A DNA stretch of 64,000 bases from Prevotella sp. (GTDB lineage Bacteria > Bacteroidota > Bacteroidia > Bacteroidales > Bacteroidaceae): assembly GCA_017428055.1 (NCBI GenBank), contig JAFRRN010000053.1, positions 1 to 64,000 of the forward strand, in the 5' to 3' direction. Every line of letters starts with the position of its first letter. Position 1 is the stretch's first letter. A program made the translations under genes and the position numbers. The notes beneath the pieces are model-generated. The model was given only the letters and a program-made list of their open reading frames with translations. It did not search any database and was not told where the DNA came from. Below are positions 1-64,000 of the stretch, in pieces.

Positions 1-1
1 A

Positions 2-26
2 ACTCCTGAACTCCTTGAACTCCTAA
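2..26. repeat. 25-bp dispersed repeat (ACTCCT words)
   Basis: The 25 bases at positions 2-26, made of repeated ACTCCT/GAACTCCT words, recur exactly at 50521-50545. The second copy is part of a larger hairpin repeat before icd. It lies just past the 3' end of the permease gene; the rest of the element may lie outside the window. Confidence 0.7.
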
Positions 27-769
27 CTCAATATTTGCGTTAAGAAGACATCAGAGAAGAGGATGAGTACGCTGGAGCAGACCACCGCATCGGTCGATGC
101 CTTGCCTACTTCCACCGAACCGCCCTCCACGGTATATCCGAAGAACGAGCTGACCGACGAAATGATAAAGGCGAAAAATAGGCTCTTGATGATGCTCATG
201 TACATAAACCACGACTTGAAGGAATGTTGCAGGCCCTCCGTTAGGTCCGACGGCGTGAGGATATGACCCACGTATGCCGTGCCGTAGGCTCCGAGGATGC
301 CTGTCGCCGACGAGAAGATGACGAGGATGGGCATGATGGTGATGAGCCCGAGTATCTTTGGCAAGATTAAATAGCTGGCAGAGTTCACCCCCATGATTTC
401 CAATGCGTCGATTTGTTGCGTCACGCGCATCGTGCCAAGCTCAGATGCGATGTTCGACCCTACCTTTCCCGAGAGGATGAGGCACATGATAGACGAGGAG
501 AACTCCAGCAGCATGATCTCGCGGGTGGTATATCCCACCACCCAGCGGGGCATCCACGGGCTCTCGATGTTCACCTTCATCTGGATACAGATGACCGCCC
601 CGATGAAGAAGGAGATGAGCAGCACAATGCCGATGGAGTCGATGCCCAGTTGCGACATCTCCTTGACATACCGTTTCCAGAACATCCGGAACCGCTCGGG
701 GATGGCAAACGTGCGTCCCATGAGCATGAGGTAGCGTCCGAAAGTGGCTAATGCGTTGATGATAAACAT
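23..769 (-). CDS. mlaE: MlaE/YrbE-family ABC transporter permease
   Basis: The 248-residue product is a multi-spanning inner-membrane protein of the MlaE family, the permease of the Mla-type system that moves phospholipids between the inner and outer membranes. Visible hallmarks are an N-terminal amphipathic stretch (residues 1-40), a hydrophobic segment with SIGIVLLISFFIGAVICIQM, and the conserved central block GSNIASELGTMRV followed by QQIDALEIMGV, close to the family signature in which Glu/Gln-Gln-Ile-Asp-Ala precedes Leu-Glu. Length equals that of typical family members (about 245-265). The ATPase and MCE partner genes are expected next on the same strand, beyond position 1. The start is the only in-frame ATG before the hydrophobic segments. 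The substrate is inferred from the family only. Confidence 0.88.
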   Translation of the reverse strand: MFIINALATFGRYLMLMGRTFAIPERFRMFWKRYVKEMSQLGIDSIGIVLLISFFIGAVICIQMKVNIESPWMPRWVVGYTTREIMLLEFSSSIMCLILSGKVGSNIASELGTMRVTQQIDALEIMGVNSASYLILPKILGLITIMPILVIFSSATGILGAYGTAYVGHILTPSDLTEGLQHSFKSWFMYMSIIKSLFFAFIISSVSSFFGYTVEGGSVEVGKASTDAVVCSSVLILFSDVFLTQILS

Positions 770-777
770 ACTTTTAA

Positions 778-1063
778 TTATTTCTTATGTTTTTTGTCGA
801 ACAGGTTGGAGTGTGTTCCCGTGTTTGTCATAATGAGGATGAATCGTCATGTTGTTCCCAAATAAGCAACCAGTCAGGTTGGATATGGCATTCCCATTGT
901 CCCCGACGGTCGCCCTGTAGTTTGTGGGGTAAGTATTGGCCTGTAACTTTCCCGTTTCAGAAAGAATTTTGATGACTTCATGTAATAGTTGCATGTTATA
1001 GCCTCGACGTTGGCAAAGGCGCATTTCACGTTTGAATTGCCCAGTATATTTAATCCTGTACAT
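778..1063 (-). pseudogene. YafQ/RelE-family toxin, broken by two frameshifts
   Basis: The N-terminal frame starts at 1063 with MYRIKYTGQFKREMRLCQRR and matches the start of YafQ-type mRNA-interferase toxins. From about 945-930 the family sequence continues in another frame (LPHKLQGDRRGQWECHIQP, then DWLLIWEQ, including the conserved catalytic-region His and Trp). From about 845-830 it shifts again to the frame giving MTNTGTHSNLFDKK and a stop at 778-780. Each piece is a clear family match but no single frame contains all of them. The uninterrupted frame ending at 785 has an unrelated C-terminus and would lack the active site. Two independent indels suggest true decay rather than one sequencing error, though an assembly error cannot be excluded. 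The antitoxin gene directly upstream is intact. Confidence 0.8.
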
Positions 1064-1068
1064 TCCGA

Positions 1069-1302
1069 CTATCCTAAAACCTGTTTGAACAAATCATCTA
1101 CGTCCTTTGCTTCATACACCCGTCCTTCCTCAATGTCTTTTATGGATAGTTCGTAAGCAGAGTAACGCTTACGTCGAGGCATGGTGATGTGGCCTACGCC
1201 CTTCATGATACTGATGGCCTTTTTGATGTCTTTCATCATTGACATGTCGTCGATGTTTATCAGCATTTGGTTTTCTGCGAGTGCAATTGTTGTTTTTGCC
1301 AT
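1069..1302 (-). CDS. Antitoxin partner of the YafQ-like toxin
   Basis: A 77-residue protein starting MAKTTIALAENQ lies 5 bp upstream of the broken YafQ-like toxin gene, the usual antitoxin-first order of such modules. Residues 5-35 resemble the DNA-binding half of small antitoxins, residues 40-50 are basic (MPRRKRY), and the C-terminal half is acidic, as expected of a toxin-binding tail. An ATG at 1341 would add 13 residues, but it lies upstream of the predicted -7 element at 1338-1330, so 1302 is preferred. No specific antitoxin family is recognised with certainty; assignment rests on position, size and charge. With the toxin destroyed it may be a relic or may still repress its promoter. Confidence 0.62.
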   Translation of the reverse strand: MAKTTIALAENQMLINIDDMSMMKDIKKAISIMKGVGHITMPRRKRYSAYELSIKDIEEGRVYEAKDVDDLFKQVLG

Positions 1303-1329
1303 AATGGGTTGATATAAGAATCTTTGTCT

Positions 1330-1338
1330 GCAAAGATA
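1330..1338 (-). promoter_or_regulatory. Promoter -7 element of the toxin-antitoxin module
   Basis: On the minus strand the sequence TATCTTTGC matches the Bacteroidota -7 consensus TAnnTTTGC. It lies about 28 bp before the chosen antitoxin ATG at 1302 and rules out the more upstream ATG. Confidence 0.7.
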
Positions 1339-1443
1339 CAATTTTTTTCCAACATACCACTTCCATGGTCATGAAAAGTGCGAAAACAACGGGGATGTGG
1401 CGTTATTTTTCAGCAATTATAATCATCGTGTCAGTTTTTTTCG

Positions 1444-1452
1444 TATTTTTGC
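1444..1452 (+). promoter_or_regulatory. lptB promoter -7 element
   Basis: TATTTTTGC matches the Bacteroidota -7 consensus TAnnTTTGC and lies 14 bp before the ATG at 1466. It implies a very short leader and excludes an upstream ATG at 1397 as the start of LptB. Confidence 0.65.
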
Positions 1453-1465
1453 AGACAAGTGTAAT

Positions 1466-2284
1466 ATGCAAAAGGCTACTCACGATATGCAACCAAATCA
1501 GGAGGGAATGGTGCTCCGCACGGAGGGACTGGTGAAGATTTACGGGAAGCGAACCGTCGCCAACGGCGTTTCCATCAATGTCAGGCAAGGGGAAATCGTA
1601 GGGTTGCTCGGCCCGAATGGGGCAGGGAAGACCACCTCTTTCTACATGACGACGGGCTTGGTGGTGCCCAATGCGGGCAAGGTGTTTCTCAATGACGAGG
1701 ACATCACCGACTATCCCGTCTACCGACGCGCCCGTAAAGGCATCGGCTACTTGCCGCAGGAGGCGAGCGTTTTCCGCAAGCTGAGTGTGGAAGACAACAT
1801 CATGGCGGTGTTGGAGATGACGGGCAAGCCCCGCCAATACCAATTGGAGAAGTTGGAAAGCCTCATTTCGGAGTTCCGCTTGGGGCATGTGCGCAAGAAC
1901 AAGGGCGACCGCCTGTCGGGAGGAGAGCGTAGGCGCACGGAGATTGCGCGGTGCCTCGCCATCGAACCCAAGTTCATCATGCTCGACGAACCGTTTGCTG
2001 GTGTTGACCCGATTGCCGTGGAGGACATCCAGCACGTGGTGTGGCAACTGAAATACCGCAACATCGGTATTCTCATTACCGACCACAACGTACAAGAAAC
2101 GCTCACCATCACCGACCGCGCCTATTTGCTCTTCGAGGGAAAAATCCTCTTCCAAGGCGTTCCCGAAGAACTTGCCGCCAATCCTATCGTGAAAGAAAAA
2201 TACCTCGGCAGCAACTTCATCCTTCGCAAAAAGGACTTCCAACTCATCGATGAGGAGCGGAAGCAACGGGAGAAGGCGGAGTGA
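1466..2284 (+). CDS. lptB: LPS export ABC transporter ATP-binding protein LptB
   Basis: This is the cytoplasmic ATPase that powers extraction of lipopolysaccharide from the inner membrane with LptFG and LptC. Walker A is GPNGAGKTT, the Q-loop region is [11 protein letters not shown], the ABC signature is [13 protein letters not shown], Walker B is [13 protein letters not shown] and the switch His is ILITDHNV. The [17 protein letters not shown] and LSGGERRR blocks are characteristic of LptB rather than of general ABC ATPases. About 272 residues are predicted from ATG 1466; ATGs at 1487 and 1508 are also possible, and the C-terminal tail ([11 protein letters not shown]) is somewhat longer than in E. 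coli. Genes for LptFG and LptC are not adjacent, as is usual in Bacteroidota. Confidence 0.93.
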
Positions 2285-2598
2285 TTTGTCACAATTCAAT
2301 TGTTTAACTCGTAAAATGTTTGCCTATGGTTGAATAATCATCAATGACATATAGAAAATGAAGCGTTAGCTTTCTGTTCTTGTAATCTGATAATTGGGGA
2401 ATTAAAAGATGTAATCATGAATGAAAGTTGATGCTCATGCCGTAAGGCGTGGGCTTTTACTCGAATATGATTGCATAGGTTTCCCCAATACCTCAGATTA
2501 CGTAGACGAAGTTAAACAGTCCACGTTTCTTTTTCTGTCTTACCCGAAAACCTTTGGACTTATTAAAACCTTATTAATGTATTAAAACAAGACGAACA
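2285..2598. other. Intergenic stretch, no gene seen
   Basis: This 314-bp stretch after lptB has no convincing coding frame. A weak dyad (ATGCC...GGCGTGGGC near 2435-2453) is followed by a short T-run and may end the lptB transcript. The end (2560-2598) is AT-rich and should hold the promoter of the next gene, but no clean TAnnTTTGC box is visible. Confidence 0.4.
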
Positions 2599-3345
2599 AT
2601 GAAAATAAGATTATTTGTGATGTTGATGGCATTATTTGTGCTATCAAACAATAATAGAGTGAATGCACAGGAATACCATTATGATGTGAATAATGATGGT
2701 GATGTGAACATAACCGATGCTATATTGCTGGTGAATTATATCCTTGGGAAAGATAATGGAAACGATAAACCAAATACTTCACCAGCGGAGGCAATTGACT
2801 TAGGGCTACCCAGTGGCATTAAGTGGGCTTCGTGTAACGTAGGTGCAACCAAGCCAGAGGAATACGGAGGGTATTACGCTTGGGGTGAGACAGAGGAGAA
2901 AGATACCTATACTTGGGAAACCTATAGCCATTCTTCTACTTATCATGACCTTGGCAAGGACATTAGTGGGTCAGAATATGATGTCGCCCACGTGAAATGG
3001 GGAGGCAGTTGGTGTATGCCGACAAATGATGATTTTGAAGAACTTAAAGAATATTGTGATTGGGTATGGGAAGAGTATCAAGGCGTTTTGGGCGCACGTG
3101 TCATTGGACCTAATGGTCAATATATTTTTCTGCCGGCTGCTTCATTCAAAGATGGTAATCTGAATGTAACAAACTATGGTAGCTATTGGGGATGTATTTG
3201 GTCTGATAAGGCTTATCCTTCTGAACTTATATTTGGAACTGTTGAACCTTCAAATTCATGGAGAGCATGTAATTTCTATTATAGATCAGGGAGTAGTGCT
3301 TTCCACTACTGCGGTCGGAGCGTTCGACCCGTTATCAGAAATTAG
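2599..3345 (+). CDS. Secreted FISUMP-type protein with dockerin-like repeat
   Basis: The 248-residue product begins with a signal peptide (residues 1-23, ending NRVNAQ). Residues 28-50 form one dockerin/EF-hand-like calcium-binding repeat (DVNNDGDVNITDAILLVNYI). The rest is the secreted domain common in Bacteroidota and Fibrobacter paralogues (FISUMP-like): AIDLGLPSGIKWASCNVGA, YAWGETEEK, a central WGGSWCMPT and a C-terminal GRSVRPV motif. In this phylum such domains occur in many surface or extracellular proteins of unknown role. The same DxNxDG repeat recurs at the C-terminus of the C10 protease at 15601-18807. The exact function is unknown. Confidence 0.75.
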   Translation: MKIRLFVMLMALFVLSNNNRVNAQEYHYDVNNDGDVNITDAILLVNYILGKDNGNDKPNTSPAEAIDLGLPSGIKWASCNVGATKPEEYGGYYAWGETEEKDTYTWETYSHSSTYHDLGKDISGSEYDVAHVKWGGSWCMPTNDDFEELKEYCDWVWEEYQGVLGARVIGPNGQYIFLPAASFKDGNLNVTNYGSYWGCIWSDKAYPSELIFGTVEPSNSWRACNFYYRSGSSAFHYCGRSVRPVIRN

Positions 3346-3787
3346 AGCGTCCTTTCCCAATGTGAAAATGCAACATGCCGAAGATGCCGTTAGGCATCAG
3401 ATAAGGGTAGCCAGCCATACAGAGACGCCATAGGTGTTTCGAACCAACGGTCGCTATTCGCGATAGCGAGGGAAAGCAAATGGTCGGTCATGATGGGCAA
3501 TGATTATGTGTGCCTCTACGTGCGCAACAATGTCTAAAACGCCATTAGGAACGAACACGAATCTACCTAATAACACGAATCATTCGTTTTATTCGTGATA
3601 TTCGTGTTCGTTTTCCCATAATGATTATCATGACATTCGAGTTCGTTAGAACATAGTAACTGTTCTTTCCACTTAATATCGGCATGTTTTCTGTAAAAAC
3701 ACGCCACAAAGTATGAAAACTTGCCGACATCGGCAAGAAAAGTAGCGGATAAGTGAAGGCAAACTATAGATGCTCGGTGGCAGGAAA
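3346..3787. other. Intergenic stretch with hairpin repeat
   Basis: No supported gene is present between the FISUMP gene and higA. The stretch holds the nested inverted repeat at 3550-3612 and a short hairpin (TTGCCGACATCGGCAA) near 3720-3735. A short in-frame sequence ending in NDYVCLYVRNNV with a stop near 3535 could be a fragment of a decayed gene but is too short to assign. Confidence 0.5.
3550..3612. repeat. Nested inverted word repeat (ACACGAAT)
   Basis: Perfect 13-bp arms (AACGAACACGAAT at 3550-3562 and its reverse complement at 3600-3612) enclose a second inverted pair (CACGAAT 3574-3580, ATTCGTG 3591-3597) built of the same word. It has the architecture of the other hairpin repeats in this window and may act as a transcript end between convergent genes. 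Confidence 0.75.
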
Positions 3788-4180
3788 CTATGCGTATTCA
3801 AGGATAAGGTTGGCATCAATGCCCAGCTTGGAATGGAGGCGTTTGGCGAATGACATGGAGATACGGCGGCGACCGGTCATGATTTGGCTGAATTGGGACT
3901 CGTTGACCCCCAGCATCTTTGCCCCATCTTTCTGTTTCATGCCATGAGTATAGAAATACTCTTCGATAGTAGTTATAAGTGGTGATTTTTGTCGCAAGGG
4001 GAGAATGTTGAGATAATCATCTTCAAAAGCCGCCATCTGTTGGCTCAGCGATGCTATCTCGCGAGTGTATTCATTGTCCATGTCAGGCTCGAGCAACCCT
4101 TTCTGTGTCGCCTCCGCTATGAGCTGTTCCACACGGCTCTTGGTTTCGTCATACTTTTCCCGTGTCGTAATCTTCTCCAT
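3788..4180 (-). CDS. higA: HigA-like antitoxin, helix-turn-helix
   Basis: This 130-residue protein is the antitoxin of the type II pair with the gene at 4198-4491. The N-terminal half is helical and charged; residues 70-125 form an XRE/Cro-type helix-turn-helix: QKDGAKMLGVNESQFSQIMT with GRRRISMSFAKRLHSKLGI, as in HigA proteins that have the 'M-k-q-k-D-G/l-A..lgv' start. It follows the toxin by 17 bp, the reversed (toxin-first) order typical of higBA. It should bind and neutralise the toxin and repress the shared promoter at 4511-4519. Gene identity is from family resemblance and context. Confidence 0.85.
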   Translation of the reverse strand: MEKITTREKYDETKSRVEQLIAEATQKGLLEPDMDNEYTREIASLSQQMAAFEDDYLNILPLRQKSPLITTIEEYFYTHGMKQKDGAKMLGVNESQFSQIMTGRRRISMSFAKRLHSKLGIDANLILEYA

Positions 4181-4197
4181 TATCTGTCCTCCCGCTA

Positions 4198-4491
4198 TTA
4201 TATTGTTGAACTATCTATCTTATCATACTCGGCATGAGTGCCAATGAAACGAATATTCACGACCCCTCCAACGAAAATGACTACTGCCACGAGGCGGTAA
4301 TTGTTGCCCCCTATATTGAATACGTAACGCCCGTTCTTCACATAATCCGCCGATGGGAACATTGCCTTGATGTCGTTATGCCGATGCCATTTTGCTTTCA
4401 TAACATCGTCTAACCACTTGTTTAAGGGCTTTGCAGCTTGTGCATGTAATTGGACGAAATCATCGAGAATCTCTTTGTTGGCAATAGTCAT
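4198..4491 (-). CDS. higB: HigB-like mRNA-interferase toxin
   Basis: The 97-residue product matches the HigB_toxin family of ribosome-dependent mRNA endonucleases. The diagnostic core is DIKAMFPSADYVKNGRYVFN, then IGGNNYRLVAVV and the C-terminal FIGTHAEYDKID, which contains the conserved Gly-Thr-His-x-Glu-Tyr-Asp motif near the active site. The frame is intact, in contrast to the broken YafQ-type toxin at 778-1063. It is encoded first in the operon with higA 17 bp downstream. Start ATG at 4491 follows the promoter at 4519-4511 by about 20 bp. Confidence 0.9.
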   Translation of the reverse strand: MTIANKEILDDFVQLHAQAAKPLNKWLDDVMKAKWHRHNDIKAMFPSADYVKNGRYVFNIGGNNYRLVAVVIFVGGVVNIRFIGTHAEYDKIDSSTI

Positions 4492-4510
4492 CTCTTTCCC
4501 TTTTATCGGT

Positions 4511-4519
4511 GCAAATATA
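4511..4519 (-). promoter_or_regulatory. higBA promoter -7 element
   Basis: On the minus strand TATATTTGC matches TAnnTTTGC, about 20 bp before the higB start. HigA probably binds here. Confidence 0.7.
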
Positions 4520-4654
4520 CGGTTTTCTTTTCAAATATGCAATTTAATTTACGAAAATGTAAAGTAAGAAGATGTGTCGGCATGTAATCATCAAGTATAA
4601 AGTCAAAAAATCCAAATATTTATGCAATTGTTAGGCTTTTCGATAGAAAATGCG

Positions 4655-4663
4655 TACTTTTGC
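4655..4663 (+). promoter_or_regulatory. tig promoter -7 element
   Basis: TACTTTTGC fits the Bacteroidota -7 consensus, with a TTG at 4628-4630 as a possible -33 element. The start codon follows 57 bp downstream, leaving a leader of about 50 nt. Confidence 0.7.
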
Positions 4664-4719
4664 AGTCACTTTTCATTTTTGTGAACAACTAAAGTATTAA
4701 AATAAAGTATAGAAAAGAG

Positions 4720-6072
4720 ATGAAGATTTCATTCGAGAATCCCGACAAGGTGAATGGTTTGTTGACCCTCACCGTGGAAGAGGCTGATTACAAGGACAAA
4801 GTAGACAAAGAACTGAAGGATCTTCGCAAGAAGGCGAACATCCCCGGCTTCCGTCCCGGCATGGTGCCGATGGGGCTGATTAAGAGACAGGCTGGCTTGC
4901 AGACGAAGATGAATATCGTGAACCGCGTGGTTGGCGAGGAGTTATATAAGTATATCAAGGACAACAACATCCAGATGTTGGGCGAGCCGTTGCCATCGGA
5001 AAAGCAAGTTCCCGTGGACTTGGAGGGCGAGGCACCCTATACCTTCCTGTTCGATGTGGCGGTTGCCCCTGAGTTTTCCTTGGAGTTGACGGGCAAGGAT
5101 AAGGTTGACTATTACGATGTGAAGGTGGATGACAAGCTCATCGACCAGCAGGTAGATATGTATGCCTCGCGCTCTGGCCACAATGAGAAGGTGGAGACCT
5201 TTGAGGGCAGCGACATGCTGAAAGGCGACTTGCGCGAGCTTGACGAGGATGGCAACACCAAGGAAGGCGGCATCGAGGTGGAAGGCGCCATGATGATGCC
5301 TGAATATATTAAGGTGGAAGAGCAGAAAGCGTTGTTCCAGGGAACGAAGTTGGGCGACATCATCACATTCTGTCCCCGCAAGGCTTATCCCGACAATGAT
5401 GCCGAGGTGTCGTCGTTGTTGAAGATTGACCGTGATGCCGTGAAGGAGCATGAGGGCAATTTCAGCTATCAGATTTTGGAAATCAGCCGTTTCGTGAAGG
5501 CAGAGGTCAACCAGGAATTGTTCGACCAGGTCTTTGGAAAGGATGCCGTGAAGGACGAGAAGGATTTCCGCGAGCGCATCGCCGAGGGCTTGAAAGCACA
5601 GTTGCAGGGCAATAGCGACTGGAAGTTCTTGCAGGACCTGCGCAAGTACGTGGAAGATAAGGTTGGCACATTGACCTATCCCGATGCCATCCTGAAGCGG
5701 GTGATGAAGCTCAACAACAAGGACAAGGATGACAAATATGTTGAGGACAACTATGAGCGGAGCATCAAGGAACTCACTTGGCACTTGGCTAAGGAGCAGC
5801 TTGTCGCCAAGCATGAGATCAAGATTGATGACAAGGAGGTGAAAGATGCTGCCATTGCCCAGGCTCGTGCGCAATTTGCCCAATACGGTATGACCGATGT
5901 CCCCATGGAATATTTGGAGAACTATGCTGACGACTTGCTCAAGAAGGAGGAAAACTTGCAGGGATTTGTTGACCGCGCCATCGATTCCAAGCTGATCGCC
6001 GTGTTGAAGAATGTGGTGAAACTGAATCAAAAAAGCGTGTCTCTTGACGAGTTTAATAAGCTGTTAGGATAA
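4720..6072 (+). CDS. tig: Trigger factor chaperone
   Basis: Trigger factor binds the ribosome at the exit tunnel and shields nascent chains. The N-terminal ribosome-binding domain shows the signature region IPGFRPGMVPMGLIKRQAG (residues about 42-60), corresponding to the GFRxGxxP ribosome-docking loop. A divergent PPIase-like middle region and a long helical C-terminal domain (residues about 280-450) follow. At 450 residues it is the usual length. It is followed by clpP and clpX, the common tig-clpP-clpX order, but is separated from clpP by a hairpin and a new promoter, so the three need not be one transcript. Confidence 0.95.
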   Translation: MKISFENPDKVNGLLTLTVEEADYKDKVDKELKDLRKKANIPGFRPGMVPMGLIKRQAGLQTKMNIVNRVVGEELYKYIKDNNIQMLGEPLPSEKQVPVDLEGEAPYTFLFDVAVAPEFSLELTGKDKVDYYDVKVDDKLIDQQVDMYASRSGHNEKVETFEGSDMLKGDLRELDEDGNTKEGGIEVEGAMMMPEYIKVEEQKALFQGTKLGDIITFCPRKAYPDNDAEVSSLLKIDRDAVKEHEGNFSYQILEISRFVKAEVNQELFDQVFGKDAVKDEKDFRERIAEGLKAQLQGNSDWKFLQDLRKYVEDKVGTLTYPDAILKRVMKLNNKDKDDKYVEDNYERSIKELTWHLAKEQLVAKHEIKIDDKEVKDAAIAQARAQFAQYGMTDVPMEYLENYADDLLKKEENLQGFVDRAIDSKLIAVLKNVVKLNQKSVSLDEFNKLLG

Positions 6073-6117
6073 TAATAACTTTTTTTAAGGAAAAAAACAC
6101 CTTATATTTTTAGGATT

Positions 6118-6173
6118 ACCGACTTTTTTGTTATCTTTGTTCCTAAAGAATCATGGACGACAAAAAAGTCGGT
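6118..6173 (+). terminator. tig terminator hairpin enclosing the clpP promoter
   Basis: Perfect 13-bp arms (ACCGACTTTTTTG at 6118-6130 and CAAAAAAGTCGGT at 6161-6173) are followed by TGTTTTTT. The clpP -7 box lies in the 30-nt loop. The full hairpin can form only in read-through from tig, because clpP transcripts start inside the loop. Confidence 0.7.
6132..6140 (+). promoter_or_regulatory. clpP promoter -7 element
   Basis: TATCTTTGT is one base from TAnnTTTGC and is located in the loop of the hairpin at 6118-6173, about 65 bp before the clpP start at 6206. Confidence 0.65.
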
Positions 6174-6205
6174 TGTTTTTTAGTGTATTTTTAATAAGGA
6201 TAGAC

Positions 6206-6877
6206 ATGAACGATTTTAAGAAGTATGCAACCCAACATCTGGGTATCAATAGCATGGTGCTTGATGGTGTCATCAAGTCACAAGCCCATTATCTGAACCC
6301 TTATATCTTGGAAGAGAGGCAGTTGAACGTGACACAGATGGACGTGTTCTCACGCTTGATGATGGAACGCATCATCTTCCTCGGTACGGAGATAGACGAC
6401 TATACGGCTAATACCTTGCAGGCGCAGTTGCTTTATTTGGATTCTGTGGACACTCGCGACATTTCCATATACATCAACTCCCCGGGCGGCAGTGTGACGG
6501 CAGGGCTTGGCATCTACGACACCATGCAGTTTGTCTCCAGCGATGTGCAAACCATCTGTGTGGGCATGGCAGCGTCGATGGCAGCCGTCTTGCTCGTGGC
6601 AGGCCAGGAGGGTAAGCGACAGGCATTGACCCATAGCCGCGTGATGATCCACCAGCCTCTTGGCGGTGTGCAAGGCCAGGCCAGTGACATCGAGATTGAG
6701 GCTCGTGAGATACAGAAGTTCAAGAAGGAACTTTATACCATCATTGCCAACCATTCCCATACGCCATACGAGAAAGTGTGGCAAGACAGCGACCGCAACT
6801 ATTGGATGGATGCGCAAGAGGCGAAGGAATATGGCATGATAGATACGATTTTGGTGAATAAGCCCGTCGCCGGTTGA
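6206..6877 (+). CDS. clpP: ATP-dependent Clp protease proteolytic subunit
   Basis: ClpP is the serine peptidase that forms a barrel with the ClpX ATPase encoded next. The catalytic Ser is in [11 protein letters not shown], the His in [11 protein letters not shown], and the Asp in the following DSDRNYWM region; [11 protein letters not shown] forms the oxyanion region. Starting at ATG 6206 ([11 protein letters not shown]) gives 223 residues, the usual length. A more upstream ATG at 6128 is excluded because it overlaps the promoter at 6132-6140 and the terminator-like hairpin. clpX starts 30 bp after the stop. Confidence 0.95.
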
Positions 6878-6906
6878 CGGCCTTCATTGACAGAGAAAGG
6901 GAATCC

Positions 6907-8127
6907 ATGCAAAAGAAAGTATGTAATTTCTGTGGGAGAAATGAGCGGGAGGTGAAATTGCTCATCTCGGGGATAAACGGTTTCATTTGTGAGAACTGTT
7001 CCGCGCAAGCGTATGAGATAGTAAAGACTTCAGGCTTGGATAAGGCTGATAACAGCGGTGGGTCTTTTAAGATGAAACGCATTCCCAAGCCTATGGAAAT
7101 CAAGGAACACCTTGACCAGTATGTGATAGGCCAGGATGAGGCGAAGAAGTTTTTATCGGTAGCGGTATATAATCATTATAAGCGATTGCAACAACCCGCT
7201 GACAAGAGTGGCGTGGAGATTGAGAAGAGCAACATCATCATGGTGGGCAGTACGGGAACGGGCAAGACATTGTTGGCTCGTACCATTGCCAAGATGCTTG
7301 ATGTGCCGTTTACCATTGTCGATGCCACGGTGTTTACCGAGGCGGGTTATGTGGGTGAGGATGTTGAGAGCATCCTGTCGCGTCTATTGCAAGTGGCTGA
7401 TTATGACCTTGAGGCAACCCAGCGGGGCATCGTCTTCATCGATGAGATAGACAAGATAGCCCGAAAGAGCGACAATCCCTCTATTACTCGCGATGTGAGT
7501 GGAGAGGGTGTACAGCAGGGATTGCTGAAACTCCTTGAGGGAACGACGGTGAACGTGCCACCCAAGGGTGGACGCAAGCATCCCGACCAAGACTATATCC
7601 ATGTGGACACTCGCAACATCCTGTTTATCTGCGGTGGGGCGTTTGATGGCATTGAGAGCAAGATAGCCCAACGGTTGAACACGCACATGATTGGTTTCAA
7701 CTCCGTGAAGAATGCGAAGAAGATAGACAAAGGAAATCTCATGCAATATATCTTGCCGCAAGACTTGAAGTCGTTTGGGCTGATACCGGAGATAATAGGT
7801 CGCTTGCCCGTACTCACATATCTGAACCCGCTTGACCGTGAGGCTTTGCGGCGCATCCTTGTAGAGCCGAAGAACTCCATAGTGAAACAATACGAGAAAT
7901 TGTTTGAGATGGATGGGATTAAACTGACTTTCTCCGAGGATGCCTTGGAATATATGGTAGAGAAAGCTGTGGAATATAAGTTGGGTGCGCGTGGGCTGCG
8001 CTCCATAGTGGAAGCCATCATGATGGACGCCATGTTTGAAATCCCTTCCAAGAAGGTCAAGTCTTTTGAAGTGACAATTGAATATGCCCAAGGACAACTG
8101 AACAAGTCGCATTTGCAATCAGCATAA
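6907..8127 (+). CDS. clpX: ATP-dependent Clp protease ATP-binding subunit ClpX
   Basis: ClpX is an AAA+ unfoldase that feeds substrates to ClpP. The N-terminal zinc finger has CNFCGR and CENC (four Cys). Walker A is GSTGTGKT, Walker B is VFIDEIDK, and the [18 protein letters not shown] pore/Arg region is typical, as is the ClpX-specific [11 protein letters not shown] segment. From ATG 6907 ([11 protein letters not shown]) the product has 406 residues. The frame extends up to a TTG overlapping the clpP stop, but the ATG has a good purine-rich leader (GAGAAAGGGAATCC) and begins exactly at the zinc finger. Confidence 0.95.
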
Positions 8128-8176
8128 ATAGAATCTCATTACTACAATCTCCAGACCTAACACCTATTATATTATT

Positions 8177-10357
8177 ATGGCAAAGAATCAAATCAACCTT
8201 ACCGAAAAACTCAAACACCATTTCGGCTTCGACAAGTTCAAGGGCGACCAGGAAGCTATCATCAACAATCTCTTGGAAGGGAATGATGCTTTCGTCTTAA
8301 TGCCCACAGGTGGCGGTAAGAGCATGTGCTACCAACTGCCGTCGCTCATCATGGAAGGGACGGCAATCGTCATCTCGCCATTAATTGCTTTGATGAAGAA
8401 CCAAGTGGATGTCATCAATGGCATTAGCGAGGAGGAGGGTGTTGCACATTACTTGAACTCGTCGCTCAACAAGGCGGCGATACAACAGGTGATAGAAGAT
8501 GTGAGAATGGGGAAGACGAAGCTGCTCTATGTGGCACCGGAGTCGTTGAACAAAGACGAGAATGTGGAGTTCCTGAAAGGTGTGAAGATTTCTTTCTATG
8601 CCATCGACGAGGCCCATTGCATCTCTGAGTGGGGTCATGACTTCCGTCCAGAATACCGAAATATCCGCCCCACCATTAATAAGATTGGTGTTGCTCCTGT
8701 CATCGCCCTCACGGCAACGGCTACCGACAAGGTGCGTACTGACATCAAGAAGAGTCTGGGAATTGTGGACGCGGTAGAGTTTAAGAGTTCGTTCAATCGC
8801 CCGAACCTTTATTACGAGGTGCGGCAGAAGGCGAATGATGTTGACCGCCAGATCATCAAGTTTGTCAAGCAGCATGAGGGTAAGAGTGGTATTATCTATT
8901 GTCTCTCTCGGAAGAAGGTGGAGGAGTTGGCGGCAGTATTGCGGGCCAATGACATCAAGGCGTTGGCTTATCATGCCGGGCTTGACTCTGCCACTCGCTC
9001 GCAGACGCAAGACGAATTCCTGATGGAAAATATCGATGTCATCGTGGCGACCATTGCCTTTGGCATGGGAATAGACAAGCCTGATGTGCGTTTCGTCATC
9101 CATTACGACATACCCAAGAGTCTTGAGGGATATTATCAAGAGACTGGCAGGGCAGGACGTGATGGCGGAGAGGGTATCTGCTTGGCTTTTTATGCCTATA
9201 AGGACTTGCAGAAGTTGGAGAAGTTCATGGAGGGAAAGCCCGTGGCCGAACAAGACATTGGTCGTCAGTTGTTACAGGAGACGGCGGCGTATGCAGAGTC
9301 TTCCGTTTGCCGCCGCAAGATGCTGCTCCATTATTTCGGGGAAGAGTATCAACCCGATAATTGTGGAAATTGCGATAACTGCCTCCATCCCAAGGAACGT
9401 CATGAGGCAAAGGATCTTTTGGTCATTGCATTGAACGCCATCCTTGCTATCAAAGAGAATTTCCGCCAAGATTATGTGGTTGATTTCATCGAGGGGCGAC
9501 CGACCGATGACATCACCACCCATAAGCACGACCAATTGGAAGAGTTTGGGTCGGGAGAGGACGAGAACCCGAAGTTGTGGAATCCCGTGATACGACAAGC
9601 CCTTATCGCGGGGTACATCAAGAAGGATGTGGAAAACTATGGCTTGCTCAAAGTGACGGCATCGGGTAAGCGTTTCATGAAAAATCCCCATTCTTTCATG
9701 ATTGTGGAAGACACCGAGTTTAGCGATGACAATTACGATGATGTTGGTGAGGCTACGGGTACAGCCCTTGACCTTACGCTCTCGGCCATGCTTAAAGACC
9801 TACGTAAGGATATGGCACGTAAATTGGGCATCCCTCCGTATGTGATATTCCAGGATGTTTCCTTGGAACAGATGGCTACCATTTACCCTGTCAACCTATC
9901 GGAGCTGCAAAATATCCAAGGTGTAGGTGCTGGAAAGGCTAAACGATACGGCAAGGAGTTTTGTGAGTTGATAGAGAAATATTGCGAGGAAAACAATGTT
10001 GAGCGTCCCGAGGAATTGCGTGTCAGGACTGTTGCGAAGAAGTCGATGTTGAAGGTGAAGATTATCCAGAACATTGATAGGCAGGTGGCTCTTGATGACA
10101 TTGCCCTCGCCCAGGGGTTGGAATTTGAAGAGTTGCTCGATGAGGTCGAGGCGATTGTTTATAGTGGCACGAAGTTGAATATAGACTATTTCTTGGAGGA
10201 GGTGATGGATGATGACCATGTGGATGACATCTATGACTATTTCCACAGCAGCGAGACCGATGACTTGGAGGTGGCAATGAAAGAGCTTGGTAGTGACTAT
10301 GAGGAGACAGAGATACGTCTGGTGCGAATCAAGTTCCTCTCAGAGATGGCAAATTAA
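8177..10357 (+). CDS. recQ: ATP-dependent DNA helicase RecQ
   Basis: A 726-residue RecQ-family 3'-5' helicase. Motif I is MPTGGGKSMCYQLP, motif II is the DEAH box AIDEAHCISEWGHDFRPEYR, motif III is ALTATAT, and motif VI is YYQETGRAGRDG. The RecQ-CT zinc site is in CRRKMLLHYFGE with CGNCDNC. A winged-helix region and an HRDC domain (around residues 575-640, LSELQNIQGVGAGKAKRYG) follow. The acidic C-terminal tail (residues 650-726) is an added extension typical of Bacteroidota RecQ. The sigma factor gene starts 17 bp after the stop and is probably co-transcribed. Confidence 0.95.
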   Translation: MAKNQINLTEKLKHHFGFDKFKGDQEAIINNLLEGNDAFVLMPTGGGKSMCYQLPSLIMEGTAIVISPLIALMKNQVDVINGISEEEGVAHYLNSSLNKAAIQQVIEDVRMGKTKLLYVAPESLNKDENVEFLKGVKISFYAIDEAHCISEWGHDFRPEYRNIRPTINKIGVAPVIALTATATDKVRTDIKKSLGIVDAVEFKSSFNRPNLYYEVRQKANDVDRQIIKFVKQHEGKSGIIYCLSRKKVEELAAVLRANDIKALAYHAGLDSATRSQTQDEFLMENIDVIVATIAFGMGIDKPDVRFVIHYDIPKSLEGYYQETGRAGRDGGEGICLAFYAYKDLQKLEKFMEGKPVAEQDIGRQLLQETAAYAESSVCRRKMLLHYFGEEYQPDNCGNCDNCLHPKERHEAKDLLVIALNAILAIKENFRQDYVVDFIEGRPTDDITTHKHDQLEEFGSGEDENPKLWNPVIRQALIAGYIKKDVENYGLLKVTASGKRFMKNPHSFMIVEDTEFSDDNYDDVGEATGTALDLTLSAMLKDLRKDMARKLGIPPYVIFQDVSLEQMATIYPVNLSELQNIQGVGAGKAKRYGKEFCELIEKYCEENNVERPEELRVRTVAKKSMLKVKIIQNIDRQVALDDIALAQGLEFEELLDEVEAIVYSGTKLNIDYFLEEVMDDDHVDDIYDYFHSSETDDLEVAMKELGSDYEETEIRLVRIKFLSEMAN

Positions 10358-10374
10358 TATAGGGAGATACGGCT

Positions 10375-11088
10375 ATGAGCAAGACTGACAATATGATTTT
10401 GCAAAAATACTTAGATGAGATTGGCGGAAAGCAACTGCTTTCCGATCAAGAGGAAAAGGATTTGGCGAATAGAATCGAGGCGGGAGACGAAGAAGCCATT
10501 GGTGCCTTGGTGAGTGCCAATTTGCGTTACGTGGTAACTGTAGCACACCAATATGCCAACCAAGGACTTCCAATCGATGACTTGGTGAGTGAGGGCAATG
10601 TGGGAATGATGAAAGCTGCTGCCAAGTACGGTACCTCTAAAGGCAAACGGTTTGTTGCTTTCGCAGCACCCTATATCCGTGAAGCGATGGAAAAGGCCAT
10701 TGACCAACAGACGGGCTTGCGCCGTGTTCCCAAGACAGAGGCGGCGAAAGTCGATAAGTTACGTACCCGAATCATGTCGATGGACGAATCCCTTCCCGTT
10801 GGCAGCCAGAACAATTACAGCCTGCTGAGCATTTTGGAAAACCCCAATGTCATTCCCTCGGATGCACAGATAGAACGTGAGACCCTGTCGGACGAACTTC
10901 TTGGTGTCATGAATGTGTTGAATGAACGTGAACGCCAAATTCTTAAAGACTATTATGGATTGACAGGAGAAAAGTTGACCATGGCAGAGATAGCGGGAAA
11001 GATGAATCTCAAAAGGGAGCGCGTGCGCCAAGTACGTGATACGGCACTTAGGAAATTGCGCCGCGCATCACGCCAATCTCATTCATAG
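10375..11088 (+). CDS. Short sigma-70 family RNA polymerase sigma factor
   Basis: The 237-residue product has region 1.2 (KYLDEIGGKQLLSDQEEKDL), region 2 (NLRYVVTVAHQYANQGLPID, DLVSEGNVGMMKAA, then KGKRFVAFAAPYIREAMEKA) and region 4 with a helix-turn-helix (LNERERQILKDYYGL, LTMAEIAGKMNLKRERVRQV). It is about 50 residues shorter than the Bacteroidota primary sigma factor (about 286) and the part between regions 2 and 4 is reduced, so region 3 seems shortened. It is therefore probably an alternative (group 2-like) factor. Its last 41 bp overlap the 3' end of the convergent gene at 11048-11536. Confidence 0.85.
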   Translation: MSKTDNMILQKYLDEIGGKQLLSDQEEKDLANRIEAGDEEAIGALVSANLRYVVTVAHQYANQGLPIDDLVSEGNVGMMKAAAKYGTSKGKRFVAFAAPYIREAMEKAIDQQTGLRRVPKTEAAKVDKLRTRIMSMDESLPVGSQNNYSLLSILENPNVIPSDAQIERETLSDELLGVMNVLNERERQILKDYYGLTGEKLTMAEIAGKMNLKRERVRQVRDTALRKLRRASRQSHS

Positions 11089-11536
11089 CTTGTTGGTATT
11101 CTCTCTCGTACGGTAGTTTCAATTTGTCTATCATGTTGGGAAAAACCAAGTTGAAACTACAATAATAATATGCGATAAATTGGTGGTAGTCCATCTTTAA
11201 GTCAGGAATGCTTTGGATGGTATAGCATTCTTTTAGGTTTTTGCCATCCTGCCATATCATGGCCATTTCCATGGCTGCCATCCTTACTTGGTTTATGTCA
11301 AGACGTTTCAAGTGGCGAATGGCAAAGAACATCTCCTTAGCCAAGATGCCTGAATCGATGGAGAAAGACACTTGCTCTTGATATTCATCCATGGGTACGT
11401 CGTCTTCCGCAAAGGAAATCATCCCTTCTTTGGGCTTTTCCTCAATTTTGGTGATTTCGGATCCCGACATCTCCTCATGTGAGAACAACAACATTGAGAG
11501 GTCTTGCCTCGCTTTCTTTTTCTTTCTCCGTATCAT
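11048..11536 (-). CDS. Unknown protein, 162 residues
   Basis: Function not recognised. From ATG 11536 (MIRRKKKKARQDLSMLL) the protein has a strongly basic first 10 residues, an acidic middle (EEKPKEGMISFAEDDVPMDE) and a helical C-terminal half rich in Met and aromatic residues (MDYHQFIAYYYCSF). No signal peptide or membrane segment is seen. Its ATG overlaps the stop of the small upstream gene (ATGA), so the two are translationally coupled. Its 3' end overlaps the sigma factor gene tail-to-tail by 41 bp. The frame extends further upstream to 11704, but that part overlaps the 64-residue gene in another frame and is probably not translated. Confidence 0.6.
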   Translation of the reverse strand: MIRRKKKKARQDLSMLLFSHEEMSGSEITKIEEKPKEGMISFAEDDVPMDEYQEQVSFSIDSGILAKEMFFAIRHLKRLDINQVRMAAMEMAMIWQDGKNLKECYTIQSIPDLKMDYHQFIAYYYCSFNLVFPNMIDKLKLPYEREYQQAMNEIGVMRGAIS

Positions 11537-11727
11537 TCCTCGTCTTCTTCTTGTTTGCTTTTCTTGCCTGAGCCGAAAATCCAGGCAAGCAAAGTCTTGC
11601 CAATCGTACGCTCCAGTCCCGCTTGTGTGGTGGGGATGCCTGTCTCCTTGGTGAATTTCCGTTTCATGGCAGACAGTCCGTATTCTTTCTTGATATACCA
11701 CCAAAGGTCTTTCTTCTTCTTTGCCAT
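11533..11727 (-). CDS. Unknown small basic protein, 64 residues
   Basis: Function not recognised. From ATG 11727 (MAKKKKDLWWYIKKEYGLSA) it is a small, very basic protein with a Trp pair near the N-terminus, a central segment MKRKFTKETGIPTTQAGLER, a hydrophobic patch (LLAWIFGSG) and a Lys/Glu tail. An ATG at 11763 is excluded because the promoter -7 element (11768-11760) lies on it. The stop overlaps the start of the next gene by 4 bp (ATGA). Both genes are probably one transcript. Confidence 0.6.
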   Translation of the reverse strand: MAKKKKDLWWYIKKEYGLSAMKRKFTKETGIPTTQAGLERTIGKTLLAWIFGSGKKSKQEEDEE

Positions 11728-11759
11728 ATTGAATGGGGATTGTTTAGGTTTCTTGTTTT

Positions 11760-11768
11760 GCAAAGATA
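11760..11768 (-). promoter_or_regulatory. Promoter -7 element for the small two-gene operon
   Basis: Minus-strand TATCTTTGC is a perfect TAnnTTTGC match, 33 bp before the ATG at 11727. Confidence 0.7.
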
Positions 11769-11830
11769 GAGAAAAATATCCAAATGGGGTGTTTTTCTGA
11801 GATTTATTTTGCTATTTAACGAAATTAACT

Positions 11831-11839
11831 TATCTTTGC
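11831..11839 (+). promoter_or_regulatory. Promoter -7 element of the M48 protease gene
   Basis: TATCTTTGC is a perfect Bacteroidota -7 match about 34 bp before the start codon at 11873. Confidence 0.7.
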
Positions 11840-11872
11840 CAATATATATAATAATGTATAACAGAAAGGATT

Positions 11873-12793
11873 ATGAGAAAACTGAAATTTTATCTGTTAG
11901 GATTGGTTACAGCCATCCTCGTTTCCGCTTGTGGAACTTCACGTACCGTTCCTATCACGGGACGCAAGCAGACATTGATGGTGTCTGACGAAGAGGTGTT
12001 GAGCCTCAGTACGCAGGAATACACCAAGTACATGCAGAGTGCCAAGAAGTCAACCAACGCCACCAACACCGCTATGGTGCAGCGTGTGGGGCAGAAGTTG
12101 GCTAATGCCGTCACTACCTATCTTTCCAACAATGGGCTTCAGAGTGAATTGAGCCAATACAGTTGGGAGTTCAACCTTGTGCAAGACAACAACGTCAACG
12201 CCTTCTGTATGCCCGGTGGGAAAATAGTGGTCTATGAGGGATTGCTCCCCGTCACGCAAGACGAGGCGTCGCTCGCCGTCGTGCTGGGGCATGAGATAGC
12301 CCATGCCGTTGCCAAACACTCCGCCGAGCAGATGTCAAACCAAGTCAAGCAGCAGTATGGCCTCCAGATAGGCAGTGCTATCGCCGGGGCTTTAGGAATG
12401 GGGCAGAACACCCAAAGCGTTGCGCAGCTTATCGTCCAACAAGGATTGCAGTTCCGCAACCTCAAATACTCACGCGACCATGAGACGGAGGCCGACCGCA
12501 TGGGGCTTATCTTCGCAGCCATGGCTGGCTATGACCCCAATGTCGCCGTGTCATTCTGGCAACGGATGGCAGCCAGCTCAAGCAACAACACCGCTGAGTT
12601 CCTAAGCGACCACCCCTCCGATGCCACCCGCATCAGCAACATCCAAAAGAGTTTCTTGCCCGAGGCCTTGAAGTATTATACCCCGCCACAGGCTACTGTG
12701 ACAACAACGACGGCAAAGAAGGCGACAACAACAAAGAAGACTACGACCAAAAAGACAACGACAAAGAAGACGACAACCAGTAAAAAGAAGTGA
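11873..12793 (+). CDS. M48-family metalloprotease lipoprotein
   Basis: The 306-residue product is a predicted outer-membrane or periplasmic zinc protease related to BepA/LoiP. The signal peptide ends in the lipobox LVSAC (Cys20). The zinc-binding HEIAH motif lies in VVLGHEIAHAVAKH, and the third ligand Glu is in HETEADRMGLIFAAMAGYDP. The conserved SDHPSDATRI motif follows. The last 35 residues are a low-complexity Thr/Lys tail (TTTKKTTTKK repeats), an unusual extension. Members of this family take part in outer-membrane protein quality control; that role is inferred. A separate promoter lies at 11831-11839. Confidence 0.88.
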   Translation: MRKLKFYLLGLVTAILVSACGTSRTVPITGRKQTLMVSDEEVLSLSTQEYTKYMQSAKKSTNATNTAMVQRVGQKLANAVTTYLSNNGLQSELSQYSWEFNLVQDNNVNAFCMPGGKIVVYEGLLPVTQDEASLAVVLGHEIAHAVAKHSAEQMSNQVKQQYGLQIGSAIAGALGMGQNTQSVAQLIVQQGLQFRNLKYSRDHETEADRMGLIFAAMAGYDPNVAVSFWQRMAASSSNNTAEFLSDHPSDATRISNIQKSFLPEALKYYTPPQATVTTTTAKKATTTKKTTTKKTTTKKTTTSKKK

Positions 12794-12883
12794 AGAGAGG
12801 GGGTAGGGCAAACTTTTGCAAACTCTTATTTCAATTGCGAATTATTGCAAACCAACATTCTTGTTTGGTTTGCAATTTTCTTT

Positions 12884-12892
12884 TATCTTTGC
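12884..12892 (+). promoter_or_regulatory. Promoter -7 element, nearly abutting the next start codon
   Basis: TATCTTTGC ends only 3 bp before the ATG at 12896. With usual spacing the transcript would begin at or next to the start codon, giving a leaderless or almost leaderless mRNA. Confidence 0.6.
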
Positions 12893-12895
12893 AAC

Positions 12896-13576
12896 ATGAA
12901 TCAATGGTTTGACATATTGAACAACAGGGAATGGTTCCTTTTCATCTTGGCAAGCGTGACATATATCGTGCTTTTTGTCGTTGCTGTGCAAAACAGTCGT
13001 CGGAAAGTCTTGTTATTGCAAGAACGGTTGAATAAGGTACACGCGATGAAAGAGGAACAATTGGCCAATAGCAAGCAAAGCATCGAACAGAATTTAGAGA
13101 AGATTGCCCAATTGGAAACGCTTATCCAGAAACTTGGCGACGAGAACTCGATGCTCCGTTTGGAGTTGGAAGAGAAAAAGGCACGGCTTGACTATGCCAA
13201 TACCATGGCGAAGATTGACCATGAGAAGCGCGAGCAAGCCGAGACGGTCATCTTTGGCAGCGACATCTACGCGAAAGTCAACACGTTGCTCGCACAAGGA
13301 AGGAGCATGACAGACCAAGACTTCACTCAATTGGCACAGTTGGTCAATTCCGTGTATGCCAATTTCACGGAGCGGCTTTATAGCCTCTATAAGCTCAACA
13401 CACAGGAATATCGTGTGAGCCTGTTGGTCAAGGCAAGGGTGCAACCCAAGGACATGGCAACCCTAACTGCCCATTCCAAGGAGAGCGTGGCATCCACTCG
13501 CAGCCGCCTCTATCAAAAAGTATTTGGCAAGAAAGGGTCATCGAAGGACTGGGACGATTTCATTCTCTCTCTCTAA
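12896..13576 (+). CDS. Membrane-anchored coiled-coil HTH regulator
   Basis: From ATG 12896 the 226-residue product has one N-terminal transmembrane segment (FLFILASVTYIVLFVVAVQ), a coiled coil (about residues 40-115, rich in Gln/Glu/Leu) and a C-terminal domain that resembles the LuxR-like HTH found at the end of Bacteroidota TPR/sensor regulators: LNTQEYRVSLLVKARVQPKD, then LTAHSKESVASTRSRLYQKV. It lacks the TPR sensor part usual in those proteins. Predicted topology puts the HTH in the cytoplasm. The target genes are unknown. A start codon at 12845 would lie upstream of the promoter. Confidence 0.7.
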   Translation: MNQWFDILNNREWFLFILASVTYIVLFVVAVQNSRRKVLLLQERLNKVHAMKEEQLANSKQSIEQNLEKIAQLETLIQKLGDENSMLRLELEEKKARLDYANTMAKIDHEKREQAETVIFGSDIYAKVNTLLAQGRSMTDQDFTQLAQLVNSVYANFTERLYSLYKLNTQEYRVSLLVKARVQPKDMATLTAHSKESVASTRSRLYQKVFGKKGSSKDWDDFILSL

Positions 13577-13611
13577 CATCTGCGACACCTATTTAAATAA
13601 TATATATATAT

Positions 13612-14067
13612 ATGATTGATTTCTTATCACAACATCTTTGGCAAATGTGGGCAGTGATAGCTGTCCTGTGCCTCATCTTGGAACTCACGGCAGGTGACTT
13701 CTTCATCATCTGCTTCTCCATCGGTGCCGTGTTCGCGGCGGTGTGTGCCGCATTGGGTGGCGGGTTCTATGTCCAGCTCACCGTCTTTGCGGTGTTGACA
13801 CTGGTGAGCTTGTTCTTGGTACGGCCATTCGCGTTGCGCTACCTTCACCGTAACGATGAGCAGCGGGTGAGCAACGCCGATGCCCTCTTGGGGCGGCAAG
13901 GCCGTGTGGTGGAGGCCATCGAGAAGGATGGTTTCGGATATGTCGCCATCGATGGCGACTTGTGGAAAGCCGTGGTCAATGGCAGTGAGGCTGTTCCCGT
14001 GGGAACGATTGTCCGTGTCATTGGGCGCGAGAGTACAATTATTACAGTAGAAAGAATTAACAATTAA
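13612..14067 (+). CDS. NfeD-family membrane protein
   Basis: A 151-residue short NfeD protein with two or three N-terminal membrane segments (residues 12-75, including LILELTAGDFFIICFSIGAV, a typical NfeD start) and a C-terminal OB-fold domain (LLGRQGRVVEAIEKDGFGYV, then GDLWKAVV and GTIVRVIGRESTIITVE). NfeD proteins are partners of SPFH/stomatin-like proteins in membrane microdomains; the SPFH gene starts 19 bp downstream, which supports this. Confidence 0.88.
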   Translation: MIDFLSQHLWQMWAVIAVLCLILELTAGDFFIICFSIGAVFAAVCAALGGGFYVQLTVFAVLTLVSLFLVRPFALRYLHRNDEQRVSNADALLGRQGRVVEAIEKDGFGYVAIDGDLWKAVVNGSEAVPVGTIVRVIGRESTIITVERINN

Positions 14068-14086
14068 CATCAAAACAACAAGTATT

Positions 14087-15040
14087 ATGGACCTTATGAG
14101 TTATGTATTGATAGCCATCATTATCCTCGTGGTTATCTTCGTGAAAATGGCATTGGTGATTATCCCGCAGTCGGAAACAAAGATTATCGAGCGGCTTGGC
14201 CGTTACTATGCAACCCTTAAGCCAGGTATCAACATCATCATCCCCTTCATCGACCGCGCCAAGACCATCATCACGATGTCGCAAGGTCGCTATGCGTATT
14301 CCAATACGATAGACTTGCGCGAGCAGGTGTTTGACTTCGCGCGGCAGAACGTGATTACCAAGGATAACATCCAGATGGAGATCAACGCCCTCTTGTATTT
14401 CCAGATCATGGATCCGTTCAAGGCTGTGTATGAAATCAACAACCTCCCCAACGCCATCGAGAAACTGACGCAGACCACTCTGCGTAACATCATTGGTGAG
14501 TTGGAACTTGACCAAACGCTTACGAGTCGCGACACCATCAACACGAAGCTGCGCGCCGTCCTCGACGAGGCTACCGATAAGTGGGGTGTGAAAGTCAATC
14601 GTGTGGAGCTGCAAGACATCATTCCGCCGTCAAGCGTGTTGCAAGCGATGGAGAAACAGATGCAGGCAGAGCGTAACAAACGTGCCACCATCCTCACCAG
14701 CGAGGGACAGAAACAGTCGGCAATTCTCCAGTCTGAGGGTGAGAAGACATCTACCATCAACCGCGCAGAGGCTGCCAAGCAACAGGAAATCCTCCGTGCA
14801 GAGGGTGAGGCTCAAGCCCGCATCCGCAAGGCGGAGGCAGAGGCTATCGCCATCGAGAAGATAACCGAGGCGGTGGGCAAGAGCACCAATCCCGCCAATT
14901 ACCTCCTCGCGCAGAAGTATATCCAGATGATGGAGGAACTCGCTGCCAACAACCAGACAAAGACTGTCTACCTACCTTTCGAGGCAACGAACATGTTGGG
15001 CAGCATCGCTGGCATCAAGGAATTGTTTAAAGGAGAATAA
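14087..15040 (+). CDS. SPFH/Band 7 (stomatin-like) protein
   Basis: The 317-residue product has an N-terminal membrane anchor (VLIAIIILVVIFVKMALVII), an SPFH/Band 7 domain (PQSETKIIERLGRYYATLKP, RAKTIITMSQ) and a C-terminal coiled coil with Ala/Glu-rich heptads (AEAAKQQEILRAEGEAQARI). It is close to QmcA/YbbK. Such proteins oligomerise in membrane microdomains and are linked to membrane protein quality control. It is encoded after nfeD and 2 bp before a lipoprotein gene, presumably one operon. Confidence 0.9.
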   Translation: MDLMSYVLIAIIILVVIFVKMALVIIPQSETKIIERLGRYYATLKPGINIIIPFIDRAKTIITMSQGRYAYSNTIDLREQVFDFARQNVITKDNIQMEINALLYFQIMDPFKAVYEINNLPNAIEKLTQTTLRNIIGELELDQTLTSRDTINTKLRAVLDEATDKWGVKVNRVELQDIIPPSSVLQAMEKQMQAERNKRATILTSEGQKQSAILQSEGEKTSTINRAEAAKQQEILRAEGEAQARIRKAEAEAIAIEKITEAVGKSTNPANYLLAQKYIQMMEELAANNQTKTVYLPFEATNMLGSIAGIKELFKGE

Positions 15041-15042
15041 AT

Positions 15043-15522
15043 ATGCTACGTAAAGCTTATAAATACATTCCTTTCCTCATTGTGTCATGGGCTTTGATGT
15101 CATGTTCCGAGAACTATTCACGAGGAGAGAAAGTGGGAACGGTCATCGAGTTTGCCCAGTCGGGCTTGATTTGGGAATCATGGGATGGACGGCTCAATCT
15201 CACCCAGACGGGCATGAACACCGCTGGCGAGCCTTTCACGTTCTCCCTTGATAACGACCGCGATGACCAACAACCTTTGGTGGACTTGCTTTACCAAGCG
15301 CAAATAGAGGGGTGGAAAATCAAGATCAAGTACCACAAGGTGATGGGATGGAACTGGTTTGGCAATCGTGGACGCTCCGACTATTTCGTTGATGAGGTCA
15401 CCATTCTTGATAAGGACTTCGCCAACCCCCTGCGCAATGTTGGCGAAACCCGCCAAGGCCATGTCATCGATACCGTCTATGTGGTGATTGACAAGGCAGA
15501 ATTATTCAAAAACAAGCATTAG
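15043..15522 (+). CDS. Predicted lipoprotein of unknown function
   Basis: A 159-residue lipoprotein with signal peptide and lipobox LMSCS (Cys21). The mature part has the segment IEFAQSGLIWESWDGRLNLT and a C-terminal HVIDTVYVVIDKAELF; no known domain is recognised with certainty. It follows the SPFH gene by 2 bp, so it is co-expressed with NfeD and SPFH proteins. A strong hairpin terminator lies just downstream. Confidence 0.7.
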   Translation: MLRKAYKYIPFLIVSWALMSCSENYSRGEKVGTVIEFAQSGLIWESWDGRLNLTQTGMNTAGEPFTFSLDNDRDDQQPLVDLLYQAQIEGWKIKIKYHKVMGWNWFGNRGRSDYFVDEVTILDKDFANPLRNVGETRQGHVIDTVYVVIDKAELFKNKH

Positions 15523-15544
15523 GGATTCCCAATTGTTATTCGGA

Positions 15545-15576
15545 AAAGAAGGTGTGTCACATGGCACACCTTCTTT
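15545..15576. terminator. Bidirectional hairpin terminator
   Basis: Arms AAAGAAGGTGTG (15545-15556) and CACACCTTCTTT (15565-15576) form a 12-bp perfect stem with an 8-nt loop. The A/T-rich ends allow it to serve both the lipoprotein operon (+) and the C10 protease gene (-), which converge here. Confidence 0.8.
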
Positions 15577-15600
15577 CCTATACTCATTCTTCATTCTCTT

Positions 15601-18600
15601 TCAACCTTTTTCCATGATGATGTTCACCAAAAGGGTGGCATCTAATATGTTAATGCTATCATCGGCATTGATGTCGGCATTGGCTTTGATGAACGATGGG
15701 TCATTGATGCCGAGGACATAATCTACCAATAGCACCACATCCGTGATGTTCACCAGTCCATCTCCATTGACATCGCCAAGCAATCCCACGCGAATGGGTA
15801 TGGACGTTAGTTGGTCGCCTTGGGCTATGGCGGCGGTAAAGTAGGCGTGGCTGGCTTTTACGGCGGCATCTTGCGTAAGGACGAAGGTGTCGCCCTCCTC
15901 GTTGATGAGGTAAGCCGTGGGTAGTTCTTTGTCAAGTGACGTGCCGACATACGAGTACTCAGCGGTCACCTTTTCGCTCGTTGCCGTGGGCATTACCTTG
16001 GCATTGGTGGCACTGAGTACCATCTGCTTGCCTACGAGGCCGTTGTCGCCATCACCCACTGCCATGATGTATGGTTCATTGGGTACCCATGTTTCCACAT
16101 TCTTGAAGATGACTTGTCCGTCTTTCACGCCGGCAAATTCTTTCACCCATAAGTTGCCCGTGCCGTTTCCCGATGGATGCTGCCAGTCAACCTCCTCGCC
16201 ATCGGTCGCATTCGTTACCTTTTGCACGGCAAAAGGCAGTGCTATTGTGCGCCATCCCTTCCTGCCATTGCTTCCCTTGGTGGGGATGCGTGTGTAACTG
16301 ACGGTACCCTCCACGGTGATGGCTTTAGGGATGTAATAGTTGTAGCCGTCGGACAATGAGAGGTTCGTCGCCTTGTAGCCTGTCACCACGTTCTTCCCAT
16401 CGAGTGACGAGGGTACGGTGGCATCGGCATGGAAGATGTAAAGGGTGTTTGGGTTGCTGTTGGGGATGATGTTGCTGACAGAGGCGTTGCCAAACGATAT
16501 GGCTGTGGCATCGTCGGGAATCGTGATGTCCGACGTGAGTTCCTTGGCGTCGCACTCGCCCTTCCCGTTCCAGTAGGAATAGCCGTCAACAACCGTGAAC
16601 CTATTAAATGCGCCGCCGTCGCTGATGGTATTCCCGCCCACGCTCAACGAATACCACACCTCCTCGCCGATGCTGGCTTGCGAGTTTCTTACGATGACCT
16701 CCTTTGTCTCGCCCGCCTTGACTTCCAACGGCGTGTTCTCTGTTCGCCAAGAAGAACTGACAGAACCATTCTCGTTCTTGCTCTTCAAGTAATTCAAGGT
16801 GAACGTGATGCTTCCCGCAAAATCCAGTTCCGACTCGTTCTTCAACGTGAGTGTCCCCTCGATGGTATTGCCATAGACTTTCTTGGCGTTGGTGTCTACG
16901 CAGCGCATCTCCGATGAGACGAGTGTCAATTGGTTGGTGGTGGGTGTGCCGGTAACGGTGGGAATGTTGTCAATGGTTTCCTCATAGAGGGTGGTATAGC
17001 CATTGTTTTCGTAGATTTTGACCATCACGGTATCGGTTGTGGTGTTGTTGTTCAGTTCAAGGTCAACGAAGTCTTCCTTTCCCGCCGACACGAAGAGGCG
17101 TTCCACCACCTTGTAACTGCCATTGATGTAGAGGTAGACATTGCCCTGGTAGTCGCATTCGCTGGTGTTGACAAAGGTGGTGCGGAGGAAGTTGGTGGAT
17201 GAATGGTGAACCCTGCTTACGTCTGTGATGCCGATGCCCGTGGCATTGTCGTATGCGGTGAATGTCGCCTTGCCGTCGGCAATCACCACCTCCACGAAGG
17301 CATTGTCGGCATTGACGCTCTCCTGCCATGTGTCGCTGCTGGCGAGTTTGCTGATGCTTTTGATTTGATAAGTGCCGTCATCCAAGTTAGATCCCATGCC
17401 CCAAATGTTGAATGTGATGGTATAGGTATAGCCGTCGGTGATGGAATAGGCGGAGTAAACTGTCATGCTCTGGATCTTCTCGCCGTCCTTGTACAGGCCG
17501 ATGCCGTAAGAGAATGGGTCGGGAGAACCCGCCGTGATGTTCATCTTCAACTTGATGTTATAGAAAGAGGATGAGCCTTTGACATAGTCGATCTCGTTGC
17601 TCCCGCTGAAAGAGAATCCCTCGATGCGAGCCCTTGTCATGGGAACGATGTCGGTGAATGGACTCACGATTTCATCGGTGGGCGTGATGCCGAGAACCAT
17701 CGACTGTGACCGGTTGTAACCTCCCGTATTGAGCATACGACTGAAGCTGCCGCTGTATTGGGGGAAGAGCGACTGCAATCGGTAATAACCATTCCAACTG
17801 CCATCCCAACCCCAATTGATATGGAATAGGCCATAGCCGTCATAGCCATCGCAGATGAAGGCGTGACCGCCCGCACGGCTGTTGCCTGAGTAGATGATGG
17901 GTCGCCCGTTATACAACTCGTTATACACAATCTCGTCCCATTCCTCAGTGTTAAAGCAATTCCTATTGATACTACAGACGGAACTGCCATAGCCAAAATA
18001 GGTTTTGAAGGCCGTCGCGGCATCTGCCGTGGAAGCACCCGATGACCCCGTTCCATAACTCATGCTCACGGCATGGCCGCAATATTCCATGAGCTGTGCC
18101 ACGGCAAGATTCTCCGCGTCGCTGTTTCCGCTGCCATACGTGTCCATCATGTGTTGCCAGTCGAAGGCGATGGCGGGCAGGGCATCGTATGTGCTATAAG
18201 CGGGAATCTCTTGTGTCGCCTCTTGCGGCCATTTATGTGAATACATGATTTGTGCCATGGCGGTGGCGACGCAACCCGTCACCGCTTGCTTATCTGTTGT
18301 GGTGAAACAGAGCTGGTTGTACGGGGCGTCCTGTCCCCAAGTGCTGGGAACGAGCGGTGGGATGACCTGCCGTGCCACGTTGTCCACCTCGTCGGTGGTG
18401 GCAGCTTTGGCACGTTTCAGGTTGTTGGCACGGGCAAACGCGATTTCCTCTTGGTAATAGTCGAGCAACTCCTGCATGTTTTCGGGGATGTCGTTCACGT
18501 CAAAGGTACCGCTTTCTGAATATCCGAGGATTTCCTCCGTGGCATCATCGCCCGAGATGATGACGAATCCGCCCTCCTCCGTGTTGTTGTAAATGTAGTA

Positions 18601-18807
18601 ATAGGCGTTCTTCGCCGCCACGCCCCTGCCTTTGGCGGCGAGAGGTCTTGCCCCTTGGTAGGCCAGCGTGAGGCCTTCGGTTTTCTTTTGGCCATGTTTG
18701 TCCATGAATGTCTGTGCTGTCTTTCGTGCCACATCCTTGGTGATGGGGTCGGCGTTCATATTTGCCGCGCTAAGCAGCATCATAATGATGAATATAAATT
18801 GTTTCAT
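15601..18807 (-). CDS. Secreted C10-family cysteine protease with dockerin-type repeats
   Basis: The 1068-residue product resembles streptopain and Prevotella interpain-type proteases. Residues 1-19 are a signal peptide (ending MNADP). An inhibitory propeptide follows (residues 20-150, with GGFVIISGDDATEEILGYSE). The catalytic Cys is in QAVTGCVATAMAQIMYS and the catalytic His in AGGHAFICDGYDGYGLFHIN, followed by WGWDGSWNGYY. Residues 390-950 are beta-rich repeats of unknown role. The C-terminus has two dockerin-like calcium repeats (DVNGDGLVNITDVVLLVDY and DINADDSINILDATLLVNI). It is longer than characterised family members because of the added middle region. Likely exported and cell-surface or extracellular; role in peptide nutrition or host protein cleavage is inferred. 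Confidence 0.9.
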   Translation of the reverse strand: MKQFIFIIMMLLSAANMNADPITKDVARKTAQTFMDKHGQKKTEGLTLAYQGARPLAAKGRGVAAKNAYYYIYNNTEEGGFVIISGDDATEEILGYSESGTFDVNDIPENMQELLDYYQEEIAFARANNLKRAKAATTDEVDNVARQVIPPLVPSTWGQDAPYNQLCFTTTDKQAVTGCVATAMAQIMYSHKWPQEATQEIPAYSTYDALPAIAFDWQHMMDTYGSGNSDAENLAVAQLMEYCGHAVSMSYGTGSSGASTADAATAFKTYFGYGSSVCSINRNCFNTEEWDEIVYNELYNGRPIIYSGNSRAGGHAFICDGYDGYGLFHINWGWDGSWNGYYRLQSLFPQYSGSFSRMLNTGGYNRSQSMVLGITPTDEIVSPFTDIVPMTRARIEGFSFSGSNEIDYVKGSSSFYNIKLKMNITAGSPDPFSYGIGLYKDGEKIQSMTVYSAYSITDGYTYTITFNIWGMGSNLDDGTYQIKSISKLASSDTWQESVNADNAFVEVVIADGKATFTAYDNATGIGITDVSRVHHSSTNFLRTTFVNTSECDYQGNVYLYINGSYKVVERLFVSAGKEDFVDLELNNNTTTDTVMVKIYENNGYTTLYEETIDNIPTVTGTPTTNQLTLVSSEMRCVDTNAKKVYGNTIEGTLTLKNESELDFAGSITFTLNYLKSKNENGSVSSSWRTENTPLEVKAGETKEVIVRNSQASIGEEVWYSLSVGGNTISDGGAFNRFTVVDGYSYWNGKGECDAKELTSDITIPDDATAISFGNASVSNIIPNSNPNTLYIFHADATVPSSLDGKNVVTGYKATNLSLSDGYNYYIPKAITVEGTVSYTRIPTKGSNGRKGWRTIALPFAVQKVTNATDGEEVDWQHPSGNGTGNLWVKEFAGVKDGQVIFKNVETWVPNEPYIMAVGDGDNGLVGKQMVLSATNAKVMPTATSEKVTAEYSYVGTSLDKELPTAYLINEEGDTFVLTQDAAVKASHAYFTAAIAQGDQLTSIPIRVGLLGDVNGDGLVNITDVVLLVDYVLGINDPSFIKANADINADDSINILDATLLVNIIMEKG

Positions 18808-18894
18808 AGGTTTGAGGTGTTTGTTTGATATACTTTATTTTCATAACAATTCATCCGCTTTCGTCAACATTATTGGGCGAAAACGGATGATTCT

Positions 18895-20244
18895 CTATTT
18901 CACCAACTCTACGATGCGGCTCATCTGGTTGGGAATGCGGATCTGCTGCGGGCACTTTTTCAGGCACACCTCACAATCCATGCACTTGTCTGCCCAAGCC
19001 TTCTTGTCGAGTGCTTTCTTGTAGCCTTTCTTGAACTCGCCAATCCTCTTGTCGTAATCAGCGGAACTTTTATGGGGCAGGGGCAATAGCTTGTCGTTGA
19101 CCGCCTTATTGTAATAGGCGAAGTTGCCGGGGATGTCCACCCCGTAGGGGCAAGGCATACAATAGGCGCATGCCGTACAGGGAATGGTGGGATAGCCGCG
19201 CATCCCGTCTGCCACCTGTGCCAGCAGGGCTTTCTCCCGTTCCGTGCAGGGGTCGAGGGGCGAGAATGTCTTTACGTTGTCTGTTAGGTGGTCCATGTTC
19301 GACATGCCGCTGAGCGTGGTCAGGATATTGGGCAAGGTTCCCACCCAGCGGAAAGCCCATGAGGCGATGCTGTCGTTGGGGCGTTGCGCCTTCAGTTCCT
19401 TGGCAAACTCGTCGGGTACATTGGCAAGCCTTCCGCCGAGGAGCGGCTCCATGACGACCGCTTGTATGCCCGCCTTGTCGAGCTTATTGTACAGGTATTC
19501 GGCATCGGCATCCTTTTTCCATCCGCCCTGTCCGAGCGAGGCATGTCGCCAATCGATATAATTCAGTTCGATTTGCACAAAACTCCAGTGGTATTCTTCT
19601 TGGCGGTCTACCAGCCAGTCGAACACCTCCACGTTGCCATGGTATGAGAAACCGAGGTTTCGGATGCGCCCCGCTTCCCGCTCCTTGACAAGGAAGTCAA
19701 GCAACCCATTGTCGATAAATCGCGAGCGGAACTCATCCATCCCGCTTCCCCCGATGGAATGGAGAAGATAATAGTCGATATAATCTATCTGCAACCGCTC
19801 AAACGACTGCTCATACATTTTCTTCGACTCGTCAAAGGAGTGTACCCTTCGGTTTTGGTTAGACATCTTTGTCGCGATGTAGTAGCTGTCTCGTGGATGT
19901 CTTTTCAGGGCGATGCCCGTCACCACTTCCGAGTTGCCGTAAGCGGGGGCGGTGTCAAAATAGTTCACTCCGTGTGCAAGGGCATAGTCTACCATCTTGT
20001 TCACCTCATCTTGGTTCTTTGGCAGTCGCATCATCCCGAAGCCCAAGAGCGACACCTTGTCGCCCGTGTGGCGATTCACGCGCATGGTCATGGCGTTGCC
20101 CGAAGGTTGTGGGGCTTGTGGTGTCTCGTCATCCGCAAGGGCTTGCAGGGGGTCTAATGTCATTAGTGCGATGGCGGAGAGTGTTCCCTTGCCGATGTTC
20201 TTGATGAACTGGCGGCGGTTCATGTCGTTGCTTTTTTCTTTCAT
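18895..20244 (-). CDS. Aldo/keto reductase with Tat signal and 4Fe-4S domain
   Basis: A 449-residue oxidoreductase. The N-terminus carries a twin-arginine-like signal (MNRRQFIKNIGKGTLSAIAL), suggesting export of the folded protein. The aldo/keto reductase barrel shows LGFGMMRLP, the catalytic region DTAPAYGNSEVVTG (Asp, Tyr), and later YYIATKMSNQ and DYIDYYLLHS (His). The C-terminal part has ferredoxin-type Cys clusters: CTACAYCMPCPYGVDIP and CMDCEVCLKKCPQQIRIP. The combination is common in anaerobes; the substrate is unknown. The start may be the internal ATG at 20223 (MNRRQF) rather than 20244. Confidence 0.87.
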   Translation of the reverse strand: MKEKSNDMNRRQFIKNIGKGTLSAIALMTLDPLQALADDETPQAPQPSGNAMTMRVNRHTGDKVSLLGFGMMRLPKNQDEVNKMVDYALAHGVNYFDTAPAYGNSEVVTGIALKRHPRDSYYIATKMSNQNRRVHSFDESKKMYEQSFERLQIDYIDYYLLHSIGGSGMDEFRSRFIDNGLLDFLVKEREAGRIRNLGFSYHGNVEVFDWLVDRQEEYHWSFVQIELNYIDWRHASLGQGGWKKDADAEYLYNKLDKAGIQAVVMEPLLGGRLANVPDEFAKELKAQRPNDSIASWAFRWVGTLPNILTTLSGMSNMDHLTDNVKTFSPLDPCTEREKALLAQVADGMRGYPTIPCTACAYCMPCPYGVDIPGNFAYYNKAVNDKLLPLPHKSSADYDKRIGEFKKGYKKALDKKAWADKCMDCEVCLKKCPQQIRIPNQMSRIVELVK

Positions 20245-20344
20245 GTCAATGCTAAATTGGTATTTACGCCGCTAATATACGAAAAAAGAATCATAAATGT
20301 TAACTTTCCATTGAAACTTTTAAATGGGATAGGATATTTTTTTG

Positions 20345-20353
20345 TACTTTTGT
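20345..20353 (+). promoter_or_regulatory. Promoter -7 element of the MFS transporter gene
   Basis: TACTTTTGT differs from TAnnTTTGC only in the last base and lies 75 bp before the start codon at 20429. Confidence 0.55.
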
Positions 20354-20428
20354 AAAGTATTCCGATAAAAATCTTCATGTTCGGTTTACTGTTTCTTTGC
20401 AATCGTTCAAAACATTATACTCAATAAC

Positions 20429-21823
20429 ATGAAACGCTACAATCAACGGTTTATTTATTTTATCTGCCTCGTCTCAGCGATGGGAGGGTTGTTATTTGGC
20501 TACGACTGGGTGGTGATTGGCGGTGCCAAGCCATTCTATGAGTTGTTTTTCGGCATCAGCGAGTCGCCCGTGATGCAGGGAGTGGCCATGTCTACCGCAT
20601 TGGTAGGGTGCCTTTTGGGGGCGATGGTGGCGGGTGCGCTTGCCGACAAGTACGGGCGCAAGCCGTTGTTGATTGTCGCGGCGGTGCTGTTCACGGTGTC
20701 AGCCATTGCTACGGGAATGTTCAGTGATTTCACGCTCTTCAATATCGCACGGTTCGTCGGCGGCGTGGGAATTGGCGTGGCATCGGCCCTTTCGCCGATG
20801 TATATCGCGGAGGTCTCGCCAAGTGACATCCGTGGGAAACTGGTGTCGCTCAACCAAATGACCATCGTCCTCGGCATCCTCGCCGCGCAAATCGCCAACT
20901 GGCTGATTGCCGACCCCGTGCCGGAGGCGTTCACGCCCACCGACATCCTCGCCTCGTGGAATGGCCTGATGGGCTGGCGTTGGATGTTTTGGGCGGAGGC
21001 GTTGCCAGCGACCTTATTCCTTCTTCTCGCCTTCTTCATCCCGGAGAGTCCGCGATGGCAGACTCTTCATGGCTTTGCCGATAAGGCACGGGAAACATTG
21101 GGCAAGATTGGCGGCGCAGACTATGCCGATGGGGAGATGGCTGCCATTGGTCATGCGGCGCAGATGGACCGTGAACGGGAGCGTGGGGGCTTACGTACAC
21201 TCTTCTCTCGTCGGTATGCGCCCGTGTTGGTGCTGGGCATTTTCATTGCCGTCTTCCAACAATGGTGTGGCACGAATGTCATCTTCAACTATGCGCAAGA
21301 GATCTTCTCCGCCGCAGGGTATGCCGTTGGCGACGTGTTGTTCAACATTGTCATCACGGGTATCGCCAATGTCGTCTTCACCATCGTTGCCCTCTACACC
21401 GTGGATAGGTGGGGTCGCCGCTCGCTGATGCTTTTCGGGGCGGGTGGATTGGGCATTATCTACCTTATCCTCGGTACGTGTTACCACTTCCATGTCACGG
21501 GATTCTTCATGGTGATATTGGTGGTGGCAGCCATTTCCTGCTATGCCATGTCGCTCGGACCTGTCACTTGGGTTCTCTTATCGGAGATATTCCCCAACAG
21601 GGTGCGTGGCGTGGCGATGGCGACATGCACCTTCGCGCTGTGGGTGGGATGCTGTACGCTCACCTTCTCGTTCCCCTCGCTCAATGCCACCCTCGGCTCG
21701 AGCGGCACGTTCTGGATTTATTCAGCCATCTGCCTGTGTGGCTTTGTGTTCTTCATGCGCCGCTGCCCGGAGACCAAAGGCAAGAGCCTCGAGCAGTTAG
21801 AGCGTGAATTATTGGAGGGATAA
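20429..21823 (+). CDS. MFS sugar porter
   Basis: A 464-residue major facilitator of the sugar porter family (related to XylE and similar sugar:proton symporters), with about 12 membrane segments. Signatures: GGLLFGYDWVVIGGAKPFYE (residues 19-38), ADKYGRKPLLI, VGGVGIGVASALSPMYIAEV, RGKLVSLNQ, PESPRWQ, and near the end VLLSEIFPNRVRGVAMA and CPETKGKSLEQLE (PETKG). The adjacent downstream gene codes for a DUF5107-TPR protein that probably handles the transported sugar or a product of it. The specific sugar cannot be told from the sequence. Confidence 0.9.
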   Translation: MKRYNQRFIYFICLVSAMGGLLFGYDWVVIGGAKPFYELFFGISESPVMQGVAMSTALVGCLLGAMVAGALADKYGRKPLLIVAAVLFTVSAIATGMFSDFTLFNIARFVGGVGIGVASALSPMYIAEVSPSDIRGKLVSLNQMTIVLGILAAQIANWLIADPVPEAFTPTDILASWNGLMGWRWMFWAEALPATLFLLLAFFIPESPRWQTLHGFADKARETLGKIGGADYADGEMAAIGHAAQMDRERERGGLRTLFSRRYAPVLVLGIFIAVFQQWCGTNVIFNYAQEIFSAAGYAVGDVLFNIVITGIANVVFTIVALYTVDRWGRRSLMLFGAGGLGIIYLILGTCYHFHVTGFFMVILVVAAISCYAMSLGPVTWVLLSEIFPNRVRGVAMATCTFALWVGCCTLTFSFPSLNATLGSSGTFWIYSAICLCGFVFFMRRCPETKGKSLEQLERELLEG

Positions 21824-21824
21824 T

Positions 21825-21868
21825 GGCCGGATAATCCGAATAATCCAGAAATCCCGGACAATCCGGGC
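21825..21868. repeat. Short hairpin repeat (GGATAATCC words)
   Basis: Repeated words (CCGGATAATCCGAATAATCC at 21827-21846) and the hairpin CCCGGACAATCCGGG (21853-21867) lie between the transporter stop and the DUF5107 gene. The build resembles the other word repeats in the window. Confidence 0.5.
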
Positions 21869-21902
21869 AAACGAAAACCCAAACAATTAAAATCATCAAG
21901 CA

Positions 21903-24900
21903 ATGGTCAAAGCATGGAAAGAAACCGTCGTCATCCCAACCTATGAGATTGGGAAGGCGGAGAAAAACCCTATCTTCTTGGAGAAACGTGTGTATCAAGG
22001 CTCATCCGGGGCCGTCTATCCCTATCCCGTCATCGAGTCGATAGCCAATGAGAAGGTGGATAAGGAATGGAAAGCCGTCTTCTTGGAGAATGAATACATC
22101 AAGGTCATGATATTGCCCGAATTGGGCGGACGCGTGCAAATGGCTTACGACAAGATACGCCAGCGGCACTTCGTCTATTACAACCATGTCATCAAACCCG
22201 CCCTCGTGGGCTTGACAGGCCCGTGGATCTCGGGAGGAATCGAGTTTAACTGGCCGCAGCACCACCGCCCCTCCACCTATCTTCCCGTAGACTCCACCAT
22301 CGTGGAGAACGAGGATGGGTCGGTCACGGTGTGGGTCAACGAGATGGAGAGGATGACTCACCAGAAAGGCTCGGCGGGATTCACGCTGCGCCCGGGGTGT
22401 GCTTATCTTGAAATCTACGGCATCTTGTACAACCGCACCGACGTGCCGCAGACCTTCCTGTGGTGGGCGAATCCCGCCGTATCGGTCAATGACGCTTACC
22501 AGAGCGTGTTCCCGCCCGACATCAATGCCGTCTTCGACCATGGCAAACGAGCCGTCTCGTCGTTCCCCATTGCCACTGGCACGTATTACAAGATGGACTA
22601 TTCGGCGGGCATAGACATCTCCAATTACAAGAACATCAAGGTGCCGACCTCGTATATGGCGGTCAACTCGAAGTACAACTTTGAGGGGGGCTATGAGAAT
22701 GACACACAGGCGGGAATGCTCCATGTCGCCTCCCACCATCTCTCCCCAGGCAAGAAACAGTGGACATGGGGCAACGGCGACTTCGGACAGGCATGGGACC
22801 GCAACCTCACCGATGCTGACGGGCCATACATCGAATTGATGGCGGGGGTGTACACCGAGAACCAACCCGACTTCACGTGGCTCATGCCATACGAGGAGAA
22901 ACGCTTTACCCAATATTTCATGCCGTATCGCGAGCTCGGCATCGTGAAACAGGCATCGCGCGACTTCATCGTCGCCATCGATACCATGCCCTCTACCGAT
23001 GGAAAATCCCTTGCCCTGTTTAAGGTGTTTGCCACCTCCAAACGCCAGGTGCGCGTCGTCTTGAAAGATGATGATGGTGCAATCTATTATGATAAGGTGG
23101 TGAACGTCTCGCCAGAGAGCATCTTGGAAGAGACTGTTCCAATAGGCTCGGCGAGCATGGAGGCTTTGTCGCTGACGCTTTTACCTCCCGCCGATGCCAT
23201 GATGACCAATGGGTGTCATCTCGTTTGGCATGGCGAAACGGATGAGATACGGCCCATCCCCGACGCGGCAGAGGCGGCGTTGCCACCCGAGGAGGTGAAG
23301 ACCAACGAGCAATTATACCTCACAGGACTCCACTTGGAGCAATATCGCCATGCCACGTTCTCGCCCCTTCACTACTATGAGGAGGCGTTGCGGCGCGACC
23401 CGTCCGACTATCGGTGCCTCAATGCCGTGGGACTTTGGTACATCCGCAAGGGATGTTTCCGCAAGGCGGAGAAATATCTGCGCAAGGCGGTGGCGGTCAT
23501 CACGCGCCGCAACCCCAACCCTTACGATGGCGAACCCATCTACAACCTCGGCTTGGCGTTGAAATACCAAGGGAAGTTGGATGAGGCATACGACCGCTTT
23601 TGGAAAGCCACATGGAACAAGGCATGGGCAGATGCCGGCTATTTGGAGGCGGCGAAAATCAGCGTGGCGCAAGGACGATACGAGGATGCGATGGATGAAC
23701 TTGACCGCTCCCTGCAAAACAACTGGCACAACCACAAGGCTCGCGCCCTACGCGCCGCCGTGCTGCGCCGCCTTGCTGCCGTCACCCCCTCCGTCCAGTC
23801 TGTTGAAGCAATGCCACAACAAACAGAACTCTTGGCATTTATCGACGAAAGCCTTTGCTTTGACCGTTTCAATTATGGCTGTCTCTATGAGAAATACTTG
23901 CTCACCAAGGATGCTTCGGTATTGGAGGAGATGAAGACTCTCCTGCGCCAGAGTTGTGACAATTATGATGAGGTTGCCCTCGACTATGCCCAAGCGGGGC
24001 TTTGGGATGAGGCGAGAGCCATCTGGAAGATTGCCGAGAGCGAGGGTGCCACGTCGCCCATGACCTATTATTATATGGGCGAATATGGGAAGGCGGAAAC
24101 ACTATCGCCCGACTATTGCTTCCCCAACCGCCTTGAGGCGGTCGTCGCCCTGCGTGATGCCATCGAGAAGAACCCCGCCGGGGCGCGGGCTCCCTATTAC
24201 CTCGGTTGTCTCTATTTTGACAAAAGACAATATCAACAAGCATGGGAACTCTGGACGAAGTCAGCGGAAAACGACCCGTCGTTCCCCACTGTCTGGCGCA
24301 ACCTTGCCTTGTTGGAACTTAACAAAAAGGACAATGAGGAGAAGGCGATGGTATATATGGAGAAGGCGTTTGCCCTCGATACGACCGACGCGCGGGTGCT
24401 GATGGAACTTGACCAATTGTATAAGCGCTTGCAGAGACCACATCAGTTCCGCCTCGACAACCTGCTAAAATATCCTGAACTTGTCGAACAGCGCGACGAC
24501 CTCGTGTTGGAGGAGATTACTTTGCTCAACCAATTGGGGCGTTATGAGGAGGCAAAAACGAAGTTAGACGCTCACCAGTTCCACCCCTGGGAGGGAGGCG
24601 AGGGCAAAGTTCCCGCACAATACCAGTTCGCAAGGGTGGAATTGGCAAAGAAGGCATTGAAGGAAAAGGCTTGTGACGATGCCATCTCCTTGCTCGAAGA
24701 GTGTCTCGTCTATCCTCACCACTTGGGCGAGGGCAAGCTTTATAATACTCCCGAGAACGACTTTTATTATCTTCTGGGAGAGGCGTATGCGCAAAAGGGT
24801 GACGAGGAGAAAGCCCGCGAGTGCTGGGAAAAGGCTGCACAGGGCAACCTGGAGCCCGCCGCCGCAATCTATTACAACGATGCCAAGCCCGACAAGATCT

Positions 24901-25214
24901 ATTACCAAGGACTGGCACTCTTGCGACTCGGCAGGGTGGGGGAGGCTCATGGCCGTTTCCATAAGCTCGTCAACTATGGCAAACAGCATCTCTTCGAGAA
25001 GCAAACTTTGGACTATTTCGCCGTTTCCCTTCCCGACCTACTCATCTGGGAAGACTCGCTCGACCGCAAGAACCAGGTGCATTGCCACTACATGCTTGCC
25101 CTCGGCTATGCAGGGCTTGGCGAGGAAGTCAAGGCGGAGAAGCATCTCGCCATAGCCGAATCCCTTGACATCAACCACCAAGGCATACAAGCCTTCCGCT
25201 CGTTGTGGGTTTAA
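21903..25214 (+). CDS. DUF5107 and TPR-repeat protein
   Basis: A 1103-residue protein without signal peptide. Residues 1-400 match DUF5107, a beta-sandwich domain related to sugar mutarotases/epimerase-like folds: visible features include VMILPELGGRVQMAYDKI, GLTGPWISGGIEFNWPQHH and WWANPAVSVNDAYQSVFP. Residues about 450-1103 are TPR repeats (NAVGLWYIRKGCFRKAEKYL, YNLGLALKYQGKLDEAYDRF and others). It lies 79 bp downstream of the sugar porter and probably belongs to the same operon. Role in carbohydrate metabolism is inferred from domain and context; no reaction can be assigned. Confidence 0.78.
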   Translation: MVKAWKETVVIPTYEIGKAEKNPIFLEKRVYQGSSGAVYPYPVIESIANEKVDKEWKAVFLENEYIKVMILPELGGRVQMAYDKIRQRHFVYYNHVIKPALVGLTGPWISGGIEFNWPQHHRPSTYLPVDSTIVENEDGSVTVWVNEMERMTHQKGSAGFTLRPGCAYLEIYGILYNRTDVPQTFLWWANPAVSVNDAYQSVFPPDINAVFDHGKRAVSSFPIATGTYYKMDYSAGIDISNYKNIKVPTSYMAVNSKYNFEGGYENDTQAGMLHVASHHLSPGKKQWTWGNGDFGQAWDRNLTDADGPYIELMAGVYTENQPDFTWLMPYEEKRFTQYFMPYRELGIVKQASRDFIVAIDTMPSTDGKSLALFKVFATSKRQVRVVLKDDDGAIYYDKVVNVSPESILEETVPIGSASMEALSLTLLPPADAMMTNGCHLVWHGETDEIRPIPDAAEAALPPEEVKTNEQLYLTGLHLEQYRHATFSPLHYYEEALRRDPSDYRCLNAVGLWYIRKGCFRKAEKYLRKAVAVITRRNPNPYDGEPIYNLGLALKYQGKLDEAYDRFWKATWNKAWADAGYLEAAKISVAQGRYEDAMDELDRSLQNNWHNHKARALRAAVLRRLAAVTPSVQSVEAMPQQTELLAFIDESLCFDRFNYGCLYEKYLLTKDASVLEEMKTLLRQSCDNYDEVALDYAQAGLWDEARAIWKIAESEGATSPMTYYYMGEYGKAETLSPDYCFPNRLEAVVALRDAIEKNPAGARAPYYLGCLYFDKRQYQQAWELWTKSAENDPSFPTVWRNLALLELNKKDNEEKAMVYMEKAFALDTTDARVLMELDQLYKRLQRPHQFRLDNLLKYPELVEQRDDLVLEEITLLNQLGRYEEAKTKLDAHQFHPWEGGEGKVPAQYQFARVELAKKALKEKACDDAISLLEECLVYPHHLGEGKLYNTPENDFYYLLGEAYAQKGDEEKARECWEKAAQGNLEPAAAIYYNDAKPDKIYYQGLALLRLGRVGEAHGRFHKLVNYGKQHLFEKQTLDYFAVSLPDLLIWEDSLDRKNQVHCHYMLALGYAGLGEEVKAEKHLAIAESLDINHQGIQAFRSLWV

Positions 25215-25234
25215 GAAGTAGAATTGCCTAACAA

Positions 25235-25387
25235 GCACATAGCCCAGGGCAACGCCCTGGGCTTGTTGTTGGTGTTGCGAGATGCACCTTGAAAAGGCAA
25301 AAGCGGTGCTGTCGATGATGCTTTTGCCCCTTTGGGGCGTTTTCTTCCGATGCCATCATCCCCAGGGTGTTGCCCTGGGCTATGTGC
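25235..25387. mobile_element. MITE/REP-like palindromic element, 153 bp
   Basis: The ends are 27-bp inverted repeats with one mismatch (25235-25261 and 25361-25387, beginning GCACATAGCCCAGGGCAAC). Each end is itself a hairpin (AGCCCAGGGC / GCCCTGGGCT at the left). The interior has a further 9-bp stem, GGCAAAAGC/GCTTTTGCC, and CCCCTTTGGGG. There is no coding capacity. Such structure is typical of non-autonomous repeats mobilised or maintained by a transposase elsewhere; no clear target duplication was seen. Confidence 0.6.
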
Positions 25388-25510
25388 TATTGGTCTTTCA
25401 GACCGCTTATCTTTGGCATGAAAGCATGGTTTGTCGATGATGGATGTGGTGCTTGTCGGGAACGTACGCGGCGTTCAGCGGGAACAAATGCCGCATTTAT
25501 CGCCTTTCGG

Positions 25511-25610
25511 CTATAGCCAAAAGGGTTTGCGCCTATAGCCGAAAGGGTTTGCGCCTATAGCCGAAAGGGTTTGCGCCTATAGCCGAAAGGGTTTGCGGCT
25601 ATAGCCAAAA
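25511..25610. repeat. 22-bp tandem array (CTATAGCC type)
   Basis: Four head-to-tail 22-bp units start at 25511, 25533, 25555 and 25577, with a partial fifth at 25599. The unit is CTATAGCCGAAAGGGTTTGC plus GC, and the first and last copies make the palindrome GGCTATAGCC. No unique spacers separate them, so it is not a CRISPR array. Confidence 0.9.
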
Positions 25611-25687
25611 TAAAATGAAAAAAATGTTCCCCATAATTATTTAAGAAGAAAAAAGGAACAAAATGAGTCGTTCTCCCAAAAACTTTG

Positions 25688-25696
25688 TATCTTTGC
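25688..25696 (+). promoter_or_regulatory. Promoter -7 element of the candidate RNA
   Basis: TATCTTTGC is a perfect Bacteroidota -7 match with no start codon of a credible gene until 26141, so it should drive an RNA or a 440-nt leader. Confidence 0.7.
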
Positions 25697-25700
25697 AACG

Positions 25701-26062
25701 TTCTCATAGCCGTTCCAACAATGTTGGCTTGCTACAGACAGGGTGCAAGAGTGCCGAAGCTCAAGGGTGGAAGCAGCGGGGGAAGAGAATCTATATATAG
25801 GAAAGGCGTTACTTGACGCTTTGTGCTTGACCTTCAGGAATCTGGCAGTTCCAAAATGTTCGTCAAACATCAAAGCAACAATGACGTCCATGGATATGTA
25901 GTATTCGATATGTGATATGCGGATAGCCATTATAGGCGAAGACGCAATCATGGTCGTTTAAATACATATCGGCGTGGGCTTCGGCGTTGCTCGTTTCGAC
26001 GAACAGGCAATGCCAGAGCCTCTGAAGGTGGGACGAGCAACAAGAGGACTCCCACGCTTCTT
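25701..26062 (+). ncRNA. Candidate structured RNA or leader, family unknown
   Basis: Starting just after the -7 box at 25688, the sequence can form many helices: TTCTC 25701-25705 with GAGAA 25785-25789, the hairpin CCAACAATGTTGG 25715-25727, AAAGGCGT 25802-25809 with ACGCTTT 25816-25822, CGATATG 25906-25912 with CATATCG 25965-25971, and a final nested stem GCGTGGG/CCCACGC (25972-25978, 26051-26057) around GTTGCTCGT/ACGAGCAAC (25986-25994, 26033-26041), followed by TTCTTTTT. The end looks like a terminator. It could be a free small RNA or a leader that controls the LytTR gene by attenuation. It does not match tmRNA or RNase P RNA signatures; the segment GGAAGCAGC at 25769-25777 is shared with SRP RNA but the expected apical helix is absent. 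Confidence 0.5.
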
Positions 26063-26140
26063 TTTATGTATGGTTTTAACTCATCCATTTAAAACGCCTG
26101 ATAGGGAGTTGATGGCATAAAAAAGGAAGTATTACCCTAT

Positions 26141-26518
26141 ATGGCAAAACTGTACTTGAGTAACAGAGACTCTTTACTCTGTATAGACTTGGAGTCTATT
26201 GCATTGTTGAAAGCAGAAGGGAATTATACAAGGTTGTATTACATCAATCAACATGACACTTTGCTGGCATACGGCATAGGTTATCTATTTGAGGTGTTGA
26301 GTAAGATGAGTCCTGGCAATTATCATTTCGTCAGGTTAGGCAGGAGCATCATTATCAACCACACTTACCTCCAGAAGATTGACCTCCAGAAGCAAATCCT
26401 TGAATTGGCAAACCAAGGGAAGGATAAGGTCCGTATTTCTATACCTAAGAATGTGTTGCGTAGTTACAAGACTACTGTGGAAAAGAGTGTTGTCATCAAG
26501 AAGAACGGGCACAATTAA
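26141..26518 (+). CDS. LytTR-domain DNA-binding protein
   Basis: A 125-residue stand-alone LytTR domain, normally the DNA-binding output of two-component regulators. Recognised by IALLKAEGNYTRLYYI (the conserved 'EAxGNYxxxY' block) and by NYHFVRLGRSIIINHTYLQK, equivalent to the conserved 'F.RiHRS.lVNl.yI' block. No receiver domain is present, so activity would be controlled by amount, a partner or phosphorylation by the kinase of the cluster. It is the first gene of the signalling/DGR cluster and lies 6 bp before the FHA gene. It is the best candidate for its transcriptional regulator. Confidence 0.85.
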   Translation: MAKLYLSNRDSLLCIDLESIALLKAEGNYTRLYYINQHDTLLAYGIGYLFEVLSKMSPGNYHFVRLGRSIIINHTYLQKIDLQKQILELANQGKDKVRISIPKNVLRSYKTTVEKSVVIKKNGHN

Positions 26519-26523
26519 GCAAG

Positions 26524-27168
26524 ATGGCTATGAATATAATAATAGGTCGCGGTGGACAGCAATGGTTCCCGATTAGGGGAAGGAATGTCAGCGAGGAACA
26601 TGCTGAAATAGAGATTGATGAGGAAACGGGCGTGTGGATGTTGCGGGATTTGAACTCTACGAACGGAACGTTTGTCCGAGAAGAGGAGACGGGCGAGTTC
26701 CGTCGTGTCTCTTGTGTGAGGATAAATCCTCTCACCTTTGTGTGCTTAGGCTCCGACAATGATAAGGGATGTTGCTTCTATGCACGGCAAATCGAACACC
26801 CCGGTAATTTTAATGAAGAAATACGCTACCTGAAGAAGAAAGACAGTGAGTTTGCGAAAAAAATATCCAAAGCGAAGAAGAATACCACCATTATAAGCAA
26901 TGTGAGCTGGGTGTTGACATTGCTTGTCATAGGATTCTCCCTTGTTTTTTCCGCGAATGAAGGTAACTTGAATGTTGGCAGCTTACGTTATTTGTTGGTA
27001 TTGGCAGTACCACCCTTGACGAAATTATTGACCCACGTGTTTGATACAAGGAAGAAGATAGAGGCGAGAAGGGAACTCTTTAGCCATTGCCCCAACCCCG
27101 AATGTAATTACAAGCTTCGGCACCAGGACATCGAAAACGCCGAATGCCCTCATTGCCACAAGATTTGA
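26524..27168 (+). CDS. FHA-domain membrane protein with zinc ribbon
   Basis: A 214-residue protein. Residues 5-80 are an FHA phosphothreonine-binding domain: IIIGRGGQQWFPI, then NVSEEHAEIEI (Ser, His) and LRDLNSTNGTFV, all hallmark positions. Two hydrophobic segments follow (about residues 125-145 and 152-170), and a C-terminal zinc ribbon with CPNPEC and CPHCHK. It should sit in the inner membrane with the FHA domain in the cytoplasm, where it can bind proteins phosphorylated by the cluster kinase (32267-33712). It directly follows the LytTR gene. The ligand is unknown. Confidence 0.85.
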   Translation: MAMNIIIGRGGQQWFPIRGRNVSEEHAEIEIDEETGVWMLRDLNSTNGTFVREEETGEFRRVSCVRINPLTFVCLGSDNDKGCCFYARQIEHPGNFNEEIRYLKKKDSEFAKKISKAKKNTTIISNVSWVLTLLVIGFSLVFSANEGNLNVGSLRYLLVLAVPPLTKLLTHVFDTRKKIEARRELFSHCPNPECNYKLRHQDIENAECPHCHKI

Positions 27169-27307
27169 AACAGGTCTTCTCCATACGGCATGGGGCGTAT
27201 TAGGTGGGAAATGGGGTTTCGTCATGTGTTGTGTGGGGTTTCGTCAAAGATGTTTGGCTCTTCATCCTATATGCTGGAAAAAGTTAGGAAATAGTATTGA
27301 AATGGCT

Positions 27308-27316
27308 TAATTTTGC
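27308..27316 (+). promoter_or_regulatory. Promoter -7 element of the caspase-like gene
   Basis: TAATTTTGC matches TAnnTTTGC, 44 bp before the start. The following bases (TTTTGCACTCA) recur at 28097-28107 in front of the next gene, so both may be started by similar promoters. Confidence 0.6.
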
Positions 27317-27360
27317 ACTCACAATCTCAGTAATTATCATTCATATAAACCATTTGGATT

Positions 27361-28086
27361 ATGAAAAAACTATTTCTATTAGCAATGATGCTCATCTCCC
27401 TTTTGGGAGTTCAAGCGCAGAGAACTTATGCTTTGGTGTGTGGAGTGTCACAGTATGATGACCCCACCGGGCAGTGTGTTGACCTAAACTATCCCGCCAA
27501 GGGGGTCAAGATGATGAAGAATGTCTTTCAGAAAGCAGGATTTGTTACTTCTGTCCTGACAAGTAGGCACGTTACGGAAGAGAATGTCATGGACAGGCTG
27601 AATGCTATCGTACAGATTGCCCAACCCAATGACAAGATCATCTTTCAGTTCATCGGACATGGAAGCACAGGAAAGATCCATCTCTATCAGGGGCTTCCTT
27701 TCTACTACTCGAAACTGATGTCAACACTGTCGAAAGCTCGGACAGACAAGGTGTTTTGCATCATCGATGCCTGTCAGTCGGGCAGTGCCATCGGCGTGGC
27801 GAAAGAGTTGAAAGAGGGTCACCAGGCTTTTTTGATGGCATGTAAAGCCGAGGAATACACGATGGAGACATCTGTCATAGCCAGCCCTGTCTTTACTATG
27901 TCATTGTCGAAGGGTCTGCGAGGGCGTGCCGATATTAACGGCGACCGAAAGGTAACGTTAATGGAACTGTTCCGATACGTTCATAGCGACTTGGGCAATA
28001 GGGGGAGGTCATTTGGTATACAATTACATCCCCAGTTGTTAGGAAACGGTCAATTGTTTGAGACGGTCTTAGTGGAACTCAAGTGA
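27361..28086 (+). CDS. Secreted caspase-like (C14) cysteine protease
   Basis: A 241-residue caspase-fold protein. Residues 1-20 are a signal peptide (LFLLAMMLISLLGVQAQ). The core starts RTYALVCGVSQYDDP (typical start of bacterial metacaspase-like domains), with the catalytic His in IIFQFIGHGSTGKI and the catalytic Cys in VFCIIDACQSGSA. An EF-hand-like DINGDRKVTLMELFRYV lies near the C-terminus, suggesting calcium binding. It is short and has no fused sensor domain, so regulation must come from other proteins of the cluster. The signal peptide places it in the periplasm or outside, unlike the cytoplasmic kinase and phosphatase. Role as effector is inferred. Confidence 0.86.
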   Translation: MKKLFLLAMMLISLLGVQAQRTYALVCGVSQYDDPTGQCVDLNYPAKGVKMMKNVFQKAGFVTSVLTSRHVTEENVMDRLNAIVQIAQPNDKIIFQFIGHGSTGKIHLYQGLPFYYSKLMSTLSKARTDKVFCIIDACQSGSAIGVAKELKEGHQAFLMACKAEEYTMETSVIASPVFTMSLSKGLRGRADINGDRKVTLMELFRYVHSDLGNRGRSFGIQLHPQLLGNGQLFETVLVELK

Positions 28087-28133
28087 TTATCTGTTATTTT
28101 GCACTCATAATAATCATCATAAATAATACTGTC

Positions 28134-29255
28134 ATGGAAACGAAACCTATAGATTCAAAGCAAGAAAAGAAGAGAGTGTTGTTTACACGTGGAAACAAGA
28201 AAGTGTCTTTCTCTCATGTTGGCACAACAGTGGTGGGGTCAGCTATTGGAGCTACCATCAGTAGGATAATACCTATTGATACGGCTCGTGATTCAAAGCC
28301 TACACCCGAACCGACTCCAGAGCCTAAACCAACTCCCGAGCCAACCCCTAATCCCAAACCAACCCCTGAACCAACCAATTCTCCCGAACCAACTCCAACC
28401 CCTGAACCTTCTCCAGATCCTGTTGCCAAATCGGAGCCAACTCAAGAACCGTCTGTAGAAAACCCCCATCAAGAAGAAATTGATGAAATTGCAGAGGCAT
28501 TGGTGAGGGATACGAAAATTGATGCGAGGGATGCAGCGGAGGTGGATGGCTTGTTGCATTTTACAGACCGCGTCACCATCAACTTGCCGAATGGCTTGGA
28601 AGCCGATGGCTTTGTCTTCAATCTTGGCGGAGAGGACTTGGTGTTGGCGGATTTGGATGGTGATGGTGTCTATGACAATGTGTTGGCGCATGTTGACGGT
28701 GTGCTTACCGATGTTGAGATTCCCTTGATAGGGGACGACGGGATGATTGTTACCACCTTGAATCAATTTATTGCCCAGCATCGGCTGACGGAGAGCGATG
28801 TGGAACAGATTGTGAATGCGACAGGAGGAGATGTCAACTTGACGATTACCGACATTGAGCGTCGCCAAATAGAGGCTGATGATGCCCATAATGATATTCA
28901 TGGGACTGACCGGGAAGATGGTGCCACCCCAGAGACGGACAAGGGAGATACGGCTCAATTGTCGCCAGAGGAAGAAAAGACGCTATTGGATGACATACTG
29001 GGAAGGAATGATAATCCCGTCCAAGGGCAGCCCGCCCCCCTCTCCCCAGAGGAAATAGAGATTCTGCGAAAGAGCATCCTTGGTGGTGATGTGTCGCAGA
29101 ACGACCTCACGCAGCTTTCCTCAGAGGATATTGAAACGTTGCAAAACAGCGTCTATGGAGAGAACGATGATTTGGGATTCTTCGACACCCAACAGACGGA
29201 TGATGTCTATGGTGGCGACGAGGATATCCTTTTTGACATGGATGGATTGGTGTAG
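28134..29255 (+). CDS. Pro-rich repeat protein of unknown function
   Basis: From ATG 28134 (METKPIDSKQEKKRV) the product has 373 residues. A weakly hydrophobic stretch (VGTTVVGSAIGATISRIIPI) follows the basic N-terminus and may anchor it. A Pro/Glu/Thr repeat (PTPEPTPEPKPTPEPTPNPK and on, about residues 57-105) forms an extended stalk. The rest is acidic, with a calcium-loop-like DLDGDGVYDNVLAHVDG and duplicated motifs near the end: LSPEEEKTLLDDILGRND, LSPEEIEILRKSILGGD and LSSEDIETLQNSVYGEND, a threefold repeat. No known domain recognised. Upstream ATG at 28083 overlaps the caspase gene and is less likely. The threefold acidic repeats could be docking or phosphorylation sites. Confidence 0.7.
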   Translation: METKPIDSKQEKKRVLFTRGNKKVSFSHVGTTVVGSAIGATISRIIPIDTARDSKPTPEPTPEPKPTPEPTPNPKPTPEPTNSPEPTPTPEPSPDPVAKSEPTQEPSVENPHQEEIDEIAEALVRDTKIDARDAAEVDGLLHFTDRVTINLPNGLEADGFVFNLGGEDLVLADLDGDGVYDNVLAHVDGVLTDVEIPLIGDDGMIVTTLNQFIAQHRLTESDVEQIVNATGGDVNLTITDIERRQIEADDAHNDIHGTDREDGATPETDKGDTAQLSPEEEKTLLDDILGRNDNPVQGQPAPLSPEEIEILRKSILGGDVSQNDLTQLSSEDIETLQNSVYGENDDLGFFDTQQTDDVYGGDEDILFDMDGLV

Positions 29256-29260
29256 AGGGA

Positions 29261-29842
29261 ATGAATATGGATGATGTTAAACATCTTGGCGAGGTGAAAC
29301 ATGTCAAAGACCGCATGTACTCCGTGAAGTCAACAGCTCGCGTGGGTTGCACATACACCTTGACTTGTCCTGTATGTGGGAAAACCCTGACCACTACCCC
29401 TTCTGAAGAAGGAGTGAAGCATGTCAGTTGTGACACCGACTCGTGTGGTGTCGTGATAGGTTACAAGGCAATTAGGGTTACAGGGGTTAATGTCGTGTCC
29501 CCACAATCCAAGAATGGGATGTTGGAATGGGGTGGTATCATTTCCCGAAATAGGTATGTCTTGCGCTTAGGCAAGAATGTCGTGGGTCGGAAGGACAAGG
29601 ATATGCCGAGCGATGTGGAGATAGACGATCCCGATGCCTATGTCAGCCGCCAGTCTTTTGAAATCTTTGTCTGTGTGGATGATGAAGGGGGTTACAGGTT
29701 CATCCTGTCAGTTAAGCGTTTGACCAACCCCTTGTACTTGAATGGCAACCAGAAGATTGTAGGCGAGTCGATGGACTTGAAGTTTGGCGACGTGATACAG
29801 GTGGGTAGTGTCAAGTTGAAACTTAAGGAAAGTAAAAAATGA
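29261..29842 (+). CDS. Zinc-ribbon and FHA-domain protein
   Basis: A 193-residue protein with an N-terminal zinc-ribbon-like part (TLTCPVCGKTLTTTPSEEG followed by HVSCDTDSCG) and a C-terminal FHA domain: LRLGKNVVGRKDKD, then VEIDDPDAYVSRQSFEI (Ser-Arg) and LKFGDVIQVGSVKLKL. It lacks the membrane segments of the other FHA protein at 26524-27168, so it is probably the soluble phosphothreonine reader. The domain order is reversed compared with that protein. It overlaps the phosphatase start by 4 bp (ATGA), so the two are coupled. Confidence 0.83.
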   Translation: MNMDDVKHLGEVKHVKDRMYSVKSTARVGCTYTLTCPVCGKTLTTTPSEEGVKHVSCDTDSCGVVIGYKAIRVTGVNVVSPQSKNGMLEWGGIISRNRYVLRLGKNVVGRKDKDMPSDVEIDDPDAYVSRQSFEIFVCVDDEGGYRFILSVKRLTNPLYLNGNQKIVGESMDLKFGDVIQVGSVKLKLKESKK

Positions 29843-30708
29843 AAGTAGAAATCAGGCATTCATACTCCTTCCATCAACTTGGCAAACGCCAAAACCAGGA
29901 GGACAACCGCTTTCCCGATAGAGATAGCATCGATGGCGACCAGCGTTTCTTCGTCGTGTGTGATGGAGTTGGCGGAAACAGCCATGGCGAGCTTGCCAGC
30001 GAGGTGGTCTGTGATGCCATTGGTAGGAAATTGGCGGGATATGAACTTGATGAGGTTTTTGACGATTCCGATTTAAGTGATGTTCTGAACCATGCTTACG
30101 ATGCTTTGGATGAGATTGCCAACAGGCAAAATGCTGACATGGGAACGACTCTGACTTTGGCGGTGTTTGACAGCTGTGGAGCGGTGTTGGCGCATATAGG
30201 CGACAGCAGGATTTACCAACTGCGTCCCGGTACTGGGATTATGTATCGCTCGGAGGATCATTCATTGGTCAATGAGATGGTCAAGGCTGAAATCATTACA
30301 GCGGAGACCGCTGCCCATCATCCGCAACGCCATGTGATCAGTCGGGCAATGTCCCCTTCTTCCGCAGGGCGAGGGCGCTGCGCAGCTACCGTCGCCCATG
30401 TTGCGGATATCATGGAGGGTGATGTGTTCCTGTTGTGCAGCGACGGTGTGACAGACCTCTTGACAGACACGGAACTTGCAGAACAGCTTCTTCAACGTGT
30501 TCCCTTGCGGGATCGTGTTTCCCAGTTGGCTCGTGTATGTGCCGACAGCGATGACAACAACACATGTATAGCCGTAGAGATTGGGTCTACAAGAAGTGGT
30601 GGCAAGAGCCAAACAACCATCTCCCAAGTGACTCCCGAATCGTCTCATGCCCATTCATGGTGGGAGAAAATATTGATAGCTTTAAATTTTAAAAAACAAG
30701 AACAATGA
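29839..30708 (+). CDS. PP2C-family protein phosphatase
   Basis: A 289-residue metal-dependent Ser/Thr phosphatase of the bacterial PP2C (Stp1/PrpC) type. Motifs in order: GKRQNQEDNRF, FFVVCDGVGGNSHGELAS (metal-binding Asp-Gly), MGTTLTLAVF, AHIGDSRIYQLRPG, FLLCSDGVTDLLTD and DSDDNNTCIAVEI (metal-binding Asp-Asn). About 35 extra residues at the C-terminus are not part of the core and end in a basic tail. It should reverse phosphorylation by the kinase encoded two genes downstream. Stop and next start overlap (ATGA). Confidence 0.92.
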   Translation: MKVEIRHSYSFHQLGKRQNQEDNRFPDRDSIDGDQRFFVVCDGVGGNSHGELASEVVCDAIGRKLAGYELDEVFDDSDLSDVLNHAYDALDEIANRQNADMGTTLTLAVFDSCGAVLAHIGDSRIYQLRPGTGIMYRSEDHSLVNEMVKAEIITAETAAHHPQRHVISRAMSPSSAGRGRCAATVAHVADIMEGDVFLLCSDGVTDLLTDTELAEQLLQRVPLRDRVSQLARVCADSDDNNTCIAVEIGSTRSGGKSQTTISQVTPESSHAHSWWEKILIALNFKKQEQ

Positions 30709-32264
30709 AAAAGTATATAACAATCATGATTGTGGCTTTGACCTATACCTTTGCTTTATGCAATGCCTGCATGGCTAAAGATACCGTCAAGCCGAAGACT
30801 GTCAGCAAGGTGGACTCTGTCGCTATGTTGATCCAGAGGGCAGACTCTGGCAATGCCGTAGCGCAAAACTTACTTGGCTATTGGTACTATGTAGGGAAGA
30901 ATGTGAAAAAAGATTACCAAAAGGCCGCCAATTGGTGGGCGAAAGCCGCCAAGCAGGAGAATGCCCATGGTGTGGGCAACTTGGCGATGTGTTACCAATT
31001 GGGACATGGCATCAAGGCAGACTCCGTTATGGCTATGAAGCTCTATCTGAAAGCTATCGAACTGGGTAACAAGGACATCATACCCAAGCATGAACGAGCC
31101 ATCGCCAAGGATAGGGGAAACCTCTTCAGCACCCGGCTGCTTTACCATTGTTATGAGCGTGGAATTGGCGTGAAGGCAGACCCTAAGAAAGCGGAGAAGC
31201 TCTATGAGGTACTCGCAGAAAAAGGGGATGCAGATAGGCAATTCAATCTGGCATTGGACTACATCAACAAGCAACAATATGAGAAAGCAATCCCTTGGCT
31301 CAAGAGAGCCATGCAGAAAGGGCATGTCGGTGCCACATTCTATATGGGCAAGCTGACATTCCAAGGAACGGGTGTGGCGCAAGACAAGAAGCAAGGCATC
31401 GCATGGATGGAGAAAGCCGCAGAGACGCAATTCCCTGGGGCATGTCTGGAACTTGGGAAGATTTACTTGAAAGGCGATGGCGTGGAAGCCAATGCCCCAA
31501 AAGGTGCCGAATACCTGAAACAAACGGCGGGTGTCAGCAGCGAGGCGGGTTGGCTCTTGGGGCTTTGCTACCTAAAAGGGGAGGGCGTGGCGCAGGACTA
31601 TCATTTTGCCGCGCAATGGATAGCGGAATATGTAGGGAGCCACAAAAAGGAGTTTAACCAGTTGTTTGAGGACGGCAATAAAGATGAGGCTTTCTCACAG
31701 TATCTTTGGGGATTGAAACATTATTATATATATAAGGATTACGACAAGGCGGTGGAAAGTTTCTCGAAGGTGTCGAAGGCGAAACATCAGGAGGGAACGA
31801 TGATGACAGCCCTTTGCCTCGCCCAAAAGGAATATAGGAAGCATCATGCCAAGAAAGCGTTTAAGCTGATGGAGAAAGCCGCCAAGGCTGTTCCTGCCGC
31901 CCAATACCATTTGGCAATGATGTATGGGAAGGGCGAAGGAGTGAAAAGGGATCAGCAGAAGTCCTTGGAACTCCTGCAAAAAGCCGCCGATGGGGGTGTG
32001 GCGGAAGCGCAATGCGCCCTTGGCGACAAGTATATGGCGGGCGACATCGTGGCGCGTGACTATGTGAAGGCGGCCAAACTGTACCTTGCCGCAGAATCCC
32101 AAAGACAACTTTCGGAGAAAGCTGCCAAGGGATTGGCGGAGTGTTATAAGAAACACGTGTTGGCTCTTCCTGACTTGGATAATGCCAATGCCCGTGTGGA
32201 GAAACTGAACAAGCACAAGTCGAACAGCAGATTGGCAGACTTGCTGAAAATCATGGAGAAGTGA
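30705..32264 (+). CDS. Sel1-repeat secreted protein
   Basis: A 519-residue protein with an N-terminal signal peptide (IMIVALTYTFALCNACMA) followed by about eleven Sel1-like repeats (for example GNAVAQNLLGYWYYVGKNVK, KQEN-AHGVGNLAMCYQLGHGI, GATFYMGKLTFQGTGVAQDK). Sel1 repeats form a solenoid for protein-protein contacts. With its export signal it would be a periplasmic scaffold. Its gene overlaps PP2C by 4 bp and the kinase by 4 bp, which fixes it in the operon. Which partner it binds is unknown; the caspase-like and FGE-fold proteins are the exported candidates in this cluster. Confidence 0.88.
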   Translation: MKKYITIMIVALTYTFALCNACMAKDTVKPKTVSKVDSVAMLIQRADSGNAVAQNLLGYWYYVGKNVKKDYQKAANWWAKAAKQENAHGVGNLAMCYQLGHGIKADSVMAMKLYLKAIELGNKDIIPKHERAIAKDRGNLFSTRLLYHCYERGIGVKADPKKAEKLYEVLAEKGDADRQFNLALDYINKQQYEKAIPWLKRAMQKGHVGATFYMGKLTFQGTGVAQDKKQGIAWMEKAAETQFPGACLELGKIYLKGDGVEANAPKGAEYLKQTAGVSSEAGWLLGLCYLKGEGVAQDYHFAAQWIAEYVGSHKKEFNQLFEDGNKDEAFSQYLWGLKHYYIYKDYDKAVESFSKVSKAKHQEGTMMTALCLAQKEYRKHHAKKAFKLMEKAAKAVPAAQYHLAMMYGKGEGVKRDQQKSLELLQKAADGGVAEAQCALGDKYMAGDIVARDYVKAAKLYLAAESQRQLSEKAAKGLAECYKKHVLALPDLDNANARVEKLNKHKSNSRLADLLKIMEK

Positions 32265-32266
32265 CG

Positions 32267-33712
32267 ATGAAACTGAAAGAAGGCAAATATACAATCAAAG
32301 AGAAGTTGGGGCAAGGTGGGTTTGGCATCACCTACCTTGCCACGACACTTGCGGAGGTGAAAGGCAAGGTCAATGGGAAGAATAAGAAGATGTACGCCAA
32401 GGCGCAAGTCGTCGTGAAGGAGTTTTTCATGAGCGATTATTGTAAGCACGGGGAGGACAACCAGTCGGTACTTGTCAACTCCGAGGGAAAGACTGAACTG
32501 GTGGAGGCTTATAGGAATAAGTTCAAGAAAGAAGCATGGAAGTTGGCAAAGATGGATCACCCGAACATCGTGAAGGTCACCGATGTCATAGAAGACGAGA
32601 ACAATACCAGCTATTACGTGATGAGTTTCCTCGTTGGCGGGACACTTTACAAACTTGTCAGACCAGATGACAAAACCGTCCAGCCCCTCTCGGAGGGCAA
32701 GGCCGTGAAGTATGTCAAGCAGATCGCCGACGCGCTGGGCTATATGCACAAAAGGATGATGTGCCACTTTGACGTCACACCCAATAATATCATGCTTGAC
32801 GACGAGGGCAATGCGGTGCTCATTGACTTTGGCATGGCAACGAATTACTCCAAGAATGGCAAGAAGATGAGCACGGTGCGGGTAGGTGAAACCGTAGGCT
32901 ATGCGCCGTTGGAACAGCACACCGCCACCCTCGACACTTTCTCGCCGCAAACGGACATCTATGCGCTTGGGGCGACGCTGTATTTCCTCCTGACGGGGCA
33001 TAGCCCCAACGCTGCCACTTTCGATATGGAAGCCGTACTCCCGAAAGGTCCTTGTGGCATGTCGGAGCATCTATGGACGGTCATTCAACGATGTATGCAA
33101 GCCAACCCGAAAGACAGACCCGCCAACATCGATGCCTTCATGCGGCTGATGGATGTGGATGTGAATGCTACCCGTCCCATGCCCCCTCATCTTTCCCCTT
33201 CAAGGAATAAAGTTGCCCTTTCCATCAAAAAGTTTTTGAGAGATGTCGTGTTGTGGGTCGTGGCAGGCTTGTCGATTTGGACGGTGAAACATTGTGATTC
33301 GGATAATACCCCAACACCAACACCTCCCGAGCCTGTGGTTGTGGATACTGTCATCGTTAATAATATGCAAATAAAGGATTCTATCGGAAACTTGCTATAT
33401 ACATATTCAGGGGAAACTTTGGACAGCGTACCCAATGGGAAAGGAACGGCTATATATCCAGACAACGACCCAGATGGAAGAGTGAAATTTGAGGGGTACT
33501 TCAAAGGCGGGTGTAAAAATGATGGAACCCTCACATGGAGTAATGGGAATAAGTACGATGGGGCTTTTGTGAATGACTGTTTGAAGGAAGGTAAGTTTAC
33601 CCTGAAAGACGGCAGTTATTATCAAGGAACGTATGAGGACAACAAACCCTATAATGGAAAATGGTATAACAAAGACGGAAGCTTTGACGCTGATGTCGTA
33701 AACGGTCAATAA
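32267..33712 (+). CDS. Ser/Thr protein kinase with MORN repeats
   Basis: From ATG 32267 (MKLKEGKYTIKEKLGQGGFG) the product has 481 residues; a GTG two codons earlier overlaps the Sel1 stop and is also possible. Kinase domain, residues 1-290: Gly loop LGQGGFGITYLA, Lys in VVVKEFFM, catalytic loop HFDVTPNNIML and VLIDFGMA (DFG). The Arg of the usual HRD motif is Phe, making this a non-RD kinase. A long insert precedes the Lys. One membrane segment follows (about residues 325-345, VVLWVVAGLSIWTV), and the outer part has MORN repeats (GKGTAIYPDNDP, FEGYFKGGCKNDGTLTW, NGNKYDGAFVND). The kinase faces the cytoplasm and the MORN part the periplasm. Probably signals from outside to FHA readers. Confidence 0.88.
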   Translation: MKLKEGKYTIKEKLGQGGFGITYLATTLAEVKGKVNGKNKKMYAKAQVVVKEFFMSDYCKHGEDNQSVLVNSEGKTELVEAYRNKFKKEAWKLAKMDHPNIVKVTDVIEDENNTSYYVMSFLVGGTLYKLVRPDDKTVQPLSEGKAVKYVKQIADALGYMHKRMMCHFDVTPNNIMLDDEGNAVLIDFGMATNYSKNGKKMSTVRVGETVGYAPLEQHTATLDTFSPQTDIYALGATLYFLLTGHSPNAATFDMEAVLPKGPCGMSEHLWTVIQRCMQANPKDRPANIDAFMRLMDVDVNATRPMPPHLSPSRNKVALSIKKFLRDVVLWVVAGLSIWTVKHCDSDNTPTPTPPEPVVVDTVIVNNMQIKDSIGNLLYTYSGETLDSVPNGKGTAIYPDNDPDGRVKFEGYFKGGCKNDGTLTWSNGNKYDGAFVNDCLKEGKFTLKDGSYYQGTYEDNKPYNGKWYNKDGSFDADVVNGQ

Positions 33713-33713
33713 A

Positions 33714-34937
33714 ATGAAACAATTATTTTACATTCTAATGATCTTTGGGCTTGTAATGGGAACGACAGCCACAAATGCACAACCAGGCGACATTAAAAAG
33801 AAAGAGAAAAAACCTATCCCTCCAAAGGGCTATAACGTTACTTTTGAGTGTAATGCATCATCTGCAAACTTGACTGTTGACGGAAAGAGAAAAGGCTCTG
33901 CCAACGGCACTTATTACCTTACGACTGGCAAGCATAGTGTCAAATTGAATGCATTTGGGTACGTTAGCTTATCGAAGACCATCACTGTCGATTCAAGTCA
34001 CAAATATTATTACCTTTACATGGATCGTGTGGAGAAAGATGGCTATGATGTGTATTTTTCCTGCAATGTGCCATCTGCCTTGATGAGTATTGACGGGGTG
34101 GCGAGCGGGACGGCCTCTGGCTCTCGTTTCTTGAAAAAAGGGTCGCATAGCATTCAACTGACCGCCAACGGATATGAAACCCTAACACGCTCTATAGTCG
34201 TCAATTCTGAGAACAGCCGATATTCATTCACCATGGAGAAAAGGCAAGAGTCGCCCCAACAAGCAATATTGAAGAATCTTGTTAGCAACATGGTCTATGT
34301 GGAAGGCGGCACTTTCATGATGGGTGCCACCAAAGAGCAGGGTAAAGATGCTTATGATGATGAGAAACCCTACCATCAAGTAACCCTTTCCTCTTTCTCT
34401 ATAGGGAAGTTTGAGGTGACTCAAGAAGAATGGGAAGCCGTAATGGGAAGTAATCCCTCAAAATATAAAGGGGCAAAGCTACCCGTGGAATGTGTTAGTT
34501 GGGAGGATTGTCAGACATTTATTGAAAAGTTGAATGCTTTGACGGGTAAAAGTTTTCGTCTGCCTACGGAGGCGGAGTGGGAATATGCCGCACGTGGTGG
34601 TAATCGTAGCCGTGGCTACAAGTATGCCAGTGCCGGTGACAATACACTTGGCAATGTGGCATGGTATAATGCAAACTCAGGAGGTAAGACGCATGAGGTT
34701 GGAAAGAAACAGCCCAATGAACTTGGCTTGTATGATATGTCAGGAAATGTGTGGGAATGGTGCCATGACAAGTATGGAAAGTACTCTTCATTAGCCCAGA
34801 CGAATTCCACGGGCTCCGGCCGCGTGCTCCGTGGCGGCAGCTGGGGCAGCGACGCGGGGCGCTGCCGTGTGTCGTATCGGCGCGGCAGCAGTCCGTCGTG
34901 CCGCAACAACTACCTCGGCTTGCGCCTTGCCCTATAG
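33714..34937 (+). CDS. PEGA/FGE-fold secreted DGR target protein
   Basis: A 407-residue protein with signal peptide (LFYILMIFGLVMGTTATNAQ), two PEGA-like domains (about residues 42-105 and 110-175, e.g. SSANLTVDGKRKGSANGTYY and SALMSIDGVASGTASGSRF) and a C-terminal FGE/SUMF1 (C-type-lectin-like) domain: YVEGGTFMMGA, FSIGKFEVTQEEWEAVMGSN, FRLPTEAEWEYAARGG and SGNVWEWCHDKY. Its last 41 codons are the variable repeat (34811-34937) of a diversity-generating retroelement. This fold is the usual display scaffold for DGR-varied residues. It should be an exported, hypervariable binding protein, presumably the recognition component of the cluster. It starts 1 bp after the kinase stop. Confidence 0.92.
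   Translation: MKQLFYILMIFGLVMGTTATNAQPGDIKKKEKKPIPPKGYNVTFECNASSANLTVDGKRKGSANGTYYLTTGKHSVKLNAFGYVSLSKTITVDSSHKYYYLYMDRVEKDGYDVYFSCNVPSALMSIDGVASGTASGSRFLKKGSHSIQLTANGYETLTRSIVVNSENSRYSFTMEKRQESPQQAILKNLVSNMVYVEGGTFMMGATKEQGKDAYDDEKPYHQVTLSSFSIGKFEVTQEEWEAVMGSNPSKYKGAKLPVECVSWEDCQTFIEKLNALTGKSFRLPTEAEWEYAARGGNRSRGYKYASAGDNTLGNVAWYNANSGGKTHEVGKKQPNELGLYDMSGNVWEWCHDKYGKYSSLAQTNSTGSGRVLRGGSWGSDAGRCRVSYRRGSSPSCRNNYLGLRLAL
34811..34937 (+). repeat. DGR variable repeat (VR)
   Basis: 127 bp aligned without gaps to the TR at 36504-36630. There are 20 differences, all at positions where the TR has A; no other base differs. Thirteen codons change, for example AAC to GGC, CTC, CGC, TGC and TAC. The 3' part from 34910 to 34937 is identical and serves as the initiation of mutagenic homology. 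Confidence 0.97.
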
Positions 34938-34970
34938 TTCATTCCCTGCAAGAGAGAGGAAAGAGGAAAA

Positions 34971-35041
34971 AGTCCTCATGCCGTGCTTTGCGTAAAAGGC
35001 GGCATCAAGCCGCCAAAAAAGCAAAGCACGGCATGAGGACT
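34971..35041. repeat. Perfect 21-bp inverted repeat downstream of VR
   Basis: Arms at 34971-34991 and 35021-35041 (starting AGTCCTCATGCC and ending GGCATGAGGACT) are perfect complements over 21 bp; one further A-T pair extends them. A second hairpin, GGCGGC/GCCGCC (34998-35003, 35009-35014), lies inside. No T-run follows, so a plain terminator is less likely. A hairpin or cruciform downstream of the VR is a known part of DGR target recognition in phage BPP-1. Confidence 0.9.
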
Positions 35042-35065
35042 TCACGAGACATATAAAAGACAGAC

Positions 35066-35560
35066 ATGCAAATTAAGTTGTATACCTTGCCCGTATTTGG
35101 GTCGGAAGGGATAGAGGAGGAGATGAACCGCTTCCTCCGTGGGCATCGCATCTTGCAGGTGGAGCGTCATTTCTGTCCTGATAGCGGAGGCTATTGGGCT
35201 ATCCTCATCGAATATGTCGATGGCGACCCTATAGCCGAGGCAACTCCTGCCAACCGCAGGGACCGTAAGGACTTTACCGAGGGACTGACGGAAGAGGAGA
35301 AGGTGCGCTTTGAGCGATACAAGGCCATCCGCAAGGAACTGGCCAACCGAAACTCCATGCCCGCCTATCTCATCTTCACCAACGAGGAATTGGCATTGTT
35401 GGCGAAGATGCCCGAGCTACGGGAAGACAACACCCGCCAAGTGAAGGGCATCGCCCCACAGCGGTTGCGCGATTATGTGAGATACTTTTATGTTGAGACA
35501 GATGGTGAAACGGGTGGGCAACCTCATGCCGAGGATAGCGAGTTTGGAAAACCTGCATGA
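35066..35560 (+). CDS. HRDC-domain DGR accessory protein
   Basis: A 164-residue protein encoded between the target gene and the reverse transcriptase. Residues about 75-140 form an HRDC domain: YKAIRKELANRNSMPAYLIF, then NEELALLAKMPE and IAPQRLRDYVRYF, as in the C-terminal nucleic-acid-binding domain of RecQ. Residues 1-60 resemble the N-terminal part found in other DGR-associated HRDC proteins (MQIKLYTLPVFGS, EEEMNRFLRGHRI). HRDC accessory genes replace avd in some DGRs. It probably helps the RT with its RNA template. Its 3' end overlaps the RT frame by up to 71 bp. Confidence 0.86.
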   Translation: MQIKLYTLPVFGSEGIEEEMNRFLRGHRILQVERHFCPDSGGYWAILIEYVDGDPIAEATPANRRDRKDFTEGLTEEEKVRFERYKAIRKELANRNSMPAYLIFTNEELALLAKMPELREDNTRQVKGIAPQRLRDYVRYFYVETDGETGGQPHAEDSEFGKPA

Positions 35561-36803
35561 GGCATTCCTACGGGCGGCACGTGGGAAGTGCGGAAAACGG
35601 GAGGTGAAAGACTTCCGCTGCCATCTGGAGGAGAATCTCCAACGGATGGGCAGGGAGTTGCTTGAAGGCAATTACCGATTTGGCAGTTATCACTTCTTCA
35701 CCATCCACGACCCGAAGGAGCGGACCATCTGCGCGGCGACATTCAAGGACAGGGTGGCGTTTCATGCGATGATGCGCATTTGCCATCCTGTGTTTGACAA
35801 CTACCAAATTAGTGACAGTTACGCCAGCAGGATAGGGAAGGGAACGTATAAGGCGTTGGAACGGGCGCAGCAGTTATGCCGCCGCTATGCTTGGTTTGCC
35901 AAGATGGATATGTGTAAATACTTTGACTCGATAGACCATGAGGTGATGCTCCGCCAGTTGGGTCGGCTGTTCAAAGACCCACAGTTGCTCATCTACTTCC
36001 GTGACCTCCTCGATGGCTATGAGGTGACACGGGGGAAGGGCTTGCCCATCGGCAACCTGACCAGCCAGTATTTCGCCAACCATTACCTGTCAGTGGCAGA
36101 CCATTATATGAAACAGGAGGTGGGAGTGCCTGGCTTGGTGAGGTATATGGATGACATTCTGCTATTCAGCAATGACAGGAAAGAGTTAAGGGGATATGTC
36201 TCTCGGTTAAAGGAATATGTGGAGAAAGAACTCCGTCTGACCATCCACGATCCGGTCATCAACCGTACATGCCACGGCATTCCTTTCTTGGGATATGTGG
36301 TGTATGGCAAGGAGTTGCGGTTAAACCAGCGCAGCCGAAAGCGTTTCCGCCAACGGATGGGGGATTTGGAGAAAGACTTGGCAATGGGGATGATAAGTGA
36401 TAAGGAATATGCCATGCGGGCATCGTGCCTGTTCGCCTTCATCGACAAGGCGGAGGCTGCCGATTTCCGCTACCGTGTATTCAACCAAGCAATGCGTCCG
36501 CAGGGGCTCCAACCGCGTGAACCGTGGCGGCAGCTGGAACAACAACGCGAGGAACTGCCGTGTGTCGAATCGGAACAACAACAGTCCGTCGAACCGCAAC
36601 AACAACCTCGGCTTGCGCCTTGCCCTATAGCTCAGCCTTGCCCGGAAAGGTTATTCCATAGCAGGGAAGAACAGGACGCATCTGCTGCCCATATCGACAC
36701 GGTCGGTATGGCGAATAAGAAGAATGAAATGGTGTATGCCTTAGTAGCTTCGGGCGAAAGGGCTGCACCACTTTGTAATGGAATCAAAGTGGGATGTCTG
36801 TAG
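35502..36803 (+). CDS. Diversity-generating retroelement reverse transcriptase
   Basis: From ATG 35502 (MVKRVGNLMPRIASLENL) the product has 433 residues; ATGs at 35490 and 35526 are alternatives. Catalytic features: WFAKMDMCKYFDSIDH (first Asp), the DGR-specific GLPIGNLTSQYFAN (in place of the QG motif of other RTs) and YMDDILLFSN (YxDD). The thumb region PFLGYVVYGKELRLNQRSRK follows. The enzyme copies TR RNA with random misincorporation at adenines. Beyond residue about 330 the frame runs through the TR and reads it as a Gln/Pro/Glu-rich tail (EQQQSVEPQQQP), then continues 170 bp beyond it. The coding capacity of the tail may be incidental. The start overlaps the HRDC gene. Confidence 0.95.
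   Translation: MVKRVGNLMPRIASLENLHEAFLRAARGKCGKREVKDFRCHLEENLQRMGRELLEGNYRFGSYHFFTIHDPKERTICAATFKDRVAFHAMMRICHPVFDNYQISDSYASRIGKGTYKALERAQQLCRRYAWFAKMDMCKYFDSIDHEVMLRQLGRLFKDPQLLIYFRDLLDGYEVTRGKGLPIGNLTSQYFANHYLSVADHYMKQEVGVPGLVRYMDDILLFSNDRKELRGYVSRLKEYVEKELRLTIHDPVINRTCHGIPFLGYVVYGKELRLNQRSRKRFRQRMGDLEKDLAMGMISDKEYAMRASCLFAFIDKAEAADFRYRVFNQAMRPQGLQPREPWRQLEQQREELPCVESEQQQSVEPQQQPRLAPCPIAQPCPERLFHSREEQDASAAHIDTVGMANKKNEMVYALVASGERAAPLCNGIKVGCL
36504..36630 (+). repeat. DGR template repeat (TR)
   Basis: 127 bp homologous to the VR at 34811-34937, with AAC-rich codons in the VR reading frame (GSNRVNRGGSWNNNARNCRV and on, ending with the same stop). The 14 AAC/AAT codons are exactly the sites where randomised adenines give most amino-acid changes. 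It lies inside the 3' coding part of the RT gene in a different frame. Confidence 0.97.
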
Positions 36804-36876
36804 TGTCTTTATGTCTATAGGCATGAAATCTTCGTAAAAAATAGCCGAATAATCAAGGCTTTCTCCAAATATTTCG

Positions 36877-36885
36877 TATCTTTGC
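36877..36885 (+). promoter_or_regulatory. Promoter -7 element of the thiamin uptake operon
   Basis: TATCTTTGC is a perfect Bacteroidota -7 match directly upstream of the TPP riboswitch. Confidence 0.7.
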
Positions 36886-36908
36886 ACCCGACTTACAGAC
36901 TGTAAGTT

Positions 36909-36985
36909 AAGGGGTGTCCGTCTATTGGCGGGCTGAGATTAGACCCTCTGACCTGATCGGGATCATGCCCGCGTAGGAATTTCTT
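36909..36985 (+). promoter_or_regulatory. TPP riboswitch (THI box)
   Basis: The conserved aptamer is clear: GGGGTGTCC near the start, GGCTGAGA at 36931-36938, ACCCTCTGACCTGATC ending at 36958, and ATGCCCGCGTAGGAA at 36965-36979. It precedes the TonB receptor gene by about 45 bp and should shut off the operon when thiamin pyrophosphate is abundant. A small hairpin (CTTACAGACTGTAAG, 36891-36905) lies at the transcript start. Confidence 0.95.
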
Positions 36986-37028
36986 TCTCTCCCCCTTATT
37001 GTATATTATATAAATAAGGTAAAAAATC

Positions 37029-39470
37029 ATGAAAAGATTGGTTTTAATGTTGATTGTTGAGTGTTTAGTGTTGAGTGTATCGGCGCAAAACACACTCAAC
37101 AAAGTTGACTCCCTGCGGTTGGAACAATTGCAGGAGGTGGTGGTGAAGGGTGTCCGTGCGCAAAAAGACGCGCCGTTTGCCATTGCCAACATCAAGAAAA
37201 AGGAGTTGGACGCATTCTCCAAAACGGGCAAGGAGCTGCCGTTCCTGTTCTCGCAGACCCCTGGCATCCTGGCATGGAGCGAGAACGGAGTGGGTACGGG
37301 AACGACGTACATGCGCATCCGTGGTGCGGGCGACTCGCGTATCAACGTCACCCTTGACGGTGTTCCCCTCAACTCTCCTGAGGATCAATGCGTGTTTTGG
37401 GCAAACATGAACAGCTATGGGTCGTTGTTGGGAAGTGTGCAAATCCAGCGTGGCGTGGGAACGTCCACCAATGGCGACGGTGTCTTTGGCGGCACGGTGG
37501 CATTGACATCGAAAGCCCCGACCGAACAAGCTTGGGGCGAGTTGTCCGCCTCATACGGCTCTTACAACACGTATAACCTTGGTGGAGCCTTCTCCACGGG
37601 GTTGTTGGGTAGGCATTGGATATTCGATGGCGCGTATCATGAGACCAACACCGATGGCTTTATCCACGGCACGGGCGGTCGCTCGGGGTCGTATTATGGG
37701 GGATTGAGTTATGTGGGCGACAAGATTGCCGTCCGCTATAAGAACTTCGGCAACTTCGAGAAGACGGGACAGGCATGGAATGGCGTGACGGCTGGTGACA
37801 ACGACCTCTCCATCATGGATGGCACCTACGGGGCAAAGACAGGTATCAAGACCTACAAAGACCTGTACGACGCTGGCTTCGGACAGTATAATACACTCTA
37901 TGAGACCATGGCATACGGGGATGACGGAAACCCCGCCAAGGATGACAATGGCAAGTATGTAGCCAACAGATACCAGATGTCTGACGGCTCGTATTGGAAC
38001 AAGACCACCGATAATTTCTGGCAGAGCCACAACATCCTGTCGGCAGCGTGGACCATCAATTCCCGTTGGAACACGTCTGCATCCTTGCATTACACGCATG
38101 GTTATGGCTATTACAATGAGTTTCGTTTTAACAATAAGTTGAAGAAGTTTGGCTTGAGCAATTACACCGCTCCCGACGGCACGACGGTTAAGAAGAGCGA
38201 CTTTGTGCGCAAGAAAGGACTGAAGCAAGACACCTACGGGGTGATATGGAACGCCAACTACAAGGATAGTCATCGGGACATCATCGGGGGATTCGCCCTG
38301 CAACAATTCTCTGGCAACCACTTTGGCTATCTGACCTACGTCTCCAATGCCGCCTTGGGCAATTACCTGTTGGGCAATGGCGATTACCAGTATTACGATT
38401 CGGATGCGAAAAAATTCGATGGTAACGCCTATCTGAAGGCTGCCTATTACTTTGATGAACATTGGAACATGTTTGCGGAAGTGCAATATCGTCATGTTGG
38501 TTATAAGACCGATGGCTACAACGATAAGTTCATAGACAACAAAGATGGCACATACGGCAAGCACTATTTAGACATTGACAAGAAATATGATTTCTTCAAT
38601 GGCAAGGTAGGGTTCAGCTACCGCTTTGGCCAGCATCGTGTCTATGGTTCCATAGCCCAAGCGCATCGAGAGCCTGAGCGCAACAACTTCACCGACAACG
38701 GTAACTACCCCACTCCTAAGGCAGAGCAGTTGCTTGACAATGAGCTGGGCTATCAATTTGATAATTCAAGCTTCCGTGCCGGCGTAAACTTCTATTACAT
38801 GACCTACAAGGATCAGTTCGTGCAGACGGGAGCGTTGAGTGACATCGGCGAGAAGTTGACCACCAATATCGATAAGTCATATCGCATGGGCGTGGAGCTG
38901 ACGGCGGGCTGGGACATCGCCCCTTGGCTTACCATCGAGGGGAATGCCGCGTTGAGCAAGAACAAGGTCAAGGATTTCACTGAGTATGTGGAAGACTGGG
39001 ATGATTGGCAGGGCAACCCCGATGCCGCCAAATACCATTGCGACGGCAATGGCGATGAGTTGCGTGAGTTCCATTATGACAACTCCACCCTCGCTTTCTC
39101 TCCATCGGTGATTCTCAATGGGTTCGTCAACTTGCACTATCAGGGGTGGCAAGCCGTATGGCACACCAACTATGTGAGTCGTCAATACCTCGACAACACG
39201 GAGAACGCTGACCGTTCCTTGCCTTGTTACAGTGTGTCAAACCTCAATCTCAGTTATACTTCCAAGGTGAAGAAAGCCCTTGGCATCAAGGAGGTGACTG
39301 TCGGTATGAACTTCAATAATGTCTTCAATCGACGCTATGCCGCAAGTGGGTGGGTATATTCTGCCATAGCGGAAAGCTATGGCCATGCCAACGACAACCG
39401 ATATTACCAGATAGGGTTTATCCCGATGGCAGGGTTCACCACGATGGGGACACTCACGCTTAGGTTTTAA
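37029..39470 (+). CDS. TonB-dependent receptor for thiamin (Omr1-type)
   Basis: An 813-residue outer-membrane receptor. Signal peptide residues 1-19 (LIVECLVLSVSAQ). The plug domain includes LEQLQEVVVKGVRAQKDAPF and MRIRGAGDSRINVTLDGVPL with NSPEDQCVFWANM; the barrel ends in aromatic TLRF. The TPP riboswitch upstream and pnuT downstream identify it with the Omr1 group of Bacteroidota thiamin receptors. Substrate is inferred from regulation and context. Confidence 0.9.
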   Translation: MKRLVLMLIVECLVLSVSAQNTLNKVDSLRLEQLQEVVVKGVRAQKDAPFAIANIKKKELDAFSKTGKELPFLFSQTPGILAWSENGVGTGTTYMRIRGAGDSRINVTLDGVPLNSPEDQCVFWANMNSYGSLLGSVQIQRGVGTSTNGDGVFGGTVALTSKAPTEQAWGELSASYGSYNTYNLGGAFSTGLLGRHWIFDGAYHETNTDGFIHGTGGRSGSYYGGLSYVGDKIAVRYKNFGNFEKTGQAWNGVTAGDNDLSIMDGTYGAKTGIKTYKDLYDAGFGQYNTLYETMAYGDDGNPAKDDNGKYVANRYQMSDGSYWNKTTDNFWQSHNILSAAWTINSRWNTSASLHYTHGYGYYNEFRFNNKLKKFGLSNYTAPDGTTVKKSDFVRKKGLKQDTYGVIWNANYKDSHRDIIGGFALQQFSGNHFGYLTYVSNAALGNYLLGNGDYQYYDSDAKKFDGNAYLKAAYYFDEHWNMFAEVQYRHVGYKTDGYNDKFIDNKDGTYGKHYLDIDKKYDFFNGKVGFSYRFGQHRVYGSIAQAHREPERNNFTDNGNYPTPKAEQLLDNELGYQFDNSSFRAGVNFYYMTYKDQFVQTGALSDIGEKLTTNIDKSYRMGVELTAGWDIAPWLTIEGNAALSKNKVKDFTEYVEDWDDWQGNPDAAKYHCDGNGDELREFHYDNSTLAFSPSVILNGFVNLHYQGWQAVWHTNYVSRQYLDNTENADRSLPCYSVSNLNLSYTSKVKKALGIKEVTVGMNFNNVFNRRYAASGWVYSAIAESYGHANDNRYYQIGFIPMAGFTTMGTLTLRF

Positions 39471-39472
39471 TA

Positions 39473-39535
39473 ATTCTTCATTCCGATGGCGTTAGTCGAT
39501 TTTTCATTCTTCATCCTTCATTCTTCATTTTTGCA
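39473..39535. repeat. Dispersed word repeat (TTCATTCTTCA type)
   Basis: About 60 bp of TTCATTCTTCA words with a GATGGCGTTAGTCGA centre. The same sequence in opposite orientation, with few changes, is at 47850-47945 inside the citC-citG gene. Here it overlaps the N-terminus of pnuT. Confidence 0.8.
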
Positions 39536-40106
39536 AGAACATTGGCTCGACATCACCACCACCATCCTTGGGCTTGCCTACATAATCTTGGAGTATAAGG
39601 CAAGCATCTGGTTGTGGTTGGTGGGATTCGTGATGCAAGCCCTTGGCATCGTTCTTTATTACCAGAAAGGACTCTATGCCGATTGTGGCATGGAGTTCTA
39701 TTACCTCTCGATGACCGTCTATGGTTTTGTCACATGGAAATTCGTCAAGGGAGCAGATGGCCATGAGAAGAAAGAGTTGCCGATAACCCATTTCAAACGC
39801 TCTCTCATCCTCCCGTGGGTCGTCGCGACGCTTGCCATCTGGTTTGCCCTCTGGTGGTTCTTGGTGACCTATACCGACTCCCGTGTACCCATTGCCGATA
39901 GCTTCACCACCGCCTTGAGCTTCGTGGGAATATGGGCCTTGGCCCGTAAATACTTGGAGCAATGGCTCATTTGGATTGTCGTGGACGTGGTGACATGTGC
40001 CTTGTATTTCTACAAAGACATCCCCTTCAAGGCATCGCTCTATGCCCTGTATGTGGTAATTGCCATTGCTGGCTATTACAGATGGAGAAAGGAAGTTCAA
40101 GGGTAA
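39486..40106 (+). CDS. pnuT: PnuC-family thiamin transporter PnuT
   Basis: A 206-residue inner-membrane protein of the PnuC (NMN/vitamin) transporter family with about seven membrane segments. Recognisable: YKASIWLWLVGFVMQALGIV, then QKGLYADCGMEFYYLSMTVY and WLIWIVVDVVTCALYFYKDI. Position behind a TPP riboswitch and a thiamin-type receptor indicates thiamin as substrate (PnuT). The first 17 residues (MALVDFSFFILHSSFLQ) are encoded by the dispersed repeat at 39473-39535, so the native start may have been lost or moved. The thiamin pyrophosphokinase gene often found next in this operon is absent. Confidence 0.88.
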   Translation: MALVDFSFFILHSSFLQEHWLDITTTILGLAYIILEYKASIWLWLVGFVMQALGIVLYYQKGLYADCGMEFYYLSMTVYGFVTWKFVKGADGHEKKELPITHFKRSLILPWVVATLAIWFALWWFLVTYTDSRVPIADSFTTALSFVGIWALARKYLEQWLIWIVVDVVTCALYFYKDIPFKASLYALYVVIAIAGYYRWRKEVQG

Positions 40107-40152
40107 GATAGAAAAAATGTCAGATAGATTTTGTTTTTTTGCTTTTTCTTCG

Positions 40153-40161
40153 TACATTTGC
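40153..40161 (+). promoter_or_regulatory. Promoter -7 element of the cytidylate-kinase-like gene
   Basis: TACATTTGC matches TAnnTTTGC and lies 33 bp before the start codon at 40194. Confidence 0.65.
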
Positions 40162-40193
40162 AAATAAAGTGTTAAACATAACCGAAGAAAACC

Positions 40194-40844
40194 ATGGACA
40201 AAACAAAGAAATTCGTGATTACCGTGAATCGCGAGATGGGGTCTAAAGGAAGGACCATAGCCGAGAAATTGGCAGAGAAGCTGAATGTGAGATTCTATGA
40301 CAAGGCCGTCGTGGACGGCTTGACGAAGGAGTTTGGCGTCTCCGTGGAAGAGTTGGAGAGGGTGAAAGCCAAGAAAAGTAATTTTTGGGGTGACTTGTAC
40401 AAGTCGTATATCCACGACCGTGTGCAGAGCCGCCTGGACATCCATGCCGTCTCCTCGCATTTGGAGAATAAGAACAAATTGCTCACTTCCGCTAAATTGC
40501 ACCAAGCGGAAGAGCGCATCATGAGAGACTTGGCAGAGGAAGGGTCATGTGTGATTGCCGGTCGTTCCGGTTTCCATTTCTTCCGCGACGAACCCAATTC
40601 GATGCATGTCTTCATACAGTGTTCCAAGGAGAAGCGTATTCAAAACCTGATGACTGATAGAGGGATTACAGCCGAGAATGCCGAACAGTTAGTCGATGAA
40701 GTAGACAGGGGGCGTAATGTGTTTACAAGGAAATTGTCCGGCTCCAGCCGTTATGACAGCCGCAATTACAACTTGGTGCTGGATGTCTCAGACCTGACGA
40801 TAGACCAAGCGGTTGATGCCATCTACTATATAGTGTGCTTATAA
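40194..40844 (+). CDS. Cytidylate-kinase-like family protein
   Basis: A 216-residue protein of the cytidylate kinase-like P-loop family (distinct from Cmk proper). It begins FVITVNREMGSKGRTIAEKL, where a Ser/Gly-rich loop replaces the strict Walker A, continues with VRFYDKAVVDGLTKEFGVS and CVIAGRSGFHFFRDEPNSMH and ends with SRYDSRNYNLVLDVSDLTID. The family is common in Bacteroidota and Firmicutes; the substrate is unknown. A promoter of its own separates it from pnuT, so it is not clearly part of the thiamin operon. Confidence 0.85.
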   Translation: MDKTKKFVITVNREMGSKGRTIAEKLAEKLNVRFYDKAVVDGLTKEFGVSVEELERVKAKKSNFWGDLYKSYIHDRVQSRLDIHAVSSHLENKNKLLTSAKLHQAEERIMRDLAEEGSCVIAGRSGFHFFRDEPNSMHVFIQCSKEKRIQNLMTDRGITAENAEQLVDEVDRGRNVFTRKLSGSSRYDSRNYNLVLDVSDLTIDQAVDAIYYIVCL

Positions 40845-40858
40845 TGGCTTGATGTGTT

Positions 40859-41824
40859 ATGCAGAGAAATCTTTCTATAGATTTAGTCAAGGTCATAGCC
40901 ATGTTTATGGTTATGGCCTTACATGTTTTTTTATGCCATATTGTGCAGCCCTCATTAGTCTATAGCTGGAATTTAGGCCTTGCCTCAATAGCCATTCCCC
41001 TTTTCTTCATGGTTAGTGGTTTCCTGTTAAGTGGGAAAGAGGGTAGTATTGGTTATAGTTGGAGGAAAATCAAGGGGATATTGAGGTTTGTCTTCATTAC
41101 GGTAACGTTCATCGCCTTGGCGAATATCCTTTTGCCTCCACATATCTCTATCCTCGATGGTGTCAAGTCGTACTATGCCTGGTTTTACCAAAAAGGATTG
41201 TTATGGCAATATTGGTATTTTGGTGCCATGATTATCATTTATGCCTTATTGCCAATCCTGTTGAGTATAATCCATTCACGGTGGCTTCCTATAGCCATCG
41301 TGGCACTTGTGGTGGTGAGTTTTGTCATGTTCCTTCTCAATATCTCCTGTGAGTTTGAACAGCATTATGTTCGTCAGACATTCAGGATATGGTATTGGCT
41401 CATGTATTTCTTCGTGGGAGCCTATATGAGGCTGCACCAACAACGCTTTAGGAAGATAGGGTGGTGGCATGTGTTGGGAATTGTTGTTGTCATGATGGCT
41501 TATGTCTATTTTGTGGAAATACCATACGATGAATACGCTTTTGGCTCCATCATCTGCATGATATATGCGGTCATCGTGTTCTCTGCGTGTCTCAATACAA
41601 AGATCAAAAATGGAAAGGTCATCCGCGAACTATCCAAGTTGTTCCTGCCAGTCTATGCCATCCATCCATTTGTCAATTCACGAATAGAATATCTGTCCCC
41701 TTATTTGCAATTTTCGCCAGAGGTGCAGTATTTTGTTGTGTTGGCTTTGGTTTTCGTCATGAATATTGCCTTGGCTTATTTCTTGATGAGAATCCCGTAT
41801 GTTAAAGATGTCTTTAAGATATAA
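40859..41824 (+). CDS. Acyltransferase 3 family membrane protein
   Basis: A 321-residue, about ten-segment membrane acyltransferase (OafA/WecH type) that acylates carbohydrate or surface polymers. The start LSIDLVKVIAMFMVMALHVF shows the family block 'iD.lR.iA...Vv..H', with the catalytic His at the end. IAIPLFFMVSGFLLSG and QYWYFGAMIIIYALLPIL are further family regions. It starts 14 bp after the cytidylate-kinase-like gene. The acyl donor and acceptor are not known. Confidence 0.83.
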   Translation: MQRNLSIDLVKVIAMFMVMALHVFLCHIVQPSLVYSWNLGLASIAIPLFFMVSGFLLSGKEGSIGYSWRKIKGILRFVFITVTFIALANILLPPHISILDGVKSYYAWFYQKGLLWQYWYFGAMIIIYALLPILLSIIHSRWLPIAIVALVVVSFVMFLLNISCEFEQHYVRQTFRIWYWLMYFFVGAYMRLHQQRFRKIGWWHVLGIVVVMMAYVYFVEIPYDEYAFGSIICMIYAVIVFSACLNTKIKNGKVIRELSKLFLPVYAIHPFVNSRIEYLSPYLQFSPEVQYFVVLALVFVMNIALAYFLMRIPYVKDVFKI

Positions 41825-41893
41825 ACCGATAACGAGATGCTCGTCAACAAGGTAATGAAAAAAACACGGGCATTTCTAATAATATAATAAGGT

Positions 41894-42976
41894 ATGAATG
41901 TATGTATTGTAGCGGGCGCTCGCCCAAACTTCATCAAAGTAGCCCCCATTGTCAGGGCGATAAGCTTGGCTTATGAACGTGGAAGGGATATTCACTACAC
42001 ATTGGTATATACGGGGCGAGAGGATGACCCCACTTTGGAGGAGTCGCTATTCGATGACTTGCAGATAGCCCCTCCCCAAGTGTTTCTTGGGGTTGACTGC
42101 GAGAACCTAAACGAGTTGACGGGTCAGGTAATGTCGGCTTTTGAGCGTTACTTGCAAGGGAATCCCACAGACGTGGTGATAGTCGTGGATGACCTCGCCT
42201 CGACCCTTGCCGCTGCCATCGTGACGAAGAAACAAGGCATTAAGCTGGCGCATATCGTGGCAGGCACACGCTCCTTTGACATTAGTATGCCCAAGGAAAT
42301 CAACCGCCTCGTCATCGATGGCTTGAGCGACTTGCTCTTTACCGCAGGCATGGGTAGCAGTAGTGTTGCCACCCGCGAGGGAGCGGAATTGTCAAAAATC
42401 TATATGGTAGGAAATATCCTGATGGATACCCTGCGGTTTAACCTCCCAAGGATGAGACGCCCCAAGGTGTTGGATGAACTGGGGATAGTTGGAGATTATT
42501 TTGTCTTTACGCTCAACCGCAAAGCACTGATAGCCCATCCAGACAACTTGGCCGCCATGATACAAGCATTATTGGATAATGCTAACGGCATTCCCGTCGT
42601 GGCACCCTTGCGTGACAATATCGCCCATGTGGTGCGGGATATCAGTCCGTCCTCCCTGTTGTTTATTCCTCCATTGCCATACTTGGAGTTTGGCTGGTTA
42701 ACGTCACACGCCAAGGGCGTGATTACCGACTCGGGGAACGTGGCGGAGGAGGCAACGTTCAACGGCATCCCATGTGTCACCCTGAATAGTTACACCGAAC
42801 ATATAGAAACCGTGAATGTGGGATCCAATGTCCTCGTGGGCGAGGATGCTGGCCAATTGGGGCAAGCCGTGGCGAAGATGGCAAGGGGTGAATGGAAAGA
42901 TTGTGGCCTGCCGGAGAGATGGGATGGACGTTCCGCCGAGCGCATCGTACAGATCTTGATGGCTATTGAGTCTTGA
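41894..42976 (+). CDS. UDP-GlcNAc 2-epimerase-like protein
   Basis: A 360-residue protein of the non-hydrolysing UDP-N-acetylglucosamine 2-epimerase (WecB) fold: N-terminus CIVAGARPNFIKVAPIVRAI, middle FTLNRKALI and GVITDSGNVAEEATFNGIPC. Several catalytic positions differ: the usual HxEAGLR block is HIVAGTRS, so the Glu equivalent to E. coli Glu117 is Val, and the HGD motif is VDD. The PxEIN region (PKEINR) is kept. It may therefore be a divergent enzyme rather than a normal epimerase. It lies before the citrate lyase operon but is separated from it by a promoter. Confidence 0.78.
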   Translation: MNVCIVAGARPNFIKVAPIVRAISLAYERGRDIHYTLVYTGREDDPTLEESLFDDLQIAPPQVFLGVDCENLNELTGQVMSAFERYLQGNPTDVVIVVDDLASTLAAAIVTKKQGIKLAHIVAGTRSFDISMPKEINRLVIDGLSDLLFTAGMGSSSVATREGAELSKIYMVGNILMDTLRFNLPRMRRPKVLDELGIVGDYFVFTLNRKALIAHPDNLAAMIQALLDNANGIPVVAPLRDNIAHVVRDISPSSLLFIPPLPYLEFGWLTSHAKGVITDSGNVAEEATFNGIPCVTLNSYTEHIETVNVGSNVLVGEDAGQLGQAVAKMARGEWKDCGLPERWDGRSAERIVQILMAIES

Positions 42977-43030
42977 AAAAGTATTTTTATAGAATTTTTA
43001 TGAATTTCTTGTTTGTTCCAATATAATTCG

Positions 43031-43039
43031 TATCTTTGC
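43031..43039 (+). promoter_or_regulatory. Promoter -7 element of the citrate lyase operon
   Basis: TATCTTTGC is a perfect -7 match, with TTTG at 43012-43015 as a possible -33 element. It is followed by a 90-nt leader before citD. Confidence 0.7.
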
Positions 43040-43132
43040 AACATCTAACTTAAACCTATTGGACTGACATTGTTCCGTCTTATCTGAAATCGGACGTGGT
43101 GCGTCCCTAACTTAATTATTAACGAAATCAAC

Positions 43133-43411
43133 ATGGAAATGAAAAAGGCATCCGCAGGTACACTGGAGTCTGGGGACATCTTTATTCAAATTGCCCCTTC
43201 CGAGCAGGAAGGGTTGCAAATTGCCTTAGACAGTACCGTCGCTTACCAGTTTGGTGAGCAAATCAAAGGAGTGATTATTGAAACCCTGCAAGGGCTCGGC
43301 ATCGACAATGCCGAGGTGAAAGCCACCGACAAGGGTGCGCTTGACTGTACCATCCGCGCCCGTGTGACGGCTGCCGCCGTGCGGGCTACTGGCGTTGACG
43401 TGTGGAAATAA
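43133..43411 (+). CDS. citD: Citrate lyase acyl carrier protein
   Basis: A 92-residue gamma subunit that carries the 2'-(5''-phosphoribosyl)-3'-dephospho-CoA group. It starts MEMKKASAGTLESGDIFIQI; the conserved ASAGTLESxD block holds the Ser that takes the prosthetic group. The C-terminal half contains DNAEVKATDKGALDCTIRAR. Length is typical (about 95). It is the first gene of citD-E-F-X-CG, so citrate cleavage to acetate and oxaloacetate is encoded as a unit. Confidence 0.95.
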   Translation: MEMKKASAGTLESGDIFIQIAPSEQEGLQIALDSTVAYQFGEQIKGVIIETLQGLGIDNAEVKATDKGALDCTIRARVTAAAVRATGVDVWK

Positions 43412-43427
43412 TAAAACAAGGAGTATT

Positions 43428-44318
43428 ATGCAAAGACTAAGAAGAACCATGATGTTCGTCCCGGGCAATAACCCGGCGATGATGCAAGACGCATTTATCT
43501 ATGGTCCCGACTCGATTATGCTCGACTTGGAGGACTCTGTGACAATGGCGGAGAAAGATGCTGCTCGCTTGTTGGTGTACAATGCGTTGAAAACCATCGA
43601 CTATGGTGACACTGAGATGGTGGTGCGTATTAATCCCCTCAATACCCCGTATGGAAAGAAAGACATCGAGGCAGTCGTCAAGGCTGGTGTGGATGTCATC
43701 CGTATGCCTAAGACCGAGACGGCAGACGAGGTGAGAGAGGTGGAACAGGAGATTGAGAAGGTGGAGAAAGAACTTGGGTGCTTAGGGCGAACCAAGATTA
43801 TGGCCGCCATCGAGAGTGCCCTTGGCATCGTGAACGCATACGACATTGCCATTGCTTCCAAGAGGATGATGGGCATTGCCTTGGGAGCGGAAGACTATTG
43901 TGCCAACCTCAAGACACAACGCACTCCCGGAGGAGCAGAGTTGCTGTTGGCTCGTGAAACCATCGTCGTGGCAGCCCGTGCCGCCGGTATTGACGCATTG
44001 GACACGGTATATTCAAACTTGAATGATATGGAAACGTTCCGCAAGGAAGTGGAACTGATCAAGACATTGGGCTTCGATGGAAAATCGATTATCAATCCTC
44101 GCCAGATAGAAGTGGTGAACGAGGTGTTTGCCCCGAAGGAGAAAGACATCATGAAGGCGCAAACCATCCTCGCCGCCATCAAGGAAGCAGAGAAACGGGG
44201 TAGTGGCGTGATTGCTGTCAATGGCAAGATGGTAGACCGTCCCGTGGTTTTACGTGCGCAGCGCACCATTGACTTGGCGATTGCATCAGGTATATTAAAA
44301 GAGGGGGACTTGCTATGA
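43428..44318 (+). CDS. citE: Citrate lyase beta subunit
   Basis: The 296-residue beta subunit cleaves citryl-ACP to oxaloacetate and acetyl-ACP. Signatures: RRTMMFVPGNNPAMMQDAFI, DSIMLDLEDSVTMAEKDAAR (active-site acid region), KIMAAIESALGIVNAYDIA and GIALGAEDYCANL. Start ATG 43428 has a good AAGGAG site 6 bp upstream and lies 16 bp after citD; the frame opens earlier, inside citD, but that part is not needed. The gene overlaps citF by 4 bp. Confidence 0.95.
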   Translation: MQRLRRTMMFVPGNNPAMMQDAFIYGPDSIMLDLEDSVTMAEKDAARLLVYNALKTIDYGDTEMVVRINPLNTPYGKKDIEAVVKAGVDVIRMPKTETADEVREVEQEIEKVEKELGCLGRTKIMAAIESALGIVNAYDIAIASKRMMGIALGAEDYCANLKTQRTPGGAELLLARETIVVAARAAGIDALDTVYSNLNDMETFRKEVELIKTLGFDGKSIINPRQIEVVNEVFAPKEKDIMKAQTILAAIKEAEKRGSGVIAVNGKMVDRPVVLRAQRTIDLAIASGILKEGDLL

Positions 44319-45853
44319 ACAGTATCAAAGAACGTGCAGCATTGATACAAGCCGCTGCCAAGAAACTCAATAAGGACATTTATCAAGATGGTGGACAGAG
44401 CAAGAATGTTGCTCCCCGCACCAATGGGTTGACCAATTCGCACAAGGTGGTGAACTTGGAGGAGGCCATTCGCAGGAGTGGCTTGCAAAACGGAATGACC
44501 ATTTCATTCCATCACCATTTCCGTGCCGGCGACAAAGTAATCAACATGGTGGTGGATAAGTTGGCTGAGATGGGATATAAAGATTTGCATCTTGCCTCAT
44601 CGAGCCTTATCGACGTACATGAACCACTGATAGAACACATCCGCAATGGCGTGATTACCCGTATCTCCACATCTGGCTTGCGGGGCAAGTTGGCACAGGA
44701 AATCAGTCACGGTCTGATGAAAGAGCCTGTTATTTTCCGCTCGCATGGCTCTCGTGGCAGTGCGATTGCCAGTGGCGAATTGCATATTGATGTGGCTTTC
44801 CTTGGCACTTCCTCCAGCGACCCGATGGGTAATGCGTGTGGCTATTCACGTTCACCGAATGCCAAGAGCATCTGCGGTAGTATTGGCTATGCCCTGCCAG
44901 ATGCGCAATATGCTGACAAGGTGGTGGTGCTGACCGACGACCTCGTACCCTATCCCAATCGTCCTTCGGGTATCTCCGAGTTGGATGTGGACTATGTGGT
45001 GGTGGTCGATAGCGTGGGCGATTCATCCAAGATCTCATCTGGTGCCATTCGCGACACCAAGAACCCACGTGACATCCTCCTTGCACAACAGGCTGCCAAG
45101 GTGATTATCAACAGTGGCTATTTCAAGGAGGGCTTTTCCATCCAGACAGGATCGGGCGGTGCATCGTTGGCTGCCGTGAAATTCATTCGCCAGAGTATGC
45201 TTGACCAAGGCATCAAGGCAAGTTTCGCGTTAGGTGGTATTACCGCCCACATGGTGAAGATGCACGAAGAGGGACTTATCGAGCGTCTCATGGATGTGCA
45301 GTCGTTTGACAAGGTTGCAGCAGAATCGCTCAAGAGCGACCGTATGCACAAGGAAATATCCAGTATCGAATACGCCAGTGCCGATGAGCCAGGCTCTGCC
45401 ACGCATTTCTTGGATATTGTCATCTTGTCCGCCTTGGAGGTAGATGTGAACTTCAATGTCAATGTGTTGGTGGGAAGTGATGGCATCATTCGCGGTGCCA
45501 TCGGAGGCCATCCCGATACGGCTGCCGACTCTGCCTTGTCGATTATCGTCTGTCCGTTGTTGCGTGGTCGCATCCCTTGCGTGGTAGACGAGGTGACAAC
45601 GCTCATCACCCCAGGCTCAACCGTTGATGTCGTAGTGACTGAATATGGAATCGCCGTGAACCCACGTCGTCCAGAGATTGCCGAGAGGCTGACGAAGGCA
45701 GGCTTGAAAGTGGTGGACGTCAATGACCTCAAGGCTCGTGCCGAGAAGATCATTGGCAAGCCCGCCCCATTACCCTTTGGTGATAAGGTGGTGGGTGTTG
45801 TCCTCAATCGCGACGGTTCCGTGCAGGATGTGATCAAGAATATTAAGGATTAA
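44315..45853 (+). CDS. citF: Citrate lyase alpha subunit
   Basis: The 512-residue alpha subunit is the citrate:acetyl-ACP CoA-like transferase. Visible: GLTNSHKVVNLEEAIRRSGL at the start, MTISFHHHFRAGDKVINMVV, FSIQTGSGGASLAAVKFIRQ, FALGGITAHMVKMHEEG and near the end VVTEYGIAVNPRRPEIAERL. Full length for the family (about 510). Overlaps citE by 4 bp. Confidence 0.95.
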   Translation: MNSIKERAALIQAAAKKLNKDIYQDGGQSKNVAPRTNGLTNSHKVVNLEEAIRRSGLQNGMTISFHHHFRAGDKVINMVVDKLAEMGYKDLHLASSSLIDVHEPLIEHIRNGVITRISTSGLRGKLAQEISHGLMKEPVIFRSHGSRGSAIASGELHIDVAFLGTSSSDPMGNACGYSRSPNAKSICGSIGYALPDAQYADKVVVLTDDLVPYPNRPSGISELDVDYVVVVDSVGDSSKISSGAIRDTKNPRDILLAQQAAKVIINSGYFKEGFSIQTGSGGASLAAVKFIRQSMLDQGIKASFALGGITAHMVKMHEEGLIERLMDVQSFDKVAAESLKSDRMHKEISSIEYASADEPGSATHFLDIVILSALEVDVNFNVNVLVGSDGIIRGAIGGHPDTAADSALSIIVCPLLRGRIPCVVDEVTTLITPGSTVDVVVTEYGIAVNPRRPEIAERLTKAGLKVVDVNDLKARAEKIIGKPAPLPFGDKVVGVVLNRDGSVQDVIKNIKD

Positions 45854-45869
45854 GGTTGAAAGGACAGAT

Positions 45870-46373
45870 TTGGAGATTACGCTTGACATGCTATTGGCAA
45901 GTCGTGAGAATCGTTGGAAGTTCCAACGTCAGTTGATTCAGGAAAACCCTGGGTTGACATTGGTTTGTCTCACAGTGATTATGCCAGGCAATGTCAAGCG
46001 TAATGACCAGTCTTTGATAGTTGCAAAAGCAGCAATCCAAGCCTTGAAAGAAAAGTTCGGCCAGCAGATATGCAGAATGGAAGAACGTGACTTGGAAACA
46101 GGCTATGAGGCATATTTCCTGATACAATTGCCGATGCTCGAAACCAAGCGATTGACATGTGAGATAGAAGACACCCATCCTCTCGGACGGCTCTTTGACA
46201 TAGATGTCATTGACTTAGACGGAACGCCAGTGGCACGTGCTGCCATTGGAAAGGAAGGACGGAAATGTCTTCTCTGTGACCATGAGGCCCGCTATTGCAT
46301 GAGAAACCATACACATTCACGGGAAGAATTGCAACAGAAAATCCAGCAAATAATCGATGCCTATGCACAATGA
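45870..46373 (+). CDS. citX: CitX, apo-citrate lyase prosthetic-group transferase
   Basis: About 167 residues. CitX attaches the phosphoribosyl-dephospho-CoA group to CitD. Family features: ITLDMLLASRENRWKFQRQL at the start, TLVCLTVIMPGNVKRN, PLGRLFDIDVIDLDG and the Cys-rich RKCLLCDHEARYCMRNHTHS. The frame starts with TTG at 45870; an ATG at 45888 would remove six residues that fit the family, so TTG is preferred. It overlaps the next gene by 17 bp. Confidence 0.9.
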   Translation: MEITLDMLLASRENRWKFQRQLIQENPGLTLVCLTVIMPGNVKRNDQSLIVAKAAIQALKEKFGQQICRMEERDLETGYEAYFLIQLPMLETKRLTCEIEDTHPLGRLFDIDVIDLDGTPVARAAIGKEGRKCLLCDHEARYCMRNHTHSREELQQKIQQIIDAYAQ

Positions 46374-48159
46374 CGTGTATGAGATTCGCCAGATGCCATT
46401 GTCCGTCAAGTTCGTAAGGCAACAAGTGGAGACGTTCCTTATGCAAAATGACTTACGCCTTGCTCCGATGGATTACTATGCCGCCGTGTTTGAGCATGGT
46501 GGGGAGGAGATGCTTGCGGGAGGCGGTCTGTGTGGAAATGTCATCAAGTGCATTGCTGTCAAAAAGGGATTGCGAGAGGCAAAGTTATGTTTAACGATTA
46601 TCTCTCACCTCATCAGTACCGCGTCGTCGTATGGTCTTCACCATTTGAAGATTTACACCAAGCCCGAGAATGAGAAGATGTTTGAAAGCCTTGGCTTTCA
46701 GACCATCGCAAAGTCCGAACATGCCATTTTGCAAGAGAACGACAATTCCTTGTCCTTGTTCAAGAAACGATTGTCTGAGATGAAGCGTGATGTTCCCACG
46801 GGTATCCTCATCTTAAACGCCAATCCGTTCACTAAGGGCCATCGGTATCTCATCGAACAAGCGTCAAGTCGTGTCGCCCATCTCTTCGTAATGGTGGTGG
46901 AAGAAGACCTTTCCCGTTTCCCGTATGTGGAACGAAGGAAAATGGTGGAGGCTGGCTGTCAGGACTTACCGAATGTCACAGTGTGTAGCACGGATAGCTA
47001 TGCGGTCTCTGCCGCTACCTTTCCCACCTATTTCCTCAAGGAATTGGATAAGGCGACAGACACGCAAATCATGCTTGACCTCGACTTGTTTGTTCGCCAC
47101 ATCGCTCCGACGTTGAACATTCAGACGCGGTTTGTTGGAAGTGAGCCTACCGACCCGCTCACTCAAAGGTACAATGAACTGATGAGGGAGTATCTGCCCA
47201 CGCAAGGGATTGCCGTGGAGGAGATTCCACGGTTGCACCAAGGCAATGTTCATGTGAGTGCATCATCGCTTCGTGGGTGTTTGAGAGCGTATTCCTTGCA
47301 ACGGGCATCTGCCTTGGCATTTCCCACAACCATTCCATATCTGATTGCTGACCTTGCTTGCCAGTCGCTTCAAGAAGAACTTGACCTGACCCCAAAGCCT
47401 GGGTTGGTTGACAAACATGACAATGGTGCGCATACGGATATGGATTATGAGATGATGGAGAGGAGTATCAACGCCTTGCGTCCATTCTTTGTAGAGCTTG
47501 CCCTATTGGGATGGAATGCTGATAAACTCCATGTTTCCGATGTCCAAAGCATAGGTTTGCGAGCCGAGAAAGCCATGTTTGAAGCCACTAAAGGTGTCAA
47601 TACCCACAAAGGAGCGTTATTCTCGTTAGGACTAACCGTTGTTGTGGCAGCCCATCTGATGCGCCAGAAAGGAAAGATATTGGCAGATGACTTACAAGAT
47701 GGCATCAAGGAATTGGCTTGCCAATTCCCCAAGACGAAAGGAACACATGGAAGTGAGGTCGCTTCAAAGCACAATATGGAAGGCGCATTGGCTCATGCTT
47801 GCAAGGGTTATCCCGACTTGTTTGCCAAGTGGTTGCCATTCTTGAAAAATGAAGGATTAAGAATGAAGAATGAAGAATCGGCTAACGCCGTCAGATCCCT
47901 GTCAAATGATTCTTCATCCTTCATCCTTCATTCTACATTATTATATATTATGTCAACCCTCGACGATACCAATGTGTATTACAGAAGAGGGGAGGAGGGA
48001 GCGCAAATCATGAAAAGGGAAGCCGCCCGGATGTTGGATGGCTTTTCCTTGAAAGACATAGAGGCGATGAATAAACGGTTCATTGCCGAAAACATTTCAC
48101 CGGGCGGTTGTGCCGATATGCTTGCACTCACCCGCTTGGTGCAGTCATTGATAGAATAA
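46357..48159 (+). CDS. CitC-CitG fusion: citrate lyase ligase and prosthetic-group synthase
   Basis: A 600-residue fusion. Residues 1-140 are a GNAT-like domain and residues 140-325 the nucleotidyltransferase-like ligase of CitC (ILILNANPFTKGHRYLIEQA, FVRHIAPTLNIQTRFVGSEP), which acetylates the citrate lyase prosthetic group. Residues 330-600 are CitG, which makes triphosphoribosyl-dephospho-CoA (ELDLTPKPGLVDKHDNGAHT, TKGVNTHKGALFSLGLTVVV, STLDDTNVYYR). CitG is more often fused to CitX; here CitX is separate. A block of about 32 residues before MSTLDDTN (NEGLRMKNEESANAVRSL and SSSFILHSTLL) is encoded by the dispersed repeat at 47850-47945 and interrupts the CitG domain in frame. Whether the enzyme tolerates it is unknown. 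Confidence 0.9.
   Translation: MPMHNDVYEIRQMPLSVKFVRQQVETFLMQNDLRLAPMDYYAAVFEHGGEEMLAGGGLCGNVIKCIAVKKGLREAKLCLTIISHLISTASSYGLHHLKIYTKPENEKMFESLGFQTIAKSEHAILQENDNSLSLFKKRLSEMKRDVPTGILILNANPFTKGHRYLIEQASSRVAHLFVMVVEEDLSRFPYVERRKMVEAGCQDLPNVTVCSTDSYAVSAATFPTYFLKELDKATDTQIMLDLDLFVRHIAPTLNIQTRFVGSEPTDPLTQRYNELMREYLPTQGIAVEEIPRLHQGNVHVSASSLRGCLRAYSLQRASALAFPTTIPYLIADLACQSLQEELDLTPKPGLVDKHDNGAHTDMDYEMMERSINALRPFFVELALLGWNADKLHVSDVQSIGLRAEKAMFEATKGVNTHKGALFSLGLTVVVAAHLMRQKGKILADDLQDGIKELACQFPKTKGTHGSEVASKHNMEGALAHACKGYPDLFAKWLPFLKNEGLRMKNEESANAVRSLSNDSSSFILHSTLLYIMSTLDDTNVYYRRGEEGAQIMKREAARMLDGFSLKDIEAMNKRFIAENISPGGCADMLALTRLVQSLIE
47850..47945. repeat. Dispersed hairpin repeat inside citC-citG
   Basis: Left arm AATGAAGGATTAAGAATGAA and on, right arm TCTTCATCCTTCATCCTTCA; both built of AATGAAGA/TCTTCATT words, with GGCTAACGCCGTC between. 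The same family lies at 39473-39535 in the opposite orientation. The frame stays open through it, adding about 32 residues to the protein. Confidence 0.85.
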
Positions 48160-48190
48160 TTATTATTTACAATTTTAAAACAATAACATT

Positions 48191-50431
48191 ATGGTTGAAC
48201 TAATCCAACAAGGAGTTTATCTTCTCAACGGCAAGGAAATCGTGAAGGATGCGGCGAATATGCCCGCTCCCGAAGTTGCCCGTGAGAACACAATCACTTA
48301 CAACATCCTACGCTCGCACGACGTGGATGGCAGTAAGGGAAAGAAAATGCGCATCCGCTTTGATGCGATGATGTCGCATGACATCACTTACGTGGGAATC
48401 ATCCAGACGGCACGTGCCAGCGGACTGGAGAAGTTCCCGATTCCATACGCCATGACCAACTGCCACAACTCGTTGTGTGCCGTGGGTGGCACCATCAATG
48501 AGGATGACCATGTGTTTGGGCTCTCTGCCGCCAAGAAATACGGTGGCATCTATGTTCCTGCCAACCAAGCCGTGATTCACCAATATGCCCGTGAGGCGAT
48601 GGTGAAATGCGGTAACATGATTCTTGGCTCAGACTCTCACACCCGCTATGGCTCGCTCGGAAACATGGGTGTGGGCGAAGGAGGCGGCGAGCTGGTGAAA
48701 CAGTTGCTGCGCAACACGTGGGACATCAATGCCCCTGAGGTCGTTCTCGTTTGGTTGGAGGGTAAGCCCCGCCGTGGTGTAGGTCCTCATGATGTGGCTA
48801 TCTCATTGGTGAAAGCCGTGTTTGATAATGGCTTTGTGAAGAACAAGGTGCTGGAGTTTGCCGGGCCGGGCGTGAAAGAGTTGCCCATCGACTTCCGTAA
48901 TGGCATAGACATCATGACGACGGAAACCACATGTCTCAGTTCTATATGGATTACCGACGATGAGGTGAAGCATCACTATGAGATCCACAACCGCCCACAA
49001 GACTTCAAGGAATTGCAGCCTGGCGAAGTGGCTTACTACGATGGCATGATTCGTATCGACCTCAGTACGCAGGAGAGCATGATAGCCTTGCCGTTCCATC
49101 CTTCCAATGCCTATACCATCCATGAGTTGCAGGAAAATCCTGTGGAAATCTTGCGCAAGGCGGAGGAGGATGCCAAGAAGCGTTTTGGCGACAAGGTGAA
49201 TGTGAAGCTCATCGACAAGATTGTGGATGGCAAGGTCGTTTCCGACCAAGGCATCATTGCCGGATGTTCGGGTGGAACGTATGACAACCTCAGTGCTGCC
49301 GCCACGATATTGAAGGGACAGGACGTGGGTAACGACTATTTCACCATCTCCGCTTATCCACAGTCAACGCCCGTCTATATGGCAGTGACACGCAATGGTA
49401 TTGCAGAGGAATTGTTGGAGGCTGGCGTGGTGATTAAGCCCGCGTTCTGCGGTCCGTGTTTCGGCGCGGGCGACGTGCCGTCCAACAATGGACTGTCTAT
49501 TCGCCACACCACTCGCAACTTCCCCAACCGCGAGGGGTCGAAGCCAGGGCAGGGGCAAATCTCTTTGGTGGCATTGATGGACGCTCGTTCCATCGCCGCT
49601 ACCGCTGCCAATGGTGGTGTGATTACGGCTGCCACGGACATTGAATATGAAGATACGCATAAGCCTTACAATTTTGATGGCAAGATTTATGAGCATCGGG
49701 TATTCGATGGCTTTGGCAAGGAGAATATCGACCAGCCGCTGCGCTATGGCCCGAACATCAAGGACTGGCCCACGATGTACCCCATGCAGGATAATATGTT
49801 GCTTGAACTGGCGGCAGTAATCCACGACCCTATTACCACGACGGACGAGTTGATTCCCTCTGGCGAGACATCGAGTTATCGTTCCAATCCGTTGAAACTA
49901 TCGGAGTTTGCCCTCTCGCGCCGAGTTCCCGAATACGTGGGTATCAGCAAGCGCATACAGGCACAAGACTTGGAGCGTCGTGCGGGCAATGTTCCCGAAC
50001 ATGTTGCAAAGGCTCTCGCGCAAGTAGGTGCTGACGCTGCCGAGACATCATTTGGCTCGTGTGTGTTTGCCAACCGTCCCGGCGATGGCTCTGCCCGCGA
50101 GCAAGCGGCCTCTTGCCAGAAAGTTTTGGGTGGCGATGCCAATATCTGTTATGAGTATGCCACCAAGCGTTACCGCTCCAACTGCATCAACTGGGGCATC
50201 GTGCCGTTCACCATTGCCAAGGATACGCCGTTTGACTACGTGCCAGGTGACTTCGTGTTTATCCCGGGCATTCGCGAGGCTATCGTTTCTGGCAAAGAGG
50301 AAATCGATGCACAAGTTATCACGAAAGATGGTGTGAAGCCTATTCACCTCTTCTTCCAAAACCTCACCACCGATGAGCGTACCATCTTGGAGAAGGGTTG
50401 CTTGATGAATTATTATAAGAGTAAGAAATAA
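48191..50431 (+). CDS. Aconitate hydratase
   Basis: A 746-residue aconitase that interconverts citrate and isocitrate through a 4Fe-4S cluster. Cluster and active-site regions: GSDSHTRYGSLGNMGVGEGG, VKPAFCGPCFGAGDVPSNNG (two cluster Cys), and PNREGSKPGQGQISL. The size and motif pattern fit the mitochondrial-like aconitase found in Bacteroidota. It starts 31 bp after citC-citG and is followed by icd, joining citrate cleavage to the oxidative branch to 2-oxoglutarate. Confidence 0.93.
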   Translation: MVELIQQGVYLLNGKEIVKDAANMPAPEVARENTITYNILRSHDVDGSKGKKMRIRFDAMMSHDITYVGIIQTARASGLEKFPIPYAMTNCHNSLCAVGGTINEDDHVFGLSAAKKYGGIYVPANQAVIHQYAREAMVKCGNMILGSDSHTRYGSLGNMGVGEGGGELVKQLLRNTWDINAPEVVLVWLEGKPRRGVGPHDVAISLVKAVFDNGFVKNKVLEFAGPGVKELPIDFRNGIDIMTTETTCLSSIWITDDEVKHHYEIHNRPQDFKELQPGEVAYYDGMIRIDLSTQESMIALPFHPSNAYTIHELQENPVEILRKAEEDAKKRFGDKVNVKLIDKIVDGKVVSDQGIIAGCSGGTYDNLSAAATILKGQDVGNDYFTISAYPQSTPVYMAVTRNGIAEELLEAGVVIKPAFCGPCFGAGDVPSNNGLSIRHTTRNFPNREGSKPGQGQISLVALMDARSIAATAANGGVITAATDIEYEDTHKPYNFDGKIYEHRVFDGFGKENIDQPLRYGPNIKDWPTMYPMQDNMLLELAAVIHDPITTTDELIPSGETSSYRSNPLKLSEFALSRRVPEYVGISKRIQAQDLERRAGNVPEHVAKALAQVGADAAETSFGSCVFANRPGDGSAREQAASCQKVLGGDANICYEYATKRYRSNCINWGIVPFTIAKDTPFDYVPGDFVFIPGIREAIVSGKEEIDAQVITKDGVKPIHLFFQNLTTDERTILEKGCLMNYYKSKK

Positions 50432-50439
50432 TATTATAA

Positions 50440-50545
50440 CATGGAGTTTAGGAGTTTAGGAATTACAAAGAGTTCAGACGTTAGTTTCTTGGAAGATAAA
50501 GCTAATGTCTGAACTCCTATACTCCTGAACTCCTTGAACTCCTAA
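50440..50545. repeat. Hairpin word repeat before icd (ACTCCT words)
   Basis: GAGTTCAGACGTTAG near 50479-50493 pairs with CTAATGTCTGAACTC near 50502-50516 (one mismatch). Outer arms carry repeated GGAGTTTA / TGAACTCCT words. Positions 50521-50545 are identical to positions 2-26 of the window. It separates aconitase from icd. Confidence 0.75.
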
Positions 50546-50553
50546 AACAATTA

Positions 50554-51771
50554 ATGACAATGAAACAGAAAATCCAAATGACCACTCCCCTCGTGGAGAT
50601 GGACGGCGACGAGATGACCCGTATCTTGTGGCAAATGATCAAAGACGAGTTGATCCTTCCTTTCGTAGACCTCAAGACGGAATACTATGACTTGGGATTG
50701 GTGAAGCGCGATGAGACAAACGACCAAATCACCATCGACTCCGCCGAGGCGACGAAGAAATATGGCGTGGCCGTGAAGTGTGCCACCATCACCCCCAATG
50801 CCCAGCGTATGACGGAGTACAACCTGCATGAGATGTGGAAGAGCCCCAACGGCACCATCCGTTCCATCCTCGACGGCACGGTGTTCCGTACCCCCATCAC
50901 CATCCCGAGCATCCACCCTGCCGTGAAGAACTGGGAGAAGCCCATCACCATTGCCCGTCATGCCTACGGCGATGTGTACAAGAGCGTGGAGCTGCGCGTG
51001 AATGAGCCGGGTGTCGCCAAACTCGTTTTCGATGGCGAGAGCGGCGAGCACCAAGAGGTTGTGATTCACAACTTCAAGGGTGCGGGCGTTCTCCAGGGTA
51101 TGCACAACGTGGATAAGAGTATTCGTTCATTCGCGCATAGCTGTTTCAAGTTCGCCCTTGATATGAATGAAAGCCTGTGGTTCTCGACCAAGGACACCAT
51201 CTCCAAGAAGTACGATGCACAGTTCCGTGTCATCTTCGACGAGGTGTTCCAAGAGTACAAGGATGAGTTTGAGAAACGTGGGTTGGAATATTTCTACACG
51301 CTCATCGACGATGCAGTGGCTCGTGTCATCCGTTCCAAGGGCGGATTCATCTGGGCATGCAAGAATTATGACGGCGACGTGATGAGTGACATGGTGAGTA
51401 CGGCATTCGGCTCCCTTGCCATGATGACCTCCGTCCTCGTCTCGCCCGATGGCAACTATGAGTTCGAGGCAGCACATGGCACCGTGACACGCCACTATTA
51501 TAAGTACTTGCAAGGGGAGGAAACAAGCACCAACCCCATGGCGACCATCTTCGCATGGAGCGGCGCCCTGCGCAAACGTGGTGAGAAGGACGGCATCAAG
51601 GAACTCGTGAACTTTGGCGACCAGCTTGAGGCTGCTTGCTTCGACACGCTCAATGAAGGCATCTGCACCAAAGACCTCGTCAACCTCATGGAAGGCATCG
51701 AGCCGAAGGCCGTCAATTCCGCTGGCTTCATCGCCGCCATCCGTGAGAGGTTGGAGAAACGCCTTGCATGA
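50554..51771 (+). CDS. icd: NADP-dependent isocitrate dehydrogenase
   Basis: A 405-residue eukaryotic-type (type II) isocitrate dehydrogenase, oxidising isocitrate to 2-oxoglutarate with NADP. Features: TTPLVEMDGDEMTRILWQMI, the substrate region VEDGTVFR equivalent SILDGTVFRTPIT, YDGDVMSDMVSTAFGSLAMM (metal-binding Asp) and AAHGTVTRHYYKYLQGEETS (NADP site). A second ATG two codons later is an alternative start. No citrate synthase gene follows in the window. Confidence 0.95.
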   Translation: MTMKQKIQMTTPLVEMDGDEMTRILWQMIKDELILPFVDLKTEYYDLGLVKRDETNDQITIDSAEATKKYGVAVKCATITPNAQRMTEYNLHEMWKSPNGTIRSILDGTVFRTPITIPSIHPAVKNWEKPITIARHAYGDVYKSVELRVNEPGVAKLVFDGESGEHQEVVIHNFKGAGVLQGMHNVDKSIRSFAHSCFKFALDMNESLWFSTKDTISKKYDAQFRVIFDEVFQEYKDEFEKRGLEYFYTLIDDAVARVIRSKGGFIWACKNYDGDVMSDMVSTAFGSLAMMTSVLVSPDGNYEFEAAHGTVTRHYYKYLQGEETSTNPMATIFAWSGALRKRGEKDGIKELVNFGDQLEAACFDTLNEGICTKDLVNLMEGIEPKAVNSAGFIAAIRERLEKRLA

Positions 51772-51868
51772 AAGTGTGCTGTGCCAATAGGGCCGGGATG
51801 ACTCTTTTTTGGTAATGTCGCCCATCTGTGTCATGAATGCAGATGGGCGACTTTGTCTCATGCTGTTC

Positions 51869-51934
51869 GTCCAAGCATCTTGGACGGGGTGTCCAAAGGC
51901 TTTGGACGAGGTGTCCAAGCCGCTTGGACTATCC
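51869..51934. repeat. 22-bp tandem dyad array (GTCCAAG type)
   Basis: Three units begin at 51869, 51891 and 51913. Each contains a palindrome: GTCCAAGCATCTTGGAC, GTCCAAAGGCTTTGGAC and GTCCAAGCCGCTTGGAC, spaced by GGGGT or GAGGT. Period is exactly 22 bp. Confidence 0.92.
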
Positions 51935-52041
51935 ATGAAGTATAGGGTTTTGTGTGATGAGTGACATGGCAAATGTCTATTTGTGGAGGATGTGTTGTAA
52001 ATAATTCCTTTTGTAGTTTTGGATTATCAAATAATATTTCC

Positions 52042-52050
52042 TATCTTTGT
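52042..52050 (+). promoter_or_regulatory. Promoter -7 element of the sialidase gene
   Basis: TATCTTTGT is one base from TAnnTTTGC and is followed by an 80-nt leader. Confidence 0.6.
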
Positions 52051-52132
52051 GGCGATATAACATTACGTTACACGTTCTTTTTAACTAACAAACCCTGGCC
52101 TAAATAACAATATTAACATAAAACGTAAGCCT

Positions 52133-55100
52133 ATGAAACCAAAAAGAATGTTATTAATGCTACTCCTCACCTTAATCGGGGTGATGGGAGCGAATGCGCA
52201 AACCTACATCGTGACGGTTGGAGACCAAGTGACAACCGCCGATGCTGTAGAGGACAACGGATTGTATGCCCTTTACAATCCCAGGAATGGCAAATGTATG
52301 TATGAGGACTCTTCCAATAAACTTTTATTGAATGGAGGGTTATCTTTAGATGGATTGAGTGGTTCTACGACGACCTATTCCATTTTCCGACTGATTAGCA
52401 ATGGGGATGGCACTTATAAGATTCAGAACTATGATACGAATCGTTATCTGCCGGCACCAACGGGAAACGGTGGTATCTCCACATCGGAAACAGCGGGCAA
52501 CTATGCCTTGAACATCCAGAGTGATGGTAACATGTTCCCCCGTTGCACGAACAATGGTACGACATACGGTCTTGATCATACCTCAGCTGAGGGTGTCTAT
52601 GCGTATACGACATTGAACATGACCAATGGCTCTGCCCAAAATTACCAGCTTTATAAGATTACGCTTACCGAGTACGTTGAGCCAGAGGGTATTGCTATCG
52701 TTACGCTTAATAACACCAATACCAGTCGGGGAGCCTTGATTTACAATCCCTCCGCAAGCGAGAAGTGGGTATGGAGCAGCGGCAAGAGCGGAACATTCAG
52801 TTCCACGGACGCCAATAGCCAGTGGGTGTTTTACCCAACAGGCGATGCCAGGGAGTATTATCTTTACAATGTCGGCGCACAGAAATTCGCCGTGCCCACG
52901 CAGGATGGTAACTATTCAGGATATAGTTGGCTATTCTCCCATGATGCCGTGGCTGTAACGCTCAATGAGCAAAGCGATGGAACATATAAGATCTTCACGG
53001 TAAATGGGAGCATTTGCATGTCTGTAAGTAATGGCTATACAGGTCCCATCATCAACTATAATGATGTGGGTGCGCAATTCACCATGACCAAGCTTGCTGA
53101 GATTAGCGATGCCCAGACACAAGAAATTGAGTCTGCCGTTGCCAAGTTGGTTCACAATACCACACCACTCGCCGCAACACCAACGGGCGACGGATGGTAT
53201 ACCATCCGTGTCAAGACGCATAATACATATCCCGACTATTTCTTGTTCACGCCAGATGAAGAAATAGTCTTCAACGGAACGAACTATGCCTTGAATTTCT
53301 ATTCAGCATATAAGGATCGTCCTGCCATTGATAATCCCACCTATTACTTCCGTATTGCCACAGATGGAAGTGGCTATGATTGGCAAATGCCCAATGGAAG
53401 GTATCTATACAACAATAACAATAAGTTCCCCGTTTCGACCGAAACTGCTACTGCCATCAATGTGGATTATTCGTCAAATGGTTTCCGCTTCTATCATAAT
53501 GCCCGCTTTGCCGTGCCTTATTTGTTGAATAGTACATATTTCGTTGGCGAAACGGCAAGCACGGGCAATGCTTATTACGACATCTATCCCATCGATCTCG
53601 ATGAAGCAGGCCTCGTGGCTTGGCAGGTGCTTTGCGACAATGCCGCCGAGACGACGAAGATTTCATGTACACGCTCGGATGTGAGTGGCTTGACAAGTGT
53701 TTACAGAAACGGATACTTCTTCTTGCCTTCTGGTGTAACGCCGGAAAGCAGCGACTTCAGTATGCCGGGTGGTTTGAGTTATACTGTCGATGCCACAGCC
53801 CATACCGTCACCATCGAGTACGACCCCAGCCTTGCCATCGTGGCAGAGGGTGTCAGCGTCTACCAAGGCTATGGCACGACGGGTTTGGGCAATGACAAGG
53901 CGGTGCTGTTAAGAATACAGGCTGCTCCGTTCAATGCCTTGGAGAATGCCGTGATGAATTTCTCGCTGACCAATGCCGACTATATCACGGGTGTCAAGGT
54001 CTACGAGACGGGAAACAACGTGGAATTCAATGCCATCAACAGCTACACCAACACCTTTGACGGAACGATAGCCGACGGAACGGCATCTGTTGAGCTTGGC
54101 TCTGTTGCCGTCGGCACACATTACTATTGGCTCTGTGCCACCGTGGCTGACAATGCGGTAGTGGGAGAGTCCATCGATGCAGCCCTCACTTCCATTACTT
54201 ACGACTACAATGGTTACACGGGTACATCCTGCGACCTTACAGCCGTGGGCAATCCTAACAACAGCATGAAGATATTTGATGTGCAGAAGTTCCTGTTCCT
54301 GCCTACCGTCGATGGTGACTATTGCCGCATCCCGGCATTGATTACGGCTGATGATGGCAGCATCGTGGCGGCTTGCGACAAGCGTTATGGCAACAGCAGC
54401 GACTTGGGTAGCCACAAGATAGATGTCATCCTGCGCCGAAGCACCGATGGCGGACAGACATGGAGCAATGTGCAGACCATTGCCGCCGGCGACGGCAGTA
54501 CCGAGGCGGCATACGGTTATGGTGACCCATCATTCGTGAAAGGGGCAGATGGCAAGTTGTTCTGTCTCTTCGCCGCTGGCAGCAAGGGCTTTGGCAACGG
54601 GTTGAAACACATCGGCATGACGACATCTACGGACAACGGCGCGACATGGTCGGATGTGGTGGACATCACCACACGTTCGGGACAATGGACGAACAACAGC
54701 GGGTATGAGGATTTCTTTGTTACTTCGGGCAAGGGACTCTACACCAGCGATGGCGTGATGATGTTCCTCTTGGATGTAGACCGTTCGGCAGAGAAGAACT
54801 TTGTACTCTATTCAACCGACGAGGGCAACACGTGGTATGTTGATGCCAACGTGGTGGCAACGGGTGCCAATGAGGCGAAACTCGTCGAGTTGGAACCGGG
54901 CAAGCTCCTTTCTTCCACCCGTGCTTATTATGCCCGCATCTTCAATGAGGGTACGTACACCAAGAACGCTGATGGCACATGCACCTTCACTTGGGGTACG
55001 CAGCGCACCGAGTCTGCCCTCACACAAAACGGCTCCGGCAACAACCAGGATGTCGTCGTCTATGACAGGAATACGGACAATTCCGCCAAGATCCTCCTCC

Positions 55101-56458
55101 ATACCATCACCAGCGGTTATGGACACAAGACACTCAAGCTCTTCATGAGCATCGACCAAGGCTCCTCATGGAACGAGGTGATGCAAGTGCAGCCCGGCGG
55201 CTCGCGCTATGCCGTGACAACCGTCTTGTCTGATGGCGACCTGGGCATCCTCTTCGAGGACTATTCGTTGGAGACAGGCAGGGAGTACCCCATCAATTTC
55301 CTCACGATTACCAAGGAGCAAATTGAAGAATGGTATGAAGAACTGGATGAGGCGGTCAGCAGCCCCGATGTGAAAAACTCACTGCAAGGCTCAACCGTTG
55401 GATGCGACTCATGGGGTAGTTTCTCCAATGGCAGTGGATGGTTTAGCACATGGACATCCAATGACGCCTCTGGTAAAGCCGGCGTGACGGTGGTCGCCCC
55501 TGGCAAAGACTTCGCATACGCCACTGTCTATAACCAACGAGTCATGGCGATGCGACCCAGTTCAAATGGTGCAACAGACGAGATCACCATCACCGCCCCC
55601 GAAGGCTTCTATATTGACAGTTACACGATTGGCGGGCGCAATTGGTCTAATTCGCAGAGTTACAAGTTTATTTCTCCCGATGGAACGGAAGTGTCAACTT
55701 CTGCAGGCGCAGTCAATTCCCTCATCGTAGAGAATGTGAACAGCACAACATCAACGTTTAAGTTTTACGGTTCAAGTACAACGAATTACCTCTGCATCAC
55801 GAACTTTGTCATCAAGTTACGGTCGAAATACACCGTCAACCTCAACACAGTAGGCGATGCTTCATGGGCTACGCTCTATGTGCCTTTCGACTTGGCGATA
55901 CCAGCTAATACCCAGGCTTATTATGTGGAACAGGTGGAAAGCAACGTTGCACACCTTACCGAAATTATAGAAGACATCCCTGCCAACACCGCCGTGGTAC
56001 TTAGGAATAGCGAGGCCGCCACATCGGTCACGTTCCCATTGACCAAGGGCGTGGAGAGCGTCGTGGATGACGATGCCAATCTGCTCAAGGGAACGGAAAC
56101 GGCGATGCCCCTTGACCTTGGCGACGACACACCCTATTATTCACTCGGACGCTTAAACGGCACGATAGGCTTCTATAAGTTTGAGAGCAACGGCTCCACC
56201 ACCATCACGCTTGGTGCCAACAAGGCATATCTCGATACACCTATGGCTACCGTCAGCACCTCTGCCAAGGGATTCAGGCTCGTCTTCGGTAAAGATGAAA
56301 CCATCGTGAGCGAGGATGGCGGACTGGTGGACGGCATCGATGAGGTGGAGACAGTGGGCAAGGATGTGATTTACAACCTCAACGGCACACGTGTCAACAC
56401 GCTCCGCAAGGGCATTTACATCGTGAATGGAAAAAAAGTGGTGGTAGCAAATCATTGA
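52133..56458 (+). CDS. Large secreted sialidase (GH33-like) with lectin-type repeats
   Basis: A 1441-residue protein with signal peptide (residues 1-22, ending GANAQ). Residues 40-400 are repeated ricin-like/beta-trefoil-like segments (GLYALYNPRNGKCMYEDSSN; YSIFRLISNGDGTYKIQNYD). The sialidase domain starts near residue 720: the FRIP-like DYCRIPALITADDGSIVAAC supplies the first Arg, and Asp-box repeats follow (STDGGQTWSN, STDNGATWSD, STDEGNTWYV, SIDQGSSWNE). The C-terminus (NLNGTRVNTLRKGIYIVNGK) is the tail common on Prevotella secreted proteins and resembles a type IX secretion sorting tail. It probably removes sialic acid from host glycans. No sialic acid catabolic genes are nearby. Confidence 0.88.
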   Translation: MKPKRMLLMLLLTLIGVMGANAQTYIVTVGDQVTTADAVEDNGLYALYNPRNGKCMYEDSSNKLLLNGGLSLDGLSGSTTTYSIFRLISNGDGTYKIQNYDTNRYLPAPTGNGGISTSETAGNYALNIQSDGNMFPRCTNNGTTYGLDHTSAEGVYAYTTLNMTNGSAQNYQLYKITLTEYVEPEGIAIVTLNNTNTSRGALIYNPSASEKWVWSSGKSGTFSSTDANSQWVFYPTGDAREYYLYNVGAQKFAVPTQDGNYSGYSWLFSHDAVAVTLNEQSDGTYKIFTVNGSICMSVSNGYTGPIINYNDVGAQFTMTKLAEISDAQTQEIESAVAKLVHNTTPLAATPTGDGWYTIRVKTHNTYPDYFLFTPDEEIVFNGTNYALNFYSAYKDRPAIDNPTYYFRIATDGSGYDWQMPNGRYLYNNNNKFPVSTETATAINVDYSSNGFRFYHNARFAVPYLLNSTYFVGETASTGNAYYDIYPIDLDEAGLVAWQVLCDNAAETTKISCTRSDVSGLTSVYRNGYFFLPSGVTPESSDFSMPGGLSYTVDATAHTVTIEYDPSLAIVAEGVSVYQGYGTTGLGNDKAVLLRIQAAPFNALENAVMNFSLTNADYITGVKVYETGNNVEFNAINSYTNTFDGTIADGTASVELGSVAVGTHYYWLCATVADNAVVGESIDAALTSITYDYNGYTGTSCDLTAVGNPNNSMKIFDVQKFLFLPTVDGDYCRIPALITADDGSIVAACDKRYGNSSDLGSHKIDVILRRSTDGGQTWSNVQTIAAGDGSTEAAYGYGDPSFVKGADGKLFCLFAAGSKGFGNGLKHIGMTTSTDNGATWSDVVDITTRSGQWTNNSGYEDFFVTSGKGLYTSDGVMMFLLDVDRSAEKNFVLYSTDEGNTWYVDANVVATGANEAKLVELEPGKLLSSTRAYYARIFNEGTYTKNADGTCTFTWGTQRTESALTQNGSGNNQDVVVYDRNTDNSAKILLHTITSGYGHKTLKLFMSIDQGSSWNEVMQVQPGGSRYAVTTVLSDGDLGILFEDYSLETGREYPINFLTITKEQIEEWYEELDEAVSSPDVKNSLQGSTVGCDSWGSFSNGSGWFSTWTSNDASGKAGVTVVAPGKDFAYATVYNQRVMAMRPSSNGATDEITITAPEGFYIDSYTIGGRNWSNSQSYKFISPDGTEVSTSAGAVNSLIVENVNSTTSTFKFYGSSTTNYLCITNFVIKLRSKYTVNLNTVGDASWATLYVPFDLAIPANTQAYYVEQVESNVAHLTEIIEDIPANTAVVLRNSEAATSVTFPLTKGVESVVDDDANLLKGTETAMPLDLGDDTPYYSLGRLNGTIGFYKFESNGSTTITLGANKAYLDTPMATVSTSAKGFRLVFGKDETIVSEDGGLVDGIDEVETVGKDVIYNLNGTRVNTLRKGIYIVNGKKVVVANH

Positions 56459-56478
56459 ATCAATAAAGAATTGAAAGT

Positions 56479-56670
56479 ATGAATAAGAAGAAAATGTATC
56501 AGTCACCAAGGACAAGAGTCATCGATATCAACGGGCAACGCGACCTGTTAGACATCGACATCCCATTGGGAAGTCAGAAAGTCAGCAATGAAAGCGACAT
56601 CGGATTTGCCAAGCGAGGGACTACCTTCGATGACATGCCAGACACGAAAGCCTATTTCTGGGACTTTTAG
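56479..56670 (+). CDS. Small protein, 63 residues, unknown
   Basis: A 63-residue protein, MNKKKMYQSPRTRVIDINGQ at the start and DTKAYFWDF at the end. The N-terminal K-x-Y-x-x-P pattern followed by an acidic, aromatic tail is a style seen in many short Prevotella proteins found next to genes of large secreted proteins. No signal peptide is visible. It follows the sialidase gene by 20 bp and is probably co-transcribed. Function unknown; it could be a peptide precursor. Confidence 0.6.
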   Translation: MNKKKMYQSPRTRVIDINGQRDLLDIDIPLGSQKVSNESDIGFAKRGTTFDDMPDTKAYFWDF

Positions 56671-56686
56671 TGGTTTGGGAAATTAG

Positions 56687-56751
56687 TCGTTTAGTCGTTT
56701 GGGGATATTTGCTCTACTGTATGAGTGTAACTTCCCTAAACGACTAAACGA
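56687..56751. repeat. Nested inverted word repeat (TCGTTTAG)
   Basis: TCGTTTAGTCGTTT at 56687-56700 with its reverse complement AAACGACTAAACGA at 56738-56751; flanking GGGG/CCC extend the stem. It follows the 63-residue gene and may end the sialidase transcript. Confidence 0.75.
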
Positions 56752-56989
56752 TTTACCTTACATACCCCACACTGTGATGAACGACCGCCATATTCACGCC
56801 GCCCATGCCAAAGGCGGTTTTCCTACGACCCACTTAACCTTCAGAATTTGCACTTCTATCTTGAATGTGGGGGGAACGTACCATTTTCCTTGTTATAGGA
56901 GTATTGTGGAAGACGCTCGAAAAACCGCTCAAATCGTCGTGTTATGCGAAAAATACCGTTGTGATGGGTGATAATCGCGAATTTATGAT

Positions 56990-56998
56990 TACCTTTGC
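56990..56998 (+). promoter_or_regulatory. Promoter -7 element of the LRR protein gene
   Basis: TACCTTTGC matches TAnnTTTGC about 32 bp before the start at 57031. Confidence 0.65.
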
Positions 56999-57030
56999 CC
57001 CATCATTACTAATTCTATTGTGGTTTTCTC

Positions 57031-59352
57031 ATGAGAACTTATCTGTTTATTTTGTTGTTCGTGTTTTTCCCGGCTTTTGCGTATAGTCAAAGCGATATTG
57101 TTGAAGAATTCTTTGAAAAGCTTTACCTTCATACATTTAAAAACGAAGGGCATGTGTTGAAGTTCATCACCGAAGGAGTGGAGATGGATGGCAAATTGCA
57201 ATACACAGGCACAAGGTTTTTTGTGATGCAAGGAGAAAACACAATCTTAACGGCTACCCAAACGTCTAATAAGTCGCGTGAGACATTTACCGTGAACCTC
57301 GATTCCGGCACCGTAAAAATGAGGACAGCTAACATGGTCCTCCATTCAATCAAGAAAGATGCCAACTTATCCCAAGCCCCCCAACAGTCTCAAGAATCCC
57401 AGGAACCTACGATTGAGCGGCAAGAGGAAGAACAAGCCCAAACAGATCCAAAGCAAAATGGGGATCTTGACGTTTCGTTAGACATGCCTATTCAATTTGA
57501 GGAGGATCGTCAAGTGGGACAATCCGACCACATCATTACAACCGAGGTGAGTCCTATTGATAAGAAGAACGAAACAACACGATACGTCAATGCCCTTACA
57601 AGTTGCCAGAAGAATTTGAGGGAGATGGAGAAAACCATCGCCGTCTACGACACTTGCGGGAGGCGGGATTTGCTCGACTACTATGATTCCTTGGTCCGAA
57701 CAAACCAGTCGATGCTGGATGATATTGACAAAAACTATGTGACATACAATCAACGTCTACAGAAGTTGGAAAGCGACTACATGTCTAAATGGATCCAAGT
57801 CCAAGCAACGCATGATGCCGTTGTAAACTATTTGCCAGAAATGCTTGACTCAGATGGCTTTAGTTTCCTTGTCGATACCCTGAAGAAGGAGGTGGTACTC
57901 TATCATCCCATTGACAAGTCTCTCTCAAATTATCAAGTGCCGTCAACCATCACCTTTCGCATACATACGCTGAAGGTGTTTGCGATAGGCTCATACGCCT
58001 TTGAGAACCTGCCCCAACTGACCGAAATCAGATTGCCTTCTTCTATCCTGGAAATTAGGGACAAGGCATTCATCGGATGTTCAAGCCTAAAAAACGTACG
58101 ATTGTCCGACCATCTTCAGTCTATTGGAAAGGAAGTCTTCAAGGGTTGCAAGTCACTTAAAAGCATTACATTGCCAAGTTCTCTCACAAATATCGAAGAA
58201 TTGGCTTTCAGTGAATGTACGGAATTAAAGGAGGTGGTGGCAGAGATGCCCAATCCCATCCCTTTGGGGGATGATGCCTTTGAGACCACAAAGGTTAATG
58301 AATCGCTGCTAGTCTTGCCAAATGGTAGTTTCGATAAATACCTGAATAGCCCTTGGGCTTCCTTCTTTTTCAATATCAAGGAACAATTTACCGATTCTAA
58401 CCATTCCGCTCACTTGCTCACGGAGAGCCACACATTCTTAATTAAGCCGGACGGGACCGCTGACTTCCTCAGTTTCCCCATCAAGCCCTACCAAGATGAA
58501 TTCACCGTTCCGGAAAAAACTTTCAATAACACTTATACCATAACGGGCATTGGTGATAATGCGTTCTACAACCAAGAGTATCTGAAATCAGTTATCTTAC
58601 CTAATACGATTGTAACCATTGGTGACAGTGCCTTTGCCCATTGTAAAAGCCTGACCCGCATCCAGTTGCCCCATTCCGTGAGGAGCATCGGGGAGAAAGC
58701 TTTTTATGTCTGCAAGAAATTGCCAAGCATAGCCCTTCCCGATGGGCTGAATACCATTAAGAATAGTGCCTTTGCCTATTGTAATAGTCTTGATTCCATT
58801 CATTTCCCCAACGGACTCACGACAATCAGCGATAAGGTTTGCCAAAATTGCCATCGGTTGAAGAGCATCAGCATCCCGGTGTCTGTGGAGGCCATTGGTG
58901 AAAACGCTTTCCAGAATTGTAGGGAGTTGCAGACGATTACCTTACCATACGGCATGAGGGAAATCGGCAAAAATGCGTTCTCGGGGTGTCAAGGATTGAT
59001 GGTGATAGAACTTCCCCAAAGTATCAGCAAACTCGCAGACAACTGCTTTGGGGGATGTGACGACATTGCCGCAGTGTATTGTCATGGGCAAAACCCACCT
59101 CAATGTGCCGACAATGCATTCTCTCCACAAGTCATCGATGCCATCCTATATGTACCAGATAAGACCGAAAAGGCATACGAGGCTCTGGACTTTGAGTCTA
59201 AAGGTTTCTCCAAGATAAAGACTTTGCCCAATGAGGAGAAGCTGGAAAGGCACAAGGCAAAATCATTGGCAGAGGGATTGGAGGATGTGGTAAAGAAACC
59301 CCGCCTACGTGAGAAACGTGCACAGAAGGAAGCAAGGCAAAGAGAGAAATAA
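57031..59352 (+). CDS. BspA-like leucine-rich-repeat surface protein
   Basis: A 773-residue secreted protein. Signal peptide residues 1-19 (LFVFFPAFAYSQ). Residues 20-270 form an unknown N-terminal region that includes a Gln/Glu-rich linker and a coiled coil. From about residue 300 two arrays of BspA/LRR_5 repeats follow (RLPSSILEIRDKAFIGCSSL, SITLPSSLTNIEELAFSECT, VILPNTIVTIGDSAFAHCKS, and others), separated by a segment without repeats (residues 430-500). The C-terminus is basic (KKPRLREKRAQKEARQREK). BspA-type LRR proteins of oral and gut Bacteroidota mediate adhesion; adhesion here is inferred. No anchoring tail of type IX secretion is clear. Confidence 0.85.
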   Translation: MRTYLFILLFVFFPAFAYSQSDIVEEFFEKLYLHTFKNEGHVLKFITEGVEMDGKLQYTGTRFFVMQGENTILTATQTSNKSRETFTVNLDSGTVKMRTANMVLHSIKKDANLSQAPQQSQESQEPTIERQEEEQAQTDPKQNGDLDVSLDMPIQFEEDRQVGQSDHIITTEVSPIDKKNETTRYVNALTSCQKNLREMEKTIAVYDTCGRRDLLDYYDSLVRTNQSMLDDIDKNYVTYNQRLQKLESDYMSKWIQVQATHDAVVNYLPEMLDSDGFSFLVDTLKKEVVLYHPIDKSLSNYQVPSTITFRIHTLKVFAIGSYAFENLPQLTEIRLPSSILEIRDKAFIGCSSLKNVRLSDHLQSIGKEVFKGCKSLKSITLPSSLTNIEELAFSECTELKEVVAEMPNPIPLGDDAFETTKVNESLLVLPNGSFDKYLNSPWASFFFNIKEQFTDSNHSAHLLTESHTFLIKPDGTADFLSFPIKPYQDEFTVPEKTFNNTYTITGIGDNAFYNQEYLKSVILPNTIVTIGDSAFAHCKSLTRIQLPHSVRSIGEKAFYVCKKLPSIALPDGLNTIKNSAFAYCNSLDSIHFPNGLTTISDKVCQNCHRLKSISIPVSVEAIGENAFQNCRELQTITLPYGMREIGKNAFSGCQGLMVIELPQSISKLADNCFGGCDDIAAVYCHGQNPPQCADNAFSPQVIDAILYVPDKTEKAYEALDFESKGFSKIKTLPNEEKLERHKAKSLAEGLEDVVKKPRLREKRAQKEARQREK

Positions 59353-59728
59353 CTGAAATGGATTTGCGGTTTTGCTAACGCACCAGACCGTGGTAAACCA
59401 TTTACCAAACACTGGTAATCCATTTACCAGACTGTGGTAAACCGTTTACCACATTGTGGTAATTTGTCTACCAAGCCGTGGTGGATTTTTTACCAAATTG
59501 TGGTAATCAATATGAATTGTTGCCACCATTGCCACATATTTGCCACCATGTTAAGTTCCTTATAATCATTGACTTATGAGTGGTGGTGGCAATGTGGCAA
59601 CAAAAAACAAAAAAAGTTAGTTGTGTTTTTCTCTATGATATTTTGTGTGATATGAAGTAAAAACTAAATTTTTCTCAATAATTGTAGAAAAGTGTATGTT
59701 TGCTTCTGTCATTGTGGAATATTTTATG
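59353..59728. other. Intergenic stretch before cas6
   Basis: 376 bp between the LRR protein gene and the cas6 promoter. It contains the 22-bp array at 59382-59513 and an imperfect inverted repeat of TTGCCACC words (about 59520-59600, GTTGCCACCATTGCCAC against GTGGTGGCAATGTGGCAAC). AT content rises sharply from 59600 on. No CRISPR array. Confidence 0.65.
59382..59513. repeat. 22-bp tandem array (ACCAnnnnnTGGT type)
   Basis: Six units start at 59382, 59404, 59426, 59448, 59470 and 59492. Each has ACCA, five variable bases and TGGT, then a T-rich tail (usually TTT before the next ACC). The fixed parts are palindromic, the centre varies. Period exactly 22 bp; no spacers of CRISPR size. Confidence 0.92.
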
Positions 59729-59737
59729 TATATTTGC
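59729..59737 (+). promoter_or_regulatory. cas6 promoter -7 element
   Basis: TATATTTGC is a perfect match, 32 bp before the cas6 ATG at 59769, with TTG at 59712-59714 as possible -33. Confidence 0.7.
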
Positions 59738-59768
59738 CAATATTTTGAAAAACAATAATCATCTACCT

Positions 59769-60542
59769 ATGAGATTTAGAATTACTCTTCAAGTTCAACC
59801 AGAGGTGATGGGGCGAGAACTTCCCATCAACTACCAGTATCCGTTGCAGGCTGCCATCTATCGTACATTGGCACAAAGCGACAGTGGTTATTCTACGTGG
59901 CTACATGAAAATGGATTTAGTCATGATGGCAAACGTTTCAAGCTTTTTACATTCTCCAATCTAATCGTACCGCAATATGGAATTAACAAGGAGAATGAAA
60001 GGCTTATCGTCAAGTCAGACACAGTAACACTCTTTATCAGTTTTCTTCCTGAGAAAAGCACACAGCGATTTATACAAGGCTTGTTCCAACAACAGGAAAT
60101 TCAAATTGCCGATAAATTCTCTGGCGTACAATTCCAAGTAAGGGATATTCAAGTGATGCCCCCGCTCGAGTATCATCCCGATATGGTATTTAAGACCCTT
60201 TCTCCCGTTTGCGTTTCTTGTCGTAATGACCGTGGCAAGATGGACTATCTTGCCCCTACTGATCCTCGTTACGAATTAGGCATTCTCACAGGATTGCTTG
60301 CCCGCTACAACACTATCCACGGACAACCGTTCAGCGATGAACCTTATTGCCATATCCAACTGCTCAACGAACCCCGTTCCACCCTCGTCCGTATCAAGGC
60401 TGGCACTCCCAATGAGACCCGTGTTCGTGGCTACCGCTACCAATTCAAAATCGACCTACCCGAAGAGCTGATGCAGATTGCTTACGAGAGTGGATTGGGC
60501 GAGAAAGGTAGCATGGGATTTGGGATGATTGAGGCGAGATAA
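59769..60542 (+). CDS. cas6: CRISPR-associated endoribonuclease Cas6
   Basis: From ATG 59769 (MRFRITLQVQPEVMGRELPI) the product has 257 residues. Cas6 cuts CRISPR precursor RNA into guide RNAs. Two ferredoxin-like halves are suggested by the starting beta strand with the motif INYQYPLQAAIY and by the C-terminal Gly-rich loop GLGEKGSMGFGMIE, the Cas6 signature. A conserved His near residue 40 (SGYSTWLHENGF) may be catalytic. A start codon at 59700 would lie upstream of the promoter. It is the first gene of the CRISPR-Cas operon. Confidence 0.92.
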   Translation: MRFRITLQVQPEVMGRELPINYQYPLQAAIYRTLAQSDSGYSTWLHENGFSHDGKRFKLFTFSNLIVPQYGINKENERLIVKSDTVTLFISFLPEKSTQRFIQGLFQQQEIQIADKFSGVQFQVRDIQVMPPLEYHPDMVFKTLSPVCVSCRNDRGKMDYLAPTDPRYELGILTGLLARYNTIHGQPFSDEPYCHIQLLNEPRSTLVRIKAGTPNETRVRGYRYQFKIDLPEELMQIAYESGLGEKGSMGFGMIEAR

Positions 60543-60591
60543 ATATATATCACTTTGTTGTGTGATAGAAAAAGAATATGTATATTTGCGA

Positions 60592-60600
60592 CGAAAAAAC
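60592..60600 (+). promoter_or_regulatory. cas5 promoter -7 element
   Basis: TATATTTGC, identical to the cas6 -7 box, lies 8 bp before the cas5 ATG at 60609, so cas5 onward can be transcribed separately from cas6, with a very short leader. Confidence 0.6.
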
Positions 60601-60608
60601 CGACTAAT

Positions 60609-61337
60609 ATGAAAAATATTGATATTTCCATTTTAAAAGAAGAACCTTCATTAGACATGAAGGTCCAACTAATTATTGAGCCATTGGCACCATTATCAAT
60701 GGTTAGTGATATGCCTGGGGCATATTACAAAACACTAAAAATTCCTGATAAAAAAATGCTATGCGGCTTGTTTGAAAACATTTTGGGGTGGCATATTGAT
60801 TCTGCCGACAGAAAAAAATTGTATAAAGATTTGAAACAGATACGTAAGAGACAAAAGATTGATTTCAAAGATAAGTATAATGGCTCTACATACCAGCCTC
60901 TGCTTATGGATTATTTTGAAATAGATGACAATGTCGAAATTGATAAATTCACAGGGGTTTGTTTTTACGATGATTTGTGGAGCAGAAGTTTCAGGCGGTC
61001 TGATTCTAATAAACACATCAATGGTTGTAGGAATGCTGATTTTCGAATTATTGACCAGAAATATCAGGCTTTTAATAAGATAGACAATAGTGAATTAAAA
61101 TCAGCAGACAAGGAGAAAGAAAAGGACGGTTGGTTTAAAAAGAACATTGGAAGTTATCCCTATTACTATAGTTCACCTACCAAAAGGGAGTACATCTCCA
61201 TTGACGGTGTCTTTAAATTCAAATTGTCAATGAGTAAAGATTTGCTAGGTCTTCTGACTCAAAGCGTTCAATCTAATAATATAGGATATTTGGGGAATAA
61301 TGAAGGTTGGGTCAATGTAACAATAGAATCATTATGA
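60609..61337 (+). CDS. cas5: CRISPR-associated protein Cas5 (type I-B-like)
   Basis: A 242-residue Cas5-family protein. It begins MKNIDISILKEEPSLDMKVQ, followed by LIIEPLAPLSMVSDMPGAYY and KTLKIPDKKMLCGLFENILG, the usual Cas5 N-terminal region in which the PxAPLSM block and the LCGLxEN(I/L)LGW motif are recognisable. It caps the 5' end of the guide RNA in Cascade. Position between cas6 and the large subunit gene is unusual, since cas5 normally follows cas7. It overlaps the next gene by 4 bp (ATGA). It is clearly AT-richer than upstream genes. Confidence 0.78.
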   Translation: MKNIDISILKEEPSLDMKVQLIIEPLAPLSMVSDMPGAYYKTLKIPDKKMLCGLFENILGWHIDSADRKKLYKDLKQIRKRQKIDFKDKYNGSTYQPLLMDYFEIDDNVEIDKFTGVCFYDDLWSRSFRRSDSNKHINGCRNADFRIIDQKYQAFNKIDNSELKSADKEKEKDGWFKKNIGSYPYYYSSPTKREYISIDGVFKFKLSMSKDLLGLLTQSVQSNNIGYLGNNEGWVNVTIESL

Positions 61338-62833
61338 TACATATACATCCATATATAAGATATGCTCAGGCTTTACTTGTTGTTGAAAATCAATTAGAAA
61401 GCGTTTCTGATATAACATTGGAGCATATACATGCTACTATCAAAAGCGGTTTGAATGCTTTTTGTGTAGAGCCAGTTGAAGACTTTAAACAGAAAAAAAC
61501 GGTTAAATTCCGTTTTGCTGGTGAAAAAAACGATGCAAAGAACTACAAGTTTCTTGCACCTAACATTATTTCTTCTGATATGCAGGCTTCCAAGTTGTAT
61601 AAGTCGGCAGAGGATTTCTTGAAAGATACAAAAAAAATGGATAAACCTTGCGGTGGACTAACCATGTCGTCAATGCCCATTGTGGGTGAGTTTTGTTCTT
61701 TTTCTGAAAAAAACGTCGGAAGAGGGAGACCATCAAGTAGTGTATATGAACAAGGACTAGCCATAATAACATCATTAACGATGTTAAAACCATGTCTTCA
61801 AGACAGAATAAGTTTTTCTAATGTCTGTATTATCCCGGACATTCCATTAGAAAAAATGACTGATTTTATCAAATTGTTTAAACGAATGAGGATTCAGCAA
61901 CTTGAAAGCTCTTTGATGTATGGTCGTATAAATGAAAAAAAGGAAAAATTTGAACCTAAACGCCCAAAAATCTTTCAAGGTAATTTCCCCAACCCACCTC
62001 GTAGTAGCTCTATGGGTAGTATTGCTTTGCTTGGAGCAATTGGTGAAATGGCTAAAGAAAGCGAAGTTTCCGCTCTTGCCCATCGCGTTTTGGATAGTTT
62101 GAAAGACGCTACGTTTTATATGGTACAGTACGGCAATGCATCAACTTATACATATAATCATTATGTAGTGGAATTGGCAAACAAATCAAAACTGAAATCA
62201 ATTGTTGACAGCATCTATTATACGGAATTGTATAACGAGAAAAGGACTTCAAAAAATACTGAATATCAAAAGTTTGATCTGTTTACTAGCCGATTCTTAC
62301 TTTTGTTCAACCCACCCTCTTTCAGAGACTTTTTGTCTTTTAGAGGTGAATATCCAAATCAAATAGAAATATTATTAATCACATACTTTTCAAAAATGGC
62401 AAAAATAGACCCACAAGTAGTATCTTCTGCCAAATCTCTTGGCGGATGGTTGAATCAGACTGCTTATTTTGCAGCAAAGAATGAAGTTGAAAAAAACGAA
62501 AACGAAAAAGAGTATTGGGAGAAAATCCGAAAAGTAAAAGCCAAGTTTTTAATTGAACTTGAAAGTTCTATTTTTTCAGCAAAATCGGGTGATGCCCTCA
62601 TAGCACAAGCCGTTACTCGGGCTGGTAGATTATCCAACCTTGATGCACCAGAGTCGGCTTCTTTGTTTATGGAAAAAACGGCCAGCGGAGAATTAGAACT
62701 TGAAAATGCAAAAAACCTGTTAATCGCCTTTTCAAGAATCAAGAACAAAAAAGAAAGTGAGTCGCAACCTAAGGAAGTGACACTAGAATATGGTGAGGAA
62801 GAATACCAAGATGAGGATTTAAAAAACATTTAA
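61334..62833 (+). CDS. Cas8-like large subunit of the Cascade complex
   Basis: From ATG 61334 (MIHIHPYIRYAQALLVVENQ) the product has 499 residues. It occupies the place of the large subunit between cas5 and cas7. Sequence features: FAGEKNDAKNYKFLAPNIIS, PCGGLTMSSMPIVGEFCSFS, and a C-terminal part with AQAVTRAGRLSNLDAPESAS. Large subunits are poorly conserved; family membership is inferred from position and size, with no recognisable catalytic motif. It probably recognises the PAM and contacts Cas3. The last 60 residues are acidic. Overlaps cas5 by 4 bp. Confidence 0.7.
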   Translation: MIHIHPYIRYAQALLVVENQLESVSDITLEHIHATIKSGLNAFCVEPVEDFKQKKTVKFRFAGEKNDAKNYKFLAPNIISSDMQASKLYKSAEDFLKDTKKMDKPCGGLTMSSMPIVGEFCSFSEKNVGRGRPSSSVYEQGLAIITSLTMLKPCLQDRISFSNVCIIPDIPLEKMTDFIKLFKRMRIQQLESSLMYGRINEKKEKFEPKRPKIFQGNFPNPPRSSSMGSIALLGAIGEMAKESEVSALAHRVLDSLKDATFYMVQYGNASTYTYNHYVVELANKSKLKSIVDSIYYTELYNEKRTSKNTEYQKFDLFTSRFLLLFNPPSFRDFLSFRGEYPNQIEILLITYFSKMAKIDPQVVSSAKSLGGWLNQTAYFAAKNEVEKNENEKEYWEKIRKVKAKFLIELESSIFSAKSGDALIAQAVTRAGRLSNLDAPESASLFMEKTASGELELENAKNLLIAFSRIKNKKESESQPKEVTLEYGEEEYQDEDLKNI

Positions 62834-62844
62834 ACATTACAAAT

Positions 62845-63768
62845 ATGGAAATCAAAGGAATTTTAGTTTCAACGTTAGCTCCATTTGAAAATCACATAGC
62901 GAATGGAGGTGAAAAATTACTCGGGAATGCAGGTTCAATTAAAAGACGTCCTGATGGTAAGGTATATGTGTCAGGACAAATGCAACGCCACGTCTTGTTT
63001 TCAGCAATTGACCGTCTGAACATGTCTGATACCAATAAAAACGACACTTTTGTTTCGACTGGCGATGGAACGACAAATCAGATAGAGAAAGATTTGAGAG
63101 CCGACATGGGTGGTTTCATGCATCCTTCCGCGGGCAATTATTCTGGTAGAAGAACAGCGCCTCTTTCCGTTACACCAGCAGTTGCAATGGAAAAAAGCGA
63201 AGTGAAAAATGACCTTCTGGTCCGAGTAAAAAACGATTCTTCTGAAGAATCGAAAGAACAGGCTCTCGCTACAAAAGAATTCAGTCAATCAGATTTGATG
63301 AACATGAATTTCTTTTTGGATATTACCGCATTAAGTATAACCAAAGTTTTCACTTATGAAGGTGGATTCAACATCGGTACAAAATACATCAAACATGCCA
63401 AGGATGCGGAACGCAAACGCAGGGTAAAACTATATCTTGAAGCGACAAGATACATGAATGATTACGCAAACCAAGCCAGAAATGCCGTATGCGGTGAACC
63501 TCAGCAAGTAATAATTGTTTTTGACACGGTATTAAGTAGAAAAGCTTGCCGTTATTTTGTAGCAGACGAAACCGAACGGAAAAACATTCTTGCAGAACTT
63601 GACGAACGTCATGCAAAGTATTTTATCGGTGATGATAAAACAGCGGAAACCGTGGCAAATGCATATAAAGATGCTTTAATGTTTTTAAATGACAATGCTC
63701 TTTTTAACCCTGCAGGCGACGACAACAGCGTTAAAACATTTGCAGAGGCATTTACAAAAGCTGAATAA
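62845..63768 (+). CDS. cas7: Cas7 (DevR/Csh2-like) backbone protein
   Basis: A 307-residue Cas7-family protein, which forms the guide RNA-binding backbone of Cascade. It starts MEIKGILVSTLAPFENHIAN and has the family feature of a Gly-rich early region (NAGSIKRRPDGKVYVSGQMQ) with MQRHVLFSAIDRL following. A type I-B-like assignment fits this start and the gene order. It lies 11 bp after the large subunit gene and 3 bp before cas3. Confidence 0.87.
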   Translation: MEIKGILVSTLAPFENHIANGGEKLLGNAGSIKRRPDGKVYVSGQMQRHVLFSAIDRLNMSDTNKNDTFVSTGDGTTNQIEKDLRADMGGFMHPSAGNYSGRRTAPLSVTPAVAMEKSEVKNDLLVRVKNDSSEESKEQALATKEFSQSDLMNMNFFLDITALSITKVFTYEGGFNIGTKYIKHAKDAERKRRVKLYLEATRYMNDYANQARNAVCGEPQQVIIVFDTVLSRKACRYFVADETERKNILAELDERHAKYFIGDDKTAETVANAYKDALMFLNDNALFNPAGDDNSVKTFAEAFTKAE

Positions 63769-63771
63769 ATA

Positions 63772-64000
63772 ATGAATCAAGAAAACAATATCATATTAGC
63801 CAAACCTTCTGGTATTACATTGGAGCAACATGTTTCTGATGTGGTATCGGAGGCTAATATGGTATTGTCTTCTGTTCCATCTGTTCAAAAAAAGTATCTT
63901 GACATCGTTGGAAAAGACCTGCAAAAAAGATTAGAAATAGTTTGCAAATTGCATGATGATGGAAAAAAACACCCTAAATGGCAAAATGCCTGCAAATCGG
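63772..64000 (+). CDS. cas3: Cas3, N-terminal part (cut by window end)
   Basis: The first 76 codons of a gene that continues beyond the window. The start is MNQENNIILAKPSGITLEQH. The HD-nuclease motif is visible at VCKLHDDGKKHPKWQN (His-Asp and the following Lys-His of Cas3 HD domains). Cas3 degrades target DNA after recognition by Cascade. Helicase motifs, cas1-cas2 and the CRISPR array should lie downstream. Confidence 0.85.
   Translation, partial: MNQENNIILAKPSGITLEQHVSDVVSEANMVLSSVPSVQKKYLDIVGKDLQKRLEIVCKLHDDGKKHPKWQNACKS

Follow-up and report, generated by a model that had tools for sequence, protein, structure and literature searches.

A TvpA-like retroelement that probably varies the ligand sensor of a conserved phospho-signalling operon in Prevotella

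Diversity-generating retroelements (DGRs) vary phage tips and surface proteins. In the window analysed here, a 64,000-nucleotide stretch of Prevotella sp. DNA (contig JAFRRN010000053.1, positions 1 to 64,000), a DGR follows a run of kinase, phosphatase, FHA and caspase genes, which raises the question of what the varied protein does there: whether it supplies the input of the signalling machinery, serves a conflict system or is a chance neighbour. We consider it probable that this TvpA-like DGR, which ends a conserved phospho-signalling operon, varies the binding face of the operon's PEGA-FGE ligand sensor and that this sensor feeds a phosphothreonine relay.

The operon, its kinase and its retroelement

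The cluster (26141-36803) holds 11 ORFs in one orientation (+) according to the ORF list; the co-orientation described in a sequence-only reading of this DNA thus stands, whereas its count of ten genes does not. Three of the 4-bp overlaps that it called many are certain (second FHA/PP2C, PP2C/Sel1 and Sel1/kinase); that between the caspase and the Pro-rich gene needs a GTG start, which is less likely than an ATG lying 51 bp further in. Apart from MORN, the domains it named were recovered, and Pfam matched LytTR, two FHA, Peptidase_C14, PP2C_2, Sel1, Pkinase, PEGA/FGE-sulfatase and HRDC families.

First comes a stand-alone LytTR DNA-binding protein of 125 residues (26141..26518; PF04397, 6.6e-06), in which no second domain was found, followed by an FHA protein (26524..27168; PF00498, 6.8e-12) with one TM segment by hydropathy (residues 123-141) and a Cys-rich, zinc-ribbon-like C-terminal end. 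The caspase-like C14 protease (27361..28086; PF00656, Peptidase_C14, 1.7e-12) has both catalytic motifs expected of its family, His (GHG) and Cys (DACQSG), and is probably exported given its hydrophobic N-terminus. For the Pro-rich, acidic protein after it (28083..29255, start probably ATG 28134), the Pfam scan gave no specific family, and two related loci (L063 and L082) hold unlabelled proteins at the matching position. A second FHA protein with an N-terminal Cys-rich motif (29261..29842; PF00498, 5.9e-06), a Stp1/IreP-like PP2C phosphatase (29839..30708; PF13672, PP2C_2, 9.5e-17; NF033484, 3.5e-44, below cut-off) and a Sel1-repeat protein that is predicted to be exported or anchored (30705..32264; PF08238, 2.7e-52; hydrophobic residues 5-23) lead up to the kinase.

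This Hanks-type kinase (32261..33712; PF00069, Pkinase, 6.1e-33) has a weak TM-like stretch, with a best hydropathy of 1.36 where TM calls used a threshold of 1.7. Its HFD motif agrees with the non-RD class assigned to it from sequence, and its relatives are non-RD as well. The description as a MORN kinase holds in part: there is no Pfam MORN match in the window kinase, but its C-terminal part resembles that of another kinase (L129), whose own MORN match (Pfam, 3.8e-04) is itself below cut-off. The catalytic loop reads HFDVTPNN and departs from HxDxKxxN in that Thr replaces Lys, a residue kept in 79 of 79 hold-out relatives; because of this substitution the window kinase could be weak or inactive.

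Only 1 bp separates the kinase stop from the start of a PEGA-PEGA-FGE protein (33714..34937; PF08308, PEGA, 8.7e-16; PF03781, FGE-sulfatase, 1.7e-52), probably exported judging by its N-terminus, whose closest solved structure is TvpA (2y3c, 6.1e-41). Its 3' end is a variable repeat (VR, 34811..34937), and the matching template repeat (TR, 36504..36630) lies within the 3' end of the reverse transcriptase (RT) ORF (35490..36803; RVT_1, 2.6e-16), which was assigned to DGRs by its place in the tree and by LPIGNLTSQ and YMDD, which we take to be DGR RT motifs. Over 127 bp, with 33 A in the TR, the two repeats differ at 20 positions, 20/20 at TR adenines, a pattern with a chance probability of ~6e-15; 11 of the differences fall at first, 9 at second and 0 at third codon positions. 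With the RT beside TR and VR, and differences confined to TR adenines, the claim of a full DGR varying an FGE-fold protein is borne out. An HRDC-domain accessory gene (35066..35560; PF00570, 4.6e-07) overlaps the RT, as fits a TvpA-like cassette, and of 28 loci around related RTs, 24 have an HRDC gene. The 128-bp gap between the FGE and HRDC genes holds a large inverted repeat (34970..35042), a candidate target-recognition hairpin that begins 32 bp past the VR; its perfect 22-bp stem and 29-nt loop are both longer than those of phage DGR hairpins (7-10 bp stem, 4 nt loop; PMC3240598). One RT was found in the genome, and in a search for remote TR targets there only the TR itself and the cis VR exceeded background.

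In the mechanism that we favour, the RT would produce a copy of the TR that is mutated at adenines, and this would take the place of the VR, presumably by retrohoming. The resulting FGE variant would bind a ligand outside the inner membrane and act on the membrane kinase whose gene ends 1 bp before its own; kinase and PP2C would then set a threonine phosphorylation that the two FHA proteins read, as their families suggest, and the LytTR protein, by the same token, would alter transcription. Most tentatively, the caspase, probably exported, might process envelope or secreted proteins as output or feedback.

The caspase and the possibility of a conflict system

The same genes could belong to an anti-phage or cell-death conflict system, with the varied FGE protein as sensor of an invader and the caspase as the agent of cell death or arrest; we regard this as unlikely. 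Caspase, kinase and DGR-varied FGE do occur together in published putative systems, as described in PMC7159879, PMC8195603 and PMC10907252. The window caspase matches the NCBIfam EACC1-associated caspase (2.6e-15, 56.5 bits against a cut-off of 140) and the PADLOC caspase model (6.4e-12), the window kinase matches PADLOC mad6 (1.4e-49) and PD-T4-6, and among 79 hold-out kinases 3 have a match to TCAD9 ("ternary complex associated domain 9"; best 1.8e-04). However, the PADLOC comparison, made at the level of single domain models on proteins other than Sel1, links the kinase, caspase, PP2C, HRDC and RT to different systems, and no single named system's gene set emerges from it. Nor did the Pfam scan of the 10 window proteins other than the RT show a MoxR, vWA or STAND NTPase; the EAD adaptor, an alternative mark of such systems, may lack a Pfam model. 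A signal-like N-terminal stretch is present in the window caspase and in all 20 caspase-class ORFs listed, so the caspases probably miss cytoplasmic targets, and the FGE protein, too, appears exported. The executioner caspase of the sequence-only reading is not supported by these observations.

Module, retroelement and sensor kinases in related genomes

At least four of the five core classes of the module occur in 26 of the 86 loci examined, with a usual gene order in which the LytTR gene, where present, is mostly first; a related-locus search using the kinase returned one locus. DGRs are absent from 25 of the 26 module loci, two of which lie elsewhere in the window's own genome, and the TvpA-like DGR clade of the window is in turn mostly apart from the module in the loci surveyed, of which many are short contigs. 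The closest RT (G793, 64%) has a lipoprotein-like FGE protein as its target, and the 34 kb read around that DGR hold no module gene. At E<=1e-60, an RT was found in 2 of 110 close relatives within the genus, namely the window genome and G793, and no further one in the genera of G316 (1/45, G316 itself) and G198 (1/58, G198 itself). The FGE tree gave the window protein no supported placement, and, in a search for an empty insertion site, in none of 6 congeneric stretches with upstream sequence do the window's upstream genes lie beside the thiamine TonB receptor. Since module loci mostly lack the DGR and the DGR clade mostly lacks the module, their coupling is optional, and the independent occurrence that the sequence-only reading had named as speaking against an association is thus found part of the way.

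The association nevertheless recurs, as three other genomes have a DGR adjoining a module-type kinase. In one of them (G300), the VR of the DGR is the C-terminal Lcl_C-like sensor of the adjoining kinase-TM protein (20/20 differences at A over 185 bp), and a second kinase, on a different contig, is a trans target of the same TR: over the first 148 bp all 18 differences fall at A, and over all aligned bases 20 of 24 do. Among 9 family loci in the RT clade, a module kinase lies <=3 kb from the RT in the window, G316 and G198; with the window left out this is 2 of 8 (~2e-4 by position), for a limit chosen once the distances had been seen. The G316 RT falls outside the supported clade that holds the window and G198 RTs, and its TR differs from a kinase-FGE fusion of a congeneric genome (G310) at 12/29 A sites and 3/71 others. 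Kinases of this kind have probably been given DGR-written sensors more than once within the bacterial family.

Kinase and FGE domain are also joined directly in 28 distinct fusions, 19 of them with a predicted TM segment between the two; the other 9 (10 of the 29 listed) lack such a segment, so a cytoplasmic position is possible for some of the sensors. These fusions, and the G300 DGR, whose VR is the sensor of a kinase, suggest that the FGE domain acts on the kinase and, with the recurrent adjacency, make the varied protein probably the input to the kinase relay, as had been proposed from sequence. Kinase and varied lectin-like domain share one polypeptide in two relatives (L241 and L240); the window's varied protein is separate from its kinase, so there the link is one of neighbourhood.

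That link could be fortuitous if a TvpA-like DGR, moving together with an FGE target of its own, had inserted downstream of an unrelated signalling operon and shared only its transcript. The many DGRs without a module, G793 included, the modules without a DGR, and the 128 bp with the large inverted repeat between FGE and HRDC all accord with such an insertion. We nonetheless think it rather improbable, as the FGE gene starts 1 bp past the kinase stop, FGE genes or kinase-FGE fusions are also found in many of the module or kinase loci that lack a DGR, DGRs adjoin such kinases in three other genomes, and in G300 a DGR writes the sensor of a kinase itself.

In a hold-out set of 60 kinase loci with 33 FGE domains, entropy was 3.13 bits in TR-Asn columns, against 1.07 in other VR columns and 1.25 in the rest; 384 of 433 codons were NNY (57% outside), and the bias held in fourfold codons (102:19 versus 1435:961, p=1e-8). 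Seven "clean" FGE genes were left out because they had been picked by the tested property. Judged by their codons, the FGE sensors of module-type kinases bear DGR-like footprints. Ordinary selection favouring diverse binding loops rich in Tyr/Ser/Gly/Asp, with no DGR, is a very unlikely source of this footprint: searches found no RT in most genomes with footprinted sensors, several FGE genes have a weak or absent footprint (among them L139_2610, 7/12, and L225, 8/13) and, among 12 tested kinase-FGE fusions, a stem past the stop stood clearly above shuffles in only 2, but the bias persists where NNY is not dictated by the amino acid, in fourfold codons, and close TR matches with A-site differences occur in L240, L241 and L257. 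A repeat at another locus (L080), at first flagged as a TR/VR pair, proved to be an ordinary repeat. The footprint offers a means to spot past or trans DGR targets where an assembly lacks the RT.

Implications and comparison with known systems

For the varied domain of the window, the conserved operon offers a likely path through kinase, phosphatase, two phosphothreonine readers, transcription factor and protease, and the use that a bacterium makes of a hypervariable receptor therefore becomes a testable question. The DGR-linked module occurs in a family of host-associated bacteria, and the window bacterium is gut-type. Our judgement is evenly balanced on the broader proposal that Bacteroidaceae possess membrane receptor kinases whose FGE or Lcl_C-like sensors are DGR-written in cis and in trans and all feed one conserved LytTR/FHA/PP2C/caspase module. 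If true, this DGR-written kinase repertoire would be a bacterial counterpart, in gut commensals, of variable immune-type receptors, and the window would represent the form that carries its own DGR.

The nearest known element is the TvpA DGR of Treponema denticola, described with an FGE target and an HRDC accessory gene in PMC4891356. The window shares the FGE/C-type-lectin target, the overlap of the HRDC accessory gene with the RT gene and the A-directed variation; whereas in that description TR and RT flank the accessory gene, the window's TR is embedded in the 3' part of its RT ORF, and its target has two PEGA domains and sits after a kinase/FHA/caspase operon. With the NTPase and ternary conflict systems, as outlined in the sources cited above, it has in common a DGR-varied FGE and the themes of caspase, kinase and FHA, but their MoxR-vWA/STAND NTPase was not found in the window cluster, where FGE protein and caspase look exported. 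PknB/Stk1-Stp1 signalling likewise combines a Hanks kinase, PP2C and FHA in a single operon (NCBIfam matches below cut-off); in contrast to it, no PASTA domain was reported here, and the C-terminal parts of the hold-out kinases match FGE, Lcl_C, PEGA, Sel1, WG or MORN families. Cyanobacterial DGRs, as described in PMC7517822, vary Ser/Thr kinase-CLec proteins and orthocaspases, remote targets included. The systems considered here come from a different phylum and have an operon that combines LytTR, two FHA and PP2C with a separate caspase, and in the window the varied domain is a separate protein from the kinase; what they share with the cyanobacterial ones is Ser/Thr kinases with varied lectin-like domains, relatives of caspases, and targets both in cis and, as in G300, in trans.

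A DGR at the end of a conserved signalling operon

The cluster at 26141–36803 of the window comprises 11 open reading frames (ORFs), all on the plus strand, in the order LytTR, FHA, caspase-like C14, Pro-rich/acidic protein, FHA, PP2C, Sel1 repeats, Ser/Thr kinase, PEGA-PEGA-FGE, HRDC and reverse transcriptase (RT), as assigned with Pfam and, for the RT, by a separate search. The sequence-only reading had described ten co-oriented genes with many 4-bp overlaps; the co-orientation holds for one gene more, and three such overlaps are certain, with 1 bp between the kinase and FGE genes. Its full diversity-generating retroelement (DGR) acting on the FGE-fold protein is borne out: the variable repeat (VR; 34811–34937, plus strand) differs from the template repeat (TR; 36504–36630, plus strand, within the 3′ part of the RT ORF) at 20 of 127 compared sites, each at one of the 33 TR adenines and at a first or second codon position. 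Starting 32 bp past the VR is a perfect 22-bp inverted repeat (34970–35042, plus strand). The available text of PMC3240598 places the target hairpins of DGRs in this region, although with shorter stems and loops. In the same test, run against 20 shuffles at other loci, seven of 10 further DGR VRs were followed by stems clearly stronger than the shuffled ones (L128, L129 and L130 were not), and 10 control kinase genes showed almost no signal. One RT was found in the window's own genome, where no further TR target rose above background.

Two side features adjoin these elements. In the Pro-rich protein (28083–29255; likely start codon at 28134), a short stretch rich in Asp (LADLDGDGVYDN) resembles a calcium-binding motif, and L063, a locus of the same genome, has a similar one. 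Directly past the DGR, a TPP riboswitch (36900–36996; RF00059, 63.1 bits) precedes a TonB receptor and an apparently PnuC-like gene, which makes an ordinary thiamine uptake locus.

The signalling part of the cluster is a conserved module: at least four of its five core classes (LytTR, FHA, caspase, PP2C and kinase) occur in 26 of 86 loci (a first set giving 16 of 26 and a hold-out 10 of 60), counted with first-set profiles and leaving out the window, in a non-random sample fetched by kinase, caspase or RT likeness in which many non-module loci are short contigs or lone kinases. The commonest order is LytTR-FHA-caspase-FHA-PP2C-(Sel1)-kinase. Two more copies, both without an RT, lie in the window's own genome on contigs C68 (L063) and C21 (L062), and another, without a DGR, in the congeneric G377 (L199). 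In the closest own-genome copy (L063:4300–8300), WG-like (by eye) and Sel1-like repeat proteins stand at the place of the FGE gene. Kinase matches (E ≤ 1e-25) were found in 60 of 399 family genomes and caspase matches (E ≤ 1e-12) in 17 of 151. The window caspase and 20 listed caspase-class ORFs from outside the hold-out have hydrophobic, signal-like N termini as judged by hydropathy and not by a signal-peptide program; one of them lacks the GHG motif and another the DAC motif.

The DGR itself is TvpA-like. The nearest solved structure to its varied protein is TvpA (2y3c, 6.1e-41), and HRDC accessory proteins are described for Treponema denticola DGRs in the accessible part of PMC4891356. Related RTs (E ≤ 1e-50) occur in 18 further genomes of 393 across the order; of the 28 fetched loci of related RTs (order and family), 24 include a gene for an HRDC protein, and FGE genes are present in most. 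These RTs form a clade separate from eight other family RTs (support 100/99), which we call phage-like from their unannotated surroundings. The closest RT (64%, in G793) has a lipoprotein-like FGE protein as target; at that locus (L201:10329–15697) two other proteins precede it, one with two Lcl_C-like domains, possibly making up a surface complex. Elsewhere in the clade, at an order-level locus, a DGR sits beside a different operon (L162:2000–16500; caspase, LPP20-like, PEGA, BACON and two FGE proteins), and L169 has similar LPP20 and PEGA neighbours.

DGRs and kinases in relatives

A module-type kinase lies within 3 kb of the RT, a limit chosen after the distances were seen, in three of nine family loci of this clade (the window, G316 and G198); three of the other six (L124, L125 and L127) are on 5–8 kb contigs, where neighbours could be missed. 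In G316 (L129) the DGR is reversed and stands between PP2C-kinase and FHA-caspase, with 11 of 12 TR/VR differences at A, and in G198 (L126) the order is FGE-HRDC-RT-TR and then the kinase, with 16 of 16 at A. Excluding the window, the two in eight loci have a positional probability of about 2e-4, given the per-genome kinase counts among the matches listed. On the tree, the window and G198 RTs share a supported clade of seven rows to which the G316 RT does not belong, although a label count does not force separate origins. At 11 other RT places (10 genomes), the kinase search of 399 family genomes gave no match in the same genome at E ≤ 1e-25, and the DGR–module pair was not seen again in searches within the window's own, G316 and G198 genera. 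The coupling proposed by the sequence-only reading is optional by these counts: DGR–kinase adjacency recurs (G316, G198 and G300), but most related DGRs are located away from the module. A weaker RT locus with a TR and VR, outside both the nine loci and the 11 other places (L071 in G033, 9370–19625), has two kinase matches about 3 and 8 kb off on the other strand (3e-11 and 6e-16, weaker than the cut-off).

The strongest evidence for DGR–kinase coupling comes from G300. There (L241, 4432–8935), a kinase of this family carries a transmembrane (TM) segment and ends in an Lcl_C-like domain (2.4e-07, below the curated cut-off). The final 185 bases of its coding sequence form the VR of the adjacent RT, which has the TR at its N-terminal end; all 20 differences are at A. 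Against the same TR, a second kinase on another contig (L240:2581–4266) differs at 18 sites in the first 148 bp, all of them A, and at 24 sites, 20 of them A, over the whole alignment, the four non-A ones following a 3-base gap; no clear hairpin follows this VR in the stem test against shuffles. So a second type of DGR, whose target sensor has a different fold and whose RT, outside the tree, scores as far more remote (118 bits), directly writes sensor domains of this kinase family, both in cis and in trans.

Codon footprints in other kinase sensors

Among relatives we count 28 distinct kinase–FGE fusions (a list of 29 has one gene twice), 19 with a predicted TM segment between; FGE genes also occur near kinases, where unlabelled ORFs may intervene. 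In 16 FGE domains from loci without a local DGR, entropy is 2.96 bits at the 15 columns of TR adenine codons (14 Asn and one Arg), against 1.15 in the remaining VR columns and 1.16 elsewhere, and at the 14 Asn columns 191 of 221 codons end in C or T versus 54% outside. NNY is favoured by Tyr, Ser, Gly and Asp themselves, and a separate test of fourfold codons gave 45:11 versus 602:510 (p = 6e-5; all footprint p-values assume independence of codons or bases and combine related genes).

The hold-out, 60 further kinase loci picked by kinase score before their sensors were seen, repeats this pattern in 33 FGE domains, 21 of them fused to kinases: entropies are 3.13 versus 1.07 and 1.25, NNY codons 384 of 433 versus 57% outside, and fourfold codons 102:19 versus 1435:961 (p = 1e-8), or 60:12 in the fusions alone (p = 2e-5). 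At least 13 of 14 codons are NNY in 16 of the 33; others are weak (8/13, 9/13, 10/14) or cut by the alignment. Lcl_C-like domains (n = 28, including L240 and some proteins without a kinase) point the same way, with entropies of 2.98 versus 1.42 and 1.59 and fourfold codons of 77:27 versus 712:467 (p = 4e-3). A kinase–FGE fusion of the congeneric G310, aligned to the final 100 bases of the TR in G316, differs at 12 of 29 A positions and at 3 of the 71 other positions (p = 1e-5); more distant TR–sensor pairs have the same contrast, partly repeating the column finding. Pfam families in the 79 hold-out kinases (E ≤ 0.001) are FGE (21), Lcl_C (12), PEGA (7), Sel1 (6), WG (3), TCAD9 (3) and MORN (2).

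No RT was seen in most footprinted genomes, many of them incomplete assemblies, which is weak evidence against a DGR origin because the 399-genome search at E ≤ 1e-35 missed the G300 DGR. At 1e-10 in 151 genomes, none was found in G053, G073, G086, G102 and G143, and in G125 and G044 the RTs and the kinases lie on separate contigs. Since stems after the stop clearly exceed shuffles in only two of 12 kinase–FGE fusions tested (L073 and L262), many sensor variants may be frozen.

Proposed working and known systems

We propose that the FGE protein would bind a ligand outside the inner membrane and act on the kinase, which with PP2C would set phosphothreonine marks; the FHA proteins would read these, LytTR would change transcription, and the caspase would process envelope or secreted proteins. 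The catalytic loop of the window kinase (32261–33712), HFDVTPNN, has Thr in place of a Lys present in 79 of 79 hold-out kinases, so this kinase could be weak and the relay could depend on another. A role in defence is possible: the window caspase resembles the EACC1-associated type (under cut-off), the kinase resembles the PADLOC models mad6 and PD-T4-6, and TCAD9 accompanies 3 of 79 hold-out kinases. We do not favour it, nor the executioner caspase of the sequence-only reading, because the probable export of both caspase and sensor is more in keeping with ligands on the surface or outside the cell (host glycans, neighbours or surface-bound phage) than with suicide inside it.

A sensor outside the membrane fits the picture in the accessible text of Roux et al. 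(PMC8144416), where the majority of DGR targets in cells look anchored to the membrane, with binding on the outer side. A module of the window's type was not found described in the DGR literature searched, one open library covered mostly through listings. Within the available portions of these sources, DGR–FGE conflict systems with NTPases are described from several groups of organisms (PMC7159879, PMC8195603, PMC10907252), and DGR-varied kinases are already known, together with varied orthocaspases, from cyanobacteria (PMC7517822).
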